Positions 1-64,000 of a stretch of 64,000 nt of DNA are shown one piece after another. The notes below the pieces were generated by a model. It worked only from the letters and a program-made list of their open reading frames with translations. It had not been told where the DNA came from and did no database searches. A program made the translations under genes and the position numbers. The stretch's first letter is position 1, and the number at the start of each line of letters is the position of its first letter. The stretch is from Nesterenkonia ebinurensis. Lineage in GTDB: Bacteria > Actinomycetota > Actinomycetes > Actinomycetales > Micrococcaceae. The stretch covers positions 124,001-188,000 of the forward strand of contig NZ_VWNF01000021.1 in NCBI RefSeq assembly GCF_008711175.1, in the 5' to 3' direction.

Positions 1-703
1 ACCGCAAGCAACGGCGAATGCACCGGCTCCCACTGTCGCTGAACTTAGCGCGAGGAAGTTCCTCCTTGAAAGTGGTCGCCGAGTCAGAGGCCGAGTTCTC
101 TTACTGCTGTGCATTTCAGCTCCTTCAATTGGTGGGAGAATCAGTGTGCCCGGCTTTCAAACCTCTGGGCGACACTGCACCCCGCGATCTTCAAGATGCC
201 CGAGTCTGGCAGGTGGTGATTAGCTCGAGACCTCCGGGACGGCGTGATCCACCCTACAAAGCTAAATAGGCACAACGTGAGGCGAAGCACATGTGCGCAA
301 ATGCACTATTGAGGTGCAAACATGCACGCATGTGAGAATGCATGAAGTCCCCCTCGCGGCGCACGCAACCTCTCGCCTCAACACCTCCAACACGACCACC
401 GAGAAGCGAATCCCCGAGGCATCAGCGGCCAGGCCCAACACTCACCCTCCAGCCCAATAAGCACACTGGAGAGTGACTTGTCCCACAGTAGTGGCGAACA
501 GACTCCATGGGTGAAGCACCACGCCCTCTGCACCAGCAACGCGAAGCACGAAAGCACGCACTCCAACTCCATGCAGTCCTTTTGCGCAGAACCAGAACCC
601 CTCACTGAACAATTGTGCTCACCCGTTGTGCAAGTTTGCTCATTTAGTGATGCTCCTCACTTGAGGCATCGTTATATGTGCTGTTGATTGTCAGGGCGAG
701 TCC
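1..703. other. Leading intergenic region, no supported gene
   Basis: I see no convincing gene here. Short open frames exist on both strands (for example 18-269 plus and 378-605 minus), but none has a recognisable domain or a good ribosome binding site. The stretch 295-345 is rich in TGCA and CATG words and holds a 14-bp palindrome, ACATGCACGCATGT, at 320-333. The left edge could contain the end of a gene lying mostly outside the window, which cannot be judged from here. Confidence 0.5.
627..642. promoter_or_regulatory. Imperfect palindrome upstream of the first glycosidase gene
   Basis: The 16-mer TGTGCAAGTTTGCTCA is an imperfect inverted repeat with arms TG.GCAA and TTGC.CA. It lies about 60 bp before the start of the 880-residue glycosidase. 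Size and position fit an operator for a LacI- or GntR-type repressor. No partner protein can be assigned, and a chance occurrence is possible. Confidence 0.3.
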
Positions 704-3346
704 ATGTGTAAGACCCGAGTCGCTCTACCGATGAGTACCCAAAGGAGTGTTGAGGTGACGGTTCGAGTGTCTTTGGTTGAGCAGGTTGTGAGGTCGTCTG
801 TGGTTGATTGGGCTATTGGACGCTTGTCTTCAATCTTGGATGCTCAAGGTGTTCGTGTTGCTGATGGCCCGGTGGATGTATTGGCTCATGGTGGGGATGC
901 GTTGTGGCTTCAGTGTGCTGTTGATGATGAGGGGCCAGCGGGTGAGGAAGCGTTTAGTTTTGAGGTCTCGGGGGAATCTTCTGTGCTCGTACTGAGAGTC
1001 ACCGGCGGTGGTGTACGGGGGTTGATGTATGGGGTCTTGGAGTTAGCTGATATCGCCAAGCATGCTGCTGACCCTGTGCAGGCACTGCGGGGGGTCGCTC
1101 CTGGAGTGTTCGAGCCCGCCACTGCGGTTCGCGGGGTACTGAGAACACTGGTCAGTGATGTGCAGGATATGTCCTGGTTCTTGGATAAGCGCTTTTGGTC
1201 TGAGTACTTGACAGCTCTTGCTACGCACCGGATCAACCGTTTTCATCTGGCTCTAGGAATGCAGTACAACTATTCGCATGATCCGGATGCGCAGGACAAC
1301 TACTTAGCATTTGCATATCCCTTTCTTGTAGATGTTGAAGGGTACGACGTTTCAGCTGACGGTGTGGACGCTGAAGAGCGTGCTCGAAATCTTGCGATGC
1401 TACGGTGGATCAGCTCCCAGGCCGCATTGCGAGGGATTCATTTCCAGTTGGGGCTGTGGAACCACGCTTATGACTTCATGGACAGTCCGCGCCAGCGATA
1501 CCGGATCCAGGGCTTGGACAAGTCAAATCATGCCCAATATTGCCGAGCTGGGTTGGCGCAGCTGCTACGGGAGTGCCCGGACATCAGCGGGGTGACGGTG
1601 CGTGTTCATTATGAAGGCGGGGTCCATGAACCCACTCATGAGTTCTGGTCTGAGGTGTTCCAAGGAGCAGGAGATTCTGGTCGTGCAGTAGAGATCGACA
1701 TGCACTCCAAAGGTGTGGATTCCAGGATTCTGGATTCTGCCCGCAGCGCTGGTGGACCGTTCATGATCTCGGGAAAGTACTGGGCTGAGCATCAGGGACT
1801 GCCGTACCACCAAGCTGCGGTGCGTGACATGGAGGCCGCACTCCCTCCGCGGGAAGGACTCAGTGGAGTCACCCGCGCAGTACGCAGGTTCACCCGGTAC
1901 GGGATGGGAGATTTCCTGCACCAGGACCGGGATTATGGTTTCTTGTTCCGGATCTGGCCTGGGACTCAGCGGGTACTGCATTGGGGGGATCCTGACCAGG
2001 TGGCGGGGATGGCACGAGCAGCGGCTCAGGTCGGCGCCCAGGGAGTGGAACTGTGTGAGCCACTGACGTTCCTGGGCCGAAAGACTACCGGGAGTCGTGG
2101 TGGGCGGAGAATATATGCTGATCGGCAGCTCGCCATTTCTGGCGATCCCTGGCAGAAGTACGCCTATACCTATCGACTCTGGGGACGCCTGCTGTACAAC
2201 CCGGAGGCTGATTCTGCGCAATGGGGCCGGTATCTGGATGATGTCTATGGAGCTGCTGGTCAGGATGTGGAAGAGGCAGTGGCAGCCACGAGTCGGATAC
2301 TGCCCCTGGTGACCACTTTTCACGGACCGAGCGCTTCGAATAACTTCTACTGGCCTGAGATGTTTATGAATATGCCGCTGGCAAACCAGGGCAAGACGGA
2401 GATGTACGCCTTTGACACCCCGGAACCCCATACTGTCGGGGCAGTCAGCGCGTTCGATCCGCAGCTGTTCGCTTCGGTCAATGAGTATGTTCAGGAGCTG
2501 ATCGACGGCTATCCAAGCGGCCGGTATACCCCTGATCAGGTTGCTGATTGGCTGGAGGAACTCTCTGCTACTGCTGAGCGCCATCTGGCTGCGGCTGCCT
2601 CGCGCACCGCTGAGACCTCTGTCGAGTATCAGCGTACAGTCATCGATGCGGTGGTCCTGGCCCAGTTGGGTCGGTTCTTTGCGCACCGAACCAGAGCGAC
2701 GATCAACTATGAGATCTATGTACGTCTCGGGGACTCAGGAGCCCTGCGGGTGGCGGTGGAACATTACCGCACCGCCAGGGAAGCGTTCGCTGAGGTGGCA
2801 TCGCTGACCAAGGGGGTCTATGTCTCTGATCTGGCTTTTGGGGATCGGGCATCGGAGCGGGGCCACTGGTCGGATCGGCTGGTCCATATTGATCAGGATC
2901 TGGCCGATCTGGAAGCTGAGTTTGAAGCTGCCCCGGCACCAACGGGGACTGCTGATGCTCTGCTGAGCCCCAGTGGTACTGTCCGCTCACGGCCTGTGGT
3001 GGACTACCAGGTTCCGGAACGATTCACCGCCGGTGAGCCGCTCAGCATTCGGGTCCAGGTCCACAGCAGGCTGGATGCCCAGGTAAGAGCCCACTTCAGG
3101 CATCTGAACCAGGGGGAGTCCTGGGAGTCGACGCTGCTGCGCCCAGATGCTGATGGCACCTACCGGGGCCAGGTTCCGGACGAGTACACGGATTCCCGGT
3201 TCCCTGTGCAAGTGTATTTCATCGTATCTGATGACTCTGCTGGGGCGTGGATCGTGCCGGGGTTGGAGGTGTCACTCTCAGCGATGCCATATCTGGTGAT
3301 CCATCCTGAGGCGGGCGGCGCCCAGATCGGTTCGGAGGTGGGCTAA
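704..3346 (+). CDS. Putative glycoside hydrolase with GH20-type zincin-like N-terminal domain
   Basis: Protein of 880 residues. Residues about 90-130 resemble the small domain 2 that precedes the barrel in GH20 and alpha-glucuronidase enzymes (a 'GVRGLMYGVLELAD' segment). A long alpha/beta region follows, rich in Trp, Tyr and His (for example 'RGVLRTLVSDVQDMSWF' and 'NNFYWPEMFMN'). A beta-rich C-terminal module occupies about 755-870. I see no signal peptide, lipobox or twin-arginine motif, so it is probably cytoplasmic. The start is uncertain: ATG 731 is an in-frame alternative and neither has a strong Shine-Dalgarno site. It ends two bases before the GTG of the dehydratase gene, so the two are very likely co-transcribed. 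Exact substrate is unknown; a uronic-acid-containing oligosaccharide is a guess from the downstream genes. Confidence 0.7.
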   Translation: MCKTRVALPMSTQRSVEVTVRVSLVEQVVRSSVVDWAIGRLSSILDAQGVRVADGPVDVLAHGGDALWLQCAVDDEGPAGEEAFSFEVSGESSVLVLRVTGGGVRGLMYGVLELADIAKHAADPVQALRGVAPGVFEPATAVRGVLRTLVSDVQDMSWFLDKRFWSEYLTALATHRINRFHLALGMQYNYSHDPDAQDNYLAFAYPFLVDVEGYDVSADGVDAEERARNLAMLRWISSQAALRGIHFQLGLWNHAYDFMDSPRQRYRIQGLDKSNHAQYCRAGLAQLLRECPDISGVTVRVHYEGGVHEPTHEFWSEVFQGAGDSGRAVEIDMHSKGVDSRILDSARSAGGPFMISGKYWAEHQGLPYHQAAVRDMEAALPPREGLSGVTRAVRRFTRYGMGDFLHQDRDYGFLFRIWPGTQRVLHWGDPDQVAGMARAAAQVGAQGVELCEPLTFLGRKTTGSRGGRRIYADRQLAISGDPWQKYAYTYRLWGRLLYNPEADSAQWGRYLDDVYGAAGQDVEEAVAATSRILPLVTTFHGPSASNNFYWPEMFMNMPLANQGKTEMYAFDTPEPHTVGAVSAFDPQLFASVNEYVQELIDGYPSGRYTPDQVADWLEELSATAERHLAAAASRTAETSVEYQRTVIDAVVLAQLGRFFAHRTRATINYEIYVRLGDSGALRVAVEHYRTAREAFAEVASLTKGVYVSDLAFGDRASERGHWSDRLVHIDQDLADLEAEFEAAPAPTGTADALLSPSGTVRSRPVVDYQVPERFTAGEPLSIRVQVHSRLDAQVRAHFRHLNQGESWESTLLRPDADGTYRGQVPDEYTDSRFPVQVYFIVSDDSAGAWIVPGLEVSLSAMPYLVIHPEAGGAQIGSEVG

Positions 3347-3348
3347 GG

Positions 3349-4443
3349 GTGCATATCACCGAAATTGAGACTCTGTTGCGGGGCAATATCGGAGTGGTCC
3401 GAATTCACACTGATGAGGGGCTGGTGGGTATCGGACAGGTGGCTCCGTATCAGGCCGGCATCAGCATCCAAGTGCTGCACCAGATGGTCGCCTCGAGGTT
3501 CTTAGGTCAGGACCCCTGGGACGTCGAGGTCCTCGTTGATCGTTGCCTTCGGGGCCACTACAAGTTCACCGGCAGCTTCTTGCACCGGGCAGTAGCGGGG
3601 GTCGATACTGCGCTGTGGGATCTGCTCGGTCGGCTCACCGGTCAGCCTGTGGCCAAGCTGCTCGGCGGGGTAGCTCGGAACCGAGTAGAGGTCTATGGGT
3701 CCTCGATGGTACGCCACACCAGCCCCCAGCAAGAGGTTGACCGGCTGCTGGAGGCGATCCAGAATAACGGGTTCAGCGGAGTCAAGCTGCGCATCGGTGA
3801 GGTGATGGGCCGTGATGATGCCGCAGCTGAAGCTCGAACCCGAGCTCTGGTTCCACTGGCTCGTGAGCGACTCGGCGATGAGGTGGCGATCTGTGCTGAT
3901 GCCAACGGCGGTTACACCGCAGCTGAGGCGATCAAGGTAGGCCGGATGCTGGAGGACTATGGATATTTCCATTTTGAGGAGCCATGTCCCTTTACAGATC
4001 TGGAAGCCACCCGGAGAGTTGCCGACGCCTTGGACATCCCGGTGGCTGGTGGCGAGCAGGACTACCTGCTGCCCCAGTTCCGGCAGATGATCGGCACCGG
4101 TGCGGTCGACATCATTCAACCCGACGTCTGCTACATCGGAGGAATCTCTCAGATCAAGAAGGTCGCAGCACTGGCCGAGGCCTCCAACGTAGCGTTCACT
4201 CCGCACTGTGCCAATGATTCGCTGCTGCAGGTCTTTACCCTGCATGTGGCGGCTGCGATTCCGGGGGCCTTCCAACGCCAGGAATGGTCCATAGAGCAGA
4301 CGGACTGGACCCAAGGGATCTACCGTTCACCGATCCTTGAAGTCAGGGAGGGAATGGTCGAGCTGCCGGGGGCCCCTGGGTGGGGCATCGAACTAGAGAA
4401 AACCTTCATCACCACTGCTGAGCGGGCTGTCAGTCGGCTATGA
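3349..4443 (+). CDS. Mandelate racemase/muconate lactonizing-type sugar acid dehydratase
   Basis: Enolase-superfamily protein of 364 residues, starting at GTG two bases after the preceding stop. The N-terminal capping domain (about 1-110) is followed by a barrel with the expected residues: Lys146 in 'GVKLRIG', metal ligands Asp184 ('CADANGGY'), Glu210 ('FEEPC') and Glu236 ('AGGEQ'), Asp259 ('QPDVCYIGG') and His286 ('TPHCAND'). A Lys on one side and a His-Asp pair on the other is the mandelate-racemase-subgroup arrangement used by acid-sugar dehydratases such as galactonate or glucarate dehydratases. The second position of the usual KxK motif is Arg here. It probably dehydrates an aldonate or aldarate released by the neighbouring glycosidases; the actual sugar acid cannot be told from sequence. 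Confidence 0.85.
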   Translation: MHITEIETLLRGNIGVVRIHTDEGLVGIGQVAPYQAGISIQVLHQMVASRFLGQDPWDVEVLVDRCLRGHYKFTGSFLHRAVAGVDTALWDLLGRLTGQPVAKLLGGVARNRVEVYGSSMVRHTSPQQEVDRLLEAIQNNGFSGVKLRIGEVMGRDDAAAEARTRALVPLARERLGDEVAICADANGGYTAAEAIKVGRMLEDYGYFHFEEPCPFTDLEATRRVADALDIPVAGGEQDYLLPQFRQMIGTGAVDIIQPDVCYIGGISQIKKVAALAEASNVAFTPHCANDSLLQVFTLHVAAAIPGAFQRQEWSIEQTDWTQGIYRSPILEVREGMVELPGAPGWGIELEKTFITTAERAVSRL

Positions 4444-4481
4444 GGCCTGCACCAGTCGATGCAGCACAGGCCTGTGGTGGT

Positions 4482-5165
4482 TCACCGGTCTGTGCTAGCA
4501 GGTTGGTCTTCGCGACGTTGGGCAAGAATTCTGGCCTTTGCCAGGTTGATGTGATCACGCAGGGTACTGGCTGCTTGTTGGGAGTCTCCGGTGAGGATGG
4601 CATCGATGACCGCCTGGTGTTCGGCAGCCACGGTGGGGATCGAGGTGCGCCTATGTGCCCGATACTGTCCGATGGTCAAGTGAATCTCTCCGGTAATCAT
4701 CTGGTACATCCTGGCCAGCCGGGGACTGTTCAGCCCGTTGATCAGCCCCCAGTGGAAGGCGATGTCGGCTTTCACCAGGGCTCGGAAGTCTCCGGTGGCA
4801 GCGGCCTGCGTGATATTGTCCTGGGCGGCAGAGACCTCCTCAGGGACTCTGCGATGCTGGGCCAAGGCCGCAGCAGCTGCGGACTCGAAAGTCGCACGAC
4901 TGAAGAACAGATCCTCGATCTCAGCTTCGGTCAGCACCGGCACCACCGCAGGCTTATGCGCGCTGCGGCGCAGAAGCCCCAGACTGGTCAGCCGGTCCAG
5001 GCAGGACTTCGCTGTGGGGCGGGCGACTTCGTACTCCTGGGCCACCCTACTTTCGGTAACCTTCTCCCCCGGGCTGATTTCTCCGTTGATGATGCGAGAC
5101 CGCAGCGACTCAAACAGCGCATCCTGCAAAGAGGCCGGGCTCAGCTGATACGCAGCGCCTGCCAC
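4482..5165 (-). CDS. GntR family (FCD subfamily) transcriptional regulator
   Basis: Repressor-type regulator with an N-terminal winged helix ('GEISPGEKVTESRVAQEYEV') and a C-terminal all-helical FCD ligand domain ('DIAFHWGLI', 'EHQAVIDAILTGD'). The frame is open upstream to 5291, but an excellent Shine-Dalgarno sequence, AAAGGAGGG, lies six bases before GTG 5165. I therefore start there, giving 227 residues, normal for the subfamily. It lies downstream of the isomerase gene on the same strand, probably in one transcript. FCD regulators typically sense sugar acids or other carboxylates. A likely operator is the double TGTCnGACA palindrome at 6119-6146 in the divergent promoter, which would give autoregulation plus control of the GHL6 gene. 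Confidence 0.88.
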   Translation of the reverse strand: MAGAAYQLSPASLQDALFESLRSRIINGEISPGEKVTESRVAQEYEVARPTAKSCLDRLTSLGLLRRSAHKPAVVPVLTEAEIEDLFFSRATFESAAAAALAQHRRVPEEVSAAQDNITQAAATGDFRALVKADIAFHWGLINGLNSPRLARMYQMITGEIHLTIGQYRAHRRTSIPTVAAEHQAVIDAILTGDSQQAASTLRDHINLAKARILAQRREDQPASTDR

Positions 5166-5291
5166 ACCGGACCCTCCTTTCCTTGTACCACTCGGCACCT
5201 CACCGCAGGCCTTACCTGGAGCGTGAGACCGCGGGCTTGGAGTCCAGCCCACCGGGATGGACGATGCCATCCTGTCACAGAGGGCGACCAA

Positions 5292-6098
5292 TTAGCTCCT
5301 TGTCAACCACCCCAGGGTCTGGGCGGCAGCAACTGTGGGCTTATATTCAGCAGCAACGGTGCCGGTGTAACCAACCTGGGTCAGGGCAACTCCGATTGCC
5401 TCGAAATCCAAGGTCCCGGAGCCCGGTTCGCCCCTGCCCGGGGCATCGGCCAGTTGCACGTGGGCGAACCTGCCGCGACTCTCAGTGATCGCTGCAGCCG
5501 GATCGATACCGTTATGCCCCAGGTGGAATGTGTCCACCAGAAGGGCCAGGTGTTCTTGGTGACCAACCTGGTCGATCAGCTCCAAGACCTCACGGTGGGT
5601 GGTCAACGGATAAGCACCGTTGAGCCCATGAGCCAATGGCTCGACCAGCACAGTGCCTCCGATGCTGGCCACCTTATGAGCAGCACCGCGATAGGCCTCC
5701 AGCGCGACCTCCCGCTGGATGAGTTCATCCTGATCGGGGTCGAGCTGCCCGTAGAGCAGGTTAAAGCTGCGGCACCCTGTGGCCTCAGCAATGGCCAGCA
5801 GCACCTGCGTGCTGGCAGCAAGCTCGTCGGCCCGCTCAGGCCGGCAGGCAATGCCCCGTTCTCCTCCTGGCATGTCCCCGGCGTAGAAGTTCAGCCCTGT
5901 CAGCTCAACTCCGGCGGTCTTGATCCACGAGAGGAATTCGTTGACCTCCTGCTGTCCAGGATCCGGCTCGGCGAAGGGCCACCAGCTCTCCACCCGGGTG
6001 AAGCCGGCCTGTCGAGCGGCCTCGAACCGCTGAGCATAGGGCAGCTCGGTAAACATGATCGAGACATTGGCACTGATCTGAAAGGTATTCCAACGCAT
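5292..6098 (-). CDS. Hydroxypyruvate isomerase-like TIM-barrel enzyme
   Basis: Protein of 268 residues of the xylose-isomerase-like TIM barrel superfamily, closest in appearance to hydroxypyruvate isomerase and 2-oxo-tetronate isomerase. Conserved features are 'RVESWWPFAEPD' near the N-terminus, 'GLNFYAGDMPGGERG', 'VLVEPLAHG' with a metal-binding Glu, 'LVDTFHLGHNG' and the terminal 'VAAEYKP' with the second Glu. The frame is open to 6227, but ATG 6098 begins the canonical 'MRWNTFQISANVS' start; the extra codons would cover the operator. Hydroxypyruvate isomerase makes tartronate semialdehyde, the substrate of the GarR-like reductase encoded at 8339-9229, so a common glycerate-forming route is plausible. 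Activity on a four-carbon 2-oxo acid is the main alternative. Confidence 0.82.
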   Translation of the reverse strand: MRWNTFQISANVSIMFTELPYAQRFEAARQAGFTRVESWWPFAEPDPGQQEVNEFLSWIKTAGVELTGLNFYAGDMPGGERGIACRPERADELAASTQVLLAIAEATGCRSFNLLYGQLDPDQDELIQREVALEAYRGAAHKVASIGGTVLVEPLAHGLNGAYPLTTHREVLELIDQVGHQEHLALLVDTFHLGHNGIDPAAAITESRGRFAHVQLADAPGRGEPGSGTLDFEAIGVALTQVGYTGTVAAEYKPTVAAAQTLGWLTRS

Positions 6099-6118
6099 GA
6101 CCCAATCTTGCCACAGAA

Positions 6119-6146
6119 TTGTCTGACATGTAAGCATGTTAGACAA
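6119..6146. promoter_or_regulatory. 28-bp palindromic double operator in divergent promoter
   Basis: TTGTCTGACATG, four spacer bases, then CATGTTAGACAA form an inverted repeat with one mismatch in 12 bp. Each half contains its own smaller near-palindrome (TGTCTGACA and TGTTAGACA), matching the TnGTnnnACnA-like pattern of FCD-type GntR operators. The site lies between the divergent isomerase (start 6098) and GHL6 (start 6167) genes, where it can control both. Assignment to the GntR protein of this cluster is inference. Confidence 0.7.
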
Positions 6147-6166
6147 TATCGAGTGATAGGAGTCAC

Positions 6167-8284
6167 GTGAGCAGTTTTCAACAGTCCCGATCAGCACACT
6201 GGTATGAGAGAGCGACTCGGTGGACACAGGTGACGTTCACCGACGATGATCCCGGCAGCTTCGACATCGACCTCTGGGTGGATCTGATGCGCCGGACTCA
6301 GTCGAATGCGCTGTGCATCAGTGCAGGTGGGTACATGGCCTTCTATCCGACGAAGATCCCCTTCCATCACCGCAGCGCCCATCTGGGTGATACAGATCCG
6401 TTTGGGGAGCTGATCGCCCACGCCAAAAGACTGGGGATGGTGGTCATGGCCAGGGTGGATCCGCATGCGATACATGCCGATGCTGCCGCTGCGCACCCGG
6501 AGTGGCTGGCCCGCGATGAGCACGGCGACCCGGTGGAGCATTCCTCGATGCTGGGGGTGTATTGGACTGATCCGTTCAGCACCTACCTCAGTGAGCACAT
6601 CACTGCCATCGCTCAGGAGATCACCGCAGAGTATGACGTTGATGCGTTGTTCGCGAATCGATGGGAGACGGTGCGAGGAGTCTCCTACTCCGAACCGGTA
6701 GCTGCTCGGTTCAGAACCGAGACGGGGTTCGAGCTGCCTCGGTTCGACAATCTCGACGACCCGGCTTGGCCGGCCTACAACACTTGGCGCGCTAAGGCAT
6801 TCAGCGAACTTGTCGGGATCTGGGATGATGCGGTCCAGGCGGTGAAGCCTCACGTGCGGTTCCTGCCGAACCGGGGGCCGCAGATCACCCGGGATCTGGT
6901 CCGGGAGAAGATCGAGGACCGCTATCCAATGTTCGTCATCGACAAGCAGGGGCGGTGGGGCGCTGAGCCGGTGTGGACCTCGGGTCGTATCGGCAAACGG
7001 ACCGCCGGGCTGTGGCCGGGCAAACCGATGGCGCTGCTGTCCTCAGTGGGCACCGAGGACCACGTTCTGCGGTGGAAGGACTCAGTAACAGATCCCCATG
7101 AGCTGAAGACCTACTTGGTCGATGGCTTCATCCATGGGGGCAGGCCATGGTTCTGCAAGTTCAAGGCCGAGCTGTTTGATAACCGGTGGATCGAACCGGT
7201 AGTGGAGGCCTTTGAGTTGCACGCCAGATGCGAGACCGTGCTGGAAGGGCTCGAACCCACTGCTGAGGTCGCGGTGCTAGATGCCGGAGCCCCTGATGGT
7301 CCCACCCCGTGGCATAAGGCTACCGGTCACACCGGTGACCACGAAGACGGGATCTACCAGGCGCTTCTGGAGGCTAGGATCCCGTTCACCTATGTCTCTG
7401 ATCAGATCCTCAGCGCTGAGGCGCTGGAGGGGATCCGGGTGCTGGTGCTGGGGTCGACCCGGGAGCTGGGTGATGAGCAGCTGGGGGTCATCGAGGAGTT
7501 CGTGACCGCTGGCGGCAGCGTGGTCGCCTGCTTTGACGCCACCCTGAACAGCGCACCCGGGCAGCCCCAACTGGGCTTGGGCAACACACTGGGGGTGGAG
7601 GTAGTCTCCGATGAACGCGGACCGGTGAAGAACAACTACATCACCTTCAGCCCCGAGCACCCCTTGGCCACCGGGTTTGAGGGCGCCCAACGCATCGTCG
7701 GGGGCACCAAGACTCTCGAGGTCAAAGCTGGCCCCGCAGCCGATGTGGCCTTCCGGTTCATCCCAGACTACCCGGACCTGCCTATGGAGGAGGTCTATCC
7801 CCGCCGCTACGACGGCGCCCCGGCGGTGGTGACCAGCCAGCACCCCTCCGGTGGACGCGCTGTCTACATCGGATTCAATATCGCAGAGATCTACTGGCAG
7901 GCTCTGCAGTCCGATCACGGCCGGCTGTTGGCCAACTCAGTGCGCTGGGCCATGGGCGAAGACCCGGCATTGGTCGAGGTCGACGGCCCGGGCCTGGTCG
8001 ACATCGCCGTTCGCCACAGGGGCGACCAGAGCGCGGTCAGTCTGGTCAACCTCCACACCCCGGCAGCGATGCGGGGGCAGCGGCACGAAATTATCCCTCT
8101 ACCACCTCAGCAGCTGCGCCTGCGGGTCCCCTCCGGCGCCACCGGGGCGCAGGCACATCTGTTGGTGGCCGGCATCACCGCCGAAGTCACCATGGAGGGG
8201 CAGCTCGCCACGGTCGAGATCCCCCAGCTGGACCTGTTGGAGACCGTGCACATCACCTGGAACACCGCCGATTCAAGCACATAG
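6167..8284 (+). CDS. GHL6-type putative glycosyl hydrolase with glutamine-amidotransferase-like domain
   Basis: Protein of 705 residues. The N-terminal half looks like the 'hypothetical glycosyl hydrolase 6' barrel: 'NALCISAGGYMAFYPTKIPF', 'GMVVMARVDPHAIH', 'HPEWLARDEHGD' and 'VDALFANRWETV'. Residues about 400-560 resemble the Rossmann-like trimerisation domain of GH42 beta-galactosidases ('VRVLVLGSTRELGDEQL', 'FVTAGGSVVACFDA'), and the rest is beta-rich. GTG start with a GGAG site seven bases upstream. No signal sequence. It is divergent from the isomerase/GntR pair across the shared operator. No GHL6 substrate is firmly known to me, so a glycan-processing role is inferred from fold and context. 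A paralogue lies at 9226-11211. Confidence 0.78.
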   Translation: MSSFQQSRSAHWYERATRWTQVTFTDDDPGSFDIDLWVDLMRRTQSNALCISAGGYMAFYPTKIPFHHRSAHLGDTDPFGELIAHAKRLGMVVMARVDPHAIHADAAAAHPEWLARDEHGDPVEHSSMLGVYWTDPFSTYLSEHITAIAQEITAEYDVDALFANRWETVRGVSYSEPVAARFRTETGFELPRFDNLDDPAWPAYNTWRAKAFSELVGIWDDAVQAVKPHVRFLPNRGPQITRDLVREKIEDRYPMFVIDKQGRWGAEPVWTSGRIGKRTAGLWPGKPMALLSSVGTEDHVLRWKDSVTDPHELKTYLVDGFIHGGRPWFCKFKAELFDNRWIEPVVEAFELHARCETVLEGLEPTAEVAVLDAGAPDGPTPWHKATGHTGDHEDGIYQALLEARIPFTYVSDQILSAEALEGIRVLVLGSTRELGDEQLGVIEEFVTAGGSVVACFDATLNSAPGQPQLGLGNTLGVEVVSDERGPVKNNYITFSPEHPLATGFEGAQRIVGGTKTLEVKAGPAADVAFRFIPDYPDLPMEEVYPRRYDGAPAVVTSQHPSGGRAVYIGFNIAEIYWQALQSDHGRLLANSVRWAMGEDPALVEVDGPGLVDIAVRHRGDQSAVSLVNLHTPAAMRGQRHEIIPLPPQQLRLRVPSGATGAQAHLLVAGITAEVTMEGQLATVEIPQLDLLETVHITWNTADSST

Positions 8285-8338
8285 ACCACCGACCTCATCA
8301 CAGGCCATCAACAGGATTGAACAACGAAGGAGATTAAG

Positions 8339-9229
8339 ATGCGTATCGGATTCATCGGACTGGGCGTCATGGGAGCACCGATGGCAGCCAACCTCATCAC
8401 TGCTGGCCACCAGCTGAGCATCCACCGGGTGAAGGAGACCGAAGCCCACCAGCAGCTGCTTGCCCAGGGAGCCACACCAGCTGCTTCCCCGGCCGAAGCT
8501 GCCGAGGGAGCTGAAGTAGTGATCCTGATGCTTCCTGACACACCCGATGTCGAGCATGTGGTTCGAGCACCTGATGGCGTCCTGACCGGCCTGATACCAG
8601 GAGCCGTGGTGGTGGATATGAGTTCCATCTCCCCGGTCGCCACCAAGGAACTGGCCACCGCTGTGGAGCAGGCCGGCGGCCAATACGTGGACGCGCCGGT
8701 CTCGGGCGGGGAGATCGGCGCCAAGGAGGCCACACTGACGATCTTCGTCGGCGGCCAAGCAGCCACGGTGGAGCAGGTAATGCCCATCCTTGAGGCCATG
8801 GGAAAGAACATCACCCACATGGGGGCCGCTGGTGCGGGGCAAGCCACCAAAGTGGTCAACCAGATCATCGTGGGAATGACTATCGAGGCAGTGGCCGAAG
8901 GTCTGGCACTGGCTGAAGCCTCCGGGATCGATCCGGCTACCGTCACCAAGGCACTCTCCGGCGGGTTCGCCTCCTCGAAGATCCTCGAAGTCCACGGCAG
9001 ACGGATGGTCAACCGCACCTTCGAACCAGGGTTCCGCCTGAAGCTGCACCGCAAGGATTTGCGTCTGGCCCTCGACGCCGGGGCGCACCACCACACCCCA
9101 CTGCCGGGAACCCAAGTAGTAGCCGCTCAGATGGATCAGGCCCTGCAGAAAGGATGGGCCGAGCGCGACCACGCCGCGCTGTTCGCCCTGCTGACCGAAG
9201 ATGCCGACGCAGGAGGGCAGAACCAGTGA
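8339..9229 (+). CDS. 2-hydroxy-3-oxopropionate (tartronate semialdehyde) reductase-like dehydrogenase
   Basis: Beta-hydroxyacid dehydrogenase of 296 residues. The NAD(P)-binding 'GFIGLGVMGAPMAANL' motif (residues 4-19), the substrate-binding 'DAPVSGGEIGAKEATL' segment (about 118-133) and catalytic Lys171 in 'GQATKVVNQ' are all present. A GAAGGAG ribosome binding site precedes ATG 8339. In this family GarR reduces tartronate semialdehyde to D-glycerate, and LtnD/GarR-like paralogues oxidise four-carbon threonates. With a hydroxypyruvate-isomerase-like enzyme and an acid-sugar dehydratase nearby, the GarR reaction is the simplest reading. The gene overlaps the next by four bases (GTGA), so translation is probably coupled. 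Confidence 0.88.
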   Translation: MRIGFIGLGVMGAPMAANLITAGHQLSIHRVKETEAHQQLLAQGATPAASPAEAAEGAEVVILMLPDTPDVEHVVRAPDGVLTGLIPGAVVVDMSSISPVATKELATAVEQAGGQYVDAPVSGGEIGAKEATLTIFVGGQAATVEQVMPILEAMGKNITHMGAAGAGQATKVVNQIIVGMTIEAVAEGLALAEASGIDPATVTKALSGGFASSKILEVHGRRMVNRTFEPGFRLKLHRKDLRLALDAGAHHHTPLPGTQVVAAQMDQALQKGWAERDHAALFALLTEDADAGGQNQ

Positions 9230-11211
9230 GCCAGCCCTGGTGGTCTAGGCCGTTCCGCACCGTTCAGACCAACATCCGTGAAATCGACGCTGGTCTGGAC
9301 GTCGAGAAGGCTTTGGACTTCATCGAAGACTACGGGGCTGACACCTGGTTACTCTCCACAGGCGGGATCATAGCCAACTACCCCAGCGTGCTGAAGTGCC
9401 AGAGCGTCAACCCAACCCTGGTGCAGCGGCCCTCAGGGGACCTCATCGGCGACGCAGTGACAGCAGCAGCCGAACGTGGGATCCGGGTCCTCTCCCGAAT
9501 GGACTTCTCGAAAATCGATGCTCGCCGGGCAGAAGAGCACCCCGAATGGTGCTTCGTGACTGCCGAGGGGCGACAACAAGTCTACAACGGCTACCGCAGC
9601 ACCTGTCCCTCAGCGGGCTACTACCAGCAGGCAATGTTCGATGTGGTCACGGAGGTGCTTCAGAACTACCCGGTCAGTGGGTTCTTCTTCAACATGATGC
9701 ATTTCAACGAACGTGACTACTCACGAACCTATTGGGGTGCATGTCACTGTGCAGCATGCTTGGCAGGATTTCAAGACCACACCCCGGGCGCTGAGCACCC
9801 CACCAGCCCAGAGTCCGCGAGTTACCCCGCGTGGCAGAAATACGCATCCGACGTCTTATCCGAGCTGAACCATCGGATGCAGGACCACATCAGCGGCATC
9901 AACCCCGACGTAGCGCTGATCCTCGGCGACAAAGCCCACATCACCTACTACGAAGCCAACAATGCCGCCGGCCGCCCGCTGTGGCACTACCAGACTTCCG
10001 AATCAGTCAGCGCAGCCCGCTCCGAAGACCCACAGCGGACTGTGTTCACCAACAGCACCGCATTCTTCGACATGCCCTACCGGTGGGCCGGAGAAGACCC
10101 TGACCACTTCAACCAGTACCTTATCCAGTCCATTGCCCACGGAGGATCTCCCTCCACGTACATCATGGGCACTCCGCAGACCACCCAGTATCAGAACCTG
10201 ACCTCGGGCCGGGAAATCACCCGGTTCCACCGAGACCACGCCGAGACCTATGCCGGCATGGAGTCCTCCGCTGGGACCGCTTTGATCCGCTCCCACAACC
10301 CTAACGACCCCCATGCAGACCGACGTCGATCCGAGTTCCGCGGCTGCTACCAAAGTCTCGTCGAAGAACACCTGCCTTTCGACGTCGTCGACCGCAAAGC
10401 CCTGCCGAACCTGGATCCCCACCGATACCGGACCATAATCCTGCCAGATATAGGCGCCCTCACCGGCTGCGAAGCCCAAAAGCTCAACACTGCCCTGGCC
10501 CAGGGCACCCACATCATCGCCACCGGCGACTCCGCATTCGACGGCCCCCATCCGCAACTGGCACCACAGAGCCCCGTCGCCACCCGGAAAGCTACCTACA
10601 CGACCGAAACAGACCTCTACAGTCTTCATATCCCCCCCCCCCCCCCCCACGATCACATCCCCGTTCTCGGCGCTTTCGAGGTCCTCGAACCCTCCATCCA
10701 CGCCGCCACCGAATTCCGCGCACTGAGCCGAGCACCCTACGGACCCCCCGAAAAATGCTATGGACACCAACCCACCAACCACCCAGCCATCACCCAACAA
10801 CCCACCGGTGAAGGACACCTCACCCACATCGCCCTACGCCCCGGACACATTTACCACGACACAGGAATCACCCGAGCCCGGAACCTCATCACAGACCACA
10901 TTCACACCGTCACAACCCCACAGCTGACCACCGACCTCCCCCCACAGACCCATCTCACCCTCGCAAAGAACACCGCCGGGGAAACCCTGATCCACATCAT
11001 CAACACCACCGGATACGCACCTCAGAAATTCCACCCCCCGCTACTCATCCCACCAAGCCAAATACACCTCCACACCTCCACCATCCCCACACACATCCAC
11101 GCCCTCACCAACAACACCGCCCTGAACTGGACCACTGACAACAACAGCATCACCATCCACACCCCACAAATAAAAACATTCGAAGCTATCCGGATGACCT
11201 ATTCGAATTAG
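9226..11211 (+). CDS. Second GHL6-type putative glycosyl hydrolase, with C17 tract
   Basis: Protein of about 661 residues starting at GTG 9226, with AGGAGGG nine bases upstream. The frame is open to ATG 9154, but that start would lie deep inside the reductase gene. The N-terminal barrel shares its plan with the 705-residue neighbour: 'YGADTWLLSTGGIIANYPS', 'GIRVLSRMDFSKIDARRAEE', 'HPEWCFVTAEGRQQ'. 'FNMMHFNERDYS' and a CHCAAC cysteine cluster follow. A GATase-like segment spans about 370-460. The coding sequence contains 17 consecutive C residues (10632-10648, encoding a Pro run). Downstream of this tract codons become strikingly C- and A-rich and G-poor, and the protein becomes rich in Thr, His, Ile and Pro. 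It ends 18 bases before tatA. Confidence 0.75.
   Translation: MSQPWWSRPFRTVQTNIREIDAGLDVEKALDFIEDYGADTWLLSTGGIIANYPSVLKCQSVNPTLVQRPSGDLIGDAVTAAAERGIRVLSRMDFSKIDARRAEEHPEWCFVTAEGRQQVYNGYRSTCPSAGYYQQAMFDVVTEVLQNYPVSGFFFNMMHFNERDYSRTYWGACHCAACLAGFQDHTPGAEHPTSPESASYPAWQKYASDVLSELNHRMQDHISGINPDVALILGDKAHITYYEANNAAGRPLWHYQTSESVSAARSEDPQRTVFTNSTAFFDMPYRWAGEDPDHFNQYLIQSIAHGGSPSTYIMGTPQTTQYQNLTSGREITRFHRDHAETYAGMESSAGTALIRSHNPNDPHADRRRSEFRGCYQSLVEEHLPFDVVDRKALPNLDPHRYRTIILPDIGALTGCEAQKLNTALAQGTHIIATGDSAFDGPHPQLAPQSPVATRKATYTTETDLYSLHIPPPPPHDHIPVLGAFEVLEPSIHAATEFRALSRAPYGPPEKCYGHQPTNHPAITQQPTGEGHLTHIALRPGHIYHDTGITRARNLITDHIHTVTTPQLTTDLPPQTHLTLAKNTAGETLIHIINTTGYAPQKFHPPLLIPPSQIHLHTSTIPTHIHALTNNTALNWTTDNNSITIHTPQIKTFEAIRMTYSN
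10632..10648 (+). repeat. Poly-C tract of 17 bases inside a coding region
   Basis: Seventeen consecutive cytosines encode a run of prolines in the second GHL6 protein. Tracts this long slip readily during replication, so the gene may switch on and off by frameshift, or the length may be a sequencing or assembly artefact. In the length given, the frame is open to the stop at 11211. Confidence 0.9.
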
Positions 11212-11229
11212 CAACCTTGAGGAGCACAT

Positions 11230-11466
11230 ATGAATATCGCAGGTTGGCAGTGGTTAATAATTCTCGCCATTGTTCTTCTCCTATTTGGAGCCACGAAGTT
11301 GCCGAAACTGGCCCGGTCGCTGGGCGAGTCCACCCGGATCTTCAAGTCCGAAGTCCACGTCTTGAGGCAAACAGAGCACTCACAGGAGGAGTCGGGAACT
11401 GAGGGGGGTGAAGGGGAAGTTCTTGACTCCGGCAGTAGCTCTCACAGAAGATCACATCAGCGCTGA
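11230..11466 (+). CDS. tatA: Twin-arginine translocase subunit TatA
   Basis: Protein of 78 residues with the TatA layout: a single N-terminal membrane helix ('WLIILAIVLLLFGATKLP'), the Phe-Gly hinge, an amphipathic helix ('KLARSLGESTRIFKSEV') and a charged acidic tail. GAGGAG lies seven bases before ATG 11230. TatA oligomerises to form the size-variable export path for folded proteins. Gene order tatA-tatC-tatB directly after the GHL6 gene suggests one transcript with the glycosidase cluster. Confidence 0.95.
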   Translation: MNIAGWQWLIILAIVLLLFGATKLPKLARSLGESTRIFKSEVHVLRQTEHSQEESGTEGGEGEVLDSGSSSHRRSHQR

Positions 11467-11472
11467 TCAGCC

Positions 11473-12297
11473 ATGACCACTACAGCATCATCTCGAGCAT
11501 CGACGCGGCGTTGGAGGATCGGGAGCCAAAGGGCCACTCGGCGTGATCCTGAGGGGCGGATGTCGCTGAGGGATCATCTGCGCGAGTTGCGCCGGCGGCT
11601 GCTGATCGCTGCTGCTGGCATTGTGCTGGGTGCTGTCGCTGGGTTCTTTCTCTATGACTGGCTGGTGGCCACCCTGGCTGCCCCAGTGCTGGAGCATGGT
11701 GGTGGGGAGGATGCCCGACTGACCTCGATTGCGTTCAACGCTGTCGGCCAGCCACTGGATCTGCTGATCCGGCTCTCCCTGTTCGTGGGTCTGGTGATCT
11801 CCTCCCCGGTGTGGCTGTATCAGATCTGGGCCTTTATCATGCCGGGGCTGAAGAAGAAGGAGAAGCGGTATGCGATGGGGTTCATCGCCGCCAGTGTGCC
11901 GCTGTTCCTGGCCGGGATCTTCATGGCCTATACGTTGTTGCCGCGGGCGGTGGAGTTCTTCTTCTCCCTGAACCCAGAGGGCACCTCCAATATCATTGCC
12001 CCGGATGTCTACTTCACCTTTGTGCTGCACCTGTTCATCGCCTGCGGGATCGCGATGGTGATCCCGGTGATCCTGGTCGGGGTCAACATGATGGGCATCA
12101 TCACCGGGCAGCAGGTGCTGCGCTCCTGGCGGGGGGTGGTGATGCTGATCGCGGTGATGTCAGCCCTGGCAGCACCTGGTGGTGAGGCGATCACCATGTT
12201 CTTCATCATGATCCCACTGACCCTGCTCTTCGCCGTCGCGATCGGCCTCTGCCTGCTCAACGACAAACGCCGCGAAAAGCGGGAAAGGTTGGTGTGA
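11473..12297 (+). CDS. tatC: Twin-arginine translocase subunit TatC
   Basis: Protein of 274 residues. A basic N-terminal extension leads into the hallmark 'DPEGRMSLRDHLRELRRR', followed by six membrane helices including 'YQIWAFIMPGLKKKEKR' in the conserved loop. ATG 11560 with GAGGGGCGG upstream is an alternative start, but actinobacterial TatC proteins usually carry a short tail ending in '(D/N)PEGRM', so ATG 11473 is kept. TatC with TatB binds twin-arginine signal peptides. The gene lies six bases after tatA and just before tatB. Confidence 0.95.
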   Translation: MTTTASSRASTRRWRIGSQRATRRDPEGRMSLRDHLRELRRRLLIAAAGIVLGAVAGFFLYDWLVATLAAPVLEHGGGEDARLTSIAFNAVGQPLDLLIRLSLFVGLVISSPVWLYQIWAFIMPGLKKKEKRYAMGFIAASVPLFLAGIFMAYTLLPRAVEFFFSLNPEGTSNIIAPDVYFTFVLHLFIACGIAMVIPVILVGVNMMGIITGQQVLRSWRGVVMLIAVMSALAAPGGEAITMFFIMIPLTLLFAVAIGLCLLNDKRREKRERLV

Positions 12298-12303
12298 GAA
12301 CCG

Positions 12304-12687
12304 ATGCCCGGCATCAACGTCTACGAAATCTTTATTCTCATCGTCTTGGCCATGGTTCTTCTAGGACCGGAACGGCTCCCACATTACGCGAAGACACTAG
12401 CCCAGTGGGCGAAACATGGTCGCCAGTTGGCAAACGAAGCGAGAGCGCGTTTTGAGAATGAAACCGGGACATCTTTCGAGAACGTGGACTGGAAGAAGTA
12501 CGATCCACGCCAATATGACCCCCGCAAGATCTTACGTGACGCCCTAGCGGATGAACCCAGCTCTACTACGAGGAAGGAGTCACTCAACTCTGGTCGAGGG
12601 CCTCGCGAGATCTTTCAGTCACGCCTCCCCACAGATGCTCCCAAACATCGGACCACAGGTATTGAAGAACAAATGAACCAGTCCTGA
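12304..12687 (+). CDS. tatB: Twin-arginine translocase subunit TatB
   Basis: Protein of 127 residues. It starts with the TatB-type membrane helix and Gly-Pro hinge ('VLAMVLLGPERLPHYAKTL'), where TatA has Phe-Gly. It then carries the actinobacterial TatB signature 'VDWKKYDPRQYDPRKILRDA' before a disordered tail. It assembles with TatC as the signal-peptide receptor. In most actinobacteria that I know, tatB is encoded apart from tatAC, so finding it as the third gene of a tat operon inside a catabolic cluster is unusual. Its start follows the tatC stop by six bases. Confidence 0.93.
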   Translation: MPGINVYEIFILIVLAMVLLGPERLPHYAKTLAQWAKHGRQLANEARARFENETGTSFENVDWKKYDPRQYDPRKILRDALADEPSSTTRKESLNSGRGPREIFQSRLPTDAPKHRTTGIEEQMNQS

Positions 12688-12698
12688 TATTAGGAATG

Positions 12699-13607
12699 TT
12701 ACAGGCTGGAATTTTTATTTACCCTCGTCCCGTAGTCCCTCAGTGAGCTATAGACAGCTTGAACCACTGGACTCCTCAAAGACTCCTCACGCGCTACAGC
12801 CCAATAAGAGACGTTATATTTGTATTCTCTCCCCAGAATCTTATGAAGCGAAGGGTTGCTGTCTCCTAGGAAATTGGGAAGCAAACCAATACCAGCACCT
12901 GCGAGAGTTGCTGTTACATGAGATAGCACATTTGTAGAGTATATTCCGTGCTTCATGGGAGGGAACGCGTCTCTCGCGCGCCCCAGCTCATCGATGGTGA
13001 GCACAGAGTCGACGTAATAGTTCAGCCTATGCCCTTCGAGATCATTAATATTCTTGGGCATTCCGTATTTTGTTAAGTACTGCTCAGTTGCGTACAGAAA
13101 AAGAGAATAATCCATGACATGCTCAACCCTCGCGCGTCTCACCTGAGGCCGCCCGATGACGATCTCAAGATCGAGTCCCGACCTCCCCTGTCGAACTGGC
13201 TGAGTTGCAGAGATCAGCTCAACTTCAAGCCCTGGATGCTTACGTTGAAGGGCGGCAAGGGCAGGGGGCGCTATATGCACACCGAAGGCATCAGGGGCAC
13301 CTATTCGCACAAGGCCCGAGATGCGATCAGCGGCATTGTTGGAATCATCGACCATCAAGTCCGACAGCGCTTCTTCGACCTGCTCTGCCACAGCGACGAC
13401 GCGCTGTCCCAGCTTCGTCACTTCCCAACCTGAGGGAGTCCGGGTGAGAACCCTGTCCCCCAGAGCTTTCTCGAGAGCGCTGATTCGTCGCGACACGGTT
13501 GAGTGGTTGACACCTAACGCTTCTCCGGCGGCAGTGAACCTCCCTAGCCGAGCCACCGTCAGGAAAGTCATGAGACCTTCCAACTGCGCCGTCGAGTCAA
13601 GTCGCAT
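12699..13607 (-). CDS. LysR family transcriptional regulator
   Basis: About 302 residues. The N-terminal winged helix reads 'FTAAGEALGVNHSTVSRRI' and is followed by the linker helix and a periplasmic-binding-protein-like effector domain ('GLVRIGAPDAFGVHIAPPAL', 'ATLAGAGIGLLPNFLGD'). GTG 13619 is an upstream option, but GAAAGG lies about ten bases before ATG 13607, and 'MRLDSTAQLEGLMTFL' is a normal LysR beginning. The gene runs convergently toward tatB and is followed upstream by the isomerase/kinase genes on the same strand. The target is unknown; LysR proteins often regulate adjacent divergent genes, but none is divergent here. Confidence 0.9.
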   Translation of the reverse strand: MRLDSTAQLEGLMTFLTVARLGRFTAAGEALGVNHSTVSRRISALEKALGDRVLTRTPSGWEVTKLGQRVVAVAEQVEEALSDLMVDDSNNAADRISGLVRIGAPDAFGVHIAPPALAALQRKHPGLEVELISATQPVRQGRSGLDLEIVIGRPQVRRARVEHVMDYSLFLYATEQYLTKYGMPKNINDLEGHRLNYYVDSVLTIDELGRARDAFPPMKHGIYSTNVLSHVTATLAGAGIGLLPNFLGDSNPSLHKILGREYKYNVSYWAVAREESLRSPVVQAVYSSLRDYGTRVNKNSSL

Positions 13608-13670
13608 TGTTTGCCACACCTTTCACGCTTATCGGCCTCAGTACGTCCCTTTCAAGGACTGTAAGGTCGG

Positions 13671-14135
13671 CTAACACCCCTCATACTCATTGAGGATTGC
13701 TATCTTGCTAGATGAGGCTGAGTTCGGGTCGAATTCATGCGTTAGCCACTCTTGGATGAGCTTCCGAGCAAGTTGTTTGCCAACGACACGCTGCCCAATA
13801 CAGAGCACCTGGGCATTATTGGACAGCACTGATCGCTCGACGGAGTAAGAGTCGTGTGCCGTGACTGCACGGACTCCCCGCACCTTATTAGCCGAAATTG
13901 CCACCCCCAGTCCTGTTCCGCAGATCAACAACGCTCTGTCGGCTTCGCCGGCAGCCACCTTTTCCGCAGCCGCAGTAGCCACGCTGGGGTACGCCATGAC
14001 CTCATCAGAAGCAACTCCTACGTCAAGTACCGAACTCACACGTTCGTGAGTTTCCAGATCCGCACGGAGAGCCTCTTTGTACTCGAATCCCGCATCATCA
14101 GATCCGACGATAACTCGCAGCTTACGGCCTTGCAT
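13671..14135 (-). CDS. RpiB/LacAB family sugar-phosphate isomerase
   Basis: Protein of 154 residues with the RpiB active site: Asp13 in 'VGSDDAGFEYK', Cys72 in 'LLICGTGLGVAISANK', and His94 in 'VTAHDSYSVERSVLSNNAQV'. RpiB homologues interconvert ketose and aldose phosphates. Next to a dihydroxyacetone-kinase-type enzyme they often act on four-carbon sugars, as EryI/DerI do in erythritol or erythrulose breakdown (D-erythrulose 4-phosphate to D-erythrose 4-phosphate). An AAAGG site precedes ATG 14135. It is encoded 24 bases after the kinase gene on the same strand. Ribose-5-phosphate isomerase activity cannot be excluded. Confidence 0.88.
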   Translation of the reverse strand: MQGRKLRVIVGSDDAGFEYKEALRADLETHERVSSVLDVGVASDEVMAYPSVATAAAEKVAAGEADRALLICGTGLGVAISANKVRGVRAVTAHDSYSVERSVLSNNAQVLCIGQRVVGKQLARKLIQEWLTHEFDPNSASSSKIAILNEYEGC

Positions 14136-14159
14136 CCAACAACCTTTCCTGGTTCTGAT

Positions 14160-15860
14160 TCACTTCAGATGATCAGCGATGCGGTTGACGATCATGGCCA
14201 TGGACGTAGCACCTGCGTCAGGGGTTCCGAGGCTCTTCGCTGCTAAAGGGCGAGCTCGCCCAACTTTCGGTGTCATCTGTGCAGTATCAGCAGCCGCTGC
14301 AGTCGCGTCAGCCGCTGCAGCGCTCCATGCTTGCGGAAGCTCTACCCCACAGTGAAGAGCCTTCTCGAGGCTTTGCACGAAGGGCAGCAGAGAGTCAAGC
14401 AGCGTCTTGTCCCCCTCATGAGCTCCGCCAAGGTCCACCATGGATTGGGCGAACGCCTGAACTACACCGGCAGCAACCTCCGCATCGTAGTACATTGCGT
14501 TCTCCAATCGCGCACCCGCCGCCTCCAGCGCTGCTCCCCAAAGCACTCCTGACGTTCCACCAGCGTCATCGGCCCAAGCTTGCCCAGCCGCACCCAGAAC
14601 CGGACCAGGCCCAGCATATTCGGGCAATTCCTTGAGCACTTGCAGAGCAGCGTTGATGCCGCGCAGCATCCCACGGCCGTGGTCACCATCGCCAGCAACA
14701 GCATCAATTCTGCCGAGCTCATCCTCGTTCTCAGCAAGCATGGTTGCGATGCTCTCGGCTACCGTTCGAATGTCTGTGGCCAGCTTCTGAGCCGCAGCGT
14801 CGGCCTCAGCAAACTCCATTTGTGATGCCGTTGAGATTTCAGCGCTGGCCAACGACTTTTTCGGCAGGGCCGAGGAAACCTTTCGGAACGCTGGAGCATA
14901 GGCATCGGCGGTCCACCACCGCTCCAAGTCGTCATCCAGCCACATCAGAGTCAACGAGCATCCTCCCATGTCCAGGCTGGTGACCAGCTCACCAACCTCG
15001 GGCTGCACCACCTCCAGCCCGCGTGCCGCCAATTCTTGGGAGACCTTGCCCCATAGAAGGAACAACTCCTCGTACTTGGTAGTTCCCAAACCGTTGAGGA
15101 TTGCAGCTACTCGATTGCCAGCCTCAGACGGTGCCTCAGCGAGAATTCGGTCAACGAAGAGCCGGGCGAGCTGCTCTGCGCGCATCAACGGCACATCTTC
15201 GATACCTGGTTCACCATGAATGCCCAGTCCAAGACCTAGGTGCCCTTGGGGGACCTGGAACAACGGCTCCTGGGCACCTGGCATCGTGCAGCCTGAGAAT
15301 GCTACGCCAAGCGTACGCGTCGCAGCGTTGGCGCGGATTCCTGCGGCCTCTACTGCGTCGATCCCGAGTCCCTCGGCTGCCGTGGCACCCAGGACTTTGA
15401 AAACCGAGAAGTCCCCCGCGATTCCACGTCTTTTCTCCGGTTCGTTGGCTGAGGCGATGTCGTCTGTGACCAGGACCATGCGGACATCGATGCCCTCAGC
15501 CACCAAGCGCTGTTTGGCGAGACCGAAGTTCATCACATCCCCGGCATAGTTGCCGAATGCGAAAACCACCCCGCGACCTGTATCTGCCGCACGCCCTACG
15601 TTGGCTGCCCAACGTGCCGAAGGTGAGGTGAAGATATTCCCAACCACTGCTCCGTGGGCCAGTCCCGGTCCGACGAGTCCAGAGAATGCAGGGTAATGCC
15701 CGGATCCTCCCCCCACGACGACCGCCACTTGGTCACGATCAGCCACATCGGAAACTACAACTCCGCCTTCAACGCCAGCAAGGCGATCCGAGTAGAGCTC
15801 GAGAAAACCAGCAAGCTGGTCCTCCATGAACTTCGCTGGGTCATCGAAGAGCACTGTCAA
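14160..15860 (-). CDS. Fused DhaK-DhaL kinase, probable erythrulose/dihydroxyacetone kinase
   Basis: Protein of 566 residues with a DhaK domain (about 1-330) and a DhaL domain (about 355-565). DhaK features are 'VVGGGSGHYPAFSGLVG', His215 in 'GLGIHGEPGIED' (the residue that binds the substrate carbonyl covalently in this family) and 'TSLDMGGCSLTLMWLD'. DhaL shows the ATP/Mg site 'AVAGDGDHGRGM' (about 388-398) and 'GGTSGVLWG'. This ATP-dependent arrangement occurs in glycerone kinases and in L- or D-erythrulose kinases. The RpiB- and TIM-barrel-type isomerases on either side favour a tetrulose. TTG start with AAGGAG six bases upstream. It is divergent from the SorC regulator gene across a palindromic operator. 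Confidence 0.9.
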   Translation of the reverse strand: MTVLFDDPAKFMEDQLAGFLELYSDRLAGVEGGVVVSDVADRDQVAVVVGGGSGHYPAFSGLVGPGLAHGAVVGNIFTSPSARWAANVGRAADTGRGVVFAFGNYAGDVMNFGLAKQRLVAEGIDVRMVLVTDDIASANEPEKRRGIAGDFSVFKVLGATAAEGLGIDAVEAAGIRANAATRTLGVAFSGCTMPGAQEPLFQVPQGHLGLGLGIHGEPGIEDVPLMRAEQLARLFVDRILAEAPSEAGNRVAAILNGLGTTKYEELFLLWGKVSQELAARGLEVVQPEVGELVTSLDMGGCSLTLMWLDDDLERWWTADAYAPAFRKVSSALPKKSLASAEISTASQMEFAEADAAAQKLATDIRTVAESIATMLAENEDELGRIDAVAGDGDHGRGMLRGINAALQVLKELPEYAGPGPVLGAAGQAWADDAGGTSGVLWGAALEAAGARLENAMYYDAEVAAGVVQAFAQSMVDLGGAHEGDKTLLDSLLPFVQSLEKALHCGVELPQAWSAAAADATAAAADTAQMTPKVGRARPLAAKSLGTPDAGATSMAMIVNRIADHLK

Positions 15861-15959
15861 GAAACGCTCCTTGTCATCTGATTACGGGACAAAACCGCAG
15901 ACAGAACTTATCGTGTGCTGTGTCACTGAAAACACTAGCACGACTTGAACATCAGTGTG

Positions 15960-15973
15960 TGAACATATGTGCA
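15960..15973. promoter_or_regulatory. Palindrome in kinase/SorC divergent promoter
   Basis: TGAACATATGTGCA is a near-perfect palindrome around ACATATGT, flanked by GTG and TACAC. A second copy of TTGAACAT lies about 14 bp upstream. The site is between the divergent kinase (start 15860) and SorC regulator (start 16052) genes, where a SorC-family operator is expected. The protein-DNA pairing is inferred from position only. Confidence 0.45.
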
Positions 15974-16051
15974 TACACTGCAGCCGCACCGGTACGATGT
16001 TCATTTGGTGGAGCATTACATTTTGAGACTTCTAACGAAACGGCAGGCACT

Positions 16052-16975
16052 ATGAGCGAGAACTTAGATCGCCTTTATCGGGCCGCTCAGCTCTATTACG
16101 AACAAGGAGCTACACAGGCGGAGATTGCACATCAACTCCAAGTCTCCCGACCGTCGGTGAGCCGAATTCTCGCAGAGGCTCGCGCGGCAGGGATCGTTGA
16201 GATTCGGGTCCACAAGCCCACAACCGGACCTGTCGATGAGCTGCGCAGACAGCTCATCGACAGACTCAGCTTAGATGCGGTCTACATCGCACCTGGCAAC
16301 CAATCAACACACCTCGGCGTCGCCCTGGCCTCCGGGACTCGCCAGGCACTAGGTCAGGCCAATCTTCAACCTGGAGACGTACTACTCATCGCCTCCGGCG
16401 AGACGACCTACGCACTCGCTCAGCAGCATCTTGGTGAGTTCGCGGGAATCATTGTCGCCCCCACTGTGGGAGGACAAGCTGAACCAGATCCGTGGCATCA
16501 GACCAACGAAGTCGTACGCATGTTCACTGCTACCTCCGGAGGGTACCCGCATTATCTCTTTGCTCCCGCCCTACCTTCGCTAGCCCTCTATTCTGCTTTA
16601 CAGGACGACCCTGGGTACCAGATCATCAGGAAGGACTGGAGCTCGGCGAAAGCCGCTCTCATCGGCGTAGGTGCCCCCGCCCTATCTCGCAAGTCGATCT
16701 CTCAGTCTGTGCCACGGGACCACCCAAGCCTTGCCCGGTCCGTCGGTGACGTATGCCTGGCCTTCTTCGACCAGGACGGCACCGAGGTCACATTTCCCGG
16801 AAACGACAGGATGACCCGGATCCCGGCCGAGACCCTACGTTCAGTACCAACCCGAATAGCTGCCGCTGCAGGAGTGAATAAGGTACGGAGCATCGCGGTA
16901 GCAGCACGCTCCGGATGGTTCAACATCCTTGTTACCGACGAAGTGACAGCCCGTGCCATTAACGAAGCACCCTAG
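16052..16975 (+). CDS. SorC/DeoR-type sugar-binding transcriptional regulator
   Basis: About 307 residues. The N-terminal HTH ('GATQAEIAHQLQVSRPSVSR') begins a few residues into the protein, and a SorC-type sugar-phosphate effector domain follows ('DVLLIASGETTYALAQQHL', 'GVGAPALSRKS', 'VGDVCLAFFDQDG'). The frame is open from 15920, but ATG 16052 gives the normal family start 'MSENLDRLYRAAQLYYEQGA'; the extra 44 codons would span the operator. SorC regulators respond to phosphorylated sugars, which fits control of the divergent kinase/isomerase genes and of the three enzyme genes downstream. Confidence 0.9.
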   Translation: MSENLDRLYRAAQLYYEQGATQAEIAHQLQVSRPSVSRILAEARAAGIVEIRVHKPTTGPVDELRRQLIDRLSLDAVYIAPGNQSTHLGVALASGTRQALGQANLQPGDVLLIASGETTYALAQQHLGEFAGIIVAPTVGGQAEPDPWHQTNEVVRMFTATSGGYPHYLFAPALPSLALYSALQDDPGYQIIRKDWSSAKAALIGVGAPALSRKSISQSVPRDHPSLARSVGDVCLAFFDQDGTEVTFPGNDRMTRIPAETLRSVPTRIAAAAGVNKVRSIAVAARSGWFNILVTDEVTARAINEAP

Positions 16976-17058
16976 GTCCAGACCCACCTGACCTAGATTG
17001 ACATTGTGACACCAGTTACTCGATTATGGGAGCATCTTGCACACTTGAAAGGGCACAT

Positions 17059-18006
17059 ATGTTCACTGCCGAGAGTTGGGCTATCGCCTGCAACATGCTC
17101 CCCTTTGGGGCTCACACGCCGGATGGTACTCCGCTTACCGATGCTTCATCCTCGGTGTGGGCTGACCATCTCCGCCAGGTCCGCGAGCTTGAGTTCGACT
17201 ACATTGATCCCACTGATGCGTGGTTGCCGTTGCATCGGCTGAGTGATGCCAGGCTGGATGAGTTCCGGCGCCTCCTGGATGGGGAAGGCCTATCCATCTC
17301 CTCGATCTCCATGACGCGCAGCTCTGTCGTCGACGCTCAACATGGTGAAGAGAATCTAGCGGGAGCACATCGACTGGTCGACTTGGCTCCCGCTTTCGGC
17401 GCCACGATCGTAAATACCGGGTTCATGCAAGCTCTTGAACCTGCGCAGCAGCAGGCCCTGTGGTTCTGGCTGGCAGAGGGGCATCATGACGATCCAAGCC
17501 TCCGGCCTCTCGCAGTCGAGCGCATCCGTGAGCTCGGAGATCATGCGGCAGCCAACGAGATCCAGATCAGCCTAGAGATCTACGAAGACACCTACATTGG
17601 AACTGCCGAGGAAGCCGTCGCTTTTATCAAGGAGGTAGACCACCCCTCTGTGGGGCTTAACCCAGATCTGGGGAACCTGCTCCGCCTCCATCGCCCTATG
17701 CCGAGCTACCAGGAAATGTTCGAGAAAGTGCTGCCGTACTGCAACTTCTGGCACATCAAGAACTACATCCGGGACCAGGATCCGGCGACCGGGAGTTACC
17801 ACTCAGCTCCCGTCCCCTTGAAGTACGGAATCGTCAACTATCGCAGCATCATTCGCCGAGCCCTCGAACTGGGCTACTCTGGCCCATTCTGCTGCGAACA
17901 TTACGGTTCCGACTCTATCGGCGTTTGTGCTGAGAATCGCGACTACATCCGTCAGGTCTTGCGCTCATCAGAAGCGTCCGGATTGCTGAACCGATCGACT
18001 TCCTGA
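17059..18006 (+). CDS. TIM-barrel sugar-phosphate isomerase/epimerase (EryH/LerI-like)
   Basis: About 315 residues of the xylose-isomerase-like TIM barrel family. Metal-binding features are 'QISLEIYEDTYIGTAEEA' (Glu), 'GLNPDLGNL' (Asp), 'NFWHIKNY' (His) and 'GPFCCEHYG' (Glu). ATG 17059 with GAAAGGGC upstream is the better start; the longer frame from 17026 has none. In erythritol/threitol pathways a family member (EryH in Brucella, LerI in mycobacteria) epimerises L-erythrulose 1-phosphate to D-erythrulose 4-phosphate for an RpiB-type isomerase. With a DhaK-type kinase and RpiB homologue next door, that role is the best guess; a non-phosphorylated substrate is possible. Confidence 0.82.
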   Translation: MFTAESWAIACNMLPFGAHTPDGTPLTDASSSVWADHLRQVRELEFDYIDPTDAWLPLHRLSDARLDEFRRLLDGEGLSISSISMTRSSVVDAQHGEENLAGAHRLVDLAPAFGATIVNTGFMQALEPAQQQALWFWLAEGHHDDPSLRPLAVERIRELGDHAAANEIQISLEIYEDTYIGTAEEAVAFIKEVDHPSVGLNPDLGNLLRLHRPMPSYQEMFEKVLPYCNFWHIKNYIRDQDPATGSYHSAPVPLKYGIVNYRSIIRRALELGYSGPFCCEHYGSDSIGVCAENRDYIRQVLRSSEASGLLNRSTS

Positions 18007-18039
18007 AATTTTCCCCATCCCTCCGACAGAAGGCCCCCT

Positions 18040-19059
18040 ATGACTGCTTCTTTCGCCCCAATCCGTACTGTGACTGTCGTCGGTGCCGGCTACATGGGAG
18101 GTGGGATTGCTCAGACTTTGGCCTTGGCAGGCATCGATATCACCATCGTGGATGCCGATTCACTGACCACTCAGCGCGGCTTGGCACGTCTACTGGAGGA
18201 AGCACGCCAGTTCGAAGAGCAGGGACTCTACCCGGCCGGTTCAGCTGGGACCATCGAAGCCCACCTGACTGCGGGGACGAGTCTGCGTGAGGCTGTGGCA
18301 GAAGCGGACTTCATCGAGGAAGCTGTCTTTGAGTCCCCCGAAGTAAAGAAAGAGGTGTTGGGCAGAATCTCCGCTCATGCCCGAACTGAGGCAATCATTG
18401 GAACCAATACCTCCACCATTCCGGTACGGGTCTTGGCCCCTGCGGTGACCAACCCGCAGCGGTTCCTCACAGTGCACTACTCTAACCCTGCTCCGTTTAT
18501 CCCTGGAGTAGAGCTGGTCTCCGGTGAAGCGACTGCCCCTGATGTGGTCGCCGCAGTCAAAGACCTGCTGGCCCGTACCGGCAAGACGGGGGCAGAAGTA
18601 GCTGACACACCGGGTATGGTGCTCAATCGGCTCCAGTACGCTCTCCTGAAAGAGGCAGCCACCGTTGTGGAGGAAGGAATCGCCACCCAGGAGGACGTCG
18701 ACACAATCGTCCGCACGACATTCGGGTTCAGACTGGGCTTCTTCGGACCGTTCGCGATCGCCGACCAAGCCGGGCTTGATGTCTACCAGAGTGGCTTCGA
18801 AACACTCTCAACCGCCTATGGCGAACGTCTGGCCGTGCCTGAGCTGTTGCGCCAGAATGTAGAAGCAGACCGACATGGACTCAAGAACGGCAAAGGCTGG
18901 ACCGGCGACTTCAATGATGAAACTCGGGAAGCGCTCGTAGCCTATCGCAACAAGGCCTACGCAAAGATGGGAGAGCTCTTAGACGAGCTAGGGCCTGCAC
19001 CTGTCGGAGTTCCTATAACTGAGTTTTCGCAGTCACTCAGCGGCGAGCAGAACTCGTGA
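18040..19059 (+). CDS. 3-hydroxyacyl-CoA dehydrogenase-family NAD dehydrogenase
   Basis: Protein of 339 residues. N-terminal Rossmann domain 'TVVGAGYMGGGIAQTLA', then 'ADFIEEAVFESPEVKKEVL', 'IIGTNTSTIPV' and the catalytic-His-type segment 'RFLTVHYSNPAPFIPGVELV'. The C-terminal helical domain carries 'PGMVLNRLQYALLKEA'. Besides true 3-hydroxyacyl-CoA dehydrogenases this family includes L-gulonate 3-dehydrogenase and carnitine dehydrogenase. In a sugar cluster without CoA ligases or thiolases, oxidation of a polyol or aldonate hydroxyl is more likely. AGAAGG precedes ATG 18040. It overlaps the next gene by four bases. Confidence 0.85.
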   Translation: MTASFAPIRTVTVVGAGYMGGGIAQTLALAGIDITIVDADSLTTQRGLARLLEEARQFEEQGLYPAGSAGTIEAHLTAGTSLREAVAEADFIEEAVFESPEVKKEVLGRISAHARTEAIIGTNTSTIPVRVLAPAVTNPQRFLTVHYSNPAPFIPGVELVSGEATAPDVVAAVKDLLARTGKTGAEVADTPGMVLNRLQYALLKEAATVVEEGIATQEDVDTIVRTTFGFRLGFFGPFAIADQAGLDVYQSGFETLSTAYGERLAVPELLRQNVEADRHGLKNGKGWTGDFNDETREALVAYRNKAYAKMGELLDELGPAPVGVPITEFSQSLSGEQNS

Positions 19060-19973
19060 CTGAACGAATATGTCTCCTCCCGAAGGCACCATCGTCGTTA
19101 GCCCGAAAGCTAGAGGCACAAGGTGCAGTTGTGGTCCAAGCTCGGGACAACCCCACCAGCATTGTGGTCACCGAAGGGGGTCGTCTCGTCGACGTTGAAT
19201 CGGTACTGCAAAGCAATCCGCAAATCAAATGGGTCCAGCTCCCCTCCGCCGGCATCGAACGGTACCGCAGGGTCATAGCGCGGTACCCGGAAGTCGCCTG
19301 GACGTCAGCAAAAGGTGCGTACGCCAGACCAGTCGCTGAACATGCCCTGGCCCTCACTCTGGCTGCTCTACGCGGGTTCAAGATGGCTGCGGCAGCCACA
19401 TCTTGGCGTAGCCATACAGGGTTGTCTCTTCACAAAAAACGTTGTGTTGTCATAGGCGCGGGCGGTATCGCTGCTGAAATCGTCAGGCTGTACAAAGTCT
19501 TCGATGCCTCCGTTACTGTTATCAGACGTCGCCCTGAACCTTTAGCCAACGCCGACACCACCGTCACTTTCACGTCTCTGGACGAAGCGCTCAGGGATGC
19601 CGAGATCGTCTGCCTAGCTGCGGCAGTAACTCCCGAGACGGAACAGCTCATGGGAGCACACCAATTCAATCTACTCTCAAAACAGGCTGTACTAGTCAAC
19701 ATTGGTAGGGGAAAGCTCGTGGATACCGACGCCTTGGTCGATGCGCTAAATGCAGGGAAGCTGTTCGGAGCAGGCCTTGATGTGACCGACCCTGAACCTC
19801 TTCCGAAGCACCACCCACTCTGGAACGCTGAGAACTGCCTCATCACACCGCACATCGCCAACACCGCAGCGGCAGGCAGGCCGCTGCTGCATGCTCGAAT
19901 CATAGAGAACCATCGGAGACTCCGCGATGGAGAAGCCCTCCTGGGACGTGTTGATATAGCCCAAGGCTACTGA
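19056..19973 (+). CDS. D-isomer-specific 2-hydroxyacid dehydrogenase
   Basis: Protein of 305 residues. The NAD-binding motif is 'VVIGAGGIAAEIVRLYKVF', in which the third Gly of GxGxxG is Ala. The catalytic triad is visible as Arg218 ('VNIGRGKLVDTDAL'), Glu247 ('DVTDPEPLP') and His266 ('LITPHIANT'). GTG start overlaps the preceding stop (GTGA), so it is translationally coupled to the HAD-type dehydrogenase. It would reduce a 2-oxo acid such as glyoxylate or hydroxypyruvate, or oxidise a 2-hydroxy acid from the same pathway. It is the last gene of the plus-strand set, convergent with the GH5 gene. Confidence 0.9.
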   Translation: MTERICLLPKAPSSLARKLEAQGAVVVQARDNPTSIVVTEGGRLVDVESVLQSNPQIKWVQLPSAGIERYRRVIARYPEVAWTSAKGAYARPVAEHALALTLAALRGFKMAAAATSWRSHTGLSLHKKRCVVIGAGGIAAEIVRLYKVFDASVTVIRRRPEPLANADTTVTFTSLDEALRDAEIVCLAAAVTPETEQLMGAHQFNLLSKQAVLVNIGRGKLVDTDALVDALNAGKLFGAGLDVTDPEPLPKHHPLWNAENCLITPHIANTAAAGRPLLHARIIENHRRLRDGEALLGRVDIAQGY

Positions 19974-20052
19974 GCTCGTGCCGTCCAAACGAGTACTTTC
20001 ACCCAATCCCCAGGATTCCGCGGGCCTGATATGAAGCTCCAACCTGAACTGA

Positions 20053-21444
20053 TCAGGTGTGCTCCCGGATGATCTTCGAGAGCTCGCTGCGCTCCTGGCA
20101 CTGGTCAAAGCGGAAACTGCCCGCCAGCGCCCGAGCCTGCTCGGGGCTGACCCCGCGGAAGAGGTCTCCGAACCGCTCGGCCAGCGGCTCGGCCAGCAGG
20201 ATGTTGCGCACCAGCAGGCCGATGTGACGATCCTGCCCCCAGGGGTAGGGGTGAAAGTCTGGAAATTCTCGGACGAAAAGCTCCTTGATCGGCTGCAGGA
20301 GGTGACTGACCCCAACCTCCGAACCTCCCCAGTAGTCAGTGCCCAGCTGCTCCTTGAGCTGATGTGCCGGCCGGATCTGCTGCATGTACGCGGAATCCTC
20401 CCGCGCATAGAGCAGCCCCTGCAGACCGACATCTTTGAATGTCCACAGGGCCCAGCTGGCCTCGTGCTCGTCGTAGATCTCCAGCTGGTCGTGCAGCAGC
20501 TGGTACCGCCAGATCTCCTCAGGCTTCTCTGGGGGGTAGAAGGGGCCGAACTCACCCACCCAGATCGGGGTACCGGTCTCCCGCATATAGGCAGTGCGCT
20601 TCAGGAAGGTCTCCTCCAGTCGAGCACGGTCGTAGTGCTCGCCTTTGGTGCTGCCCGGGTACTGAGCCTCCCGGCTGATGCCCGGCAGCGCGTAGTCGTG
20701 GGCGGTGTAAACAGTGTTCGGCAGCGGTTCATTGCGCTGGGCGAAGATGCTGAAGTCGGTGGACTGCTTATTTCCGTCCAGGAAGAGAATGTGCCGGGGG
20801 TCCACCGCACGGATAACTGCTGCCACCTGGTCGTAGAACTCCGCCAGCGCCTCGCCCAGCTCTGCAGCCGGCTCATTGAGCGGATTGTAACCAGCAACCT
20901 CGGGACGATCCCTGTACCGGTCAGCGAGCGCTTCCCACAGGTGGATCGCCCGGTCCTGAAAGTGTGGGTGCTGCCAGAACTCGGCAAGGTGGCCCGGGTT
21001 GTCGCTGTGCCACTGCCGGTTCTGCCGACCCGGGGCGGCATGCAGGTCGAGGATGGAGTAGATGCCGTGCCGGGCGAACAGATCAATCACCCGGTCCAGC
21101 ATCTCAAAGCCCTGCTCCCTGAGCTCGAAGGGCCGAGCATCAGACTCAAAATGCCGGTAGTTGAACGGTATCCGTACTGAGTTCAGACCTAGTGAGGCGA
21201 GATGGGCGGCGTCGTCCTCACTGATGAAGTCCGCATAGAACGCCTCGAAGAACGCATCGTAGGGCTCCTGCCCCATCCGGTCCAGCAGGATCCGGCGGAT
21301 GTTCTCCTCATTTCCAGGGTAGCCGGTGATGAAGTTCTCCATGTTCATCCAGCCACCCATGCCGACTCCATAGAGCCGCACGGGATGGCCGGACTCATCA
21401 ACGAGGTGGCGACCGTCCACGCGTAGCCACGGCAGTACTGTCAT
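20053..21444 (-). CDS. Glycoside hydrolase family 5 (cytoplasmic beta-glucosidase type)
   Basis: Protein of 463 residues with the GH5 (cellulase) barrel. Acid/base Glu191 lies in 'GYNPLNEPAAE' and nucleophile Glu298 in 'TPIWVGEFGPFY'; 'LGLNSVRIPFNYRHF' and 'ILDLHAAPGRQN' are also typical. There is no signal peptide, so it probably hydrolyses imported oligosaccharides (exo-beta-glucosidase or beta-mannosidase type) in the cytoplasm. It is encoded 54 bases after the sugar-binding lipoprotein on the same strand. The usual pair of permease genes between such partners is absent. The promoter-side sequence 21461-21480 contains AACGTT, only a weak LacI-like core. Confidence 0.92.
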   Translation of the reverse strand: MTVLPWLRVDGRHLVDESGHPVRLYGVGMGGWMNMENFITGYPGNEENIRRILLDRMGQEPYDAFFEAFYADFISEDDAAHLASLGLNSVRIPFNYRHFESDARPFELREQGFEMLDRVIDLFARHGIYSILDLHAAPGRQNRQWHSDNPGHLAEFWQHPHFQDRAIHLWEALADRYRDRPEVAGYNPLNEPAAELGEALAEFYDQVAAVIRAVDPRHILFLDGNKQSTDFSIFAQRNEPLPNTVYTAHDYALPGISREAQYPGSTKGEHYDRARLEETFLKRTAYMRETGTPIWVGEFGPFYPPEKPEEIWRYQLLHDQLEIYDEHEASWALWTFKDVGLQGLLYAREDSAYMQQIRPAHQLKEQLGTDYWGGSEVGVSHLLQPIKELFVREFPDFHPYPWGQDRHIGLLVRNILLAEPLAERFGDLFRGVSPEQARALAGSFRFDQCQERSELSKIIREHT

Positions 21445-21497
21445 AAGGTTCCCTGTTCTCTTGCGTAACGTTTTCTGCGGTGTGCGGGGCTGCTCGA

Positions 21498-22781
21498 TTA
21501 GAGCGCGTTCATCGCCTCGATGAACTCATCGGCAGTGATCTGCTCCTGCAGCAGTGCCGCCAGATTGTCGATCAGCGCCTGCTCATGGTCCGGGGAGACG
21601 GCCTGGTCCCAGGAGAGTTGGAAGTGGTTGGCCTCAGCCACCAGGCTGTTCTTGAACTCCAGGAAGTCGGCGTTATCAGTTTCAGCGATCCGGTCCTCGA
21701 TTCCCTCCACCGGCGGCAATGACCCCTGCTCCAGCAGCGAGTCGATGTACTCATCGTTGTAGAGGTGGTTGTTGATGTAGTCGAGTGCCGCCTGCTGCTC
21801 CTCCTCGGAAGCGTCCGCGGAGACTGACCAGAAATTGGCCGGGTTGCCTACGATGTTGCTGGGGTCGCCGGACCCCTCCTCCAGGACTGGGAACTCGGTA
21901 AAGCCCAGGTCCCCGGACTCGGCGAACTCAGGGAAGTCTCGGGCGAAGTTCGGGTAGACCCACGAGCCTTGAAGGAGCATGGCGGCCTGCCCGTCGGCCA
22001 GCAGCTGGATGTCCTCATTCTGGCCGGCGTCCACGGCGTTGACGTTCTCTCCGAAGGCGCCCTCAGCAACCATCTGCTGCAGTGTCTCCAGGGCGAACCG
22101 GATGGATTCCTGATCCCAGGCACCCTCCTCTACTGCCATCACTCGCTGGAAGACTTCTTCGCCCCCGTGGCGGTCCGTGAGGTACTGCAGCCACATCAGC
22201 GCCGGCCACACTGAGCTTCCGGCCAGCGCGAAGGGCATGATGTCCTGCTCCTGCAGCGCCTGGACGGCTTCCTCCACCTCTGCCCAGGTGGTAGGCGCCT
22301 CGATACCGGCCTCGTCGAGCAGGCTTTGGTTGTAGTAGATCACTGCTGGCTTGAGCTCGTTGAGCGGTACGGCGTAGACAGAACCCTCGACGGCGCCGGC
22401 TTCCCAGACAGAGTCGTGGATCCTGTCTTCGAGCCCGCTCACCTCATCAGTGAGGTCCAGGACTAGGTCGTTCTCCACATATTCCAGCAGAGCTCCGCCG
22501 GTCCAGGACATGATCAGTGTAGGGGCGTCACCGGAGCCGACCACAGTGCGGATCTGTTGCTTATAGGCGTCGTTCTCGAAGGACTCGACGTTGAACTGCT
22601 GACCTTCCTCGGCCTGCTCGTTCCATCGGTCAAAGTCCTCCTCCACTGCTGGCCAACCGTCACCGGAGAGGACCCATGCCTCTGGACCGTCGCCGCCTGC
22701 TCCGCCGCAGGCGGTAAGCATCAGCAGTGCGGCTGCAGAGACTCCGGCGGTGCCGGTGGTGAGTGAGTGGTGTCGCTTCAT
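21498..22781 (-). CDS. Sugar ABC transporter substrate-binding lipoprotein (family 1)
   Basis: About 427 residues from ATG 22781, which is preceded by GGGAGGACC. A lipoprotein signal 'AALLMLTACGGAGGDG' places the lipidated Cys near residue 25. The mature protein has family-1 extracellular binding-protein features: 'TLIMSWTGGALLEYVEND', 'VYAVPLNELKPAVIYYN', 'AAMLLQGSWVYPNF' and 'VGNPANFWSVSADASEEE'. It should capture an oligosaccharide and deliver it to an MalF/MalG-type permease, but neither permease nor ATPase genes flank it. A LacI gene is divergent and the GH5 gene follows, so the substrate is probably a GH5-cleavable beta-glycoside. Confidence 0.93.
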   Translation of the reverse strand: MKRHHSLTTGTAGVSAAALLMLTACGGAGGDGPEAWVLSGDGWPAVEEDFDRWNEQAEEGQQFNVESFENDAYKQQIRTVVGSGDAPTLIMSWTGGALLEYVENDLVLDLTDEVSGLEDRIHDSVWEAGAVEGSVYAVPLNELKPAVIYYNQSLLDEAGIEAPTTWAEVEEAVQALQEQDIMPFALAGSSVWPALMWLQYLTDRHGGEEVFQRVMAVEEGAWDQESIRFALETLQQMVAEGAFGENVNAVDAGQNEDIQLLADGQAAMLLQGSWVYPNFARDFPEFAESGDLGFTEFPVLEEGSGDPSNIVGNPANFWSVSADASEEEQQAALDYINNHLYNDEYIDSLLEQGSLPPVEGIEDRIAETDNADFLEFKNSLVAEANHFQLSWDQAVSPDHEQALIDNLAALLQEQITADEFIEAMNAL

Positions 22782-22925
22782 TGCGTGGTCCTCCCTGGGC
22801 CGAACAAGACATAAACTGTTTCGTGACTGACTCGAAATTTTGACTGATGTGAGCACAGTCACGCATTTAGCGTATGAAGCTGCCAGCAGAGAACCTAGTC
22901 GTAGAGGGGTGAAACTTTTTCGTTG

Positions 22926-23966
22926 ATGATGTCTTTCCCTGCTCGCCCCACACTGGAGCAGGTAGCACGGGCGGCCGGCGTCTCTAAAGCTACTGCCTCC
23001 AAAGTGCTCAACCACCGGCCGGGCGTCTCATCCGGGACCCGACGCCGGGTGGAGGAGGCCATCGGGAGAGTGGCCTATGTGCCCTCCACTGGGCCGCGGA
23101 AGGCCAATGCGCTCAAAGAGGTGCACGTGGTCTTCAACACTGTGGTGAATATGTATGTGATGCAGGTACTTGAAGGCGTACTGCAGGCCGCCTCCGGACG
23201 AGGCGTGGAAGTCCTGGTGGACAGCCTGGCCCTGGAGCCTGGAGCCAGCGGCGGGCCACTGTCTGAAGAGTGGATCCGGCATCTCGCATCGCGTCGGCGC
23301 ACCGGAGTGATTCTGGTGACGGCAGAGCTGACTGCCCAGCAGCGCAGTCTGCTCAAAGAACTGGGCATTGCCCTGGTAGTGGTGGACCCGATCGACCCGC
23401 TGGATCAGGAGATCCCCTCGGTGGGGGCCACCAACTTCACCGGCGGCGTCCAGGCCACCAGTCATCTGCTGAATCTGGGGCACCGGCGTATCGGATTCGC
23501 CGGAGGACCCAGGCTCTCCACGGCCTCGAGTGAACGACTGCAGGGGTTCCTCAGTGCACTGCGAGCCTCAGGTATCACTGCAGATCCCGCACTGATTATT
23601 GAGTCCAGGTTCACCTTCTCCGCAGGACTGGAGATGGGCATCCAACTGTTGTCTGCCCCAGAGCCGCCCACCGCAGTCTTCGCCGGCTCCGACCGCTCAG
23701 CGATGGGTGTGGTGGAAGCAGCAAGACGCCGCGGGCTCCGAGTCCCTCAGGACCTTTCGGTGGTCGGGTTCGACGACACCTACACTGCAATGCCGGTAGC
23801 CCCGGCTCTGACCACCATCCGCCAACCTATCCCAGAGATGGGCCGGGTGGCCCTGCGCACCCTGCTCCAGCTGGACCGCGGCGAGCGCCCGGATTCCCCG
23901 CATGTGCTGCTTTCCACCCAGCTCGTCGAGCGCGAATCAACCGCTGCGCCGCCGTCTCCAAATTGA
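22926..23966 (+). CDS. LacI family transcriptional regulator
   Basis: About 346 residues. The helix-turn-helix reads 'TLEQVARAAGVSKATASKVL' (note Ala-Ser-Lys-Val instead of the more usual Val-Ser-Arg-Val), followed by 'GTRRRVEEAIGRVAYVPS'. The periplasmic-binding-like effector domain shows 'GVQATSHLLNLGHRRIGFAG' and 'PQDLSVVGFDDTYTAMPVAP'. Three consecutive start choices exist (TTG 22923, ATG 22926, ATG 22929), with GAGGGGTG upstream. It is divergent from the sugar-binding lipoprotein gene, so local control of the binding protein and GH5 enzyme is likely. Confidence 0.92.
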   Translation: MMSFPARPTLEQVARAAGVSKATASKVLNHRPGVSSGTRRRVEEAIGRVAYVPSTGPRKANALKEVHVVFNTVVNMYVMQVLEGVLQAASGRGVEVLVDSLALEPGASGGPLSEEWIRHLASRRRTGVILVTAELTAQQRSLLKELGIALVVVDPIDPLDQEIPSVGATNFTGGVQATSHLLNLGHRRIGFAGGPRLSTASSERLQGFLSALRASGITADPALIIESRFTFSAGLEMGIQLLSAPEPPTAVFAGSDRSAMGVVEAARRRGLRVPQDLSVVGFDDTYTAMPVAPALTTIRQPIPEMGRVALRTLLQLDRGERPDSPHVLLSTQLVERESTAAPPSPN

Positions 23967-24083
23967 CGAGTTGAGGTGGGCCGGCCGGCATAAAAACATC
24001 CGGGCGAGTAGAGGCTGCTCACCCAGCCCGGGCGGCGTCGGTTCCCAAGCTCGCTCTTCGGCCAAGACCGTCCCTTATTGCTC

Positions 24084-24848
24084 CTATGTAGCGCACCATC
24101 CCCCGTCTACCATAAGCATCTGCCCGGTGATGTATGAGGCCGCCGGGGATGAAAGGAACACCGCTGCCCCAGCAAGGTCTTCGGCCGCCCCGAAGCGCCC
24201 CAGCGGGATGCGAGGAGTCATGGCACTAACCCGCTTCTCATCGTTAAATACGGCTTCCGTAAGTTTCGTTCGGAAGTACCCAGGGCCAATCCCATTTACA
24301 CGTATCCCGTGCGGTCCCCACTCAGCGCCGAGATTACGGACTACGCCATAGATCCCTGATTTGCTAGCAGTGTAAGCGGTTGCGAACGGAACTGACAGTC
24401 GACTCGCCAAGGAACCAATGAACAAGTGCGACCCCTCTTTAGCGGATTGGATCTGTCTCCTAGCTACAGCCTGACTAAGTCGGAAAGGAGCGGTCAGGTT
24501 AATTTCAAGAACACGATCCCATTGTTCGGCGTCAAACTCTTCCGCAGGCTGTCGATGTGTGACTCCCGCCGCGTGGAGAACAATGTCAATTCCACCTCCG
24601 AGCCTAGCCTCGGACTCATCGACTATTTTCTCCACTTGTTTCCGGTCAGATAAGTCGGCTGGAACAGCTTGAGCTGAGCCTCCGATCATGTTCACAGTGT
24701 CATCCAGTTCTGACACAGTCCGCGATGTCAAGGCCACGGCTGCTCCAGCTTGAGCGAGCGCCACTGCCATAGCCTGGCCTAGCCCTCGACCTCCGCCGGT
24801 TACTAGAGCGCGCATCCCCTCCAGTGAAAACGTTTCGCCAACTCCCAC
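24084..24848 (-). CDS. SDR family NAD(P)-dependent oxidoreductase
   Basis: Short-chain dehydrogenase of about 254 residues with 'RALVTGGGRGLGQAMAVAL' (cofactor motif), 'IVLHAAGVTHR', catalytic Ser in 'HLFIGSLASRLSVPFATA', 'YTASKSG' (YxxxK) and the terminal 'SYITGQMLMVDGGW'. The frame begins at GTG 24863, but AAGGAG lies inside that extension, six bases before GTG 24848, so the latter is preferred. It follows the fused ABC ATPase gene after an 83-base gap on the same strand and is probably the last gene of the transport/dimethylformamidase operon. Substrate unknown; 3-hydroxy or 3-oxo compounds are typical. Confidence 0.88.
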   Translation of the reverse strand: MGVGETFSLEGMRALVTGGGRGLGQAMAVALAQAGAAVALTSRTVSELDDTVNMIGGSAQAVPADLSDRKQVEKIVDESEARLGGGIDIVLHAAGVTHRQPAEEFDAEQWDRVLEINLTAPFRLSQAVARRQIQSAKEGSHLFIGSLASRLSVPFATAYTASKSGIYGVVRNLGAEWGPHGIRVNGIGPGYFRTKLTEAVFNDEKRVSAMTPRIPLGRFGAAEDLAGAAVFLSSPAASYITGQMLMVDGGWCAT

Positions 24849-24930
24849 ACCATTCTCCTTCACTTAGCAATACCAGTCGTCACGGTACGAGTCAGTCCGG
24901 CGCTCAGGAAAGCGCTCTAACTTACTAAAT

Positions 24931-26853
24931 TCATGCCAAAGTTCCCACTTTTCCCATTTCGGCAAATGGATCTGGGTTAGCTGCGAGCAGTTTTTTAGTA
25001 TAAGGGTGCCCCGGACTCTCTACGAGGGTCTCAGCGTCATCAACCTCCACAAGCTTTCCCCCACTCATGACTCCTACCCTGTCGGCAACTGCAGTAATGA
25101 GGCTCAGGTTGTGCGTGATGAAAACATAGGTCAACTCAAACTCTGCCTGCAGATCTAACAACAGATTGACAATCTGTCCCTGAACGGAAACGTCTAAGGC
25201 ACTTGTAGGTTCATCCGCTACGATGATAGAAGGTTTAGGGCCAAGAGCTCGCGCCAAGGCCACACGTTGCCGTTGCCCACCCGAAAGCTCCCCCGGTGGA
25301 CGTTTCGCAACAGACAACGGCAGCCCCACTGCATCCAGCATGTCACTCATCCGGGCACGTACAGCAGACCGACTTAGGTCGGTCAAGGCGTACAATGGCT
25401 CAGCAATTGATTGTTCAACTGTCCGGCGCGGATCCAGCGAGTCCTGCGGATTCTGAAAGACCATCTGAACTTGTCGACGAAGTTTCTTCTCTTGAGTGAA
25501 GTTTCTCTTCGCGCTGATGTCAAGATCAGCAACTCTAATCTCCGAACCCGGGTCTGGCTGTTCGAGATCCATGATGAGCTGCCCCAGGGTGCTCTTCCCC
25601 GAACCCGTCTCCCCAACAATGCCGAAGAATTCTCCTCTGTAAATATTCAGACTAAGATCTTTGACGGCGCGGGTCCCTTGGGCTCGGCATTGTCCAGAGA
25701 AGCGGCGTACCAGAGAAGTGATGCCTTCACGTGCGGCGTAGGTTTTGTTCACGTTCTTGAGTTCGATAATGACCTCATCGAGCGGGGACATCCTGCGATG
25801 TTGGGAACTCCTATCCCAACCAGTCAGTCTGTCCACGAGTTCTGGGGTCCAGTTCGTAATAGGGTCCCATGAACGCACCATGTGTTGGTCATTCTCAGAG
25901 AATCGTATTGGCGGTGGCTCACGCAAAGACTTCTCACTAGCCAGTGGGTTCCTTGGCGCAAATCTGTCTCCCGGCGGAACCTGCCCCGGCGCGGGGACAT
26001 TACCAGCAATCGTTCGCAGTCGACCATCAAGCCGCAAGTTCGGGCGTGGAACGCACTCAAGAAGGGCCTTGGTGTAAGGATGCTGCGGCGAGGTCAGCAT
26101 CTTTTTGATAGGCCCAACTTCGATTATCTGGCCTGCGTACAAAACCGCTATTCGGTCTGCAATTTCAGAGGCCACCCCCATGTCATGAGTAATGAGAACA
26201 CAAGCCATTCCTCTTTCCTGCTGTAGGCGACGGAGCAACGTCAAAATCTCAGCTTGGATTGTGACATCCAATGCTGTGGTTGGCTCGTCTGCTATGAGCA
26301 GCTCGGGATCGCCAATGAGCGCCATGGCAATCATGACCCGCTGCTGCATCCCCCCCGAAAGCTGGTGTGGGAACTTCTTCAACACAACCTCTGGCTCATG
26401 CATCCCGACCTCTTGAAGGAGCTCAAGGGCCTTGATAGCACCATCGGTATGGATCTTCTTCTTGTCTCGATGGCCTCGTCTCTGCGCGAGCAGCACATAG
26501 GATTCGACAAGTTGTCTGCCTACTGTGTAGGCAGGGTTGAGTGCCTCCATTGCCTCTTGGAAAATGAATGCAACACGGTTTCCTCGGACTTGCGCCATTT
26601 CGTTCTGACTGAGTTCTAGGAGATTCTTTCCCTCCAAGAGCACCTTGCCCTCCAGAACGATTGGAGCAGTGTAGTCAAGAAGACGCAGACCACCTAGGAA
26701 AGTTACGCTCTTGCCGCTTCCGGATTCACCTACTACGCATAACGTTTCGCCTCGCTTAATCTCGATACTCACGTCATCCACGAGAGGCAGAACTGAGTCT
26801 CCACGGTTCAGCCCAACATGAAGATTCTCAATCCTAAAAAACATGTCTGACAT
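24931..26853 (-). CDS. Fused dipeptide-type ABC transporter ATPase (DppD-DppF fusion)
   Basis: Protein of 640 residues containing two complete ATPase domains. Domain 1 (about 1-330) has Walker A '[12 protein letters not shown]', signature 'LSGGMQQRVMIAMAL' and Walker B '[12 protein letters not shown]'. Domain 2 (about 350-640) has 'IVGETGSGKSTLGQL', '[15 protein letters not shown]' and 'IIVADEPTSALD'. Each is followed by the C-terminal extension typical of oligopeptide importers ('HPYTKALLECVP', 'HPYTKKLLAANP'). It powers the importer made with the two permeases and the binding protein of this operon. Its start overlaps the stop of the dimethylformamidase-like gene (TGATG type), so the two are coupled. 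Confidence 0.95.
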   Translation of the reverse strand: MSDMFFRIENLHVGLNRGDSVLPLVDDVSIEIKRGETLCVVGESGSGKSVTFLGGLRLLDYTAPIVLEGKVLLEGKNLLELSQNEMAQVRGNRVAFIFQEAMEALNPAYTVGRQLVESYVLLAQRRGHRDKKKIHTDGAIKALELLQEVGMHEPEVVLKKFPHQLSGGMQQRVMIAMALIGDPELLIADEPTTALDVTIQAEILTLLRRLQQERGMACVLITHDMGVASEIADRIAVLYAGQIIEVGPIKKMLTSPQHPYTKALLECVPRPNLRLDGRLRTIAGNVPAPGQVPPGDRFAPRNPLASEKSLREPPPIRFSENDQHMVRSWDPITNWTPELVDRLTGWDRSSQHRRMSPLDEVIIELKNVNKTYAAREGITSLVRRFSGQCRAQGTRAVKDLSLNIYRGEFFGIVGETGSGKSTLGQLIMDLEQPDPGSEIRVADLDISAKRNFTQEKKLRRQVQMVFQNPQDSLDPRRTVEQSIAEPLYALTDLSRSAVRARMSDMLDAVGLPLSVAKRPPGELSGGQRQRVALARALGPKPSIIVADEPTSALDVSVQGQIVNLLLDLQAEFELTYVFITHNLSLITAVADRVGVMSGGKLVEVDDAETLVESPGHPYTKKLLAANPDPFAEMGKVGTLA

Positions 26854-29108
26854 CAGGTCATCTCCAAGAAGTGATCAATTACGTTGCGAAGAGCTTGCGA
26901 TGAGGTGTTCTTTCCGTCGTCAACAAGTAGGGAAGCGATGAACGCAATGGCACCAGTAGAGAACACTGCACCACCGCCAGGAGTCTCGAAGTAGATCATG
27001 TCCGCGCGGATGTCTGGATCGTTAGGTCCACTGGCTGATCCGTGGAACATTTGAAGGAACTCTTCGATAGCTCTTTGTGTTTCGATAGGGTGGTCTTTCG
27101 ATGAAGCGAGCACTATGGTCCCGGGAGGGGTTCCCAGATCAGCATCCACTCGATCTAGCTCGTCACCTGCTGCTGCCCCCCGGACAAAACCACGTTCTCC
27201 AATAGTTGGGCCTTCAATCCCTTCAAAAAACCAGGGCGCAGCTTCTACTGCTTCATTTCCAGATACCCAGTACGGCCGTGAATCACCACCTTGTGCAGCC
27301 ATGCCCACACCTACCAGTTTTTGCGGTGTTCTCCCTCGGTATCTCCATAAGCCTCCGGGCTCCCAACTGCTAACTAGATCAACTTCACCTGGTTCGCTGG
27401 CCCATGTTCTGATTCCGACATGGCCACGACGAATTTCGATGATCTGTGCTTCAGAATTCACGAGACCAGTCACCCAGTAGAAGCCGTTACCGCCTAGGTA
27501 TGCGATTTTTCCACCTTGATCGCGAAAATAGGTGAATGCGTCAAGGATCTCTCCTGAGTGATACTCAGGATGACTACCGGTAAGTAGGACATCGTACCCA
27601 TCAAGCGCAGATGCGCCTGATAAGTGAAGCTCGAGATCTGTAAGGACGTCGTATTCGTACCCATACTTCTCGAGCCACTCAAGCAAATAGAGATCAGCAG
27701 CGAAGCCGCGCGCCCCCTCTTCGTAGTTCCAATAACTGTAGTCCGGTCGGACATCGAGCATCGGGCGCAGTGCGGACGAGTAGTGCACTCCGCTTCCGTC
27801 AGCATGGAGGTCATAAGTGGAGACTCCCCAATTTTGACTATGGGCAACCTGCTTCTCCCTAGCCCTTTTCTCAACTTCTGGGTTATGTAGTGAGTGTTCA
27901 GGGACTTCTGAAAAGAATGTGATGAGGTCCTCGTTGCCGTATGCCAGGTAGCTGAACGTGGAACCCAAGAATGCGATTTTCTTTCGCCTTGCTCCTGGGG
28001 CTGGGCATATGAAGATCGGAACTGTGTCCTGAGACCCATCAGCGGATACGACTTCGATTCCATAAAGCGCGCTTGGGAGCTCCTTCGGCAGAGCGGCTGT
28101 GAAGAGAGGCTTCCAGCCACAGTCGCCGAGATCAGTCGAGTGAAAATGAGCCGCGGAATAATGATCGGGACGTTCCCTGAAGGACAGAGATGTCCCATCC
28201 CAATCGGGACCTGTGACACCCTGGTTAGGGAGGTTGACTAGCGTAGCCGGCTCTGCGGATCCCGCACCCGCAGGCGCCCTATAACGTGTCGATCCTATAC
28301 GCTGAGGGCTCAGGTCCCAGAGTGCGCCTCCTTGCTGGGAAATGGTCCTGACCAGTTCCCTCCGACGCTCTGAGGCGGTCTGGACAGTGTTCCTTGGCTT
28401 ACCTGCTTGGATGTAGGGCAAACTGAGTTTTCCTTCAAAGTGCTGAACCGCCCGGCCACGGGCATAGCCAGCGCAATCCACAACCTCGCGGGGGTCTCTC
28501 GCAGCGAAGGTAAGTCGAGGACTGGAAATTCTAACGAAGGATTCAATCTCTATCGAAACTTCCATAGTCGGGCCGTACAGCGGGTCGTCTGCTTTGACAG
28601 CCAATATCATCTGGCTGTCGTGGAACCGTACTAATACCTCTGACCATACCCTCCGGCGTACTGCATGAGGTAACACTGCTACACAGGACTCGTCACTCGA
28701 GTTGAGCGTCGCTTTGATGGAACTGGCTTCCAGGTCAACCACAATGTCCTCCCCTGTAGGCGAGGACATCTGGAGAACTGTCTGCGCCTGGGTGGCAGAG
28801 GGGAGCGTCGGCCAGATCCATGCACCAAATTCAAATCCCTTGCGCGAGTCAATCTCACCTGGCAGTCTTGCGACGCCAAATGACCCTACGCAGCTTTCTT
28901 GCGGCTCTGCGGTGTAAGTTCCAGACGCTTGCCATGGGATCTCCTCCACAGCAGCAGCCTGAGAGCGCCCCGGGATAAGACCCCTCCCGAGACGCACGAG
29001 ACGGACTTTAACTTGACCTGACTCACCACTCGCGTGCAGGCTGACCTCTTCGCTTGGTCGAGCAGACAATCGGTTGAGATATGCGACTGTTTGCGGCGCT
29101 TCGGGCAT
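26853..29108 (-). CDS. N,N-dimethylformamidase beta-subunit-like protein
   Basis: Protein of 751 residues, about the length of the large subunit of N,N-dimethylformamidase (DmfA2). The N-terminal part (to about 230) is concanavalin-like; the C-terminal catalytic-type part runs from about 290. The segment 'LLTGSHPEYHSGEILDAF' carries His513-x-Glu515 and 'GVSTYDLHADGSG' carries Tyr432. From memory of the published enzyme, the mononuclear iron is held by Tyr, His and Glu in this order, with a His-x-Glu spacing. No DmfA1-like small subunit (about 130 residues) is encoded nearby. The gene sits between ABC permease and ATPase genes, so its substrate is probably a transported amide. The name describes the family, not a proven reaction. 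Confidence 0.8.
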   Translation of the reverse strand: MPEAPQTVAYLNRLSARPSEEVSLHASGESGQVKVRLVRLGRGLIPGRSQAAAVEEIPWQASGTYTAEPQESCVGSFGVARLPGEIDSRKGFEFGAWIWPTLPSATQAQTVLQMSSPTGEDIVVDLEASSIKATLNSSDESCVAVLPHAVRRRVWSEVLVRFHDSQMILAVKADDPLYGPTMEVSIEIESFVRISSPRLTFAARDPREVVDCAGYARGRAVQHFEGKLSLPYIQAGKPRNTVQTASERRRELVRTISQQGGALWDLSPQRIGSTRYRAPAGAGSAEPATLVNLPNQGVTGPDWDGTSLSFRERPDHYSAAHFHSTDLGDCGWKPLFTAALPKELPSALYGIEVVSADGSQDTVPIFICPAPGARRKKIAFLGSTFSYLAYGNEDLITFFSEVPEHSLHNPEVEKRAREKQVAHSQNWGVSTYDLHADGSGVHYSSALRPMLDVRPDYSYWNYEEGARGFAADLYLLEWLEKYGYEYDVLTDLELHLSGASALDGYDVLLTGSHPEYHSGEILDAFTYFRDQGGKIAYLGGNGFYWVTGLVNSEAQIIEIRRGHVGIRTWASEPGEVDLVSSWEPGGLWRYRGRTPQKLVGVGMAAQGGDSRPYWVSGNEAVEAAPWFFEGIEGPTIGERGFVRGAAAGDELDRVDADLGTPPGTIVLASSKDHPIETQRAIEEFLQMFHGSASGPNDPDIRADMIYFETPGGGAVFSTGAIAFIASLLVDDGKNTSSQALRNVIDHFLEMT

Positions 29109-29149
29109 GACTTAACCGAATCCTTCCGTAGCATGGTTGGGGCTTGGGT

Positions 29150-30091
29150 TCATCTCGATTCACTGGCTACATACGCTTGGTGGCCCGCAATCTTGTGTCG
29201 TCTTTGGGCTGCTCTGAGGTCTGCAACCGACCGGGCTCGAGGATCGATGAGAGTCCGCAAGGAGTCACCGACAACGTTGAACGCCATCACTGCCACAACG
29301 ATTGCTACACCTGGTGAGATGATGAACAGGGGTGCGCTTTCAATATAGTTCCGGGCATCCGCGATCATATTGCCCCAAGTCGGTGTCGGTGGTGGTACTC
29401 CAAGTCCTAGAAAGCTCAGTGCCGCATCTGAGAGGAGGGCTTGGGCATACACAAAGGTGGCCTGAACCATGATGGTCGGTAACAGGTTGGGCAATATGTG
29501 AATGACGATTATCTTCCACCCCCGAACTCCCGAACCGCGTGCGGCAGTGACGAATCCACGCTCGGCTAGTGAGAGTGTTCGGCTTCTCACGACCCGTGCA
29601 ACATAAGGCACGAAGACAATGATCAGAGCTATCACGAGCGCTAACGCGCCCGCTTGTGAGCTGAGGGCTATGACGAGAGTTATAGCTAAGACGATGGCAG
29701 GGAATGACATCATCGCGTCCATAATCCGCATAATGACGACGGAGGAAGCCCGGTAGTAGCCTGCGATCAGACCAAGCATGGTTCCTACGCCAACGGCGCA
29801 TACAGTAATGATCGCCCCTACACCTAGTGATACCCGGCCAGCTGATACCACTCTGCTCAAGATGTCCCGCCCAAACTGGTCCGTTCCGAGTAAGTTTTGT
29901 CCTGACGGCCCATACAACCTATCCGCCGGAGACTGGGAGGTCGGTGATTGAAGAAAGAAGGGACCGATCAGACTAACAACCACGATGGCTATTAGAATCG
30001 CTCCCCATACGAGGAGCGCCCGATCTCGACGCCACTGTCCGGCAATCAGGCGTCCTATCCGCCCCATGTAGGGTTCCACTTGCGATGTCAT
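29150..30091 (-). CDS. Dipeptide-type ABC transporter permease (DppC-like)
   Basis: Inner-membrane permease of 313 residues. The N-terminal cytoplasmic stretch is followed by a first helix ('LLVWGAILIAIVVVSLIGPF'), the DppC hallmark 'GTDQFGRDILSRVVSAGR', five further helices and the EAA loop 'ARGSGVRGWKIIVIHILPNL' that contacts the ATPase. It partners the DppB-like permease, whose gene it overlaps by four bases. The C-terminus ends shortly before the dimethylformamidase-like gene. Confidence 0.95.
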   Translation of the reverse strand: MTSQVEPYMGRIGRLIAGQWRRDRALLVWGAILIAIVVVSLIGPFFLQSPTSQSPADRLYGPSGQNLLGTDQFGRDILSRVVSAGRVSLGVGAIITVCAVGVGTMLGLIAGYYRASSVVIMRIMDAMMSFPAIVLAITLVIALSSQAGALALVIALIIVFVPYVARVVRSRTLSLAERGFVTAARGSGVRGWKIIVIHILPNLLPTIMVQATFVYAQALLSDAALSFLGLGVPPPTPTWGNMIADARNYIESAPLFIISPGVAIVVAVMAFNVVGDSLRTLIDPRARSVADLRAAQRRHKIAGHQAYVASESR

Positions 30092-31032
30092 TGAACCCTC
30101 ACTCTCGGATCAATTATTCCGTATGCAATATCAACTAATAAGTTAATTAAAACAAAAATAAGAGCACTAACTAATGTTATTCCTAGAATAAGAGGTAAAT
30201 CTCTTGCAAGAATCCCGTTATTCAAAGCCCATCCCATTCCAGGAATCACGAATATTATCTCAATAATCACAATTCCTCCGAGTAATGTTCCAAAATTGCT
30301 CCCAATGACCGTGATCACAGGCAGAAGAGCGTTCCTCAGGAGGTGCCTGTACTGGACTTTGCTCTCGGACAGCCCCTTGGCACGCGCCGTCCGAATGTAC
30401 GAACTCAGAAGTTCGCTCGATAGGCTTTCCCTGAGCGTCATCACCAGTAGCGCCAAGAGATTCGAGATAAGGACCACCACAGGCAACACCAAGTACCACA
30501 CGGACCACAATGGATCACTGAGGGGTGAAATGTATCCGCTAGTCGGCAGGATGTTGAGGTTCACAGCGAATATCAGTACAAGGACCAGCGCAAGCCAGAA
30601 GTTTGGAGTTGCCAAGCCAAGGTTGGACAGCCCCATCAGCAGGCGAGAGGACCATGCATCCGGTTTGTGAACAGTGTGCATTGCCAGTGGAATAGCAATC
30701 GCAACACTGAGGACAGTAGTTGCTAATGCGAGAACAAGAGTTGGACCCAAATGCTGAAAAACCGCCTCAGTGACCCCTCGGCCCATCGACGTTGAGTAGC
30801 CTAGATCCCCCGTGACCATTCCTCCGAACCAGTCGAAGAACTGCTCATGGACTGGCCGATCGTAACCCAACTCTGCTTCCAGGGCCGCCACCTGAGATTC
30901 TGTCGCGTACTCTCCGAGAATAGCCCGAGCAGGACTGCCTGGTATCAGTTGCAGAATGAAGAACATCACCGTTCCAACTAGAACCAAGACGATGACCATG
31001 TCACGGAATCGTCGGAGAACCATTCCAAGCAT
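30088..31032 (-). CDS. Dipeptide-type ABC transporter permease (DppB-like)
   Basis: Inner-membrane permease of 314 residues. 'FFILQLIPGSPARAILGEYA' follows the first helix, and the EAA loop reads 'ARAKGLSESKVQYRHLLRNAL'. The end 'DIAYGIIDPRVRVQ' is typical of DppB/OppB. ATG 31032 has AGGGGTG upstream. The 3' third of the gene (30110-30300) is noticeably AT-rich compared with its neighbours. It is encoded after the binding-protein gene and overlaps the DppC-like gene. Confidence 0.95.
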   Translation of the reverse strand: MLGMVLRRFRDMVIVLVLVGTVMFFILQLIPGSPARAILGEYATESQVAALEAELGYDRPVHEQFFDWFGGMVTGDLGYSTSMGRGVTEAVFQHLGPTLVLALATTVLSVAIAIPLAMHTVHKPDAWSSRLLMGLSNLGLATPNFWLALVLVLIFAVNLNILPTSGYISPLSDPLWSVWYLVLPVVVLISNLLALLVMTLRESLSSELLSSYIRTARAKGLSESKVQYRHLLRNALLPVITVIGSNFGTLLGGIVIIEIIFVIPGMGWALNNGILARDLPLILGITLVSALIFVLINLLVDIAYGIIDPRVRVQ

Positions 31033-31123
31033 TGCACACCCCTAACACCATGGATTGGGAGGTTCGGGTGAGCCCATAAACCCTCTGACGCACGCACCCG
31101 AACCCCTGTTCAGTCACTTTGCG

Positions 31124-32761
31124 TCACTCCCCGTACCCAGCGTTGTATAAGACATTCGTCCAGTCATCCGGGAAAATAAGTTCAGCGGAATGCACGTTCA
31201 CTTCACTGACATGCCCCAACTGAACTACAGGAAAGTCCTCATAGACCAGCTGTTGGATTTCTGTCGCTACCGCCAATGCTTCTTCAGGAGAGGTGGACTC
31301 TTGGTACTGAGCCATAAGCTCATCTCGCTCATCGTTTGAGTATTCACCGGCCCAGTCACCGCCCAGCCACAGAATCTGATCAGGTGAAGTGACTGCACCT
31401 GTAAAGAAGGACGTGCTGAGATCCCACGATTCTGGTTCACTACTACGCATGTCAGCAATGGTGGGATAGTCATAGACGTCAATTTCCATAGGAATACCGA
31501 GTTCATCAAGCTCTGCTTGGATCATTACTGCCCACTGGTAGAACTGCGGATAGGTTTGTGATGTAAGCATGCGAATAGGCTCACTGCCATCAATCCCAGC
31601 TTCAGCAAAAAGTTCCGCTGCGCGATCAGGGTCATAATCAAAGAAGATGTCTTCGCCTGCGTCTGAATACATCGTGGCATTGTCTGGGCTGACGAACGAG
31701 TTAGAAAGAGGCTCCCACACCCATTCAGGACCGAACGTTGCTGCGGCAAAAACATCTTTATCAATAATGAGATTGATTGCCTCACGCGCCCTAACATCAT
31801 CGAACAATGAACTCTCATTATGATTTACTAGAACAGTATTTATAGTCCCACGTGCGGAAGGTATCGCATTCAATGACTCATGATTTCTTGCGGATTCATA
31901 GTCATCGGCATTAATGCTTTGGACCCAATCAAACTGCCCTGTCTGAACACCGTTGAACCTCTGAGTCTCATCAGGAACAAAAACATACTCAATCTCGTCC
32001 GCCCAAGCGTGTTTAGCGCCAGCAAAACCCCCTAGATCATCTTCGAGTGACGCGTACTCGTCGAAACGCTCGAGTAGAACATGCTGGCCCTCATTGTATT
32101 CAGCAAGTTGGTACGGACCCGTGCCAACCGTTTGCTCGGCGTTCATTGGCGTAGTGCCCACCTCGTCAGCGATCTCCTCGGGAATGATGATGGCCATCTG
32201 AGTGGTGAAAGCAAGATCACTAATTAACGAGTAGCGAGGCACTGAAAGCGTGATGCTCACAGTAAGTTCGTCGACTGCCGCGATAGATTCAATCGCTTCC
32301 CCAGCTTGCTGTCCGGTGGCAGAGACTTCAGTCCAACGCTGAAGGCTGGCCACAACATCTGAAGAGTTCATGCTGTCACCGTTATGGAAGACCACACCGT
32401 CTCTGAGGTGGATCGTGTACTCCAATCCATCTTCCGAAACGTCATACGACTCCGCCAACATTGGCTGGGGTAGGTACTCCTCATCCATTGCGAAGAGCGA
32501 CTCAAATATATTCCAGGCAACGAGGTTAGTGAGAGCTCCAGAATTCACCCCTTGGTCCATGGTTTGCGGATCGCCTCCGAGTGCGGCGGTTATCGTCCCA
32601 CCTTCCGTCGGCATACCGGCCTCATCCCCCGAGGGTTGATCAGCTTCTGAGCCGTTCTGTTCCGGTCCCTCAGGTGGGGGTGGGCCATCACCACACGCGA
32701 CCACTAGCCCCAGCATCATTACACTCATGCCGGACAGAGCAATATTCCTTACTTTGTTCAT
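31124..32761 (-). CDS. ABC transporter substrate-binding lipoprotein (family 5)
   Basis: Protein of 545 residues. The lipoprotein signal 'MNKVRNIALSGMSVMMLG' is followed by a 'LVVACGDG' lipobox, then an acidic Pro/Glu-rich linker. Solute-binding family-5 features are 'NIFESLFAMDEEYLPQPMLA', 'YTIHLRDGVVFHNGDSM' and 'GTGPYQLAEYNEGQHVLLER'. Family 5 binds oligopeptides, nickel or other small cations and various amide-like solutes. The ligand is presumably processed by the operon's aminotransferase and dimethylformamidase-like protein. Confidence 0.95.
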   Translation of the reverse strand: MNKVRNIALSGMSVMMLGLVVACGDGPPPPEGPEQNGSEADQPSGDEAGMPTEGGTITAALGGDPQTMDQGVNSGALTNLVAWNIFESLFAMDEEYLPQPMLAESYDVSEDGLEYTIHLRDGVVFHNGDSMNSSDVVASLQRWTEVSATGQQAGEAIESIAAVDELTVSITLSVPRYSLISDLAFTTQMAIIIPEEIADEVGTTPMNAEQTVGTGPYQLAEYNEGQHVLLERFDEYASLEDDLGGFAGAKHAWADEIEYVFVPDETQRFNGVQTGQFDWVQSINADDYESARNHESLNAIPSARGTINTVLVNHNESSLFDDVRAREAINLIIDKDVFAAATFGPEWVWEPLSNSFVSPDNATMYSDAGEDIFFDYDPDRAAELFAEAGIDGSEPIRMLTSQTYPQFYQWAVMIQAELDELGIPMEIDVYDYPTIADMRSSEPESWDLSTSFFTGAVTSPDQILWLGGDWAGEYSNDERDELMAQYQESTSPEEALAVATEIQQLVYEDFPVVQLGHVSEVNVHSAELIFPDDWTNVLYNAGYGE

Positions 32762-32796
32762 TGCATTCTCCTCATTAGTGGTGCTTATTTCTATAT

Positions 32797-34056
32797 CTAT
32801 TTGTTAATATTTCTTGATAATTCTTCAAATGCCTTTTCAGTTGCTACGAGAGTTTTATCTATTTCCTCTTGGGTATGCGCTAGAGAAATAAACATATTGT
32901 GCCAAGGGTGGAAGAGTACTCCCTGTCTCACCGCCGCGTCACTAAAGGAATAGATCCTCTCCATTTGAGGATCATCGTCGAAAGCGATCATGGGCATCGA
33001 AGCCGGACCTGTTTGCCGCAGGGAGAAACCGTAGGACTCTGCTTGTTCATTGAGACCAGTACGTAGAAGTTCGCCGCTGGTTCGCATCACCGACGGGCCG
33101 TCAACTGCCTCAATGATCCGCAACGTCTCTAATGCTGCGGCCATTGGGACTCCGTGATACCAAAAGGAACCGGTGACAAATATGGACTTGGCAGCCTCAC
33201 GGAGTGCCTCTGTTCCTGTGATTGCTGCCAGTGGAAACCCGTTAGCGAGTGACTTGCTGAATGCGGTGAGGTCTGGAAAAACACCAATCGATGTCCATGC
33301 CCCCCTAATATCGAGGCGCAGGCAGCTCCGGACTTCATCCAAGATAAGCACCGCACCCATCCGTGTGGTCAATGCTCTCGCCGCTCGAGCGAAAGCGGGG
33401 AGAACCTCCTCTTGATCTGCGTACGAGTCATGGCGAAAAGGGGGCAGGATAACTGCCGCCAGATCATCGCCTGCTTTCAGCGCTGCCAGTTCAAGCGATG
33501 CCTGGTCATTGAACTCGAACTCGATGATATTCTCACGGTCTTGCGGAGTTATTCCGCCCGCCTGGGGTGTGAACCAGACGCTCGCGCCGTGGTAGGCGCG
33601 CCGGGCCTTCAGTAACTTCTTTCGTCCGGTTGCAGCTCGGGCTGTCATGACTGCGATTGAAGTGGCGTCCGTCCCATTCTTAGCGAATATAGACCAATCT
33701 GCGTGCGCGACTTTCTCCGTTAAAGTCTCAGCAAGTTCGACCATCAGCGGCGTAGGACCGCTGAGTCCGTCGCCGTTGGCCTGTTGCTTGGCAGCCACCT
33801 TTTCAACTTCTGGATGCACGTAGCCAAGGATCATAGGACCATAAGCACACAGGTAATCGATATACTCGTTGCCATCGACATCCCATAGCCGAGCACCTTT
33901 ACCCTTGACGTAATACTGGGGATAACTCGAAGGCAGTTTGTCACGCGATGCGTTCATGTGCCCATACATTCCCCCTGGAATCACACGCGCCGCTCTTTCG
34001 CGCCAATGGGCGTCGGCGGTCAGAGTGTGCTCCATACGGGAGGCTTTTGTGATCAT
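32797..34056 (-). CDS. Class III PLP aminotransferase, glutamate-1-semialdehyde aminomutase-like
   Basis: About 419 residues from ATG 34056, which has GAGGAGGT six bases upstream; the longer frame to 34089 lacks a site. The fold-type I class III pattern is clear: 'ARLWDVDGNEYIDYLCAYGP', 'FAKNGTDATSIAVMTARAAT', 'AYHGASVWF', 'GAVLILDEVRS' and the PLP lysine in 'TAFSKSLANGFPLAA'. It resembles the aminomutase branch that also contains beta-phenylalanine and other beta-amino acid aminotransferases. It is not the haem-pathway HemL, given its location as first gene of a transport operon. Likely role: transamination of the imported amino compound. Confidence 0.88.
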   Translation of the reverse strand: MITKASRMEHTLTADAHWRERAARVIPGGMYGHMNASRDKLPSSYPQYYVKGKGARLWDVDGNEYIDYLCAYGPMILGYVHPEVEKVAAKQQANGDGLSGPTPLMVELAETLTEKVAHADWSIFAKNGTDATSIAVMTARAATGRKKLLKARRAYHGASVWFTPQAGGITPQDRENIIEFEFNDQASLELAALKAGDDLAAVILPPFRHDSYADQEEVLPAFARAARALTTRMGAVLILDEVRSCLRLDIRGAWTSIGVFPDLTAFSKSLANGFPLAAITGTEALREAAKSIFVTGSFWYHGVPMAAALETLRIIEAVDGPSVMRTSGELLRTGLNEQAESYGFSLRQTGPASMPMIAFDDDPQMERIYSFSDAAVRQGVLFHPWHNMFISLAHTQEEIDKTLVATEKAFEELSRNINK

Positions 34057-34325
34057 GGATACCTCCTCGACTGCTATCAATGGATTCAATTATTTAGGAC
34101 GGATGTACGAAATATATTGCGCTCACGTTAAACCTCCGTTACAGGACACCAGGTCCACGCTGAGCACATTGCAGCTCCGAGCTCCGCAGCTAGCCGACCA
34201 TGAGCTTCCAATTGGTGCGACTCCGCGACTGAACAGCTTTCCATTGGGCGCGTTTAGCCCTCTACGAATCGCTGTGACCGTTCTCATCGCCTCTCTTCCC
34301 ATCCCACAGCTGCAATCTTGAGTAG

Positions 34326-35267
34326 GTAAGGAAGTGTGGCGTTAGTGAATGCAGGAGTGAACGTAGCGGCACAGCGCCCGGCATATTCGCTATGCAATGG
34401 AATTTGGCATCATGCACCTGAAAGGTTGGCGAGTCATAGATGGTCGGACGGCCCCCTCCAAGCAGCCCCCTTGGCCCACTGGGATATCCACGAAGACAGT
34501 TCCTCGTCGCGATCTTTTCATCGGAGACCAGCCGTGGAGTGGCCGCCCTGGGAACTAGTACAGCGCCGATTACGACATCTGCAAGCTTGACTTGCTCGGC
34601 AATGTCAAAGGCCGAGGCGACTTTGGGTTCTAACCCTGTCCGCGAACCGCGCGTCTAGTTCTCGCAGTCTAGGAATTGATTATGTCCAGTATTGTCACGT
34701 CAGCTCCCAGTTCTAGGGAAACGTTAGCTGCATTCTCGCCAGCGATTCCTCCGCCAATGATCAACACCCTGCCCTTGCCGGTTCCAGGGAGGCCACGAGC
34801 AGAGAGAGTCCCGTTGCCCCCAGTTGTGCGCAGATGACTTGCTCCCTCAAGTACCGCAAGGCGACCCGCCACCTCACTCATCGGATCAAGCAATGGCAAC
34901 GTCCCGTCCGAAGTCTGAATTGTCTCGTAAGCAAGTGCGGTTGTACCGGCAGAAAGCAGAGAATCGGTGAGTTCCGGTCGGCGGCGAGGTGCAAATATAC
35001 GAGCTGCACCAAACCATGTCTGACGTAGCAATACTCAGACTCTACGGGGTCCTTGATTTCGGCCACCATTTCTTCCGCCCAAGCCCACACCGCACCGGTT
35101 ACCACTTCAGCGCCTGCCTACGCGTAGACATGATCACTGAAGCCCTCACCTGCTCCTGCTTCAATACGCACATAGTGCCTCTGGCTGACAAGTGCTTAAA
35201 CCCCAGCAGGACTAATAGCTACACGGTATTCATGACTCTTCACTTCTGCGGGTATCCCGATACGCAT
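34326..35267 (-). pseudogene. ald: Decayed alanine dehydrogenase gene
   Basis: Successive minus-strand fragments in different frames align in order with alanine dehydrogenase. The start 'MRIGIPAEVKSHEYRVAISP' begins at 35267 and is soon interrupted by a frameshift and stop. Then 'IEAGAGEGFSDHVYA', stop, 'AEIKDPVESEYCYVRHGLV' follow. After another shift 'AGTTALAYETIQTSDGTLPL' and the NAD-binding 'RVLIIGGGIAGENAANVSLE' appear, then more shifts before 'ADVVIGAVLVP' and 'NMPGAVPL'. At least four lesions make it non-functional, and it is shorter than the usual 371 codons. It lies divergent to an Lrp-type regulator gene, the normal ald/aldR arrangement in actinobacteria. Confidence 0.88.
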
Positions 35268-35394
35268 GGTTTCTCCATCGAATGACAGTTAGACGCCACT
35301 AGCCTGCCTCTAAATATGCAGCCTTCGATCCGATGTGTTTTTTATTTCGAACATATGACATAATTAAAGATTATATCCACATTTGAGGAGGACC

Positions 35395-35886
35395 ATGGCT
35401 GAAAGACTGCAAGATCCGCTATTAGCCCTAGATCTGACAGGTCGGAGAACTATAAGCGAACTGCAGGACAATGCACGAATCTCATACACAGCCTTGTCGC
35501 CTGCGGTGAACTTGTCTCCGAGCGCATGTTTAACGAAGGTTCGTGCGCTGCATCAGCGCGGTGTAATTGCCCGATTCACCGTGGAGATAGACCACGGAGC
35601 TTTAGGCTATGACTTTTTTGAGGCGCTGGTAAGCGCCCGAATCCATCCTGGGTCCGGACAGCTTATGAAGACGACGGTCGGCAAACTACAGCAACTACCA
35701 ATGATTTTCCAGTTCTCCATTCTTGGCAGCACTGAGGACTTTCTGATTGATATAAGAGCTCGGAATGTCGACTACGTTCGCAAGTTCGTCTTGAAGAATC
35801 TGTCGCCGGATCCCGCCGTTGCACTGGCTGAAACCAATCTCATTTTCGAACATCACACCGCACGAGGTGATCTCCCTGTCTTGTAG
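35395..35886 (+). CDS. Lrp/AsnC family transcriptional regulator (AldR-like)
   Basis: About 163 residues from ATG 35395, preceded by GAGGAGG. The N-terminal HTH runs through 'LSPSACLTKVRALHQRGVIA', followed by the ligand/oligomerisation (RAM) domain ('FFEALVSARIHPGSGQL', 'FQFSILGSTEDFLIDI'). It stands divergent to the ald pseudogene, as AldR does to ald in other actinobacteria, so it probably once activated ald in response to amino acids. Its HTH is less canonical than usual, and its present target may be the adjacent aminotransferase or MFS genes. The upstream DNA (35330-35390) is very AT-rich. Confidence 0.85.
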   Translation: MAERLQDPLLALDLTGRRTISELQDNARISYTALSPAVNLSPSACLTKVRALHQRGVIARFTVEIDHGALGYDFFEALVSARIHPGSGQLMKTTVGKLQQLPMIFQFSILGSTEDFLIDIRARNVDYVRKFVLKNLSPDPAVALAETNLIFEHHTARGDLPVL

Positions 35887-35924
35887 CACGAAGAGAACTA
35901 GGAGTCTGCGCAAGGAAACAGATC

Positions 35925-37154
35925 GTGGTTGAACGGGCTCGGCCATCGCCGAAGCACTTCAGGCGGCTCGTCTACTGGCTTGCAATCAGCATAGGAGTGA
36001 ATTTTGGTGCCATAATGTACGGCACATCGGTGCTCATCACTTCTCATGCCGCTGGGTCCGAGTACTCAGTAACGCTACTATCCCTAGCGTACTCGGGTTC
36101 AGTGCTCACCGGTGCAGTCGTTGCCGTTAGTGTTGGCCGCCACGCCGATCGTCACGGAATCAGATTCCTCACCGCAACAGGCGGAATTCTCGTGGGAGTC
36201 GGGTTCATAACCTTTTCATTCAGCACAAGGGAGTGGCACATTCTCGCTGCGTGGTGGGTTCTCATAGGACCAGGTAGTTCAATGGTGCTTTTCGAGCCTG
36301 CTTTCGTCGCGATACAACAATGGTTCCCACGCACGTTGCGGAACCGGGCCGCCGCCCTGCTTACCGTCGTCGTAGGGCTCACTGGGCCGGCTTTTATCCC
36401 AGCCACTGCATGGATGGTTGATCAATTTAACTGGCGCTGGACTGCCGTGATCTTAGGCATGAGTGCAGTGTCAGTAGCACTGATTACTGCCGGCTGGGCC
36501 CTTCGGGTAGCACCGACTTATCCACATACTTGGGTCAACAACTATCCCTCCGAGCCCCCATCGCATCGAGGCACGGCATCATCCGATGATCATCGCCACC
36601 AGAACTTCCGCGGGTTCCTTACTATAACTGTTTCTGTCACATTAGCAATAGGTGTTATGGACACATTCAACGTGCACAGAATATCTAGATTTGAAGCCAC
36701 AGGATTTGATACAGCGACTCTTGGTTGGTGGGCAGGGCTGGTTGGTCTACTTAGTCTTCCTGCGAGATTCTTCCTTCCAACTCTCGCCAATAGGTATACA
36801 CCACTACCACTTTGGATCTTGATGGTTATTCTCGTCATGCCGGCCGTATGGCTCACGATCCGCGGTACTGAGAACTGGGAGATGATCGGACATTTCGTCA
36901 TCTTCGGTCTTCTCTTCGGTACGTTCATGCCACTCCGCGCTGTTATTATGAGCGACTGGTATAGTGGGCCCCAGTTCGGGCGACTAATGGGCTTGCAAGC
37001 AGTTGCAATTGCGGCAGGACGCGCCGGAGGCCCTGCCTTGATCGGTTGGCTATCTGAAACGTCCGCAGGATACCCCACCGGTATGGTTTTGCTCTCAGCA
37101 GCCATGTTTCTCAGCCTAATCACAGCACTTATCGCCGGAAAACAAAGAAAATAG
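35925..37154 (+). CDS. Major facilitator superfamily transporter
   Basis: Protein of 409 residues with about 12 hydrophobic helices in two sets of six, joined by a hydrophilic loop around residues 205-225 ('NYPSEPPSHRGTASSDDHRH'). The loop between helices 2 and 3 holds 'GRHADRHGIRFLTATGG', the MFS signature. GTG start with AAGGAAAC upstream, 38 bases after the Lrp gene. Oxalate/formate-type or multidrug-type MFS proteins are possible; substrate is unknown. Position between Lrp and TetR regulators and near an aminotransferase/amidase pair suggests uptake or efflux of a small carboxylate or amine. Confidence 0.88.
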   Translation: MVERARPSPKHFRRLVYWLAISIGVNFGAIMYGTSVLITSHAAGSEYSVTLLSLAYSGSVLTGAVVAVSVGRHADRHGIRFLTATGGILVGVGFITFSFSTREWHILAAWWVLIGPGSSMVLFEPAFVAIQQWFPRTLRNRAAALLTVVVGLTGPAFIPATAWMVDQFNWRWTAVILGMSAVSVALITAGWALRVAPTYPHTWVNNYPSEPPSHRGTASSDDHRHQNFRGFLTITVSVTLAIGVMDTFNVHRISRFEATGFDTATLGWWAGLVGLLSLPARFFLPTLANRYTPLPLWILMVILVMPAVWLTIRGTENWEMIGHFVIFGLLFGTFMPLRAVIMSDWYSGPQFGRLMGLQAVAIAAGRAGGPALIGWLSETSAGYPTGMVLLSAAMFLSLITALIAGKQRK

Positions 37155-37206
37155 GTTTCGCATCGAGATTATCTGAATCCCTTAGTATGCAGATTTACAC
37201 CGAAAT

Positions 37207-37815
37207 TTATCCATCTCTCTGAATTCTAGAGAGAAAATTCTCTGCAATATGCTTTTGTTTATCCGGAGTTATATGCTTCGGATGAAGCAGCGCTTGCACT
37301 GAAAGAGAATCAATAATCATCCTCGCTTCATCAGCGAGATCTACATCAGTTTCTTTGCAACGTATTACTCCAGCTTCTCGAAGTTTTTTGAATCGTTGGC
37401 GCCATTCTTCGTGTCTCTGAAGGTAACTTTTAGTGCGAATCTCCCGTAGTGAAGGAGTCAGAATGGCCTGCGGCCAAAAACTAACATCTACATGGGCTTC
37501 AAGAATGCGCAGCTCGTCAAGTGGTAAGGCCTCATACAAGGCGATGCGGATAACTTCAATCGACTCCTCAGACTCAACTGCGGAGTCGATGATCTCATTA
37601 GTTCGTATCTGTACCTGGCGAAAGGCCGCCAAGTGCGTCATCGCGAGGATTTCTTCCTTGTTCTTAAAATAGTGAGCAAGCACACCTGCCGAATAGCCAG
37701 TCTCCTTAGCGATGGTCCTAACGGTGGTCTTCTCGACACCAACACGCTGAATGACACGCATAGTCGCGTGAATGATTTCCTGCCGCCGAACTTCATGATC
37801 GACAATCTTCGGCAT
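37207..37815 (-). CDS. TetR family transcriptional regulator
   Basis: About 202 residues from ATG 37815. The N-terminal HTH 'TTVRTIAKETGYSAGVLAHYF' region resembles BetI-like regulators ('MPKIVDHEVRRQEII' start), followed by a helical ligand domain ('ALYEALPLDELRILEAHVDV'). The frame extends to 37869, but the BetI-like start is preferred. It is convergent with the MFS gene and on the same strand as the downstream-lying aminotransferase and amidase, whose genes lie upstream of it. BetI-type regulators sense choline or other amines, which would suit an amine-degrading set; the ligand is not determinable here. Confidence 0.88.
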   Translation of the reverse strand: MPKIVDHEVRRQEIIHATMRVIQRVGVEKTTVRTIAKETGYSAGVLAHYFKNKEEILAMTHLAAFRQVQIRTNEIIDSAVESEESIEVIRIALYEALPLDELRILEAHVDVSFWPQAILTPSLREIRTKSYLQRHEEWRQRFKKLREAGVIRCKETDVDLADEARMIIDSLSVQALLHPKHITPDKQKHIAENFLSRIQRDG

Positions 37816-38001
37816 CCTAGGTCTCCAGTTTGTCGAGCTCGGGCTTCTTCCACAGCGGAACGTAGCCATTTATCATATCTGGAAATCCAGCATAGATCAT
37901 TCTTTCGGTATTACTTCCGTCACTAGGTGAAGAACCTCGATGACTTGGCTCCATCCTCAGATCATGTCACCTAACCCCCTACTGGCTGTACTAAACCGCA
38001 A

Positions 38002-39291
38002 TCATGCGGTTGCAGTCAGGCTAGAAGATGACTGAGAGACAGCCTGATCCTCGAGCACAATCGTAATCGACTGCGCGAGCCCCCTTAGCTCATCCGGAGT
38101 CGATACGAAGGGTGGACTCATCTGCAATGAGTTATCTGGCAGTGGGCGAAGGATTTGCCCGTGCGTCTCGATAAGGGTATCGCTGATCGCCTGTGCATTA
38201 GCTTTGCTTGTGAGCTGAACGGCTGCCATCAACCCCTCAACCCGAACCTCGGCTACTAGAGAGTGTTCTGCTAATGGCTCTAATGCATCGGCCAACACTT
38301 TCTCAAGTTCTGCCGCTCGTTCCACAAGCCCCTCGCGTTCGAGAATCTCGAGATTCTTCAATGCCACTGCGCAACCCGTGGCATGACCACCGTAGGTAAG
38401 ACCATGACGGAAAGTAGGAGCATCGTCACCCTCAAAGAAGTTCCTCCAGATTCTTGGCGAAATCATCACTCCTCCGATAGGTAGGTATCCGGAACTCAAA
38501 CCCTTCGCCATGGTGATCATGTCTGGTCGGAGGTCATAGCGCTGCGAGGCAAACATCTTCCCTGTACGGCCGAAGCCAGTTATGACCTCATCTGCGACGA
38601 AGAGAAACTCGTACTTCCTGGCGAGCTCTTGGAGTCCCTGAAAGTAACCATCCGGAGCTGCGAGTACGCCGCCACCCCCAATGACCGGCTCAACTATCAC
38701 GGCCGCTACCCGTTCAGCTCCTATCTCCAGTACCGACTTCTCAACAGACTCAAGATCATTCCAGGAGATTTGCGCCGTTTCAGGTACGAGTGATGGCGTT
38801 CCGTATCCCACTCGATTGAAATCTTGGCCGGCGAGCGAAGTGCCGAAACCATGCAGTCCATGGAAGCTTTGATCCCGACTCAGGACGATCTTCTTCTCAG
38901 GTTTTCCCATCACCTGCCAATGCCTCCGAACCAACTTCATGGCCGTATCGACGGAATCAGAACCACCTGATGTGAGGAAAATCTTGGCATCCTCGATTGG
39001 CGATACACTCGCTAGTTTATTTGAGAGCAAAAGTGCTTTATCATTCACAAATCTACCAAACACGTGATATGTCTCAAGGTTCTTCATTTGTTCTGCTGCA
39101 GCTTCAGCCATCTCTGCGCGGCCATGTCCGATATTGGCGTACCAAAGTCCTGCGGAGGCATCAAAGAGCTTCTTTCCTTCACGAGTGAAGATATAGGATC
39201 CTTCCGCCCGAGATATCACTAGTTGACGACCTATAATGGAGGGCATATGTGCCTGCCCGCTCCACATCGCTGGGATGATGCCCGACATCAT
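38002..39291 (-). CDS. Class III aminotransferase (omega-amino acid/amine:pyruvate type)
   Basis: Protein of 429 residues. Pattern of PLP-dependent class III enzymes: 'LFDASAGLWYANIGHGRAEM', 'IFLTSGGSDSVDTAMKL', 'FHGLHGFGTSLAG', 'LFVADEVITGFGRTGKMF' and Lys in 'MITMAKGLSSGYLPIGG'. The combination resembles omega-amino acid:pyruvate, taurine or putrescine aminotransferases rather than acetylornithine aminotransferase. ATG 39291 and ATG 39288 are adjacent, with AAGGAGA upstream. It lies 92 bases after the amidase gene on the same strand, so amide hydrolysis followed by transamination of the freed amine is a plausible sequence. A very AT-rich stretch separates the two. Confidence 0.9.
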   Translation of the reverse strand: MMSGIIPAMWSGQAHMPSIIGRQLVISRAEGSYIFTREGKKLFDASAGLWYANIGHGRAEMAEAAAEQMKNLETYHVFGRFVNDKALLLSNKLASVSPIEDAKIFLTSGGSDSVDTAMKLVRRHWQVMGKPEKKIVLSRDQSFHGLHGFGTSLAGQDFNRVGYGTPSLVPETAQISWNDLESVEKSVLEIGAERVAAVIVEPVIGGGGVLAAPDGYFQGLQELARKYEFLFVADEVITGFGRTGKMFASQRYDLRPDMITMAKGLSSGYLPIGGVMISPRIWRNFFEGDDAPTFRHGLTYGGHATGCAVALKNLEILEREGLVERAAELEKVLADALEPLAEHSLVAEVRVEGLMAAVQLTSKANAQAISDTLIETHGQILRPLPDNSLQMSPPFVSTPDELRGLAQSITIVLEDQAVSQSSSSLTATA

Positions 39292-39383
39292 TCTCCTTAA
39301 TGATTTTATTAATTGTTTAAAATTTATATTTTCTTATTTTTTGATAGATCTAATTCGCTTTTGCAATGTGCGGAAGCATGGAC

Positions 39384-40838
39384 TTACACCACTGGGGTAT
39401 GTGCCGGCTCAACCCTGAAACCGATCCGCTCCTCAAACAGGGAGGCCAACCGCAGTACACCAATCTCGTCATTGTGCTTACCCACAATCTGTAGACCGAT
39501 AGGCAAGCCCTGCTCATCTAGTCCGCAAGGTACTGATATGGCCGGGTTCCCAACGAAGTTAAAGGGCCAGCACATGTACGCCCGTCTCAGCACGCCGCCA
39601 CCTGGAAGAGCGTTCCCCTCGACTTCCTCAGGGTAGGTGTGTAAGGGCCACGCTGTCATAGGCATTGTTGGGGTGATGAGGTAGTCAACTTCTGAGAAAA
39701 CCTCTCCTAAGGCGTTCCATATATCCGCCCGAACAGTCTCAGCTGCCATCACATCTAGAGCACTGAGAGATGCACCGTATTCAAGTATTTCTCGGAACAT
39801 TGGTTCGAACTCATCTGGGGCCTCTTTCATCCTTGTATAGAACTGAGCTGCCATTCGCGCAGCCCAGCGGTCTTCCTGCGCCTGGCCCGGATCGTCCCAG
39901 CCTGGATCCCGGGGAATAACCTCAATGTTGAGCTCCTCAGCGATTTGTGCTGTTACTTCTTGCACTGTAGAGGCGACCGAAGAACTAGTCACGCCATATC
40001 CCAGATCCAGAGAAATCCCGACTCGTATCGACTGCCTACCTTTCCCCTTCCCCATGAGCTGACTGGCGTCGCTGAGACTCGCCAAGTATGCCTGGGGTGG
40101 TGTGGGAAGAGCGCTCAGGGGATCCCGAGGATCCTCCCCTGCCATGACATCGAGCATCAACGCTGCATCCGCAACTGTGCGTGCAATCGGGCCATTATGC
40201 GTAGTCGTTCCGAAGTACGTGACTGCCGGCCACAGCGGCACTCGTCCAACCGTTGGCTTGATGCCCACAACTCCACAGAGGGAGGAAGGTATGCGAATCG
40301 ATCCAGCGCCGTCTGCGGCCTGACTGATAGGTCCAAAGCCCGCTGCTACGGCAGCCGCAGCACCACTTGAGGATCCGCCAGGGTTCATAGTCGGATTCCA
40401 GGGATTTCCGGTGGAGGGGAACAGCAGGTTATCTGGTGAGTCTTTATATCCCATGTGGGAAGAAGAAGTCTTCCCAAGAAGAACTCCGCCAGATCTCCGG
40501 AGGCGCTGCACAACCGCGGTATCGTAGTCTGGTATGCGGTCGCGATAACGAGGGTCCGCGCCGGTAGTCCGGATACCAGCCGTCGCCTCAAGATCCTTGA
40601 TTGAGTAAGGGACTCCGTCCATCTGGCCGATGTGTTCTCCCTTGGAGAACCGTTCTTCGGAAGCTCGCGCTTCTTCTACCGCGTAGTCGTCCGTCCGAGT
40701 GAAGAATGCGTTAATCTTCGGCTCCAGCGCGTCCATTCGCTCCAGTACGGCAACTGTCACTTCTACCGGCGACAACTCTCTGGAACGATAGTGCTGCGCT
40801 AACTCGTTAGCAGTTAGTGAAGTAAGTTTCTCTGTCAT
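39384..40838 (-). CDS. Amidase signature family amidase
   Basis: Protein of 484 residues with the Ser-cisSer-Lys triad: Lys81 ('PYSIKDLEATAG'), Ser156 ('MNPGGSSSGAAAAVAAG') and nucleophile Ser180 ('DGAGSIRIPSSLCG'). The latter reads Asp-Gly-Ala-Gly-Ser where most members have Asp-x-Gly-Gly-Ser. It should hydrolyse an amide to acid plus ammonia or amine in the cytoplasm. It is not GatA: no gatC/gatB neighbours. It is probably co-transcribed with the class III aminotransferase downstream. A second, diverged amidase lies at 48162-49637. Confidence 0.9.
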   Translation of the reverse strand: MTEKLTSLTANELAQHYRSRELSPVEVTVAVLERMDALEPKINAFFTRTDDYAVEEARASEERFSKGEHIGQMDGVPYSIKDLEATAGIRTTGADPRYRDRIPDYDTAVVQRLRRSGGVLLGKTSSSHMGYKDSPDNLLFPSTGNPWNPTMNPGGSSSGAAAAVAAGFGPISQAADGAGSIRIPSSLCGVVGIKPTVGRVPLWPAVTYFGTTTHNGPIARTVADAALMLDVMAGEDPRDPLSALPTPPQAYLASLSDASQLMGKGKGRQSIRVGISLDLGYGVTSSSVASTVQEVTAQIAEELNIEVIPRDPGWDDPGQAQEDRWAARMAAQFYTRMKEAPDEFEPMFREILEYGASLSALDVMAAETVRADIWNALGEVFSEVDYLITPTMPMTAWPLHTYPEEVEGNALPGGGVLRRAYMCWPFNFVGNPAISVPCGLDEQGLPIGLQIVGKHNDEIGVLRLASLFEERIGFRVEPAHTPVV

Positions 40839-41074
40839 GCTGGTGCTTCCTGCCTCATATCAGGTGCGGCTATATTTACAGAAATCATTAATATTAGATT
40901 TTAAACATTTATATATGAGATTATATCATCTATTTTTAACGTCTTTATTGGAGATATAAAACGAGATCTACAGGAGGTAACCACCCATCCAGGAGAGGGA
41001 CACTCCCCCCGCTCGACACCTTCGACCTCAACCTTCGAAAATGTCATCGTGCGGCGATCCACCTCTTTCATTTT
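40839..41074. other. AT-rich intergenic region before decayed gluconokinase
   Basis: Strongly AT-rich at 40865-40960 and then containing AGGAGGTAACC at 40972-40982. No gene of its own was recognised. It probably holds the amidase promoter on the minus strand and the former promoter of the gluconokinase relic. Confidence 0.4.
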
Positions 41075-41092
41075 ATTTCGAACGAACGAAAT
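41075..41092. promoter_or_regulatory. Inverted repeat ATTTCG-N6-CGAAAT upstream of gntK relic
   Basis: ATTTCG, six bases AACGAA, then CGAAAT form an interrupted palindrome about 90 bp before the gluconokinase relic. The half-site word TTTATTTCGAAC recurs at 35341-35352 upstream of the Lrp gene. It could be a surviving operator; no regulator can be named. Confidence 0.35.
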
Positions 41093-41182
41093 ATAGTGGT
41101 CTTGAGATTAGCACATACAGGACCACATGGCACTGTTCAATCGGGAAATTGTTAAATCTGAACTTCGAGAAGCTGGGCTCAC

Positions 41183-41759
41183 ATGTCACACATCACTACG
41201 AACTATGTCATCGTTATAGAAGTTGCAGGGTCTGTAAAGTCCGCTGTGGGTGAAGCTCTGGCTGCACACTGTGGGGAAACCTTCTTAGATTGTGACGAAA
41301 TTCACCTAGCCAGTGCAAAAGCAAGAGTGGCGCAAGGGCTTCCACTGAGTGACACTAGGATCGTCTTCCGTGGCTTTCTCGTATAGCCGCCGAGATTCAC
41401 CAGCTCGCGCACACTAGGTTCCCCTCCCATAATCGCGTGTTCAGCCTTACGCAGTGTCTACAGAGATATCTTGAGAGAATAGAGTGCTACGAAGCTACAA
41501 TTCATATATCTAACAGGACCCGGCACCTTAGTTATACGACGGGCTCTCGAAACGGTCTGGCCACTTCATAGGCCCAGCGCTGTTGGATTCTAAACTGGAT
41601 ATACTCACACCTCTGGATTCAGATGAATCAGGTTGCGCCATCGATATCGATGCAAATCTTCCGAATATACTCATACACTCAGCCAGACGCTCTTCTACCT
41701 CGACTATCGGCCAGCCCCGTAAGACAGTCCCTAAGGAACCCACTTATCGAAAGGACTAG
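41183..41759 (+). pseudogene. gntK: Decayed gluconokinase gene
   Basis: Fragments of a GntK-type gluconate kinase appear in order on the plus strand across frames. First 'VIVIEVAGSVKSAVGEALAA' (a damaged P-loop lacking the normal GxSGSGKS) and 'GETFLDCDEIHLASAKARVA' with 'GLPLSDT'. Then, after shifts and stops, 'IIACSALRSVYRDILRE' and 'QFIYLTGPGTLV'. Finally 'SGHFIGPALLDSKLDILTPL' and 'DSDESGCAIDID' appear, ending at a TAG at 41757. Multiple stops, frame changes and the broken P-loop show it is inactive. No gluconate permease or dehydrogenase is adjacent. Confidence 0.85.
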
Positions 41760-42338
41760 CTGATGCGTTCTGTACCGACGCGAAGACACTCCGTCACTAA
41801 GGGACGGTCAAATTCCCCGGCGCCGGTAGCCCTCTTCTCCAAGTGGCTGGCAGACTTCTATTTCCCGCCCACGGCCCGGCAAAGCTCTGATCAGCGCACA
41901 AGGCTGCAGCCGCTAAACCTCACGCCACTCGAGTGCACTACAACTTCCTCACCCAGCTATGTGGCGAGATATGAGATGAAAGGAACACCAGAGCTCGCGT
42001 CAGGGTAAGCCCACATCCAACCCGCCTTGCTCCACCACGGGAATGGGGAGATTCTCGCCTCCCAAGTTCCCACCGCACCACCAAGTTTAGAAAGATCAGC
42101 GAATGCGCAAACACCCGGGCGAGTGGGTCAAACCCACCCAACCCGGGCGTCGCTTCGCTCACGCTCCTCAATCGCCTCGGCAAACTCGGCACGGGTGCCG
42201 GTCTGCACTCGACTCAATCGGGCGTCGTCGTGCTCTCTACGCTCTACGAGCGTGTTTGAGCGGGATGAGCTGCAAAGGAAGCGAGGGAAGCAAGGCCGAG
42301 AAGCCTTGTGACCGAGCCGAGTGCAGCGGATCGCCGGC
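41760..42338. other. Intergenic region, no gene recognised
   Basis: Open frames on both strands here lack domains and ribosome binding sites. The right half contains short self-complementary words, such as GTGGGTCAAACCCAC around 42120-42137, and repeated CCCGGGCG, which could form weak hairpins downstream of dps. I see no firm function. Confidence 0.4.
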
Positions 42339-42830
42339 TCAAGCGCGCTCCAGGTGGGAACGGATGAACCAGTGGAACAGCTCCAGCTCCTTGACCTGGC
42401 CGATGAGGATGTCCTCGGTGATCGGGTCGATATTGCCCACCTTGCTGAGCACCTGACGGTGGTCCTCCAGCAGGCCAGTGTAGACCTTATCCAGCTCGGT
42501 CAGGTGGTCCCCCACGGATGCCTTATAGAGGGGGTAATCCTTCCAACTGCGCTCGGAGACCAGCTCCCCGGAGAGGCCGGAGGGCGCGGTTCCCAGCGTG
42601 GCAATACGCTCAGCAATCTCGTCGGCGAACTCGCGGACCTGCTCGGTCTGGGGATCGAGCATCTCGTGCACGGCGATGAAGTTGGGGCCCACAACGTTCC
42701 AGTGCACGTGCTTGAGCACTAAGTGCAAGTCGTTGAGGGCGTGCAGGCGGTCCTGCAGCAGGCCGGCGATCTCCTCGCCAGAGTCCTTGCCGAGGCCGGG
42801 AACGGTGTAGTCAGCGGTCTTGCTCATCAT
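42339..42830 (-). CDS. dps: Dps family DNA-binding ferritin-like protein
   Basis: About 163 residues. The Dps ferroxidase motif is present: His, Trp and following His/Asp/Glu in 'LHLVLKHVHWNVVGPNFIAV' and 'HEMLDPQTEQVREFADEIAE'. It assembles as a dodecamer that stores iron and shields DNA from hydrogen peroxide. The frame is open to 42875, but AAGGAG lies just before the tandem ATGs at 42830 and 42827, so one of these is the start. Monocistronic by position, upstream of nothing on its strand except serS. Confidence 0.93.
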   Translation of the reverse strand: MMSKTADYTVPGLGKDSGEEIAGLLQDRLHALNDLHLVLKHVHWNVVGPNFIAVHEMLDPQTEQVREFADEIAERIATLGTAPSGLSGELVSERSWKDYPLYKASVGDHLTELDKVYTGLLEDHRQVLSKVGNIDPITEDILIGQVKELELFHWFIRSHLERA

Positions 42831-42989
42831 CAACACTCCTTCGAAGTCAATGCGCCGGCACTCTGTCGGCGTCATGCCTAAATCTTAGTTACTCAGAAAA
42901 ACTCCCGCCAGCAAGTATTGGCTTGCCTTACCGGCGGCTCTCAGAACTCCTAGTCTCTTGACTATCGAGCGAAGGTGAGCAATACCTGA

Positions 42990-44282
42990 CTACTTGCTGG
43001 ACACTGGTTCAAGGATTTCCAGACCGCCCAGGTAGGGGCGCAGGGCCTCGGGCACGCGCACTGAGCCGTCGGCCTGTTGGTGGTTCTCCAGGATGGCCAC
43101 AATCCACCGAGTGGTGGCCAGGGTGCCGTTGAGAGTGGCCACTGGGCGGGTAGAACCTTTGGAACCGTCGGCCTGGACCGTACGCTCACGGATATTCAGC
43201 CGACGAGCCTGGAAGGTGGTGGTGTCCGAAGTGGAGGTCAACTCCCTGTATGTGCCCTGGGTGGGGACCCAGGCCTCACAGTCGAATTTCCGGGCTGCGG
43301 AGAGACCCAGATCGCCGGCGGCGGTGTCAATCACCCGGTAGGGCAGCTCCATCTTGGCCAACATCTGCTCCTCGGCGGCCAGCAGCCGCTCATGTTCAGT
43401 CTTGGAGACTGAAGCTGAGCAGTAGACGAACATCTCCAGCTTGTTGAACTGGTGGACGCGGATGATGCCGCGGGTGTCCTTCCCGTGCGAGCCGGCCTCA
43501 CGGCGGTAGCAGGTGGACCATCCGGCGTAACGCTGCGGGCCCTCACTCAGATCCAGAATCTCCTCAGCGTGGTAACCAGCCAGGGCCACCTCAGAGGTAC
43601 CCACCAAATACAGGTCATCGCGTTCCAGGTGGTACACGTCGTCGTGCGCCTCGAGGTATCCAGTGCCCTCCATAGTCTCTGGACGCACCAGGGTGGGGGG
43701 GATCATAGGAGTGAACCCGGCTTCCACCGCCTGCTCCAGGCCCATCTGCATCATCGCCAGCTCAAGTCGGGCGCCGATTCCCTTCAGGAAGTAGAACCGG
43801 GCACCGGAGACCTTGGCGCCACGCTCCATATCCACGGCGCCCAATGCCTCAGCCAGCGCCAGGTGATCCTTGGGCTCGAAGCCCTCTGCCGCAAAGTCAC
43901 GCGGGGTTCCCTCGTGGCGCAGAGTGACGAAGTCCTCCTCGCCGCCTGCCGGCACACCATCGTGAATGAGGTTCGGGAAAGACTTGGTGAGGGCATTCAA
44001 CTGAGTCTGGGCGGCGTCGGCGGCTGCCTCTGCCGCTTTGACATCGGCGGCCAGTTGTTTGACCTCGGCCAGCAGGGCCTGCTTCTCTTCACCCTGCGCC
44101 CTAGCCACCTTCTTGCCGAAGGCCTTCTGCTCCGCGCGCAGGGTCTCGAACCGTGTGATCGCAGCAGCCCGGGCCTCAGAGGCCTCGATCAGCGCATCCA
44201 CCGCGGAGGCGTCGGCTCCGCGGGCGTGCTGGCTTGCTCGGTACTTCTCTGGTTCGGCGATAAGGTCCTTGATGTCAATCAC
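42990..44282 (-). CDS. serS: Seryl-tRNA synthetase
   Basis: About 430 residues. The N-terminal coiled-coil arm binds tRNA-Ser. The class II catalytic domain has motif 2 in '[20 protein letters not shown]' followed by '[11 protein letters not shown]', and motif 3 in '[18 protein letters not shown]'. The family start '[15 protein letters not shown]' points to GTG 44282, which has no Shine-Dalgarno site, so the mRNA may be leaderless; ATG 44312 would add ten residues. The kinase-like gene begins divergently at 44326, leaving very little promoter space. Confidence 0.95.
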
Positions 44283-44325
44283 AGGAACAACACTAGTACG
44301 CCTCAGCCACATATAGGCTCTATGT

Positions 44326-45447
44326 ATGAACGGAGAGGACTACAGCTGGCTGGTCGTTACAGCGATGGCTGTGGCCGCGGTACTGCTGATCGTGGTGGCT
44401 GCGCAGGGAACCCGGGTCCGGGGGCTGAGGCGGCGGGTTGCCGATCTGGAGCAGCAGGCCGAGGTGACCGCCCTGGTGGCAGCCCATCCCAAGTCCCCGG
44501 AGGAGCGGCTGGTAGGCGTTGTAGTCAATGTGAGCAAGGAAAACGCCGACCAGGTGGTCAAGCTGGTGCACGAAGCCTGCACTGCGGCCGGGATGCCGGA
44601 CCCGCTGATCATGGCCTCCACCGCCGAGGACCCCGGGCATGTGATGACCCGGCGTGTAGTGGATGCCGGATGCGATGTAGTGATTGCCGCCGGCGGGGAC
44701 GGCACACTGCGCGCAGTGGCCGCCGAATTGGTGAACACTGATGTGGCCTTGGGAGTGGTGCCGCTGGGCACTGGGAATCTGTTCGCCCGCAATATCGGGC
44801 TGCCTTACCACGACCTGCCCGCCTGTGTGACCGAGGCGATCCACGGCACCGGCCACCGGGTGGACACACTGGATCTGAGGTTGCAGCGACCCGGCGGTCG
44901 CACCGATCAGGAGATCAGCCTGGTCATCGCCGGGGGCGGCCTGGACGCCGAGGTCATGGAGGACACCCGGGAGGTGCTCAAGACTCACGCCGGCTGGCTG
45001 GCCTACGGGGAGGCCGGGCTGCGCCATGTGCTGGGACCGCGCAAAACAGTAGGTGTGAGGCTCGACGACGCCGATCCGGAGACGTACCGAATCCGCTCGG
45101 TGCTGCTGGCCAACTGCGGCACTCTGCAGGCCGGCATCCGGCTCATCCCAGAGGCCAAGTTCGACGACGGCCATATGGACGTCGCCCTGTTCACCCCCCG
45201 GCACGCCCTGGATTGGGCACGGGTGGTGGCCAAGACCGCGCTGCGCTCCTCCACCGACATCCCGGTGATGAAGGTCCGGCAGGCCCGCACCGGACGGCTG
45301 ACCATGGCTGAGCCGATGCCCTTCCAGATCGATGGTGATGCTGTCGGCGAGGTGATCAGCGTGACCGCCCGTGTGGCCTCGTCGTCGTTGGTGGTCAACG
45401 GAGTCTCCACCGAAGTGTTGGACGACCCCTCTCCGGCTAACCCTTAA
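44326..45447 (+). CDS. Diacylglycerol/lipid kinase family protein
   Basis: Protein of 373 residues. An N-terminal membrane helix ('[20 protein letters not shown]') is followed by the DAGK catalytic domain: '[16 protein letters not shown]', '[18 protein letters not shown]' (the GGDGT nucleotide loop) and '[19 protein letters not shown]'. The C-terminal part includes '[13 protein letters not shown]'. It probably phosphorylates diacylglycerol or a related lipid at the membrane. A head-to-head arrangement with serS leaves 43 bases between starts, and no clear Shine-Dalgarno precedes the ATG. It is convergent with the permease relics. Confidence 0.9.
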
Positions 45448-45593
45448 CTGCTCCGGTCAGACCGGAGACGATGCGCCGCTGGGCCAGGGTGAAGAAGAGC
45501 ATGGCCGGCAGCATCGCCACTGAGACCGGGAAGAGCAACCCCAGTCCTGATCGGGGTGCTGTCAGTGACTGCGGGAACGGCTGGGGCGGTCAT
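45447..45593 (-). pseudogene. malG-type sugar permease relic
   Basis: A start 'MTAPAVPAVTDSTPIRTG' at 45593 is joined, after a frame change, directly to the C-terminus of a MalG-type permease ('PAMLFFTLAQRRIVSGLTG' then 'AVKG' and a stop at 45447). About 250 internal residues are missing, so this is a large deletion derivative. Confidence 0.75.
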
Positions 45594-46019
45594 TTCCCTT
45601 CCCTTGCGGTGACCGCTCCGCCATATCGCGGCGGAGCACAAAACACTGGTAGATCAGCACGATGACCAGGGAGACCATGAACAACACCACCGCGGCTGCG
45701 GAGCCGTATCCCACCTGGTTATGACTGTTGCCGTGATCCGCCGCTGGATCTGCCACCAGCTGACCCCATCCAAGGCAGCGGCCTCGTAGAGCTCACCGGG
45801 AATACCCTGGAGTCCGGCAAGCATCAGGATGACCGCCAAGCCCAGGTACTTCCAGGTCAAGACCGCAAATACTGTTCAGAAGTCCAGATCGGGGTCAGCC
45901 AACCAGAACGGCTTCTGACCGACCCAACCGAAGCCGGTGAGTATTCCGTCGAACGGGCCGTCGGGCGGCAGCAACAGACGGAAGGACAACCCGACCACCA
46001 CCGCACGACCAAGAATCCT
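45562..46019 (-). pseudogene. malF-type sugar permease relic
   Basis: Minus-strand pieces of a MalF-type permease lie in order: 'LLLPPDGPFDGILTGFGWVG' and 'KPFWLADPDLDF', then a TGA where Trp is expected, and in the same frame 'TVFAVLTWKYLGLAVILMLA' and 'GIPGELYEAAALDGVSWWQ' (the EAA loop). A deletion then joins this in another frame to the last helix 'YGSAAAVVLFMVSLVIVLIY' and 'FVLRRDMAER'. It is truncated at the 5' end. It cannot encode a functional permease. Together with the malG relic it is what remains of a sugar importer. Confidence 0.8.
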
Positions 46020-46126
46020 CACGAAATATTTCGGCAACTTGGAATTCTCGACATGCACGCAGACAATTCTTGTGGTAACTTATTTCTTAGCAATGTACAG
46101 ACCGAGCCTTTGAAAGGAGGGGCACC

Positions 46127-46243
46127 ATGAAAATCACAGAGACGATGAACCCGGCATATGTGCTGCGGATCTCTGAAAGCGCCGCAACAGCGAACCTTCA
46201 GCCCCTCTGCTTCGGTCTTATGCTGAGCACCCAGCGGGGCTAA
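46127..46243 (+). CDS. Small ORF, 38-residue peptide with strong ribosome binding site
   Basis: A 38-codon frame starts at ATG 46127 after GAAAGGAGGGG, one of the strongest Shine-Dalgarno sequences in the window, with five to seven bases spacing. The peptide has a mildly polar first half ('MKITETMNPAYVLRISES') and a hydrophobic end with one Cys ('LCFGLMLSTQRG'). I know no family for it. It could be a leader peptide, a precursor of a modified peptide, or a small membrane-active protein. No modification enzymes or transporter are adjacent. It lies just beyond the permease relics and about 200 bases before a second small ORF. Confidence 0.45.
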   Translation: MKITETMNPAYVLRISESAATANLQPLCFGLMLSTQRG

Positions 46244-46441
46244 GGCCTCTTCTTCCGGGAAGCTCTCACTCTCCTTTATTTTCGCACTGCACGACCCTTT
46301 CCAGCTGGAGCCCCACTTGGCTCTCTGACTGAAGTCAGCCACCGCTGAATCACCATAACCTGTCGCGCGGTTTATTAGTGTCCACTCCTCGGGCTGTTTG
46401 ACCGTAGTCAACTATGCCCTTTTTCAGTTCAAGGAATTGTC

Positions 46442-46663
46442 ATGTCTTCGATAATAAGCATCCGCAGGCACAGCCTGCTGCAGCGCGCGGCGCTGGCGCT
46501 CTCTGCAGCCTTGGCCTCATGGGCCGAAGCTGCCGCGGATAAAGAGCACTCCGCCCTTGAACAGTCTCGGGCCACTGCCGCGCTTCACGTACAGCGCCAG
46601 CAGAGAGAGCATCGGCGCGAGGCCGCGATCGCCGAGCGCCTGCTGCTCCCCCGCCAGTTCTGA
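46442..46663 (+). CDS. Small hypothetical protein, 73 residues
   Basis: Starts at ATG 46442 with AAGGA seven bases upstream and ends two bases before a strong hairpin that looks like its terminator. Together these support a real gene. It is Ala-, Arg- and Glu-rich and probably helical, with a weakly hydrophobic segment near residues 14-30 ('LQRAALALSAALASWAEAAA') and a charged, coiled-coil-like remainder. No domain recognised. It is convergent with pheA. Confidence 0.5.
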   Translation: MSSIISIRRHSLLQRAALALSAALASWAEAAADKEHSALEQSRATAALHVQRQQREHRREAAIAERLLLPRQF

Positions 46664-46665
46664 TC

Positions 46666-46705
46666 AGTCCTCGTCCCACAGCCTCGGCCCGGTGGGACGA
46701 GGACT
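46666..46705. terminator. Bidirectional hairpin between small ORF and pheA
   Basis: AGTCCTCGTCCCAC and GTGGGACGAGGACT form a perfect 14-bp stem with a 12-base loop, located between two convergent genes. There is no long T-run, so termination strength is uncertain, but the position is right for both strands. Confidence 0.75.
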
Positions 46706-46729
46706 GCCGGGCCTCTGGCCGCCTCTCTC

Positions 46730-47653
46730 TTAGTGCGTGTCTCGCCGCAAACCGGCGATCCACGCAGCAGCGGCGGCAAAGGCCTCCTCGGAGACCTCCG
46801 GGCCCATCTGCTGGGGTTTTCCGTCAGCTCTAGGGTAGGAGCCCAGGAACCTGATCTTGGGTGAGATCCGGTGGATACCTGCCAACGCATCGGCGATCCT
46901 TGCCTCAGCGATATGTCCCTCCAGGTCAATGGAGAAGTAGTAGTCACCCATCCCGAAGCCGGTGGGGCGTGACTCGATCCGGCACATATTCACCCCGTTG
47001 GTGGCGAAGTGCTCCAGGATCTCCATCAGTCCGCCCGGGCGGTCCTCGGGCAGCGGAATCATCACCGTGGTCTTATCCGCCCCGGTCCGCACCGGTACCG
47101 GGCCAGGCTTCGAGGCCAGCACAAACCGGGTCACCGCCCCAGGGACATCCTCAATCTGAGGGGCGATCACATGCAGCCCCAGCTGCTCGGCCACTAAAGG
47201 CGCACAGATCGCGGCATCTGCCGCTGGCGATTCACTCCTCAGCCCGTGTGCCCCAGCAGCTGTGGATGAGGCCGATCGGTACTCGGCATGCGGCAGTGTG
47301 GCCTCCGCCCATTTCCGCACCTGAGCCCAAGCATGGGAGTGGGTGGTGATCGAACGGATCTCGTCCAATTCCTTAGGCTTGGCAGAGGCCAGCACAAAGG
47401 TGATCGGCACCAGAGCCTCGGCAGTGATGTGCAGGTTGTGCGCCACCGAGACAGCGTCCAGGGTGGCAGTGACCCCGCCCTCCACCGAGTTCTCAATGGG
47501 CACCACGGCGGCATGGACGTCGTCGTTCTCCACCATGGCCAGGGCGGAGAGCACGCTGGCAGCGGGCACCCGCTCAGCGTCGGCCCCGCCGGGCATCTTC
47601 AGCAGGGCGGCTTCGGTGAAGGTTCCGGCCGGTCCCAGATAGGCGTATTTCAC
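46730..47653 (-). CDS. pheA: Prephenate dehydratase
   Basis: Protein of 307 residues converting prephenate to phenylpyruvate in phenylalanine synthesis. The catalytic PDT domain begins 'YLGPAGTFTEAAL' and contains 'VPIENSVEGGVTATLD' and the catalytic Thr-Arg-Phe in 'GAVTRFVLAS'. The C-terminal ACT domain binds phenylalanine ('MEILEHFATNGVNMCRIESR', ESRPT motif). GTG start overlaps the rhodanese stop by four bases, so the two are coupled. Monofunctional, without a chorismate mutase domain, as usual in actinobacteria. Confidence 0.96.
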   Translation of the reverse strand: MKYAYLGPAGTFTEAALLKMPGGADAERVPAASVLSALAMVENDDVHAAVVPIENSVEGGVTATLDAVSVAHNLHITAEALVPITFVLASAKPKELDEIRSITTHSHAWAQVRKWAEATLPHAEYRSASSTAAGAHGLRSESPAADAAICAPLVAEQLGLHVIAPQIEDVPGAVTRFVLASKPGPVPVRTGADKTTVMIPLPEDRPGGLMEILEHFATNGVNMCRIESRPTGFGMGDYYFSIDLEGHIAEARIADALAGIHRISPKIRFLGSYPRADGKPQQMGPEVSEEAFAAAAAWIAGLRRDTH

Positions 47654-47976
47654 AGGATCCGGGGCTCCTCACCGGTGACCGATTCCAGGGGCTTTCCAGC
47701 AATGATCCAGGAGTCATAGCCGCCGGCCACAAAGAGCGCGGAGTACCCCTGTGTGGTGAGCCAGCCGGCGATCTGTACGCTGCGCCCACCAGTCCGGCAG
47801 ATCACATGGTAGTCCTCATCCGGATCCAGCTCCTCGAACCGAGCCGGGATATCGTCCACCGGGATGTGCACCGCACCGGGGGCGTGCCCCACCTCGAACT
47901 CATATGCTTCGCGCACATCCAGCACCGCCGCACTGGACGGCACATGGGCTGCAGGTACTGTCTCGAAGTCTGACAT
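47650..47976 (-). CDS. Rhodanese-like domain protein
   Basis: About 108 residues from ATG 47976, a single rhodanese domain. 'VLDVREAYEFEVGHAPGAVH' is the N-terminal signature and 'YHVICRTGGRSVQIAGWL' holds the active-site Cys loop (CRTGGRS). It may transfer sulfane sulfur from thiosulfate or a persulfide. The frame is open to 48057, but GGAAGCGAG lies near ATG 47976. It is translationally coupled to pheA by a four-base overlap. Confidence 0.92.
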   Translation of the reverse strand: MSDFETVPAAHVPSSAAVLDVREAYEFEVGHAPGAVHIPVDDIPARFEELDPDEDYHVICRTGGRSVQIAGWLTTQGYSALFVAGGYDSWIIAGKPLESVTGEEPRIL

Positions 47977-48125
47977 CGTTCGCTCGCTTCCCGTCTCACT
48001 ACTACGTACTGAGCCGGGTCCCTGCCTGACATGGCTCGCACAAATACTACTTCGCATTTGTGCAGGTCCCGACCTCAGAGGCCCGCTGGCTCTCTTTCCA
48101 CATTAGCGCCGATGATGCTCAGTAG

Positions 48126-48142
48126 TCTGCGGACGCCGCAGA
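48126..48142. promoter_or_regulatory. Perfect 7-bp inverted repeat before amidase gene
   Basis: TCTGCGG, three bases, CCGCAGA lies 20 bases before the amidase start. It could be an operator or a short hairpin in the 5' leader. No protein can be assigned. Confidence 0.3.
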
Positions 48143-48161
48143 TATTCCATAGAGTGAGTCT

Positions 48162-49637
48162 ATGGATCAGGTCAGCGCAGCCCCGGAGCCCAAGTCCGAA
48201 CACACCACTGACCTGACTATGGCTGATTTCCGCGCCGCCACCGCAGACCAATGGCGCCACTCAGTACTGCGCGGCGAGGTTTCCTGCGTGGAGCTGACCA
48301 CCACCGCACTGACCGCAGCGGCAACCATGAGCGGACTCGGAGCGTTCCTGAACCTGGACCCCGAATTTGCCCTGGCCCGGGCGGAGCAGCAAGATGCCAC
48401 CCTGAAGACACTGAGAAGAACGACGACGCTGCAACAGCTGGCATCTACCGCACCCCTGGTGGGCCTGCCCACCGCCTTCAAAGACCTGGTGCCGGTGGCC
48501 GGTCTTCCACTGACCTTCGGAACTCAGGCTGCACCGGCGATGGTGCCGGCCAAGGATTCCCCACTGGCTCGCACTGTGCACCGTTCCGGGGCGATCAGCG
48601 TGGGCAAGACCCAGGTCCCTGAGTTCGGACTGCCCTGCTATTCGGAGAACCAGCTGGGCGATCCGGCCCGGAACCCGCTGGACATCGCCCGAACCTCAGG
48701 GGGTTCTACCGGAGGCGGCGCCACTGCGGTAGCCGCGGGGATTCTGCCCTTCGTCCCCGGCAATGACGGAGGCGGCTCAGTACGGATCCCGGCTGCCGCC
48801 TGCGGTCTGGTGGGCCTGAGGCCCGGGCGGGGCAGGATCCCCGATGACGATGCCTCTCCCTCAGTGCGGAATCTGGTCACTTCGGGGCCCATCGCCAGCA
48901 CCGCGGAGGATGCCGCCCTGCTCTTCGACGTGATGGCCGGACAGCGGGCTGGCTCCAGGGGCAGCGCCCAGCGTGTGGTGCGTGATGCTCTGGATTCTGG
49001 GACGGAACCGCTCCTAGTGGGAGTGACTACGGAGTCGCCCTTCTCCCCCGACTTGGACATTGTGCTTTCCGAGGAGGCGGTGGTGGCCGTGGAGAAGGGG
49101 ATCTCCCTTCTTACCGCGCAGGGACATCATATTCAGGGCTCGGTGGAATTCACCGGAGCGGAGAGGTTCTGGAGCCCGGACTACCACCAGAACTTCCAGA
49201 CGCTGTGGACCGCACGGTTAGGTCAGCTGGGATTCGCCGAGCACCAGATTGAACAGATGGAGCCGCTCACCCAGTACTTCGTGGAGCTGGCACGATCCCG
49301 TCCTGCGGAGCAGACCCAGGTGGCAATCACTTCTCTGCAGGAGTTCTCCGACCATGCGCTGGAGATCTTCGGCCCCTGGGATGTGCTGCTGACCCCGATG
49401 CTGGCCGCCGCTCCGCCAAAAATCGGCTGGTTCGCCGGACTGGGTCCGGAGCAGAACTATATCGAACAGTGCCGGTTCACTCCGTACAGCTCAGTAGTCA
49501 ATGTGCTCGGCCTGCCCGCTGTCAACGTTCCGGTGCACACCGACACAGAAGGGCTGAGCTGGTCGGTGCAGCTGATCGGCAAACCCGGCACCGAGGAGCA
49601 GCTGCTGGCCCTGGCAGCCACCCTGTTGCGGGATTGA
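48162..49637 (+). CDS. Amidase signature family amidase
   Basis: Protein of 491 residues with the triad Lys107 ('PTAFKDLVPVAG'), Ser182 ('ARTSGGSTGGGATAVAAG') and nucleophile Ser206 ('NDGGGSVRIPAAACGLVG'). The C-terminal region 'YSSVVNVLGLPAVNVPVH' completes the fold. It resembles monofunctional amidases rather than GatA, since gatC and gatB are absent. It stands alone, divergent from the rhodanese/pheA pair and convergent with the oligopeptide ATPase gene, separated by a hairpin. Substrate unknown. Confidence 0.92.
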   Translation: MDQVSAAPEPKSEHTTDLTMADFRAATADQWRHSVLRGEVSCVELTTTALTAAATMSGLGAFLNLDPEFALARAEQQDATLKTLRRTTTLQQLASTAPLVGLPTAFKDLVPVAGLPLTFGTQAAPAMVPAKDSPLARTVHRSGAISVGKTQVPEFGLPCYSENQLGDPARNPLDIARTSGGSTGGGATAVAAGILPFVPGNDGGGSVRIPAAACGLVGLRPGRGRIPDDDASPSVRNLVTSGPIASTAEDAALLFDVMAGQRAGSRGSAQRVVRDALDSGTEPLLVGVTTESPFSPDLDIVLSEEAVVAVEKGISLLTAQGHHIQGSVEFTGAERFWSPDYHQNFQTLWTARLGQLGFAEHQIEQMEPLTQYFVELARSRPAEQTQVAITSLQEFSDHALEIFGPWDVLLTPMLAAAPPKIGWFAGLGPEQNYIEQCRFTPYSSVVNVLGLPAVNVPVHTDTEGLSWSVQLIGKPGTEEQLLALAATLLRD

Positions 49638-49660
49638 GTCCATAGCCCTACGTACCATCA

Positions 49661-49690
49661 AAGCTCCCCCATCAGCTCGTCGGGGAGCTT
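49661..49690. terminator. Hairpin between amidase and ABC ATPase genes
   Basis: AAGCTCCCC and GGGGAGCTT form a 9-bp perfect stem with a 12-base loop between convergent genes; it slightly overlaps the 3' end of the ATPase gene. A bidirectional terminator is the likely role. Confidence 0.6.
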
Positions 49691-50493
49691 CCCGATTCCA
49701 ATGCTGTCCTATTCAGGCGAGTAGGCATTGATTCAACTAACAGTTTTGTGTACTCATCCTGGGGCTGGCGTAAAACCATCGCGGCGTCTCCCCGTTCCAC
49801 TATCCTCCCACGATTCATCACTAAGACTGAATTGCACAGACGAGATACGAGATCAAGGTCATGACTGATGAACAAAATACTTGATCCGATCTCACTTTGG
49901 ATGCTAGTGAGCAGGTTGAGTATTTGGGAAGAAATCGTAACGTCGAGCGCTGATACCGGTTCATCAGCAATGAGGAGTTTCGGTTTCAGGGCAATGGCGC
50001 GGGCGATTGCTACGCGTTGCCGTTGTCCTCCGGAGAGTTCCTTTGGCATCTTTTCGATGTACGAATCCGCTGGGGTCAAGCCCACACGGTCAAGAAGATC
50101 CAGGACCTCTTTGCGGACATCTTGCGCCGTAAACTTTCGATGGAGCTGGATTGGTAGAGCAATTGAAGCACCAATGGACCGACGCGGATTCAGCGAGCCG
50201 TATGGATTCTGGAAGATGAACCCGAGGTCAACACGTAGTTTGCGCGGCAATCTTCGCCTGTGGATGGGATGGTCCAGCAGTTCAACTTCTCCGAAAGAGG
50301 GCGCGAGCAATCCGGCAGCAATTCGGGCCGTAGTGCTCTTGCCAGACCCAGATTCCCCAACCAAGCCAACAATCTCTCCCCGACCGATGCTGAAAGTGAC
50401 GTCATCCATGGCCTTGAACACTCCGCGCGTTCCGTCAAGGAGTGAGCCGACCACGTATTCCTTCGTCACGTTGGACATATCAAGCAGGCTCAT
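49672..50493 (-). CDS. Oligopeptide-type ABC transporter ATPase (OppF/DppF-like)
   Basis: About 273 residues from ATG 50493, preceded by GAGGAGGG. Walker A '[20 protein letters not shown]', signature '[17 protein letters not shown]' and Walker B 'LLIADEPVSALD' are intact. A Q-loop segment 'FIFQNPYGSLNPRRSIGASI' is typical of OppF. It pairs with the adjacent OppD-like ATPase, overlapping its 3' end by 14 bases. It supplies energy to the importer encoded upstream. Confidence 0.95.
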   Translation of the reverse strand: MSLLDMSNVTKEYVVGSLLDGTRGVFKAMDDVTFSIGRGEIVGLVGESGSGKSTTARIAAGLLAPSFGEVELLDHPIHRRRLPRKLRVDLGFIFQNPYGSLNPRRSIGASIALPIQLHRKFTAQDVRKEVLDLLDRVGLTPADSYIEKMPKELSGGQRQRVAIARAIALKPKLLIADEPVSALDVTISSQILNLLTSIQSEIGSSILFISHDLDLVSRLCNSVLVMNRGRIVERGDAAMVLRQPQDEYTKLLVESMPTRLNRTALESGSSPTS

Positions 50494-51328
50494 TTGACCC
50501 TCCTCGTTCCCAATGCGGCACCGACGATGCCAGAAGATCTTCTCGTCGACTAGAAACAAGCAACTGGCGGGTGTAGGGATGCTGGGGATTCTCCAGTATG
50601 TTACTGGTCAACCCTGATTCCACGACTTCGCCATTCTTCATCACGTAGATTCGATCACAAAGCAAGCGCACTACTTCAAGGTCATGACTGATGAGTAGCA
50701 GTGCTGCACCCCGACTTGAAATGCTCTGGGACAGAATCCGGAGGATTTGGGCCTGTACGGTCACATCAAGCGCTGTCGTTGGTTCATCAGCGATCACTAG
50801 AGCCGGTTCTCCGACAAGTGCCATAGCCAGAACTACACGCTGTCGCTGTCCTCCTGACAGTTGGTGCGGGTACTTCCGGGCGATCTGCTTACCAGGCGTT
50901 AAACCCAGTTCTTCAAGAACCTGCACAACGGCCGCTTTGACCTCTGGCTTACGGCGTTTGCGTCCTACAGCAATGGACTCCGCTACTTGATCACCTATAC
51001 GCATCAGTGGATTCAGATAGGTGAAAGGGTCTTGGTAGACCATAGCCATATTCCTGCGGCGTCGTTTACGTTGGTCGTCAAGGTTACCAGTGGCAAGATC
51101 TTGTCCCTTGAAGGAAATAGCGCCTCGGGCAATGTGGCCTGGGGCTCTGAGAAGCCCCATGGAGGCCATAGCGAGCGTTGACTTCCCACTCCCTGATTCC
51201 CCCACAATCCCAACCCTCTCTTGGGAACCGATGGTGATATCAACGTTGCCGACAGCGATCACCGTCTCACGCAAGGAAGGAAACTCAACCGTGAGACCCT
51301 TGATCTCAAGTAGTGGAGTTTCTATCAT
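50480..51328 (-). CDS. Oligopeptide-type ABC transporter ATPase (OppD-like)
   Basis: Protein of 282 residues. Walker A '[18 protein letters not shown]', '[20 protein letters not shown]' (Q-loop), signature '[17 protein letters not shown]' and Walker B '[16 protein letters not shown]'. The oligopeptide-type C-terminal extension '[15 protein letters not shown]' follows. ATG overlaps the permease stop by four bases (ATGA), with GGAGG upstream. It works with the OppF-like partner. Confidence 0.95.
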
Positions 51329-52182
51329 GACACCCTCCGCTTCATAAATGACTTTTCCACGCCTTCACCGATTAGGTTCATCGCGAGTGCTATCAACGCG
51401 ATCATGATCCCGGGAAAGACACTCATCCACCAGGCCACCGAGATGAAGCCGATAGAGCTCTGCAGAATTCGCCCCAAGCTTGCGACGTTGGGGTCGGAGA
51501 GTCCGAGGAACGAGAGCGAGGCCTCAAGCAAGACTGCAGTCGCCACATTCAACGCTGTAGTGACGATAAGTGGTGACACTGCATTGGGAAGGATCTCTCT
51601 GAAAATAATCCATACAGGAGAACAACCCATGACTCGGGCAGCGGCGACATATTCACTTTCTTTCCGAGCTAAGAACTCAGCGCGCAGAAGCCGAGCCAGG
51701 GGTGGCCAACTTGTGAGACCAATGGCTGCCGTCGTTACCCAGAGATTCTGGCCGAAGAGCGCCACCGTGAGGATCACTAGGAAGATACGAGGCACGACCT
51801 GCACAATCTCTGTGAACCGCATCAACGCTGTGTCGGTCGTACCGCCAACGTAGCCGGCCACGGAACCCACGATTGAACCAACGATGAGCGAGATAGCGGA
51901 CGCAGCCACCCCCACAAGCAGCGACGATCTCAGCCCATAGACCACCTGGGAGAAGACATCCCGACCGAGGTTGTCAGTCCCCATAGGATGTTCCGACTGC
52001 GGTGCTTGAAGGGCTGAGCTGTCACCTCTCAGGGGATCGAAAGGGGTGAGGAAAGGCGCGAATATCGCCGCTGCTGCAACCAGCCCTATGAGGACAAGTC
52101 CGATAGTGAGCGCTGCGCCCGGCTGAATGGGCGGCCGAGCAGCCTGTTTCCATGATGACTTGGCAAGGAGGGGGCTAGTCAA
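51325..52182 (-). CDS. Oligopeptide-type ABC transporter permease (OppC-like)
   Basis: About 285 residues. The OppC hallmark 'GTDNLGRDVFSQVVYGLRSS' follows the first helix and periplasmic segment, and the EAA loop reads 'ARVMGCSPVWIIFREILPNA'. The frame extends to a TTG at 52203, but AAGGAT lies about seven bases before TTG 52182, so the latter is preferred; both overlap the preceding permease gene. Six membrane helices are expected. Confidence 0.93.
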   Translation of the reverse strand: MTSPLLAKSSWKQAARPPIQPGAALTIGLVLIGLVAAAAIFAPFLTPFDPLRGDSSALQAPQSEHPMGTDNLGRDVFSQVVYGLRSSLLVGVAASAISLIVGSIVGSVAGYVGGTTDTALMRFTEIVQVVPRIFLVILTVALFGQNLWVTTAAIGLTSWPPLARLLRAEFLARKESEYVAAARVMGCSPVWIIFREILPNAVSPLIVTTALNVATAVLLEASLSFLGLSDPNVASLGRILQSSIGFISVAWWMSVFPGIMIALIALAMNLIGEGVEKSFMKRRVS

Positions 52183-53143
52183 TGCGGATCCTTGGGTCGA
52201 CAATGAGATAAATAAGATCTGTCAAAAGGTTGGCAAGCACCACTGAGACAGTGATCACGATGAACAGCCCGGTGATGACAGGGAAGTCTCGTGCTTGAAT
52301 CGCGTTGAAAGTGAGAGTACCTAGACCTGGCCAGCTGAAGACTGTTTCAACCACCACGAAACCGGCCACCAGCCAACCGAGCTCTAAGCCCACTACTGTA
52401 ATCACTGGAAGCATGGCATTCCGCAACCCGTGCCGGTAAACAATCTGTCGTTGGCTTAGGCCCTTCCCCTTAGCCGCGACAATATAATCTGACTCCATCA
52501 CTTCTCTCATAGCGCTCTCCGTGAGGCGCGAAATGAGCGCTACTTCTGCAGCAGCTAGGGTGGCTACAGGCATGGCAAGGTGCCACGCGATATCGAGAAT
52601 GAGGTCCCAACCTTCGAGTGACCGGATACTACTCATACCAATAGTGGGAAACCATCCGAGCCGAACACCGAAGGCCAGCACCAGGAGTTGCCCAACCCAG
52701 AAGGCGGGCAGGCTGTACGCAATGACAGCAAGGATGCTAGTGCCGCGAAACACAGGTGAATCTCGTTTCACCGCAGCCCAGGCACCCACCCATACGCCGA
52801 TAATGACTGCGACGATGAGCGTAACTCCCATGAGGAGGAGAGTGGGGAATACCCGCGAGGCGATGAGCGAACTCACTGGCTGAGAGTAGGCAAAAGAGTA
52901 ACCAAGATCCCCTTGGAGGAGGGCACCAAGGTAAAGCCATAGCTGCGTCAGAACCGGCTCATTCAGCCCGAGCTGCTCACGCAGTCTGTCTTGATACTCC
53001 GGCGTGGCCTGCTCACCCGCGAGCACCCCGATGGGATCTCCGGGCGCTACGCGGATGAGCAGGAAAATGAGCACAACGGCGACAAGGCAGACAAGAACTG
53101 CCCACATCAAGCGGTGGAGCAGGAACAGGAGTGTTCCTTTCAT
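52175..53143 (-). CDS. Oligopeptide-type ABC transporter permease (OppB-like)
   Basis: Protein of 322 residues. 'FLLIRVAPGDPIGVLAGEQA' follows the first helix; the EAA loop is 'AAKGKGLSQRQIVYRHGLRN', and the end 'DLIYLIVDPRIRID' is typical of OppB. It follows the binding-protein gene by 28 bases and overlaps the OppC-like gene. Confidence 0.95.
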   Translation of the reverse strand: MKGTLLFLLHRLMWAVLVCLVAVVLIFLLIRVAPGDPIGVLAGEQATPEYQDRLREQLGLNEPVLTQLWLYLGALLQGDLGYSFAYSQPVSSLIASRVFPTLLLMGVTLIVAVIIGVWVGAWAAVKRDSPVFRGTSILAVIAYSLPAFWVGQLLVLAFGVRLGWFPTIGMSSIRSLEGWDLILDIAWHLAMPVATLAAAEVALISRLTESAMREVMESDYIVAAKGKGLSQRQIVYRHGLRNAMLPVITVVGLELGWLVAGFVVVETVFSWPGLGTLTFNAIQARDFPVITGLFIVITVSVVLANLLTDLIYLIVDPRIRID

Positions 53144-53171
53144 GTCATATGCTCCTTATCTAATGAAGTGG

Positions 53172-54770
53172 TCACTCGCGTCCAGTCTCAACGAACCTCA
53201 AGTATCTGTCGTCTGGAGCGGGAAAAGGGTTGACCGAATCAGCAGAGTAACCTGTGATGAAGACAGGTTCCCACAGTGGAACCAGTGGAAGATCTTCCAT
53301 AATGAGTTCTTGAATTTCTGCGTAGATTGCTGTGCGCTCATGCGGATCCACGGTCCTGGAAGCCTCGGCTGTAAGCTCATCCACCTCTTCGTTGATGTAG
53401 CCGCCAGCATTGGAGAAGTACGCGTTATTGATGCCTGCTTCACCAAGCCAGGCGGGAAGCTGTAGAGCAGGCTCTGGCCCCAGCGGCATGGAATACACAG
53501 CTACATCGAAGTCCCAGTCGCCAAAGATTGCGTCAAGGGTGGTCGTGTTTTCAGCTGCATCCACCTGTGCAGCAATGCCTATATCAGCCAAGTTTTCACG
53601 GATAATCTCTGCAGTGCTGACGAACTGGTCGTTATTCGAGGAGACTCGAATGGATAGTTCGAAGCGTGAGCCGTTCTCAAGCGGATACCCCGCTTCATCC
53701 AGAAGACGTTCAGCTTCATCAAGATCCCGGTCGATTTCTGGGAGTAACTCGTTGAAATAGGGAGACGTAACCCCGATAGGACCACGGGCGGTATCTGTCT
53801 GGCCGAAGGCGATATTGTCAACCATCCGGGGGCGGTCCATTGCGATATTAATTGCCTCGCGGACCAGCTGATCATCAAAGGGTTCTTCTCTGAGGTTAAA
53901 CCAAAGGTTCAGTGTGCGGGCCATAACTGAGGGCGCCGTGGTCTCAATCGAGTCGTTCTGTTCCAGCTCCTGGGCATTGACTGGGGGTATCATGGCCAAA
54001 GCGATGTCAACTTCACCGGACTCTAAAGCGGAGACAGCAGTGTTGGGGTTGCTGATCACCTGGAATATCAGTTCATCAGCAATCGGCAAGCCGGCATCCC
54101 AATAGTCATCGTTGCGCTCGAGGCGGATCTGCTGTCCTTCATCCCAATCCGCGAACTTGAAAGGACCTGTACCAATCATTGCCATATTCGCATCATCAGT
54201 GGCGAGTTCGGCATCCTCAAAGATGTGCTGTGGAAGAATCGAGAAATTGGGATCACCCAGGTAAGACATGAAAGCACCGACTGGCTCATCGAACACAAAC
54301 TCGATGGTGTTTTCTCCAGTTGCTTCAATACTCGACAAATCGCCCATGACAAGGTCGTAGGTGTTCGAGTACTCGGGACCAGCTTCTGTGAAGGTGTAAA
54401 TCACATCATCTACTGAGAAAGGTTCTCCGTCATGCCATGTGACACCCTCAACAAGTTCAAACTCATAGACAGTGCCATCGTCAGAAACTTCCCATGACTG
54501 AGCGAGGGAAGGGACCGGTTCGAAGTCCTCATCGTATGTGATCAGCGTGTCGAGGATTTGGTTACTGACATACCAAGTAGCGAGAGTCTGGCTCGTCATT
54601 GGGTTCAGTGAGGGCGGTTCTGAGGAAACGGCGACAACGAGCGTGCCGCCTCCTTGGGTTTCTTCACCATTCTCGGGTGATGATCCGCAGGAGCTCACGA
54701 GCAGAGCAGTTGCAGCGCCCAATGACGCAAGGCGGACCCGTCGGGAAATGCGATTAGTTGCGAGTGACAT
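53172..54770 (-). CDS. ABC transporter substrate-binding lipoprotein (family 5)
   Basis: About 532 residues from ATG 54770, preceded by AAGGAT. The signal 'LASLGAATALLVSSCGSS' carries a lipobox with Cys near residue 28. Family-5 features include 'YVSNQILDTLITYDEDFEPV', 'YEFELVEGVTWHDGEPFSV' and 'GTGPFKFADWDEGQQIRLER'. It delivers the ligand to the OppB/OppC-like pair. Neighbouring RidA, D-glutamate-cyclase-like and M20 genes suggest peptides or N-acyl amino acids as ligands. Confidence 0.95.
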   Translation of the reverse strand: MSLATNRISRRVRLASLGAATALLVSSCGSSPENGEETQGGGTLVVAVSSEPPSLNPMTSQTLATWYVSNQILDTLITYDEDFEPVPSLAQSWEVSDDGTVYEFELVEGVTWHDGEPFSVDDVIYTFTEAGPEYSNTYDLVMGDLSSIEATGENTIEFVFDEPVGAFMSYLGDPNFSILPQHIFEDAELATDDANMAMIGTGPFKFADWDEGQQIRLERNDDYWDAGLPIADELIFQVISNPNTAVSALESGEVDIALAMIPPVNAQELEQNDSIETTAPSVMARTLNLWFNLREEPFDDQLVREAINIAMDRPRMVDNIAFGQTDTARGPIGVTSPYFNELLPEIDRDLDEAERLLDEAGYPLENGSRFELSIRVSSNNDQFVSTAEIIRENLADIGIAAQVDAAENTTTLDAIFGDWDFDVAVYSMPLGPEPALQLPAWLGEAGINNAYFSNAGGYINEEVDELTAEASRTVDPHERTAIYAEIQELIMEDLPLVPLWEPVFITGYSADSVNPFPAPDDRYLRFVETGRE

Positions 54771-54829
54771 GAGTGATCCTTCGTGGTTCAGATAGGGCGG
54801 AGGTGATTTGTCATATGTGATGGAATGAG

Positions 54830-55240
54830 TCATCGAGTGGCGATGGCATCGATCTCGACCAGGAAATCTGGCCGAGCCAGGGCGGCAACAGTGACGGCAG
54901 AACGAGCAGGGAAGATACCTGTGAAGAACTCACGGTATGCAGCATCCATTTCCCCTAGGTCCTCTGGACGGGTGATGTAGACCGTGGTCTTAACAATGGA
55001 TTCCATCCTAAGTTCCGCCGCTTGCAGCGCCGACTGAATGTTGTTCATAGTTTGACGAGTCTGCTCAGCCACATCCTCTCCGGCGAGTTCCCCAGTTTCC
55101 GGTCGCGTGCCAACTTGCCCAGAGACGAAAACCAAAGAGTCTTTACCGATGGCTACGCTGTACGCGCCTTTAGGTGACCTACGGTCCGCAGGGCTGTATT
55201 GGACGATGTTGACTTCTGCGGCAGATTTCATACCGGTCAT
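54830..55240 (-). CDS. RidA family enamine/imine deaminase
   Basis: About 136 residues from ATG 55240, with GAAGGGAA upstream. RidA/YjgF features: 'DSLVFVSGQVGTRPETGEL', 'QTRQTMNNIQSALQAAEL', 'KTTVYITRPEDLGEMDAAY' and 'ARSAVTVAALARPDFLVEID', including the Arg that holds the imino acid carboxylate. Such proteins hydrolyse reactive 2-aminoacrylate-type intermediates or act in pathway-specific deaminations. The gene lies between the binding protein and the D-glutamate-cyclase-like gene, so it likely processes an imino acid from this pathway. Its start overlaps the upstream stop by a few bases. Confidence 0.93.
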   Translation of the reverse strand: MTGMKSAAEVNIVQYSPADRRSPKGAYSVAIGKDSLVFVSGQVGTRPETGELAGEDVAEQTRQTMNNIQSALQAAELRMESIVKTTVYITRPEDLGEMDAAYREFFTGIFPARSAVTVAALARPDFLVEIDAIATR

Positions 55241-56319
55241 AGCGTTCCCTTCTCGCGGTCCTGCAACCACTTGTTTGCTCGGTACTTCCTGTTGATGTTG
55301 TTGAGATAAGGACGTCGGGGCAGGCTGACGATTTCAGCAAGCTGGCTGATAAATCTCTCGTGATAACACGCCGGAATCCCATCGATGTCTGGGATGGCTA
55401 AACGCGCGGTTCCGTCAATGGCACCGGCGAGGACAGCTGCAGAAGTGATACGTCGATAGCTAGCTTCATCTGGAAATACGTTCGGGTTTTGAAGAATGCA
55501 GCTCAAAGCGGCAGCGACTGCATATGCACCCCAGTCGCTGACGGCGCATGCAAGAGTTACGTCAGCTGGCACTTCATTGGCTGTGCCCCCTCCGCATCCA
55601 CAACCGCAGTTCCCCCCTGCTGGGGTCTCTGCGATTACAGTTTCGGCAATCGCCCCCATGCCAAGTTCGTTCCCAAAGTCGCCAATGGCAAAAGTGGGAA
55701 CGCTGCGCTCTCGCATTCGCTCATAAAGCGTATCGATGGGAGCAATCACATCCTTCACAGGAGCTCCTCCTGCAAAGTGATAAGCACCTTTGATGTTGGC
55801 ACCCGGCCGTTCAACCGCGACGACAGCATCAGGGCTTAGGTTTTCCGCCATGTCCAGCAGATCGGTCTTCGAAGCCCCCGGTGGGCAAGCGAGAACGGCA
55901 GCTGTATGAGGCATATGAAGGGCCTCCCGGGCTGAACTGACTACATGCAGACCAGCAGCTTTCAGTGTCGGGGCCATAACTTCTGCTACTTCTGGTTCAC
56001 AGACAAAAACCGGCGTCGACTTCAGCCCCACACATAGCGCAAGCGCCAAGACAGCACTGCCCATAATGCCGTCTGTTTCAGGTACTCCGGTGGGAGGAAT
56101 CCGAAATCCTGTGAGAATGAGCGTCTCTCCACCTTCCCCGCTGTACTGCTGCAGAAACCTGGCTGCTGCCAGAGTAAGAGGCTCATCAGTCAAATCTCTG
56201 GCCGCCGCATAAATCAGGGGTGTAATCCCGTCAGCTCGCATATCGAGGGTGATGAGCTGGTCTAAGTTCTGGCCTACCGCACGCTCAAGCACCAATCTCG
56301 TTGCAGTTTCTTCGGACAT
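55237..56319 (-). CDS. D-glutamate cyclase-like (DUF4392) protein
   Basis: About 360 residues from ATG 56319, six bases after AAGGAG (an upstream ATG 56334 encloses that site and is rejected). The DUF4392/glutamate cyclase fold shows 'LTGFRIPPTGVPETDGIMGS', 'CPPGASKTDLLDM' and the signature 'TFAIGDFGNELGMGAIAE' (most relatives have Gly-Asp-Gly-Gly-Asn-Glu). A Cys- and Gly-rich insertion 'AGGNCGCGCGGGTANEVPAD' follows. D-glutamate cyclase converts D-glutamate to 5-oxo-D-proline. Context with two M20 hydrolases and a peptide importer suggests handling of glutamyl or pyroglutamyl compounds; this is inference. Confidence 0.82.
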   Translation of the reverse strand: MSEETATRLVLERAVGQNLDQLITLDMRADGITPLIYAAARDLTDEPLTLAAARFLQQYSGEGGETLILTGFRIPPTGVPETDGIMGSAVLALALCVGLKSTPVFVCEPEVAEVMAPTLKAAGLHVVSSAREALHMPHTAAVLACPPGASKTDLLDMAENLSPDAVVAVERPGANIKGAYHFAGGAPVKDVIAPIDTLYERMRERSVPTFAIGDFGNELGMGAIAETVIAETPAGGNCGCGCGGGTANEVPADVTLACAVSDWGAYAVAAALSCILQNPNVFPDEASYRRITSAAVLAGAIDGTARLAIPDIDGIPACYHERFISQLAEIVSLPRRPYLNNINRKYRANKWLQDREKGTL

Positions 56320-56330
56320 TGCAGGCTCCT

Positions 56331-57524
56331 TCATGCAGGCAGGGGGGAGGATGTGTAAGTACGGAATTCATCTTTTGTGGCCGCGAGGAGTTCGGGACTG
56401 GTTAGGAGGTCCAGGCCGAGATTTGCCAACGCCTCTGCCACCACGGTCATCGCTTGGTGGGCTTGAGAGCTAGTTGCAGCTTCTGCTAGTGCGCGTGAAT
56501 GGCTTGCTGTGCCTCTCGGTGCCACCTGAATGAAGGGGTGGATGGTTGGGAGGGCGAGACTGACATTTCCAGCATCAGTACTGCCGGTTTTATCGTCCGG
56601 CCGGGCTTCTTCGATTTCCCATGCGAGAGCCTGCAGATGGGTTCGCAAACGATTTACCATCACCTGATTGCTCTGAAGATGGGCATACGGGAGAGAACTC
56701 TGGGAGATCTCGACTTTCGTGCCTGTGCTGATAGCGGCACCATTCGCACAAACCTTGACACGTTCCGCCAAAGCTTCCGCCCGCTCTAAGGTTGTGTCTC
56801 GCACCACAAACTTGACCTCAGAGAGCTCCGGGATCACGTTGGGAGCTGTTCCGCCATTAGCAATGATGCCGTGCAATCGTGCATTGTCGCCAGCATACTG
56901 ACGCAGTGAATCGATCGCGGTGAAGAACTGTATTGCGGCTGCGAGCGCACTGCGTCCCTGGTCGGGATTTTTGGCAGCATGTGCCGCGATCCCGTGGAAG
57001 CGGAATCCGTAGTGGAGACATGCGTACATTCTTCGGTCGAGGATCGTCCGATCTGATGGATGAAACATCATGGCCGTATCGATGTCGTCAAAGACCCCGG
57101 CCTCAAGTTCGAGAATTTTCCCTCCGCCACCCTCCTCAGCAGGGGTGCCAATGACGACAAGGCTTCCGGTTACTCCCTGAACCTCCATTACCTCGCGGAT
57201 GGCGAGGGAAGCGAGAAGCCCCCCTGCAGCGATGAGGTTGTGTCCACAGCCGTGACCAAGCTCAGGCAGTGCGTCGTATTCCAGAAGAACAGCAATTCGA
57301 GGAGTTCCAGCACCATATTCCGCTTTGAACGCTGTAGGCATTCCCGCAAGTGGTGTCTGTAGGTCAAACCCTGCTTCCTCCAGGCGGCGAATGAGGAAGG
57401 CACTGCTCTGATGTTCCTCGAACGCCAGCTCCGCAGCGGCATGAATAATACGACTTGCGTGCTCCGCCTCGGGACAGTGACGGGCTATTGCCTGCGCTAT
57501 AGCGGCGTAAACTCGCTCACTCAT
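56331..57524 (-). CDS. M20D-type amidohydrolase (AbgB/HmrA-like)
   Basis: Protein of 397 residues. Metal-site motifs are intact: 'LPELGHGCGHNLIAAGGLLA' (Cys/His), 'IGTPAEEGGGGKILELEAGV' (catalytic Glu pair) and 'RFHGIAAHAAKNPDQGRSAL' (His of the lid domain), with 'TDAGNVSLALPTIHPFIQVA' near the end. The family cleaves N-acyl or aminobenzoyl amino acids and amidated dipeptides. It starts within four bases of the stop of the other M20 gene (ATGA), so the two are coupled. Likely role: releasing free amino acids from imported conjugates. Confidence 0.92.
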   Translation of the reverse strand: MSERVYAAIAQAIARHCPEAEHASRIIHAAAELAFEEHQSSAFLIRRLEEAGFDLQTPLAGMPTAFKAEYGAGTPRIAVLLEYDALPELGHGCGHNLIAAGGLLASLAIREVMEVQGVTGSLVVIGTPAEEGGGGKILELEAGVFDDIDTAMMFHPSDRTILDRRMYACLHYGFRFHGIAAHAAKNPDQGRSALAAAIQFFTAIDSLRQYAGDNARLHGIIANGGTAPNVIPELSEVKFVVRDTTLERAEALAERVKVCANGAAISTGTKVEISQSSLPYAHLQSNQVMVNRLRTHLQALAWEIEEARPDDKTGSTDAGNVSLALPTIHPFIQVAPRGTASHSRALAEAATSSQAHQAMTVVAEALANLGLDLLTSPELLAATKDEFRTYTSSPLPA

Positions 57525-58996
57525 GCCGTGACCGCCCGTTGCGCATACTCAGCGATGAAGTCGACAGTGAACTGGGATATCTCCCGCAGACCGTTCTGCT
57601 GTTCGTTGCCCCTCAGCACGACGTATTCGTCTGGTTGGCCCACACCACGTCCGTGCCCAATACCGACACCGAATACAACGGGTAGCTTGTAACCACTTAC
57701 AAGTAACGACCATGGCCCACCATATGCCTGAGTGGGCCATAGCAAAGGGTCACCTCCGTACTGTTTGACGGTATCCAGAAAGCTGCCCATAAGAGGATCA
57801 TCGGTCCCCATACGCGAAGCGGGCCAAGCACTCAGTACGTCGATTTCTATGTCGGGGAAACCCTTCTCATCGAGATGTGCCCTTAAATGATCCACAATCA
57901 CCGAAGGATCGGCATCTGTCATGAGGCGGGCATCCAGCCTGGCAACTGCTTCATGCGGGATAGTGTGAGTCCGCGTACCCGCGCCCATATAACCGGCACG
58001 CAGACCCTGAATGTTGAAAGCAGAACCATAGATATACCGTTCAAGCAGCGTCCGCTTGTCACCAGTAACCAGATACTCGCCCGCTTCAGCAGCCTCAAGC
58101 GCTGGAACCACCTTCTCAATAGGAGACTCCGCGTAGTGTGCCAGAAGACGTTCAACGAGAGGTTCGTCTGCCTCGGGGACTTCGAGGGACTTCAAAAGGT
58201 TTTTCCAGCCATCGACGGCGGGTTCCCCGTCCGCATCGAACAGGGATGTGAGAGCTTCAGCGAGGCGCTGGGCTGGGTTCCCTACCAATGTCCGGACTGC
58301 TGCATGAGCAGTTCCAGCGGGTCCCTTCTTCCAATTCCCTCCCAAAGCCCTCAACTCCACAGTGATGAAAGCTTTGTAACCGAGCCTCACAGGAACTGTC
58401 CCATCGGGATTTTGAGCAGCACGCAGATAGACCACACCGTCCACCTCTTGAACCCGGTCATGGTAGCGACGGAGCAGTTCTGCATAGGAAGCGCTTCCGA
58501 GAATCTCGTCCCCTTCAGCTAGGAAAGCGATGTTAACCGGAAGTTCGCCTGCCACATCCCGGTAGGCCCGAAGTCCCGCCAGCCACGCGAGATCGGGGCC
58601 TTTCGGCACCTGGGCGCCACGTCCATAGAAAATGTCCTCGCCATTAGGCCCTTCGCTACGACGCCCCTCAAAAGGAGGTGCTGACCAGTCTTCCGAGTTT
58701 CCCGCAGTGCGCACGTCATACATTGTGTAGTTGAGCAGAGTAACGGGAGCTCCTGCGTCGTAATAGGCCCATACACCCGGATATGTTTCCGTGGGCACTA
58801 CCTCGACTTCAGAACAGCCGAACTGGCGGTACTGCTCAGCGAGAAATTGTGCAGCTGATGCCATAGGCACCTGGTCGTTAGCCACAGAAACGCTCGGAAT
58901 AGCAATGTACTCCCGGAGCTTTTCAACCATTAAGTCGAAGTCGGTATCAATCTTGTCGAAAATCCGGGCCCGTACGTCTTGGCTGATAGCGCTCAT
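57521..58996 (-). CDS. M20-family peptidase-like protein with atypical metal site
   Basis: Protein of 491 residues with overall M20 architecture: 'LREYIAIPSVSV' at the start, a catalytic-domain core with 'FYGRGAQVPKGPDLAWLAGL' and 'LAEGDEILGSASYAELL', and a C-terminal 'GIGHGRGVGQPDEYVVL'. The canonical His of the Gly-His-x-Asp motif is Met here ('LLNYTMYDVRTAG'), and the Asp-Asp-Lys-Gly loop reads Val-Pro-Lys-Gly. It may bind metal differently or have lost peptidase chemistry; related divergent M20 proteins with a similar 'YxMYD' motif exist, as I recall. First gene of the operon, with AGAGGA before ATG and CTCTAGAG operators upstream. Confidence 0.85.
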   Translation of the reverse strand: MSAISQDVRARIFDKIDTDFDLMVEKLREYIAIPSVSVANDQVPMASAAQFLAEQYRQFGCSEVEVVPTETYPGVWAYYDAGAPVTLLNYTMYDVRTAGNSEDWSAPPFEGRRSEGPNGEDIFYGRGAQVPKGPDLAWLAGLRAYRDVAGELPVNIAFLAEGDEILGSASYAELLRRYHDRVQEVDGVVYLRAAQNPDGTVPVRLGYKAFITVELRALGGNWKKGPAGTAHAAVRTLVGNPAQRLAEALTSLFDADGEPAVDGWKNLLKSLEVPEADEPLVERLLAHYAESPIEKVVPALEAAEAGEYLVTGDKRTLLERYIYGSAFNIQGLRAGYMGAGTRTHTIPHEAVARLDARLMTDADPSVIVDHLRAHLDEKGFPDIEIDVLSAWPASRMGTDDPLMGSFLDTVKQYGGDPLLWPTQAYGGPWSLLVSGYKLPVVFGVGIGHGRGVGQPDEYVVLRGNEQQNGLREISQFTVDFIAEYAQRAVTA

Positions 58997-59059
58997 ATAG
59001 TCCTCTGAAAGTGATGGAGTCCAAAACTCCAGTGAGTCTTGGTTAAAGATGCGACGATC

Positions 59060-59104
59060 TAACTCTAGAGATAGATATGTTTCATGCGCATTAACTCTAG
59101 AGAT
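59060..59104. promoter_or_regulatory. Paired TAACTCTAGAGAT operators
   Basis: The 13-mer TAACTCTAGAGAT occurs twice (59060-59072 and 59092-59104), 32 bp apart or about three helical turns. Each contains the palindrome CTCTAGAG, of the nTnTAnAn type bound by HutC/UTRA GntR repressors. They lie 64-110 bases upstream of the first M20 gene and 112 bases from the end of the gntR gene, so the GntR protein of this cluster is the probable binder. Confidence 0.65.
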
Positions 59105-59215
59105 GTGTTTTGTTACACGTTAACTACTTGAGAGCGCCTCAAAGGAGACTGGGTTCTCGCCCAGGAGACGGCAGCCGAGTCACCCACGACTCAGCAAGAG
59201 GCGGATAGCGCCTGA

Positions 59216-59974
59216 CTATTCCCCGAATCGATCCTCTTCGGACTCGTCCCGCCAAGAAGGCAGGATAGTTGTGCTGCTGAAGCTGAAGCGAGTTGAGGGA
59301 TACAGAGATGTCCCGACGATAGTAGTTGTCCCCTCAGAGCTTCGACAGACAAGCTGCCGAACCAAGAGGACTTCACGTCTATCGCAGGACAGCGTTTCGG
59401 CATGAACCATGTCCGCCAGCCGGGCAGAAATCTCTGACTGCATCGTGGAAGAAACGAAACCCCGTTTACCCAATGCTGCGAAAACCGAGGCCCTCTTGAA
59501 ATCCTCCTCAGAAGCAACTTCGAAAACTCTGGCCGGCATCCAACGCGTGTCCCACGCGATGGGAATCCCGTCGGCCAATCGCTTACGTTCAAGATAAGCA
59601 AGAGAGGTTTGTGGTTTTACGCCGAACCGCGATGCCACATGTTGCGGAGCAGGTCGGAGATCAAAACACAGGACCTCAGACTTCACGTCCTGAACCTGAC
59701 GTTTCCACCGCTCTGGGTAGCTCTCCGGGCTGAGTTTCTCAAGATCATCTGTAAGATGCGTGGCTGCCCATGTCCCCTTGAAACGTCGCCGAACAACTGC
59801 ACCAGCACTGACGAGCTGGTTATAGGCCTGCCGAACAGTCATAACACTGACACCAAAGTCTCGGGCCAGATCGACCTCTGACGGCATAGGTTCAGATACA
59901 CCTGCTCCTTCATCCAGGAGCGTCCAGAGGTGCTGTTCTATTTTGACGTAGGCAGGCTGGCGGGTGGTGTTCAC
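59216..59974 (-). CDS. GntR family (HutC/UTRA subfamily) transcriptional regulator
   Basis: Protein of 252 residues. The N-terminal winged helix 'PMPSEVDLARDFGVSVMTVR' is preceded by 'QPAYVKIEQHLWTLL', and a C-terminal UTRA domain follows ('GVKPQTSLAYLERKRLADGI', 'STMQSEISARLADMVHAE', 'TSLYPSTRFSFSST'). It is encoded upstream of, and on the same strand as, the M20/D-glutamate-cyclase/opp genes. Probable operators are the two CTCTAGAG sites before the first M20 gene. UTRA domains bind small effectors such as amino acids or amino sugars. Confidence 0.92.
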   Translation of the reverse strand: MNTTRQPAYVKIEQHLWTLLDEGAGVSEPMPSEVDLARDFGVSVMTVRQAYNQLVSAGAVVRRRFKGTWAATHLTDDLEKLSPESYPERWKRQVQDVKSEVLCFDLRPAPQHVASRFGVKPQTSLAYLERKRLADGIPIAWDTRWMPARVFEVASEEDFKRASVFAALGKRGFVSSTMQSEISARLADMVHAETLSCDRREVLLVRQLVCRSSEGTTTIVGTSLYPSTRFSFSSTTILPSWRDESEEDRFGE

Positions 59975-60074
59975 ACCACTGACATTAGCTCACCGTCCCA
60001 GGTTATGTCCGAGCCGCGGCTACTCGCCCCGGCGTGGTATCAAGAACTTAAGGCTGTAACGCTGAATAGGATCA

Positions 60075-60085
60075 CCCCCCCCCCC
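60075..60085. repeat. Poly-C tract of 11 bases in gntR upstream region
   Basis: Eleven consecutive cytosines lie about 100 bases upstream of the gntR start and 38 bases beyond the end of the lipoprotein gene. Such a tract can vary in length and alter promoter spacing; an assembly artefact is also possible. Confidence 0.85.
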
Positions 60086-60122
60086 ACCAATTCTGGTGGA
60101 TACTCAGTTTCAGCCCAACTGA

Positions 60123-61211
60123 CTAATCTTCGGAGTTATAGCCGAACATCGGCTCAAAGTACCAGGCCGCCATCTGAAACAGTGAGGGCCCGGCTTCCGG
60201 ATCGTTACGAAGATGCACCGTGAGCACCCGCCCGTCTGTCTCTGCCTCCATAAACTCGATGTGCTCCCGGTCTGAGGCCTCCAGGGCAGCCTCAAACCGC
60301 TCAGCATTGATCTCAGCAGTTTCTGACTCCTCATGCACGAACACCACCCGGGTGGTGTGCTCACCTTCGACCTCGTCCACCGCGAAGCCCAGCCAAAGAT
60401 ACTCCTCCAGCGGTTCGAAATCTGGCCGCTCCCGTTGGTTGGGCAGCGCTGTGATGATCTGTGCGGAATACCACGGTTCAGCGTCGATGGCCTCAGCGGC
60501 AGCCAGTAGATCTTCATCATCGGCCAAGGTCTCACCTGCTGGCTCCAGCAGGTTCTGCTCATCCTCAAGGAGTGCTGCGACCAGAGCCTGATCCTGAGTA
60601 GCCACCCGAAGATGCTCGCTGAGTGAGGAATCGAGCACCTCGTCCTCGGTTTCGTAAACCTCCGCCGACTCCGGGAGCTGCCCCACTAGGAACATCCATT
60701 GTCCCGCGGTGGCCTCCACATAGTGGCTCAGATGCCGGGTATCTGCCCCGAGCTCATCGCTCATCACATTATTGATCTGGGGGTTCATACTGATGATCGA
60801 GGGCCCCTGGTGCACATCATATGGGCTGGGCCCAGCGTGAGTCCGGGCAAACCAGTCCCTCCACTGCTCCTCAGCCTCAGGATCCTCATCGACGGGCAGA
60901 TCAGGCGGCTCCGGTTTGGGTTCCCCGGTGATCTCCTCCAGCCGGTCATAGTTGGTGCCAGCCACTAACAAATAGTCCATCTGCTCAATGTGCTCAGCCG
61001 GGATCCGATCGAGCTGCTCTGCAAACGAATAGTCTGCCCCAGACCCTCCCCCACAGGCACTCAGCGTCACCAACCCTGCTGCGGCAATCACTGCACCACT
61101 GGCTGTACGAACCCCATGGGGCCTCGTCGTCGCTTCTCTAGCGCCTCTCAGTCGCCTAGGAACACTCGAAACCAGTTCCGGTGCTCTCTCGGCTCCACCG
61201 GCCGTACTCAT
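60123..61211 (-). CDS. Putative lipoprotein of unknown function
   Basis: About 362 residues from ATG 61211, with AAAGGAACG upstream; the frame extends to 61508, but that part is a shadow of the csbD gene. A long N-terminus leads to 'ASGAVIAAAGLVTLSACGGG', a lipoprotein signal with Cys near residue 52. The mature protein is acidic (many Glu/Asp) with repeated short motifs around 'YNYDRLEEITGEP'-like stretches, but I recognise no domain. It should be anchored on the outer face of the membrane. It lies next to csbD without an obvious functional link. Confidence 0.8.
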   Translation of the reverse strand: MSTAGGAERAPELVSSVPRRLRGAREATTRPHGVRTASGAVIAAAGLVTLSACGGGSGADYSFAEQLDRIPAEHIEQMDYLLVAGTNYDRLEEITGEPKPEPPDLPVDEDPEAEEQWRDWFARTHAGPSPYDVHQGPSIISMNPQINNVMSDELGADTRHLSHYVEATAGQWMFLVGQLPESAEVYETEDEVLDSSLSEHLRVATQDQALVAALLEDEQNLLEPAGETLADDEDLLAAAEAIDAEPWYSAQIITALPNQRERPDFEPLEEYLWLGFAVDEVEGEHTTRVVFVHEESETAEINAERFEAALEASDREHIEFMEAETDGRVLTVHLRNDPEAGPSLFQMAAWYFEPMFGYNSED

Positions 61212-61242
61212 TCCGTTCCTTTCACTTCCCCCGCTCAACGCA

Positions 61243-61282
61243 CTGATGCCGGGTGCTCCAGTTGGAATGCACCCGGCATCAG
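61243..61282. terminator. Hairpin downstream of csbD-like gene
   Basis: CTGATGCCGGGTG and CACCCGGCATCAG form a perfect 13-bp stem with a 14-base loop. It lies 18 bases after the csbD stop on the minus strand and before the lipoprotein start, so it should end the csbD transcript. There is no T-run. Confidence 0.75.
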
Positions 61283-61299
61283 TCCGTGCTGGGCAGAGA

Positions 61300-61527
61300 T
61301 TACTGCCCGTTGTCCTTCTTGAGGTTCTCGGTGAACCCCTTGGCCTGCTCCTTGGCGTCGGAGGCGGCGTCCTTGACCGACTCCTTGGCATCTTTGAGCT
61401 GGCCCTGGAGCTTATCGGCCTTGCCCTCACCCTCCAGCTGAGAGTCGCCGGTGGCCTTGCCTGCGGTCTCCTTGGTGGAGCCGGAGACCTTGTCCTTGGC
61501 TGCGTCAAACTTCTCTCCGAGTCCCAT
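61300..61527 (-). CDS. CsbD family stress protein
   Basis: Small hydrophilic protein of 75 residues from ATG 61527, with AAAGGAG upstream. It begins 'MGLGEKFDAAKDKVSGSTKE' and continues 'TAGKATGDSQLEGEGKADKL' and 'KDAKESVKDAASDAKEQAK', the CsbD/YjbJ pattern of Lys/Asp/Ala-rich amphipathic helices. CsbD proteins accumulate under general stress; their exact function is unknown. Location beside the ectoine genes fits an osmotic-stress neighbourhood. Confidence 0.93.
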   Translation of the reverse strand: MGLGEKFDAAKDKVSGSTKETAGKATGDSQLEGEGKADKLQGQLKDAKESVKDAASDAKEQAKGFTENLKKDNGQ

Positions 61528-61724
61528 GGGTAACTCCTTTCCGGTTGGGGAACCTTCCGTCTCTGACATTACCGACGACATCGCCGCATGTCACCAGCGC
61601 TTCAGAAAACTCTCAGAGAACCATTGGCAATCACTCAGCTTCACAGTTCTGCCTGCCTTTAAATCTCGGGTCGCAAGGCGACTCTCAAGGTTCGCTGCGT
61701 CGCTTCTTGCTAACGTAGGGACAG

Positions 61725-62225
61725 ATGACTGATGAATTGATCATTCTGCGCGCGCCCACAGTGGCCGACGGTGCTGACCTCTGGCGGATTGCCAAGGGCA
61801 CCGGGGTGCTGGACACCAACACCCCTTATGCCTATCTGCTCTGGGCCCGGGACTTCGCCGCTACCAGCGTAATCGCTGAGGTGGAGGCTGAGCCTGCCGG
61901 GTTCATCTCCGGCTACCTGAAGCCCGGCGATCCGCAGACGCTGTTCATCTGGCAGGTGGCGGTGGATGCGAACTTCCGCGGCCGCGGGCTGGCTAAGAAG
62001 ATGCTCTTCGAGCTGGTGGAACGCACCGGCGCGGCCCGGCTGGAGACCACCATCACCGCGGACAATGAGGCCTCGATCGCCCTGTTCACTGCTCTGGCGC
62101 GGGAACACGGCACCGAGATCGTACGCCGTCCCTTGTTTACCGAGGACCTGTTCCCCACTGCTGAGGAGTCTGGTGAGGCGCACGCCGCCGAGGACCTCTA
62201 CGTGGTGGAGCCGCTGAACCGCTGA
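61725..62225 (+). CDS. ectA: L-2,4-diaminobutyrate acetyltransferase
   Basis: GNAT acetyltransferase of 166 residues. 'LRAPTVADGADLWRIAKGTG' at the N-terminus, 'IWQVAVDANFRGRGLAKKM' (acetyl-CoA loop) and 'RLETTITADNEASIALFTAL' are typical of EctA. It acetylates diaminobutyrate at the gamma nitrogen, the second step of ectoine synthesis. ATG 61725 has AGGGAC upstream. It is followed by ectB after 63 bases. Confidence 0.96.
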   Translation: MTDELIILRAPTVADGADLWRIAKGTGVLDTNTPYAYLLWARDFAATSVIAEVEAEPAGFISGYLKPGDPQTLFIWQVAVDANFRGRGLAKKMLFELVERTGAARLETTITADNEASIALFTALAREHGTEIVRRPLFTEDLFPTAEESGEAHAAEDLYVVEPLNR

Positions 62226-62288
62226 TACCCATACCCATCTGCCCACCCCCATCCTGTTCACCCAAGCAATCCGAGGATAAGAAACCCC

Positions 62289-63575
62289 ATGGCTACTGAC
62301 ATTTTTGAGATCCGCGAGTCCCAGGTACGCAGCTACTGCATGAACTGGCCGGCCGTGTTTGAGCGCGCCGAAGGCCCCTACCAGTACACCGAGGACGGCT
62401 CCCGGTACCTGGACTTCTTCTCCGGGGCAGGTGCGCTGAACTACGGGCACAACCACCCCGAACTGCGCGACTTGGTGGTCGAATATGTGTCCAACTCCGG
62501 GGTCACCCACTCCATGGACATGAAGACCCCGGCAAAGCGGCGGTTCCTGGAGACCTTTGAACGGGTCATCCTGGAACCGCGCAACCTGGACTACAAGGTG
62601 ATGTTCCCCGGACCCACCGGCACCAACACTGTGGAGGCCGCACTGAAGCTGGCCCGTAAGGTCACCGGCCGCCAGCACATCCTGTCCTTTACCAACGCGT
62701 TCCACGGCATGACCTTGGGTGCGCTCAGCGTCACCGGCAACTCCATGAAGCGCAAGGGTGCGGGCATTCCGCTGACCAACTCCTCCAAAATCCCCTACGA
62801 CGACTACTTCGATGGCGACCTGCCTGACTTCATCTGGCTGGAGAAGGTCCTGGAGGACTCCGGCTCCGGTGTGGACAAGCCGGCTGCGGTAATCGTGGAG
62901 ACCGTGCAGGGCGAGGGTGGACTCAACGCCGCGCGCATGGAATGGCTCAAAGAGCTGCACAATCTGTTGCGCCGGCACAAGATCCTGCTGATCGTCGACG
63001 ACGTCCAGGCAGGCTGCGGCCGCACCGGCACCTTCTTCAGCTTCGAACCTGCTGGGATCACTCCAGACATCGTCTGCGTGTCCAAGTCCATCTCCGGCTA
63101 CGGGCTGGCTATGGCACTGACCCTGTTCAAGCCCGAGCTGGACGTCTGGGAGCCCGGTGAGCACAACGGCACCTTCCGCGGCAACAACCTCGGCTTCGTC
63201 ACTGCAGCCCGGGCTCTAGAGCTGTTCTGGTCCGATGACAGCTTCCAGAAGGAGCTGGCCGGCAAGATCGAGGCCTTACACGTCGGTATGGAGAAGATCA
63301 CCGGTCACGTGAAGGGCTCCTACGTCAAGGGCCGCGGCTTCCTGGCCGGGATCGCCTTCCCTGAGCCGGACACCGCCGGCAAGGTGGCCGCCGAGGCGTA
63401 TAAGCGCAACCTGCTGGTGGAGACCTCCGGCCCACAGGACGAGGTCATCAAGCTCATGCCGCCGCTGAACATTCCGGATGAGGACCTGCAGAAGGGCCTG
63501 GCCATCCTGGAGGAGGCCGTGTTGGCGGCCACCGGACAGCTCGGCGAGCCCAGCCGCCTCCGCCCTCCGCACTAG
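62289..63575 (+). CDS. ectB: Diaminobutyrate--2-oxoglutarate transaminase
   Basis: Class III PLP aminotransferase of 428 residues making L-2,4-diaminobutyrate from aspartate semialdehyde and glutamate. EctB features: '[20 protein letters not shown]', '[20 protein letters not shown]', '[20 protein letters not shown]', '[20 protein letters not shown]' and Lys in '[15 protein letters not shown]'. AGGATAAG precedes ATG 62289. It is separated from ectC by 175 bases holding a large inverted repeat. Confidence 0.97.
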
Positions 63576-63600
63576 TCCCAGCCCAAAACCCTCCCGCGCC

Positions 63601-63666
63601 GAGTGCGTGATTTGTGCACTACTTTGGGCTGATTTGAGTCGGAACTGCTGCACAAATCATGCACTC
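63601..63666. repeat. Long inverted repeat between ectB and ectC
   Basis: GAGTGCGTGATTTGTGCA at 63601-63618 and TGCACAAATCATGCACTC at 63649-63666 are complementary except at one position, separated by 30 bases. It could form a hairpin in the ect transcript that limits ectC expression or protects the ectAB mRNA, or it may be a dispersed palindromic element. Confidence 0.85.
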
Positions 63667-63750
63667 AGCAGATTGAGCAGTGCTCAACACGTAGGATTGT
63701 CAACAATGCGGATGTTGCGCAGAACCTCTGAACTCATGAAAGCGAGCCTC

Positions 63751-64000
63751 ATGTACACCCTGCACATTGATGACCTCAACGGCACTGAGCGCGACGTCAA
63801 AGACGGCCATTGGCGCTCCCGCCGGATGATCCTGGCCAAGGAGAAGGTGGGCTTCTCCCTGCATGAGACCACCCTCTACGCCGGGCAGACCTCCGAATTC
63901 TGGTACGCCAACCATGTGGAGGCCGTGTACTGCGTGGGCGGCAAGGGCACCCTGACCAACCTGGAGACCGGCGAGAAGCACCAGATCACCGACGGGTTCC
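63751..64000 (+). CDS. ectC: L-ectoine synthase, 5' part
   Basis: The first about 83 residues of EctC run off the window end. '[20 protein letters not shown]', '[20 protein letters not shown]' and '[17 protein letters not shown]' are the cupin-type EctC pattern, including the Glu and His/Tyr around the iron site. ATG 63751 matches the usual EctC start; upstream in-frame ATGs at 63706, 63712 and 63736 would add up to 15 residues. It cyclises gamma-N-acetyl-diaminobutyrate to ectoine. Partial because the window ends. Confidence 0.93.

Follow-up and report, generated by a model that had tools for sequence, protein, structure and literature searches.

Tat systems are generally regarded as export machines without a dedicated cargo. 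In Bacillus subtilis, accessory tat genes are regulated together with their substrate. These accessory genes, in phoD-tatAdCd and ywbN-tatAyCy, lie close to a gene that encodes a Tat substrate (PMC3827258). The usual actinobacterial layout comprises a housekeeping tatAC and a distant tatB (PMC4383559). Concerning the GHL6 family, Mfuc3 is an active fucosidase that matched GHL6 and was subsequently assigned to GH151 (PMC4723247, PMC10154630).

The locus described here lies in a stretch of 64,000 nucleotides from Nesterenkonia ebinurensis (the window). It resembles phoD-tatAdCd in having a second tat set beside a general one and a Tat-signal gene in the same cluster. Unlike the B. subtilis systems, it is a tatA-tatC-tatB trio, belongs to an actinomycete and closes a run of sugar-catabolic genes. 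Its putative cargo gene shares the cluster but is not adjacent, being divergent and about 11 kb from tatA, and the linkage is not conserved across genomes (tat adjacency at 0 of 19 other GHL6b loci; a window-type second tatC in 1 of 30 genus genomes). It also differs from the usual actinobacterial layout, as its three tat genes lie together.

Organization of the locus

The enzyme genes begin on the plus strand with GH880 (704-3346; NF049878 and profile comparison), an 880-aa glycosidase-like protein and remote relative of BPa0997, followed by an MR_MLE (enolase superfamily) sugar-acid-dehydratase-like protein (3349-4443; PF13378 4e-57, PF02746 2e-15, PDB 3tcs 2e-96). A GntR/FCD regulator (4482-5291; PF00392, PF07729) and Hyi, a hydroxypyruvate-isomerase-like or 2-oxo-tetronate-isomerase-like TIM barrel (5292-6098), lie on the minus strand and point away from GHL6a. 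The true start of GntR is probably downstream of its ORF start, and the Hyi coordinates are counted from what is likely its start. A plus-strand ORF at 4440-6170 (576 aa) is antisense to both genes. The plus strand then carries GHL6a (6167-8284), the GarR-like protein of the 2-hydroxy-3-oxopropionate reductase family (8339-9229) and GHL6b (9226-11211), whose GTG start codon at 9226 gives a 4-base overlap (GTGA) with the GarR stop. Finally, tatA (11230-11466), tatC (11473-12297) and tatB (12304-12687) follow on the same strand, with gaps of 18 bp between GHL6b and tatA, 6 bp between tatA and tatC and 6 bp between tatC and tatB. An earlier note on this DNA had listed these families as contiguous and mostly co-directional; all of them are present, with GntR and Hyi as the divergent pair. 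No aldolase was recognised within 704-12687, as that note had also reported.

Between Hyi and GHL6a lies an operator-like palindrome, TTGTCTGACATG-TAAG-CATGTTAGACAA (6119-6146). The half-site TTGTCWGAC is located just upstream of GHL6a in four of the six other loci scanned (L118, L119, L120 and L140) and was not found there at L074 and L122. No copy of the palindrome occurs in window positions 100-720, the binding-protein/GH880 side. The 18-bp gap between GHL6b and tatA contains no terminator-like site, in a promoter and terminator scan that performed no better than shuffles.

A recurring GHL6 module

The order GntR-Hyi / GHL6a-GarR-GHL6b is common to the congener G171, to Ruania (L074) and to G526 (L119), in each case without tat genes. 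Identities of the module genes are 51-68% to G171 and 53-71% to Ruania, with the regulator at 59-60% to both homologues. As judged by gene order and protein similarity, the locus is a real recurring catabolic module, and the GHL6 pathway occurs sporadically among actinomycetes and partly in some alphaproteobacteria. The GHL6b locus of Rhizobium acidisoli pRapFH23b (L073) shares GntR, 2-hydroxy-3-oxopropionate reductase, GHL6b and MR_MLE with the window, as well as an ABC importer whose binding protein has an RR signal; unlike the window, its 21.5-kb stretch gave no match to Hyi or to tat genes and no GHL6a distinct from GHL6b. Literature searches on GHL6, GH151 and GH138 brought up nothing on this gene module among the papers listed.

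The recurrence does not extend to the GHL6-tatACB neighbourhood. TatA, TatB and TatC (tblastn, 1e-5) had no match around any of 19 further GHL6b loci, G171 included, a result that covers stretches of 6.4-35 kb (L121 only 6.4 kb). This sample comprises 18 loci plus G171; a single genome (G370) contributes two of the loci, and GHL6b is present twice at L125. The only listed tatC of G171 lies about 407 kb from its GHL6b locus. In five loci (L074, L119, L120, L122 and L140/L141), the genes right after GHL6b encode a binding protein and two permeases, an arrangement seen in G171, Ruania and G526, and in the window this slot is occupied by tatA-tatC-tatB instead of importer genes. Homologues of the window's own binding protein were found at 8 of the 19 other loci (7 of the 18, plus G171), all eight with an RR-type signal.

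The earlier note had proposed a glycan or aldonate route ending at glycerate and linked to protein export. The route fits the recurring module: GarR and Hyi are consistent with a path to glycerate, as is a gene at four further loci (L074, L077, L124 and L125) that we read as a putative glycerate kinase. The general linkage of this route to export is unsupported, since tat adjacency is seen in this genome only.

The GHL6 proteins and associated enzymes

Both GHL6 proteins exceed the PF14871 cut-off of 35 bits (56.6 and 90.8 bits). Their profile matches the GH151 alpha-L-fucosidase 6tvk in three stretches (E 3e-30), and a GHL6b model with a mean pLDDT of 75 superimposes on 6tvk with a Foldseek TM of 0.75 and an rmsd of 6.4. 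Despite this likeness of fold and profile, the position of the catalytic Asp of GH151 is aligned to Asn in 26 of 26 GHL6 proteins. The nucleophile is D154 (PMC10154630), which corresponds to chain position 183 provided that an N-terminal tag accounts for the 29 additional residues. Thus, in so far as alignment and model can tell, the GHL6 proteins resemble GH151 fucosidases and lack the GH151 nucleophile, and the recurring module would mark an uncharacterised GH151-like enzyme pair of this kind.

GH880 scored 35.6 bits against NF049878 (alpha-d-galacturonidase), far under the cut-off of 1300. It is similar in length to BPa0997 (PDB 6hzf, 6hze), which we take to be a GH138 alpha-galacturonidase, and the similarity is remote: the profile match has a whole-sequence E of 1.4e-9, with weak single stretches (0.0012 and 0.44). 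Its predicted structure (mean pLDDT 49.9) was left unused. Hyi falls short of the TIGR03234 equivalog cut-off (225 of 353.45 bits), and GarR narrowly misses that of TIGR01505 (325.6 of 340.75 bits). No signal peptide was seen on GHL6a. Reading of the GH880, GHL6a and GHL6b sequences revealed no twin-arginine signal, as the earlier note had observed; the importer's binding protein, in turn, has one.

The importer and its Tat-type signal

The absence of a sugar importer, previously reported for this cluster, proved to be an artefact of the window edge. A binding protein and two permease genes lie directly upstream of GH880 and divergent from it (L011:8851-12115, minus strand), the permeases being assigned by permease-family matches to two genes outside the window. 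The gene for the solute-binding lipoprotein (L011:10778-12115; SBP_bac_8/SBP_bac_1; 445 aa) starts at window base 114 on the minus strand, with its first 38 codons inside the window (1-114), and continues beyond the edge to G000:C12:122777. These codons include a twin-arginine signal, SRRNFLAL, followed by the lipobox AVAC (4-72, minus strand). The signal scored 17.6 bits against TIGR01409 (cut-off 16.7; E 0.029), the best of the four matches listed in the genome for this model, which is insensitive: the RR lipoprotein beside the genome's third Tat set is not among the four.

Four other binding proteins of the genome were read as a control; a clean RR-x-F/L signal is absent from all of them, although one has an ambiguous sequence (KRRAALSG). 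By regular expression, a scan that lists the binding protein among several non-credible frames, no other credible Tat signal was found in the 64-kb window or in the 14 kb upstream. When the Ruania cluster binding protein is compared with this genome, the window's binding protein scores highest (168 bits, versus 86 and 79 for the next). Its identity to the binding proteins of the actinomycete clusters is 25-31%, whereas those share 45-76% among themselves, which indicates a related importer and not an orthologue.

Binding proteins with Tat-type signals also occur outside the GHL6 module. Examples are L141:7800-9131, which by eye we take to be a binding protein with such a signal, and C2:110526, a second signal over the TIGR01409 cut-off on what, also by eye, is presumably a binding protein.

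Gene conversion links tatC to a housekeeping copy

The genome holds three tatC genes and thus three Tat sets, the window tatACB being one; tatAC at C42:286k and tatB at C33 form the set that we presume to be housekeeping. Window TatA (TIGR01411, 62.3 bits, cut-off 53.9) and TatC (TIGR00945, 171 bits, cut-off 132.7) exceed curated cut-offs, and TatB scores 42.2 of 56.5 bits (TIGR01410) and 59.2 of 96 bits (NF002377). All three are nearest to housekeeping-type proteins of their own genus. In the 12 best pairs, identity to genus homologues is 55-64% for TatA and 52-69% for TatB, and window TatB is 57% identical to the genome's housekeeping TatB. A second tatC of the window type is present in 1 of 30 genus genomes.

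The tatC gene is a mosaic of this paralogue and the housekeeping gene. Within 11543-12170 (plus strand), 621 of 628 positions are identical to the housekeeping tatC of C42, compared with 90 of 115 in the tail at 12171-12285 (Fisher p 7e-16). This contrast indicates that the tatC core was overwritten by gene conversion from housekeeping tatC. An assembly artefact was considered and is not favoured, as the two genes are on separate contigs, show 7 differences within the tract and are dissimilar beyond it. Among the titles and abstract openings retrieved, no report of tatC gene conversion was found. The sharply bounded tract is a naturally occurring case of receptor homogenisation accompanied by divergence of the partners TatA and TatB.

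The tatA core has a pN of 0.083 and a pS of 0.76, and the tatB core 0.229 and 0.73. The reading frames of tatA, tatC and tatB are all intact, and the N-terminal sequences of TatA and TatB are conserved; the TatB frame has a short C-terminus, 129 aa versus 161-262 (one 139) in full-length housekeeping-type genus matches. By these substitution rates, the window Tat set is a constrained, genus-type paralogue. Import of the whole set from another genus is not favoured: among 297 genomes of the order, few of them congeners, window TatB has matches at E 1e-30 in G000 and G012 alone, with weaker matches uncounted. Trees were built from genus sequences and the genome's third set, with TatA cut to 60 residues, TatB to 95 and L105 (truncated TatB) dropped. 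The TatC tree pairs window TatC with the genome's housekeeping TatC (support 0.83). Support is 0.045 at the node shown for TatA and 0.63 at the window's node for TatB, so neither tree places the paralogues.

A candidate role for the accessory Tat set

We tentatively favour a sugar-acid-glycoside import and hydrolysis locus whose accessory Tat set boosts the export of its own binding protein. In the substrate, cargo, pathway direction, GntR control and co-transcription that we infer, the ABC importer would bring in a sugar-acid-containing glycoside, its binding lipoprotein being exported via Tat. GH880 and both GHL6 proteins would hydrolyse the glycoside in the cytoplasm, since none of them appears to carry a signal peptide, and the acid part would pass through the dehydratase, Hyi and GarR towards glycerate. 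The GntR/FCD regulator would act at the 6119-6146 palindrome to control the divergent promoters. As tatACB stands downstream of GHL6b, last in the GHL6a-GarR-GHL6b run, it is predicted to share the transcript of the enzyme genes and their induction, which would add Tat capacity when the binding protein is needed. Because the TatC core was recently homogenised with housekeeping TatC, it most likely recognises the same signals, and the window set is most likely a dosage supplement, not a translocase of new specificity. A metabolite-induced Tat translocase, with a complete tatACB wired into a GntR-controlled operon and conversion keeping TatC near-housekeeping, is a more doubtful proposition; in it, export capacity for a folded, Tat-dependent sugar-binding lipoprotein would increase together with the enzymes acting on the sugar. 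If importer and co-regulated Tat set are indeed paired, Tat demand and dosage would be directly testable.

This link between the accessory Tat set and the binding protein would be specific to the strain, and placement by accident has almost the same likelihood. In that case, a genus-type tatACB, duplicated or transferred, may have landed behind GHL6b in the rearrangement that took the importer genes out of this slot, and may serve general Tat cargo. Tat adjacency in one genome only, with none at the 19 other loci, and the rarity of a window-type second tatC in the genus agree with such an accident, as does the homogenised TatC, which speaks against specialisation. Moreover, a dedicated set is unnecessary, given that the Tat-type binding proteins of G171 and the other loci have no tat genes nearby. 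The distance and orientation of the window's binding-protein gene, the lack of a palindrome copy at 100-720, the low identity to the actinomycete cluster binding proteins and the occurrence of Tat-type signals on unrelated binding proteins also weigh against the favoured link. In contrast, an accident would not predict that the same slot holds a Tat-type binding protein in five relatives, that the best of the genome's four listed Tat-signal matches lies inside the cluster, or that gene spacing is short and pN/pS low. The earlier note would have called the link accidental if tatACB were the only set and its adjacency were not conserved; the adjacency is indeed not conserved, and the genome has further sets. 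A weaker link is kept alive by the binding protein, which is Tat-type here and at all eight loci with a homologue.

It is improbable that the set is a specialised translocase for cargo encoded elsewhere, with TatA and TatB adapting and the sugar cluster merely supplying a promoter: the limited identities of TatA and TatB to their best genus pairs and the signal at C2:110526 would fit, whereas the receptor TatC is homogenised and the regular-expression scan gave no alternative cargo nearby. A decaying, functionally silent duplicate, to which the short TatB frame and the restriction to one lineage might point, is very improbable given three intact frames, a pN well below pS and conserved TatA and TatB N-termini.

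A further accessory tatACB, found in this genome (its third set) and in G160, adjoins an RR-signal lipoprotein in both, and such pairs thus occur in the genus. The acyl-CoA and kinase genes near this third set, like the gene called pafBC-like, bear putative names.

Three Tat sets in one genome

In the Nesterenkonia ebinurensis genome (50 contigs, 3.74 Mb), the window spans 124001-188000 of contig C12. This genome carries three tatC genes: one in the tatA-tatC-tatB set of the window (11230-12687), one in a tatA-tatC pair whose tatB lies on another contig, and one in a divergent tatA-tatC-tatB set (contig C42; 8771-11490 of stretch L012) adjoining a lipoprotein with an RR signal and weak intradiol-dioxygenase matches. 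We call the tatA-tatC pair housekeeping because its tatC type was found in 29 of the 30 genus genomes; the gene in front of it is presumably pafBC-like. The divergent set and its lipoprotein also occur in G160 (L133:6744-9454), that is, in two species of the genus. By eye, response-regulator- and histidine-kinase-like genes adjoin the divergent set.

Among the 30 genus genomes, a second tatC of the window type was present only in N. ebinurensis; elsewhere the second tatC was of the divergent type (G160) or a broken fragment (G042). In the 12 best pairs for each protein, window TatA was 55-64% identical to genus proteins over 66-78 residues and TatB 52-69% over 84-120; outside the genus, TatB had no match at 1e-30 among 297 genomes of the order. 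Pairwise comparison of the cores gave pN 0.083 and pS 0.76 for TatA, and pN 0.229 and pS 0.73 for TatB. Constraint acting on the housekeeping gene contributes to both pairwise values, and pS is saturated. The window Tat locus is real and strain-specific.

Published work describes multiple tatC genes in members of various phyla, among them Actinobacteria, and tat loci near substrates in Bacilli (PMC3827258). In actinobacteria the arrangement given is tatA and tatC together with tatB apart from them (PMC4383559), and a PhoD-specific TatA is also mentioned (PMC13186574).

Gene conversion between tatC copies

The window and housekeeping tatC share a sharp gene-conversion tract at 11543-12170, with 621/628 identical positions, against 26/70 before it (11473-11542), 90/115 in the tail (12171-12285) and 93/126 in the tatA core. 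In G151, the nearest relative by TatC, 553/628 tract positions and 116/126 tatA positions match the housekeeping copy. Judged by these identities, the housekeeping locus is the orthologue of that in G151 and its tatC the likely donor, and the conversion probably postdates the split from G151. Counter to a simple donor picture, in the short tail the window copy resembles G151 slightly more (99/115) than the housekeeping copy does (94/115). Within the tract the two copies differ at seven sites: three are changes of the housekeeping copy relative to G151, in first or second codon positions, and four are changes of the window copy, each in a third position.

An importer with a Tat signal beside the first glycosidase

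The earlier note saw no sugar importer, yet its genes sit just outside the window: a solute-binding lipoprotein gene and two permease genes lie immediately upstream of the first glycosidase, GH880 (704-3346, plus strand), and divergent from it. The first 38 codons of the binding protein, its 5' part, fall inside the window (1-114, minus strand), and their twin-arginine stretch (4-72, minus) is the genome's top match to the NCBIfam Tat-signal model among the matches listed. Two of the four listed exceed the cut-off; given the model's low sensitivity, these matches do not amount to a full count of Tat cargo. No other credible Tat signal turned up when the window and the 14 kb upstream of it were scanned by regular expression, and none of four other binding proteins read from this genome had a clean one (one was ambiguous). 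A functional link between the window tatACB and the sugar cluster is putative and plausible.

The second-best Tat-signal match among those listed (SRRVFLGASSAAG; C2:110526, L134:3518-5188) looks like a solute-binding protein; no tat genes were recognised by eye in its 8-kb stretch. Separately, two paralogous binding-protein genes (61% protein identity; 21498-23015 and, upstream of the window, L011:7272-8723) flank the GHL6 region, hinting at local duplication; GH5 and GH3 glycosidase genes stand beside them.

The GHL6 module in other genomes

GHL6b is rare: strong matches occurred in 2/30 genus genomes and 2/149 family genomes (three in each at E 0.001), and in 11/394 class genomes at 1e-60, own genome included throughout. 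Nineteen further GHL6b loci served for comparison. Eleven came from the class search (L118-L128, including two from G370) and six from plasmid and genome collections (L072-L077); the other two were those of G099 (L014) and of the congener G171 (L140/L141). Three of the nineteen keep the order of GntR-Hyi divergent from GHL6a-GarR-GHL6b: G171, at 51-68% identity, Ruania rhizosphaerae, at 53-71%, and G526 (L119). At the remaining loci the module is partial or rearranged. GH880 and the dehydratase (3349-4443, plus) are found together near GHL6b in Blastococcus (L077), and in G379 (L129) a GH880 homologue lies ~11 kb from one GHL6b.

In Ruania (L074), L119, L120, L122 and G171, GHL6b is directly followed by a binding protein and two permeases, with a 2-hydroxyacid dehydrogenase next in L074, L119 and G171. 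Homologues of the own binding protein were found at 8/19 loci (G171 and seven of the other 18), all eight with an RR-type signal at their start, as has the Rhizobium protein (L073), though not matched by the own query. The own protein is only 25-29% identical to those of G171 and Ruania, while the actinomycete cluster proteins share 45-76%; by this measure it is not their orthologue. It is nevertheless the Ruania protein's best match in the own genome (168 bits vs 86 and 79). Apparently, then, the own GHL6 module has lost the importer that went with it and functions together with, or alongside, the GH880-side one. Searched against the window at 1e-3, the G171 importer genes matched nothing but the dehydrogenase at 19206-19970 (31%).

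Enzymes and route

Apart from the corrections made here, gene calls and family searches bore out the earlier gene list. The genes described as mostly co-directional are present, but GntR and the hydroxypyruvate-isomerase-like gene (Hyi) lie on the minus strand. A 576-aa open frame antisense to these two (4440-6170, plus) is almost certainly not a gene.

GH880 (880 aa) had no Pfam match. Its three-sequence profile reached BPa0997 (PDB 6hzf/6hze) at E 1.4e-9, with single stretches at 0.0012 and 0.44. A weaker match, to a beta-N-acetylhexosaminidase over residues 66-197 (E 0.0068), lends a trace of support to the label "GH20-zincin-like" for the N-terminal part.

A profile of 26 GHL6 proteins matched the GH151 alpha-L-fucosidase 6tvk (3e-30), then GH42 galactosidases, and the predicted GHL6b model (mean pLDDT 75) superposed on 6tvk with TM 0.75 and rmsd 6.4. 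The invariant Asn156 of GHL6 aligns with chain Asp183 of 6tvk, which equals the nucleophile Asp154 given in an excerpt of PMC10154630 if the 29 extra chain residues (689 vs 660) are an N-terminal tag. With Asn at the nucleophile position, fucosidase activity by the GH151 mechanism is unlikely; as a counterpoint, a passage of PMC4723247 has Mfuc3, a working fucosidase, also matching GHL6. Since Hyi and GarR both fall below their equivalog cut-offs, the route to glycerate is a reasoned guess.

Regulation and neighbouring genes

A 28-bp palindrome lies between Hyi and GHL6a (6119-6146); its pattern, written after the sequence was seen, appeared in 0/100 shuffles. The half-site TTGTCWGAC occurs just upstream of GHL6a in G171, L118, L119 and L120, with a few further copies elsewhere in the loci scanned; its exact letters were absent upstream of GHL6a in Ruania and L122. 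We infer that GntR binds the palindrome.

Downstream, 13671-19973 encodes an RpiB-family isomerase, a DAK-type kinase, a sugar-binding regulator, a TIM-barrel isomerase, and 3HCDH-like and D-2-hydroxyacid dehydrogenases, a set that we take to be reminiscent of tetritol or tetrose catabolism. The dehydrogenase encoded at 19056-19973 shares 30-31% identity with that of the GHL6 clusters.
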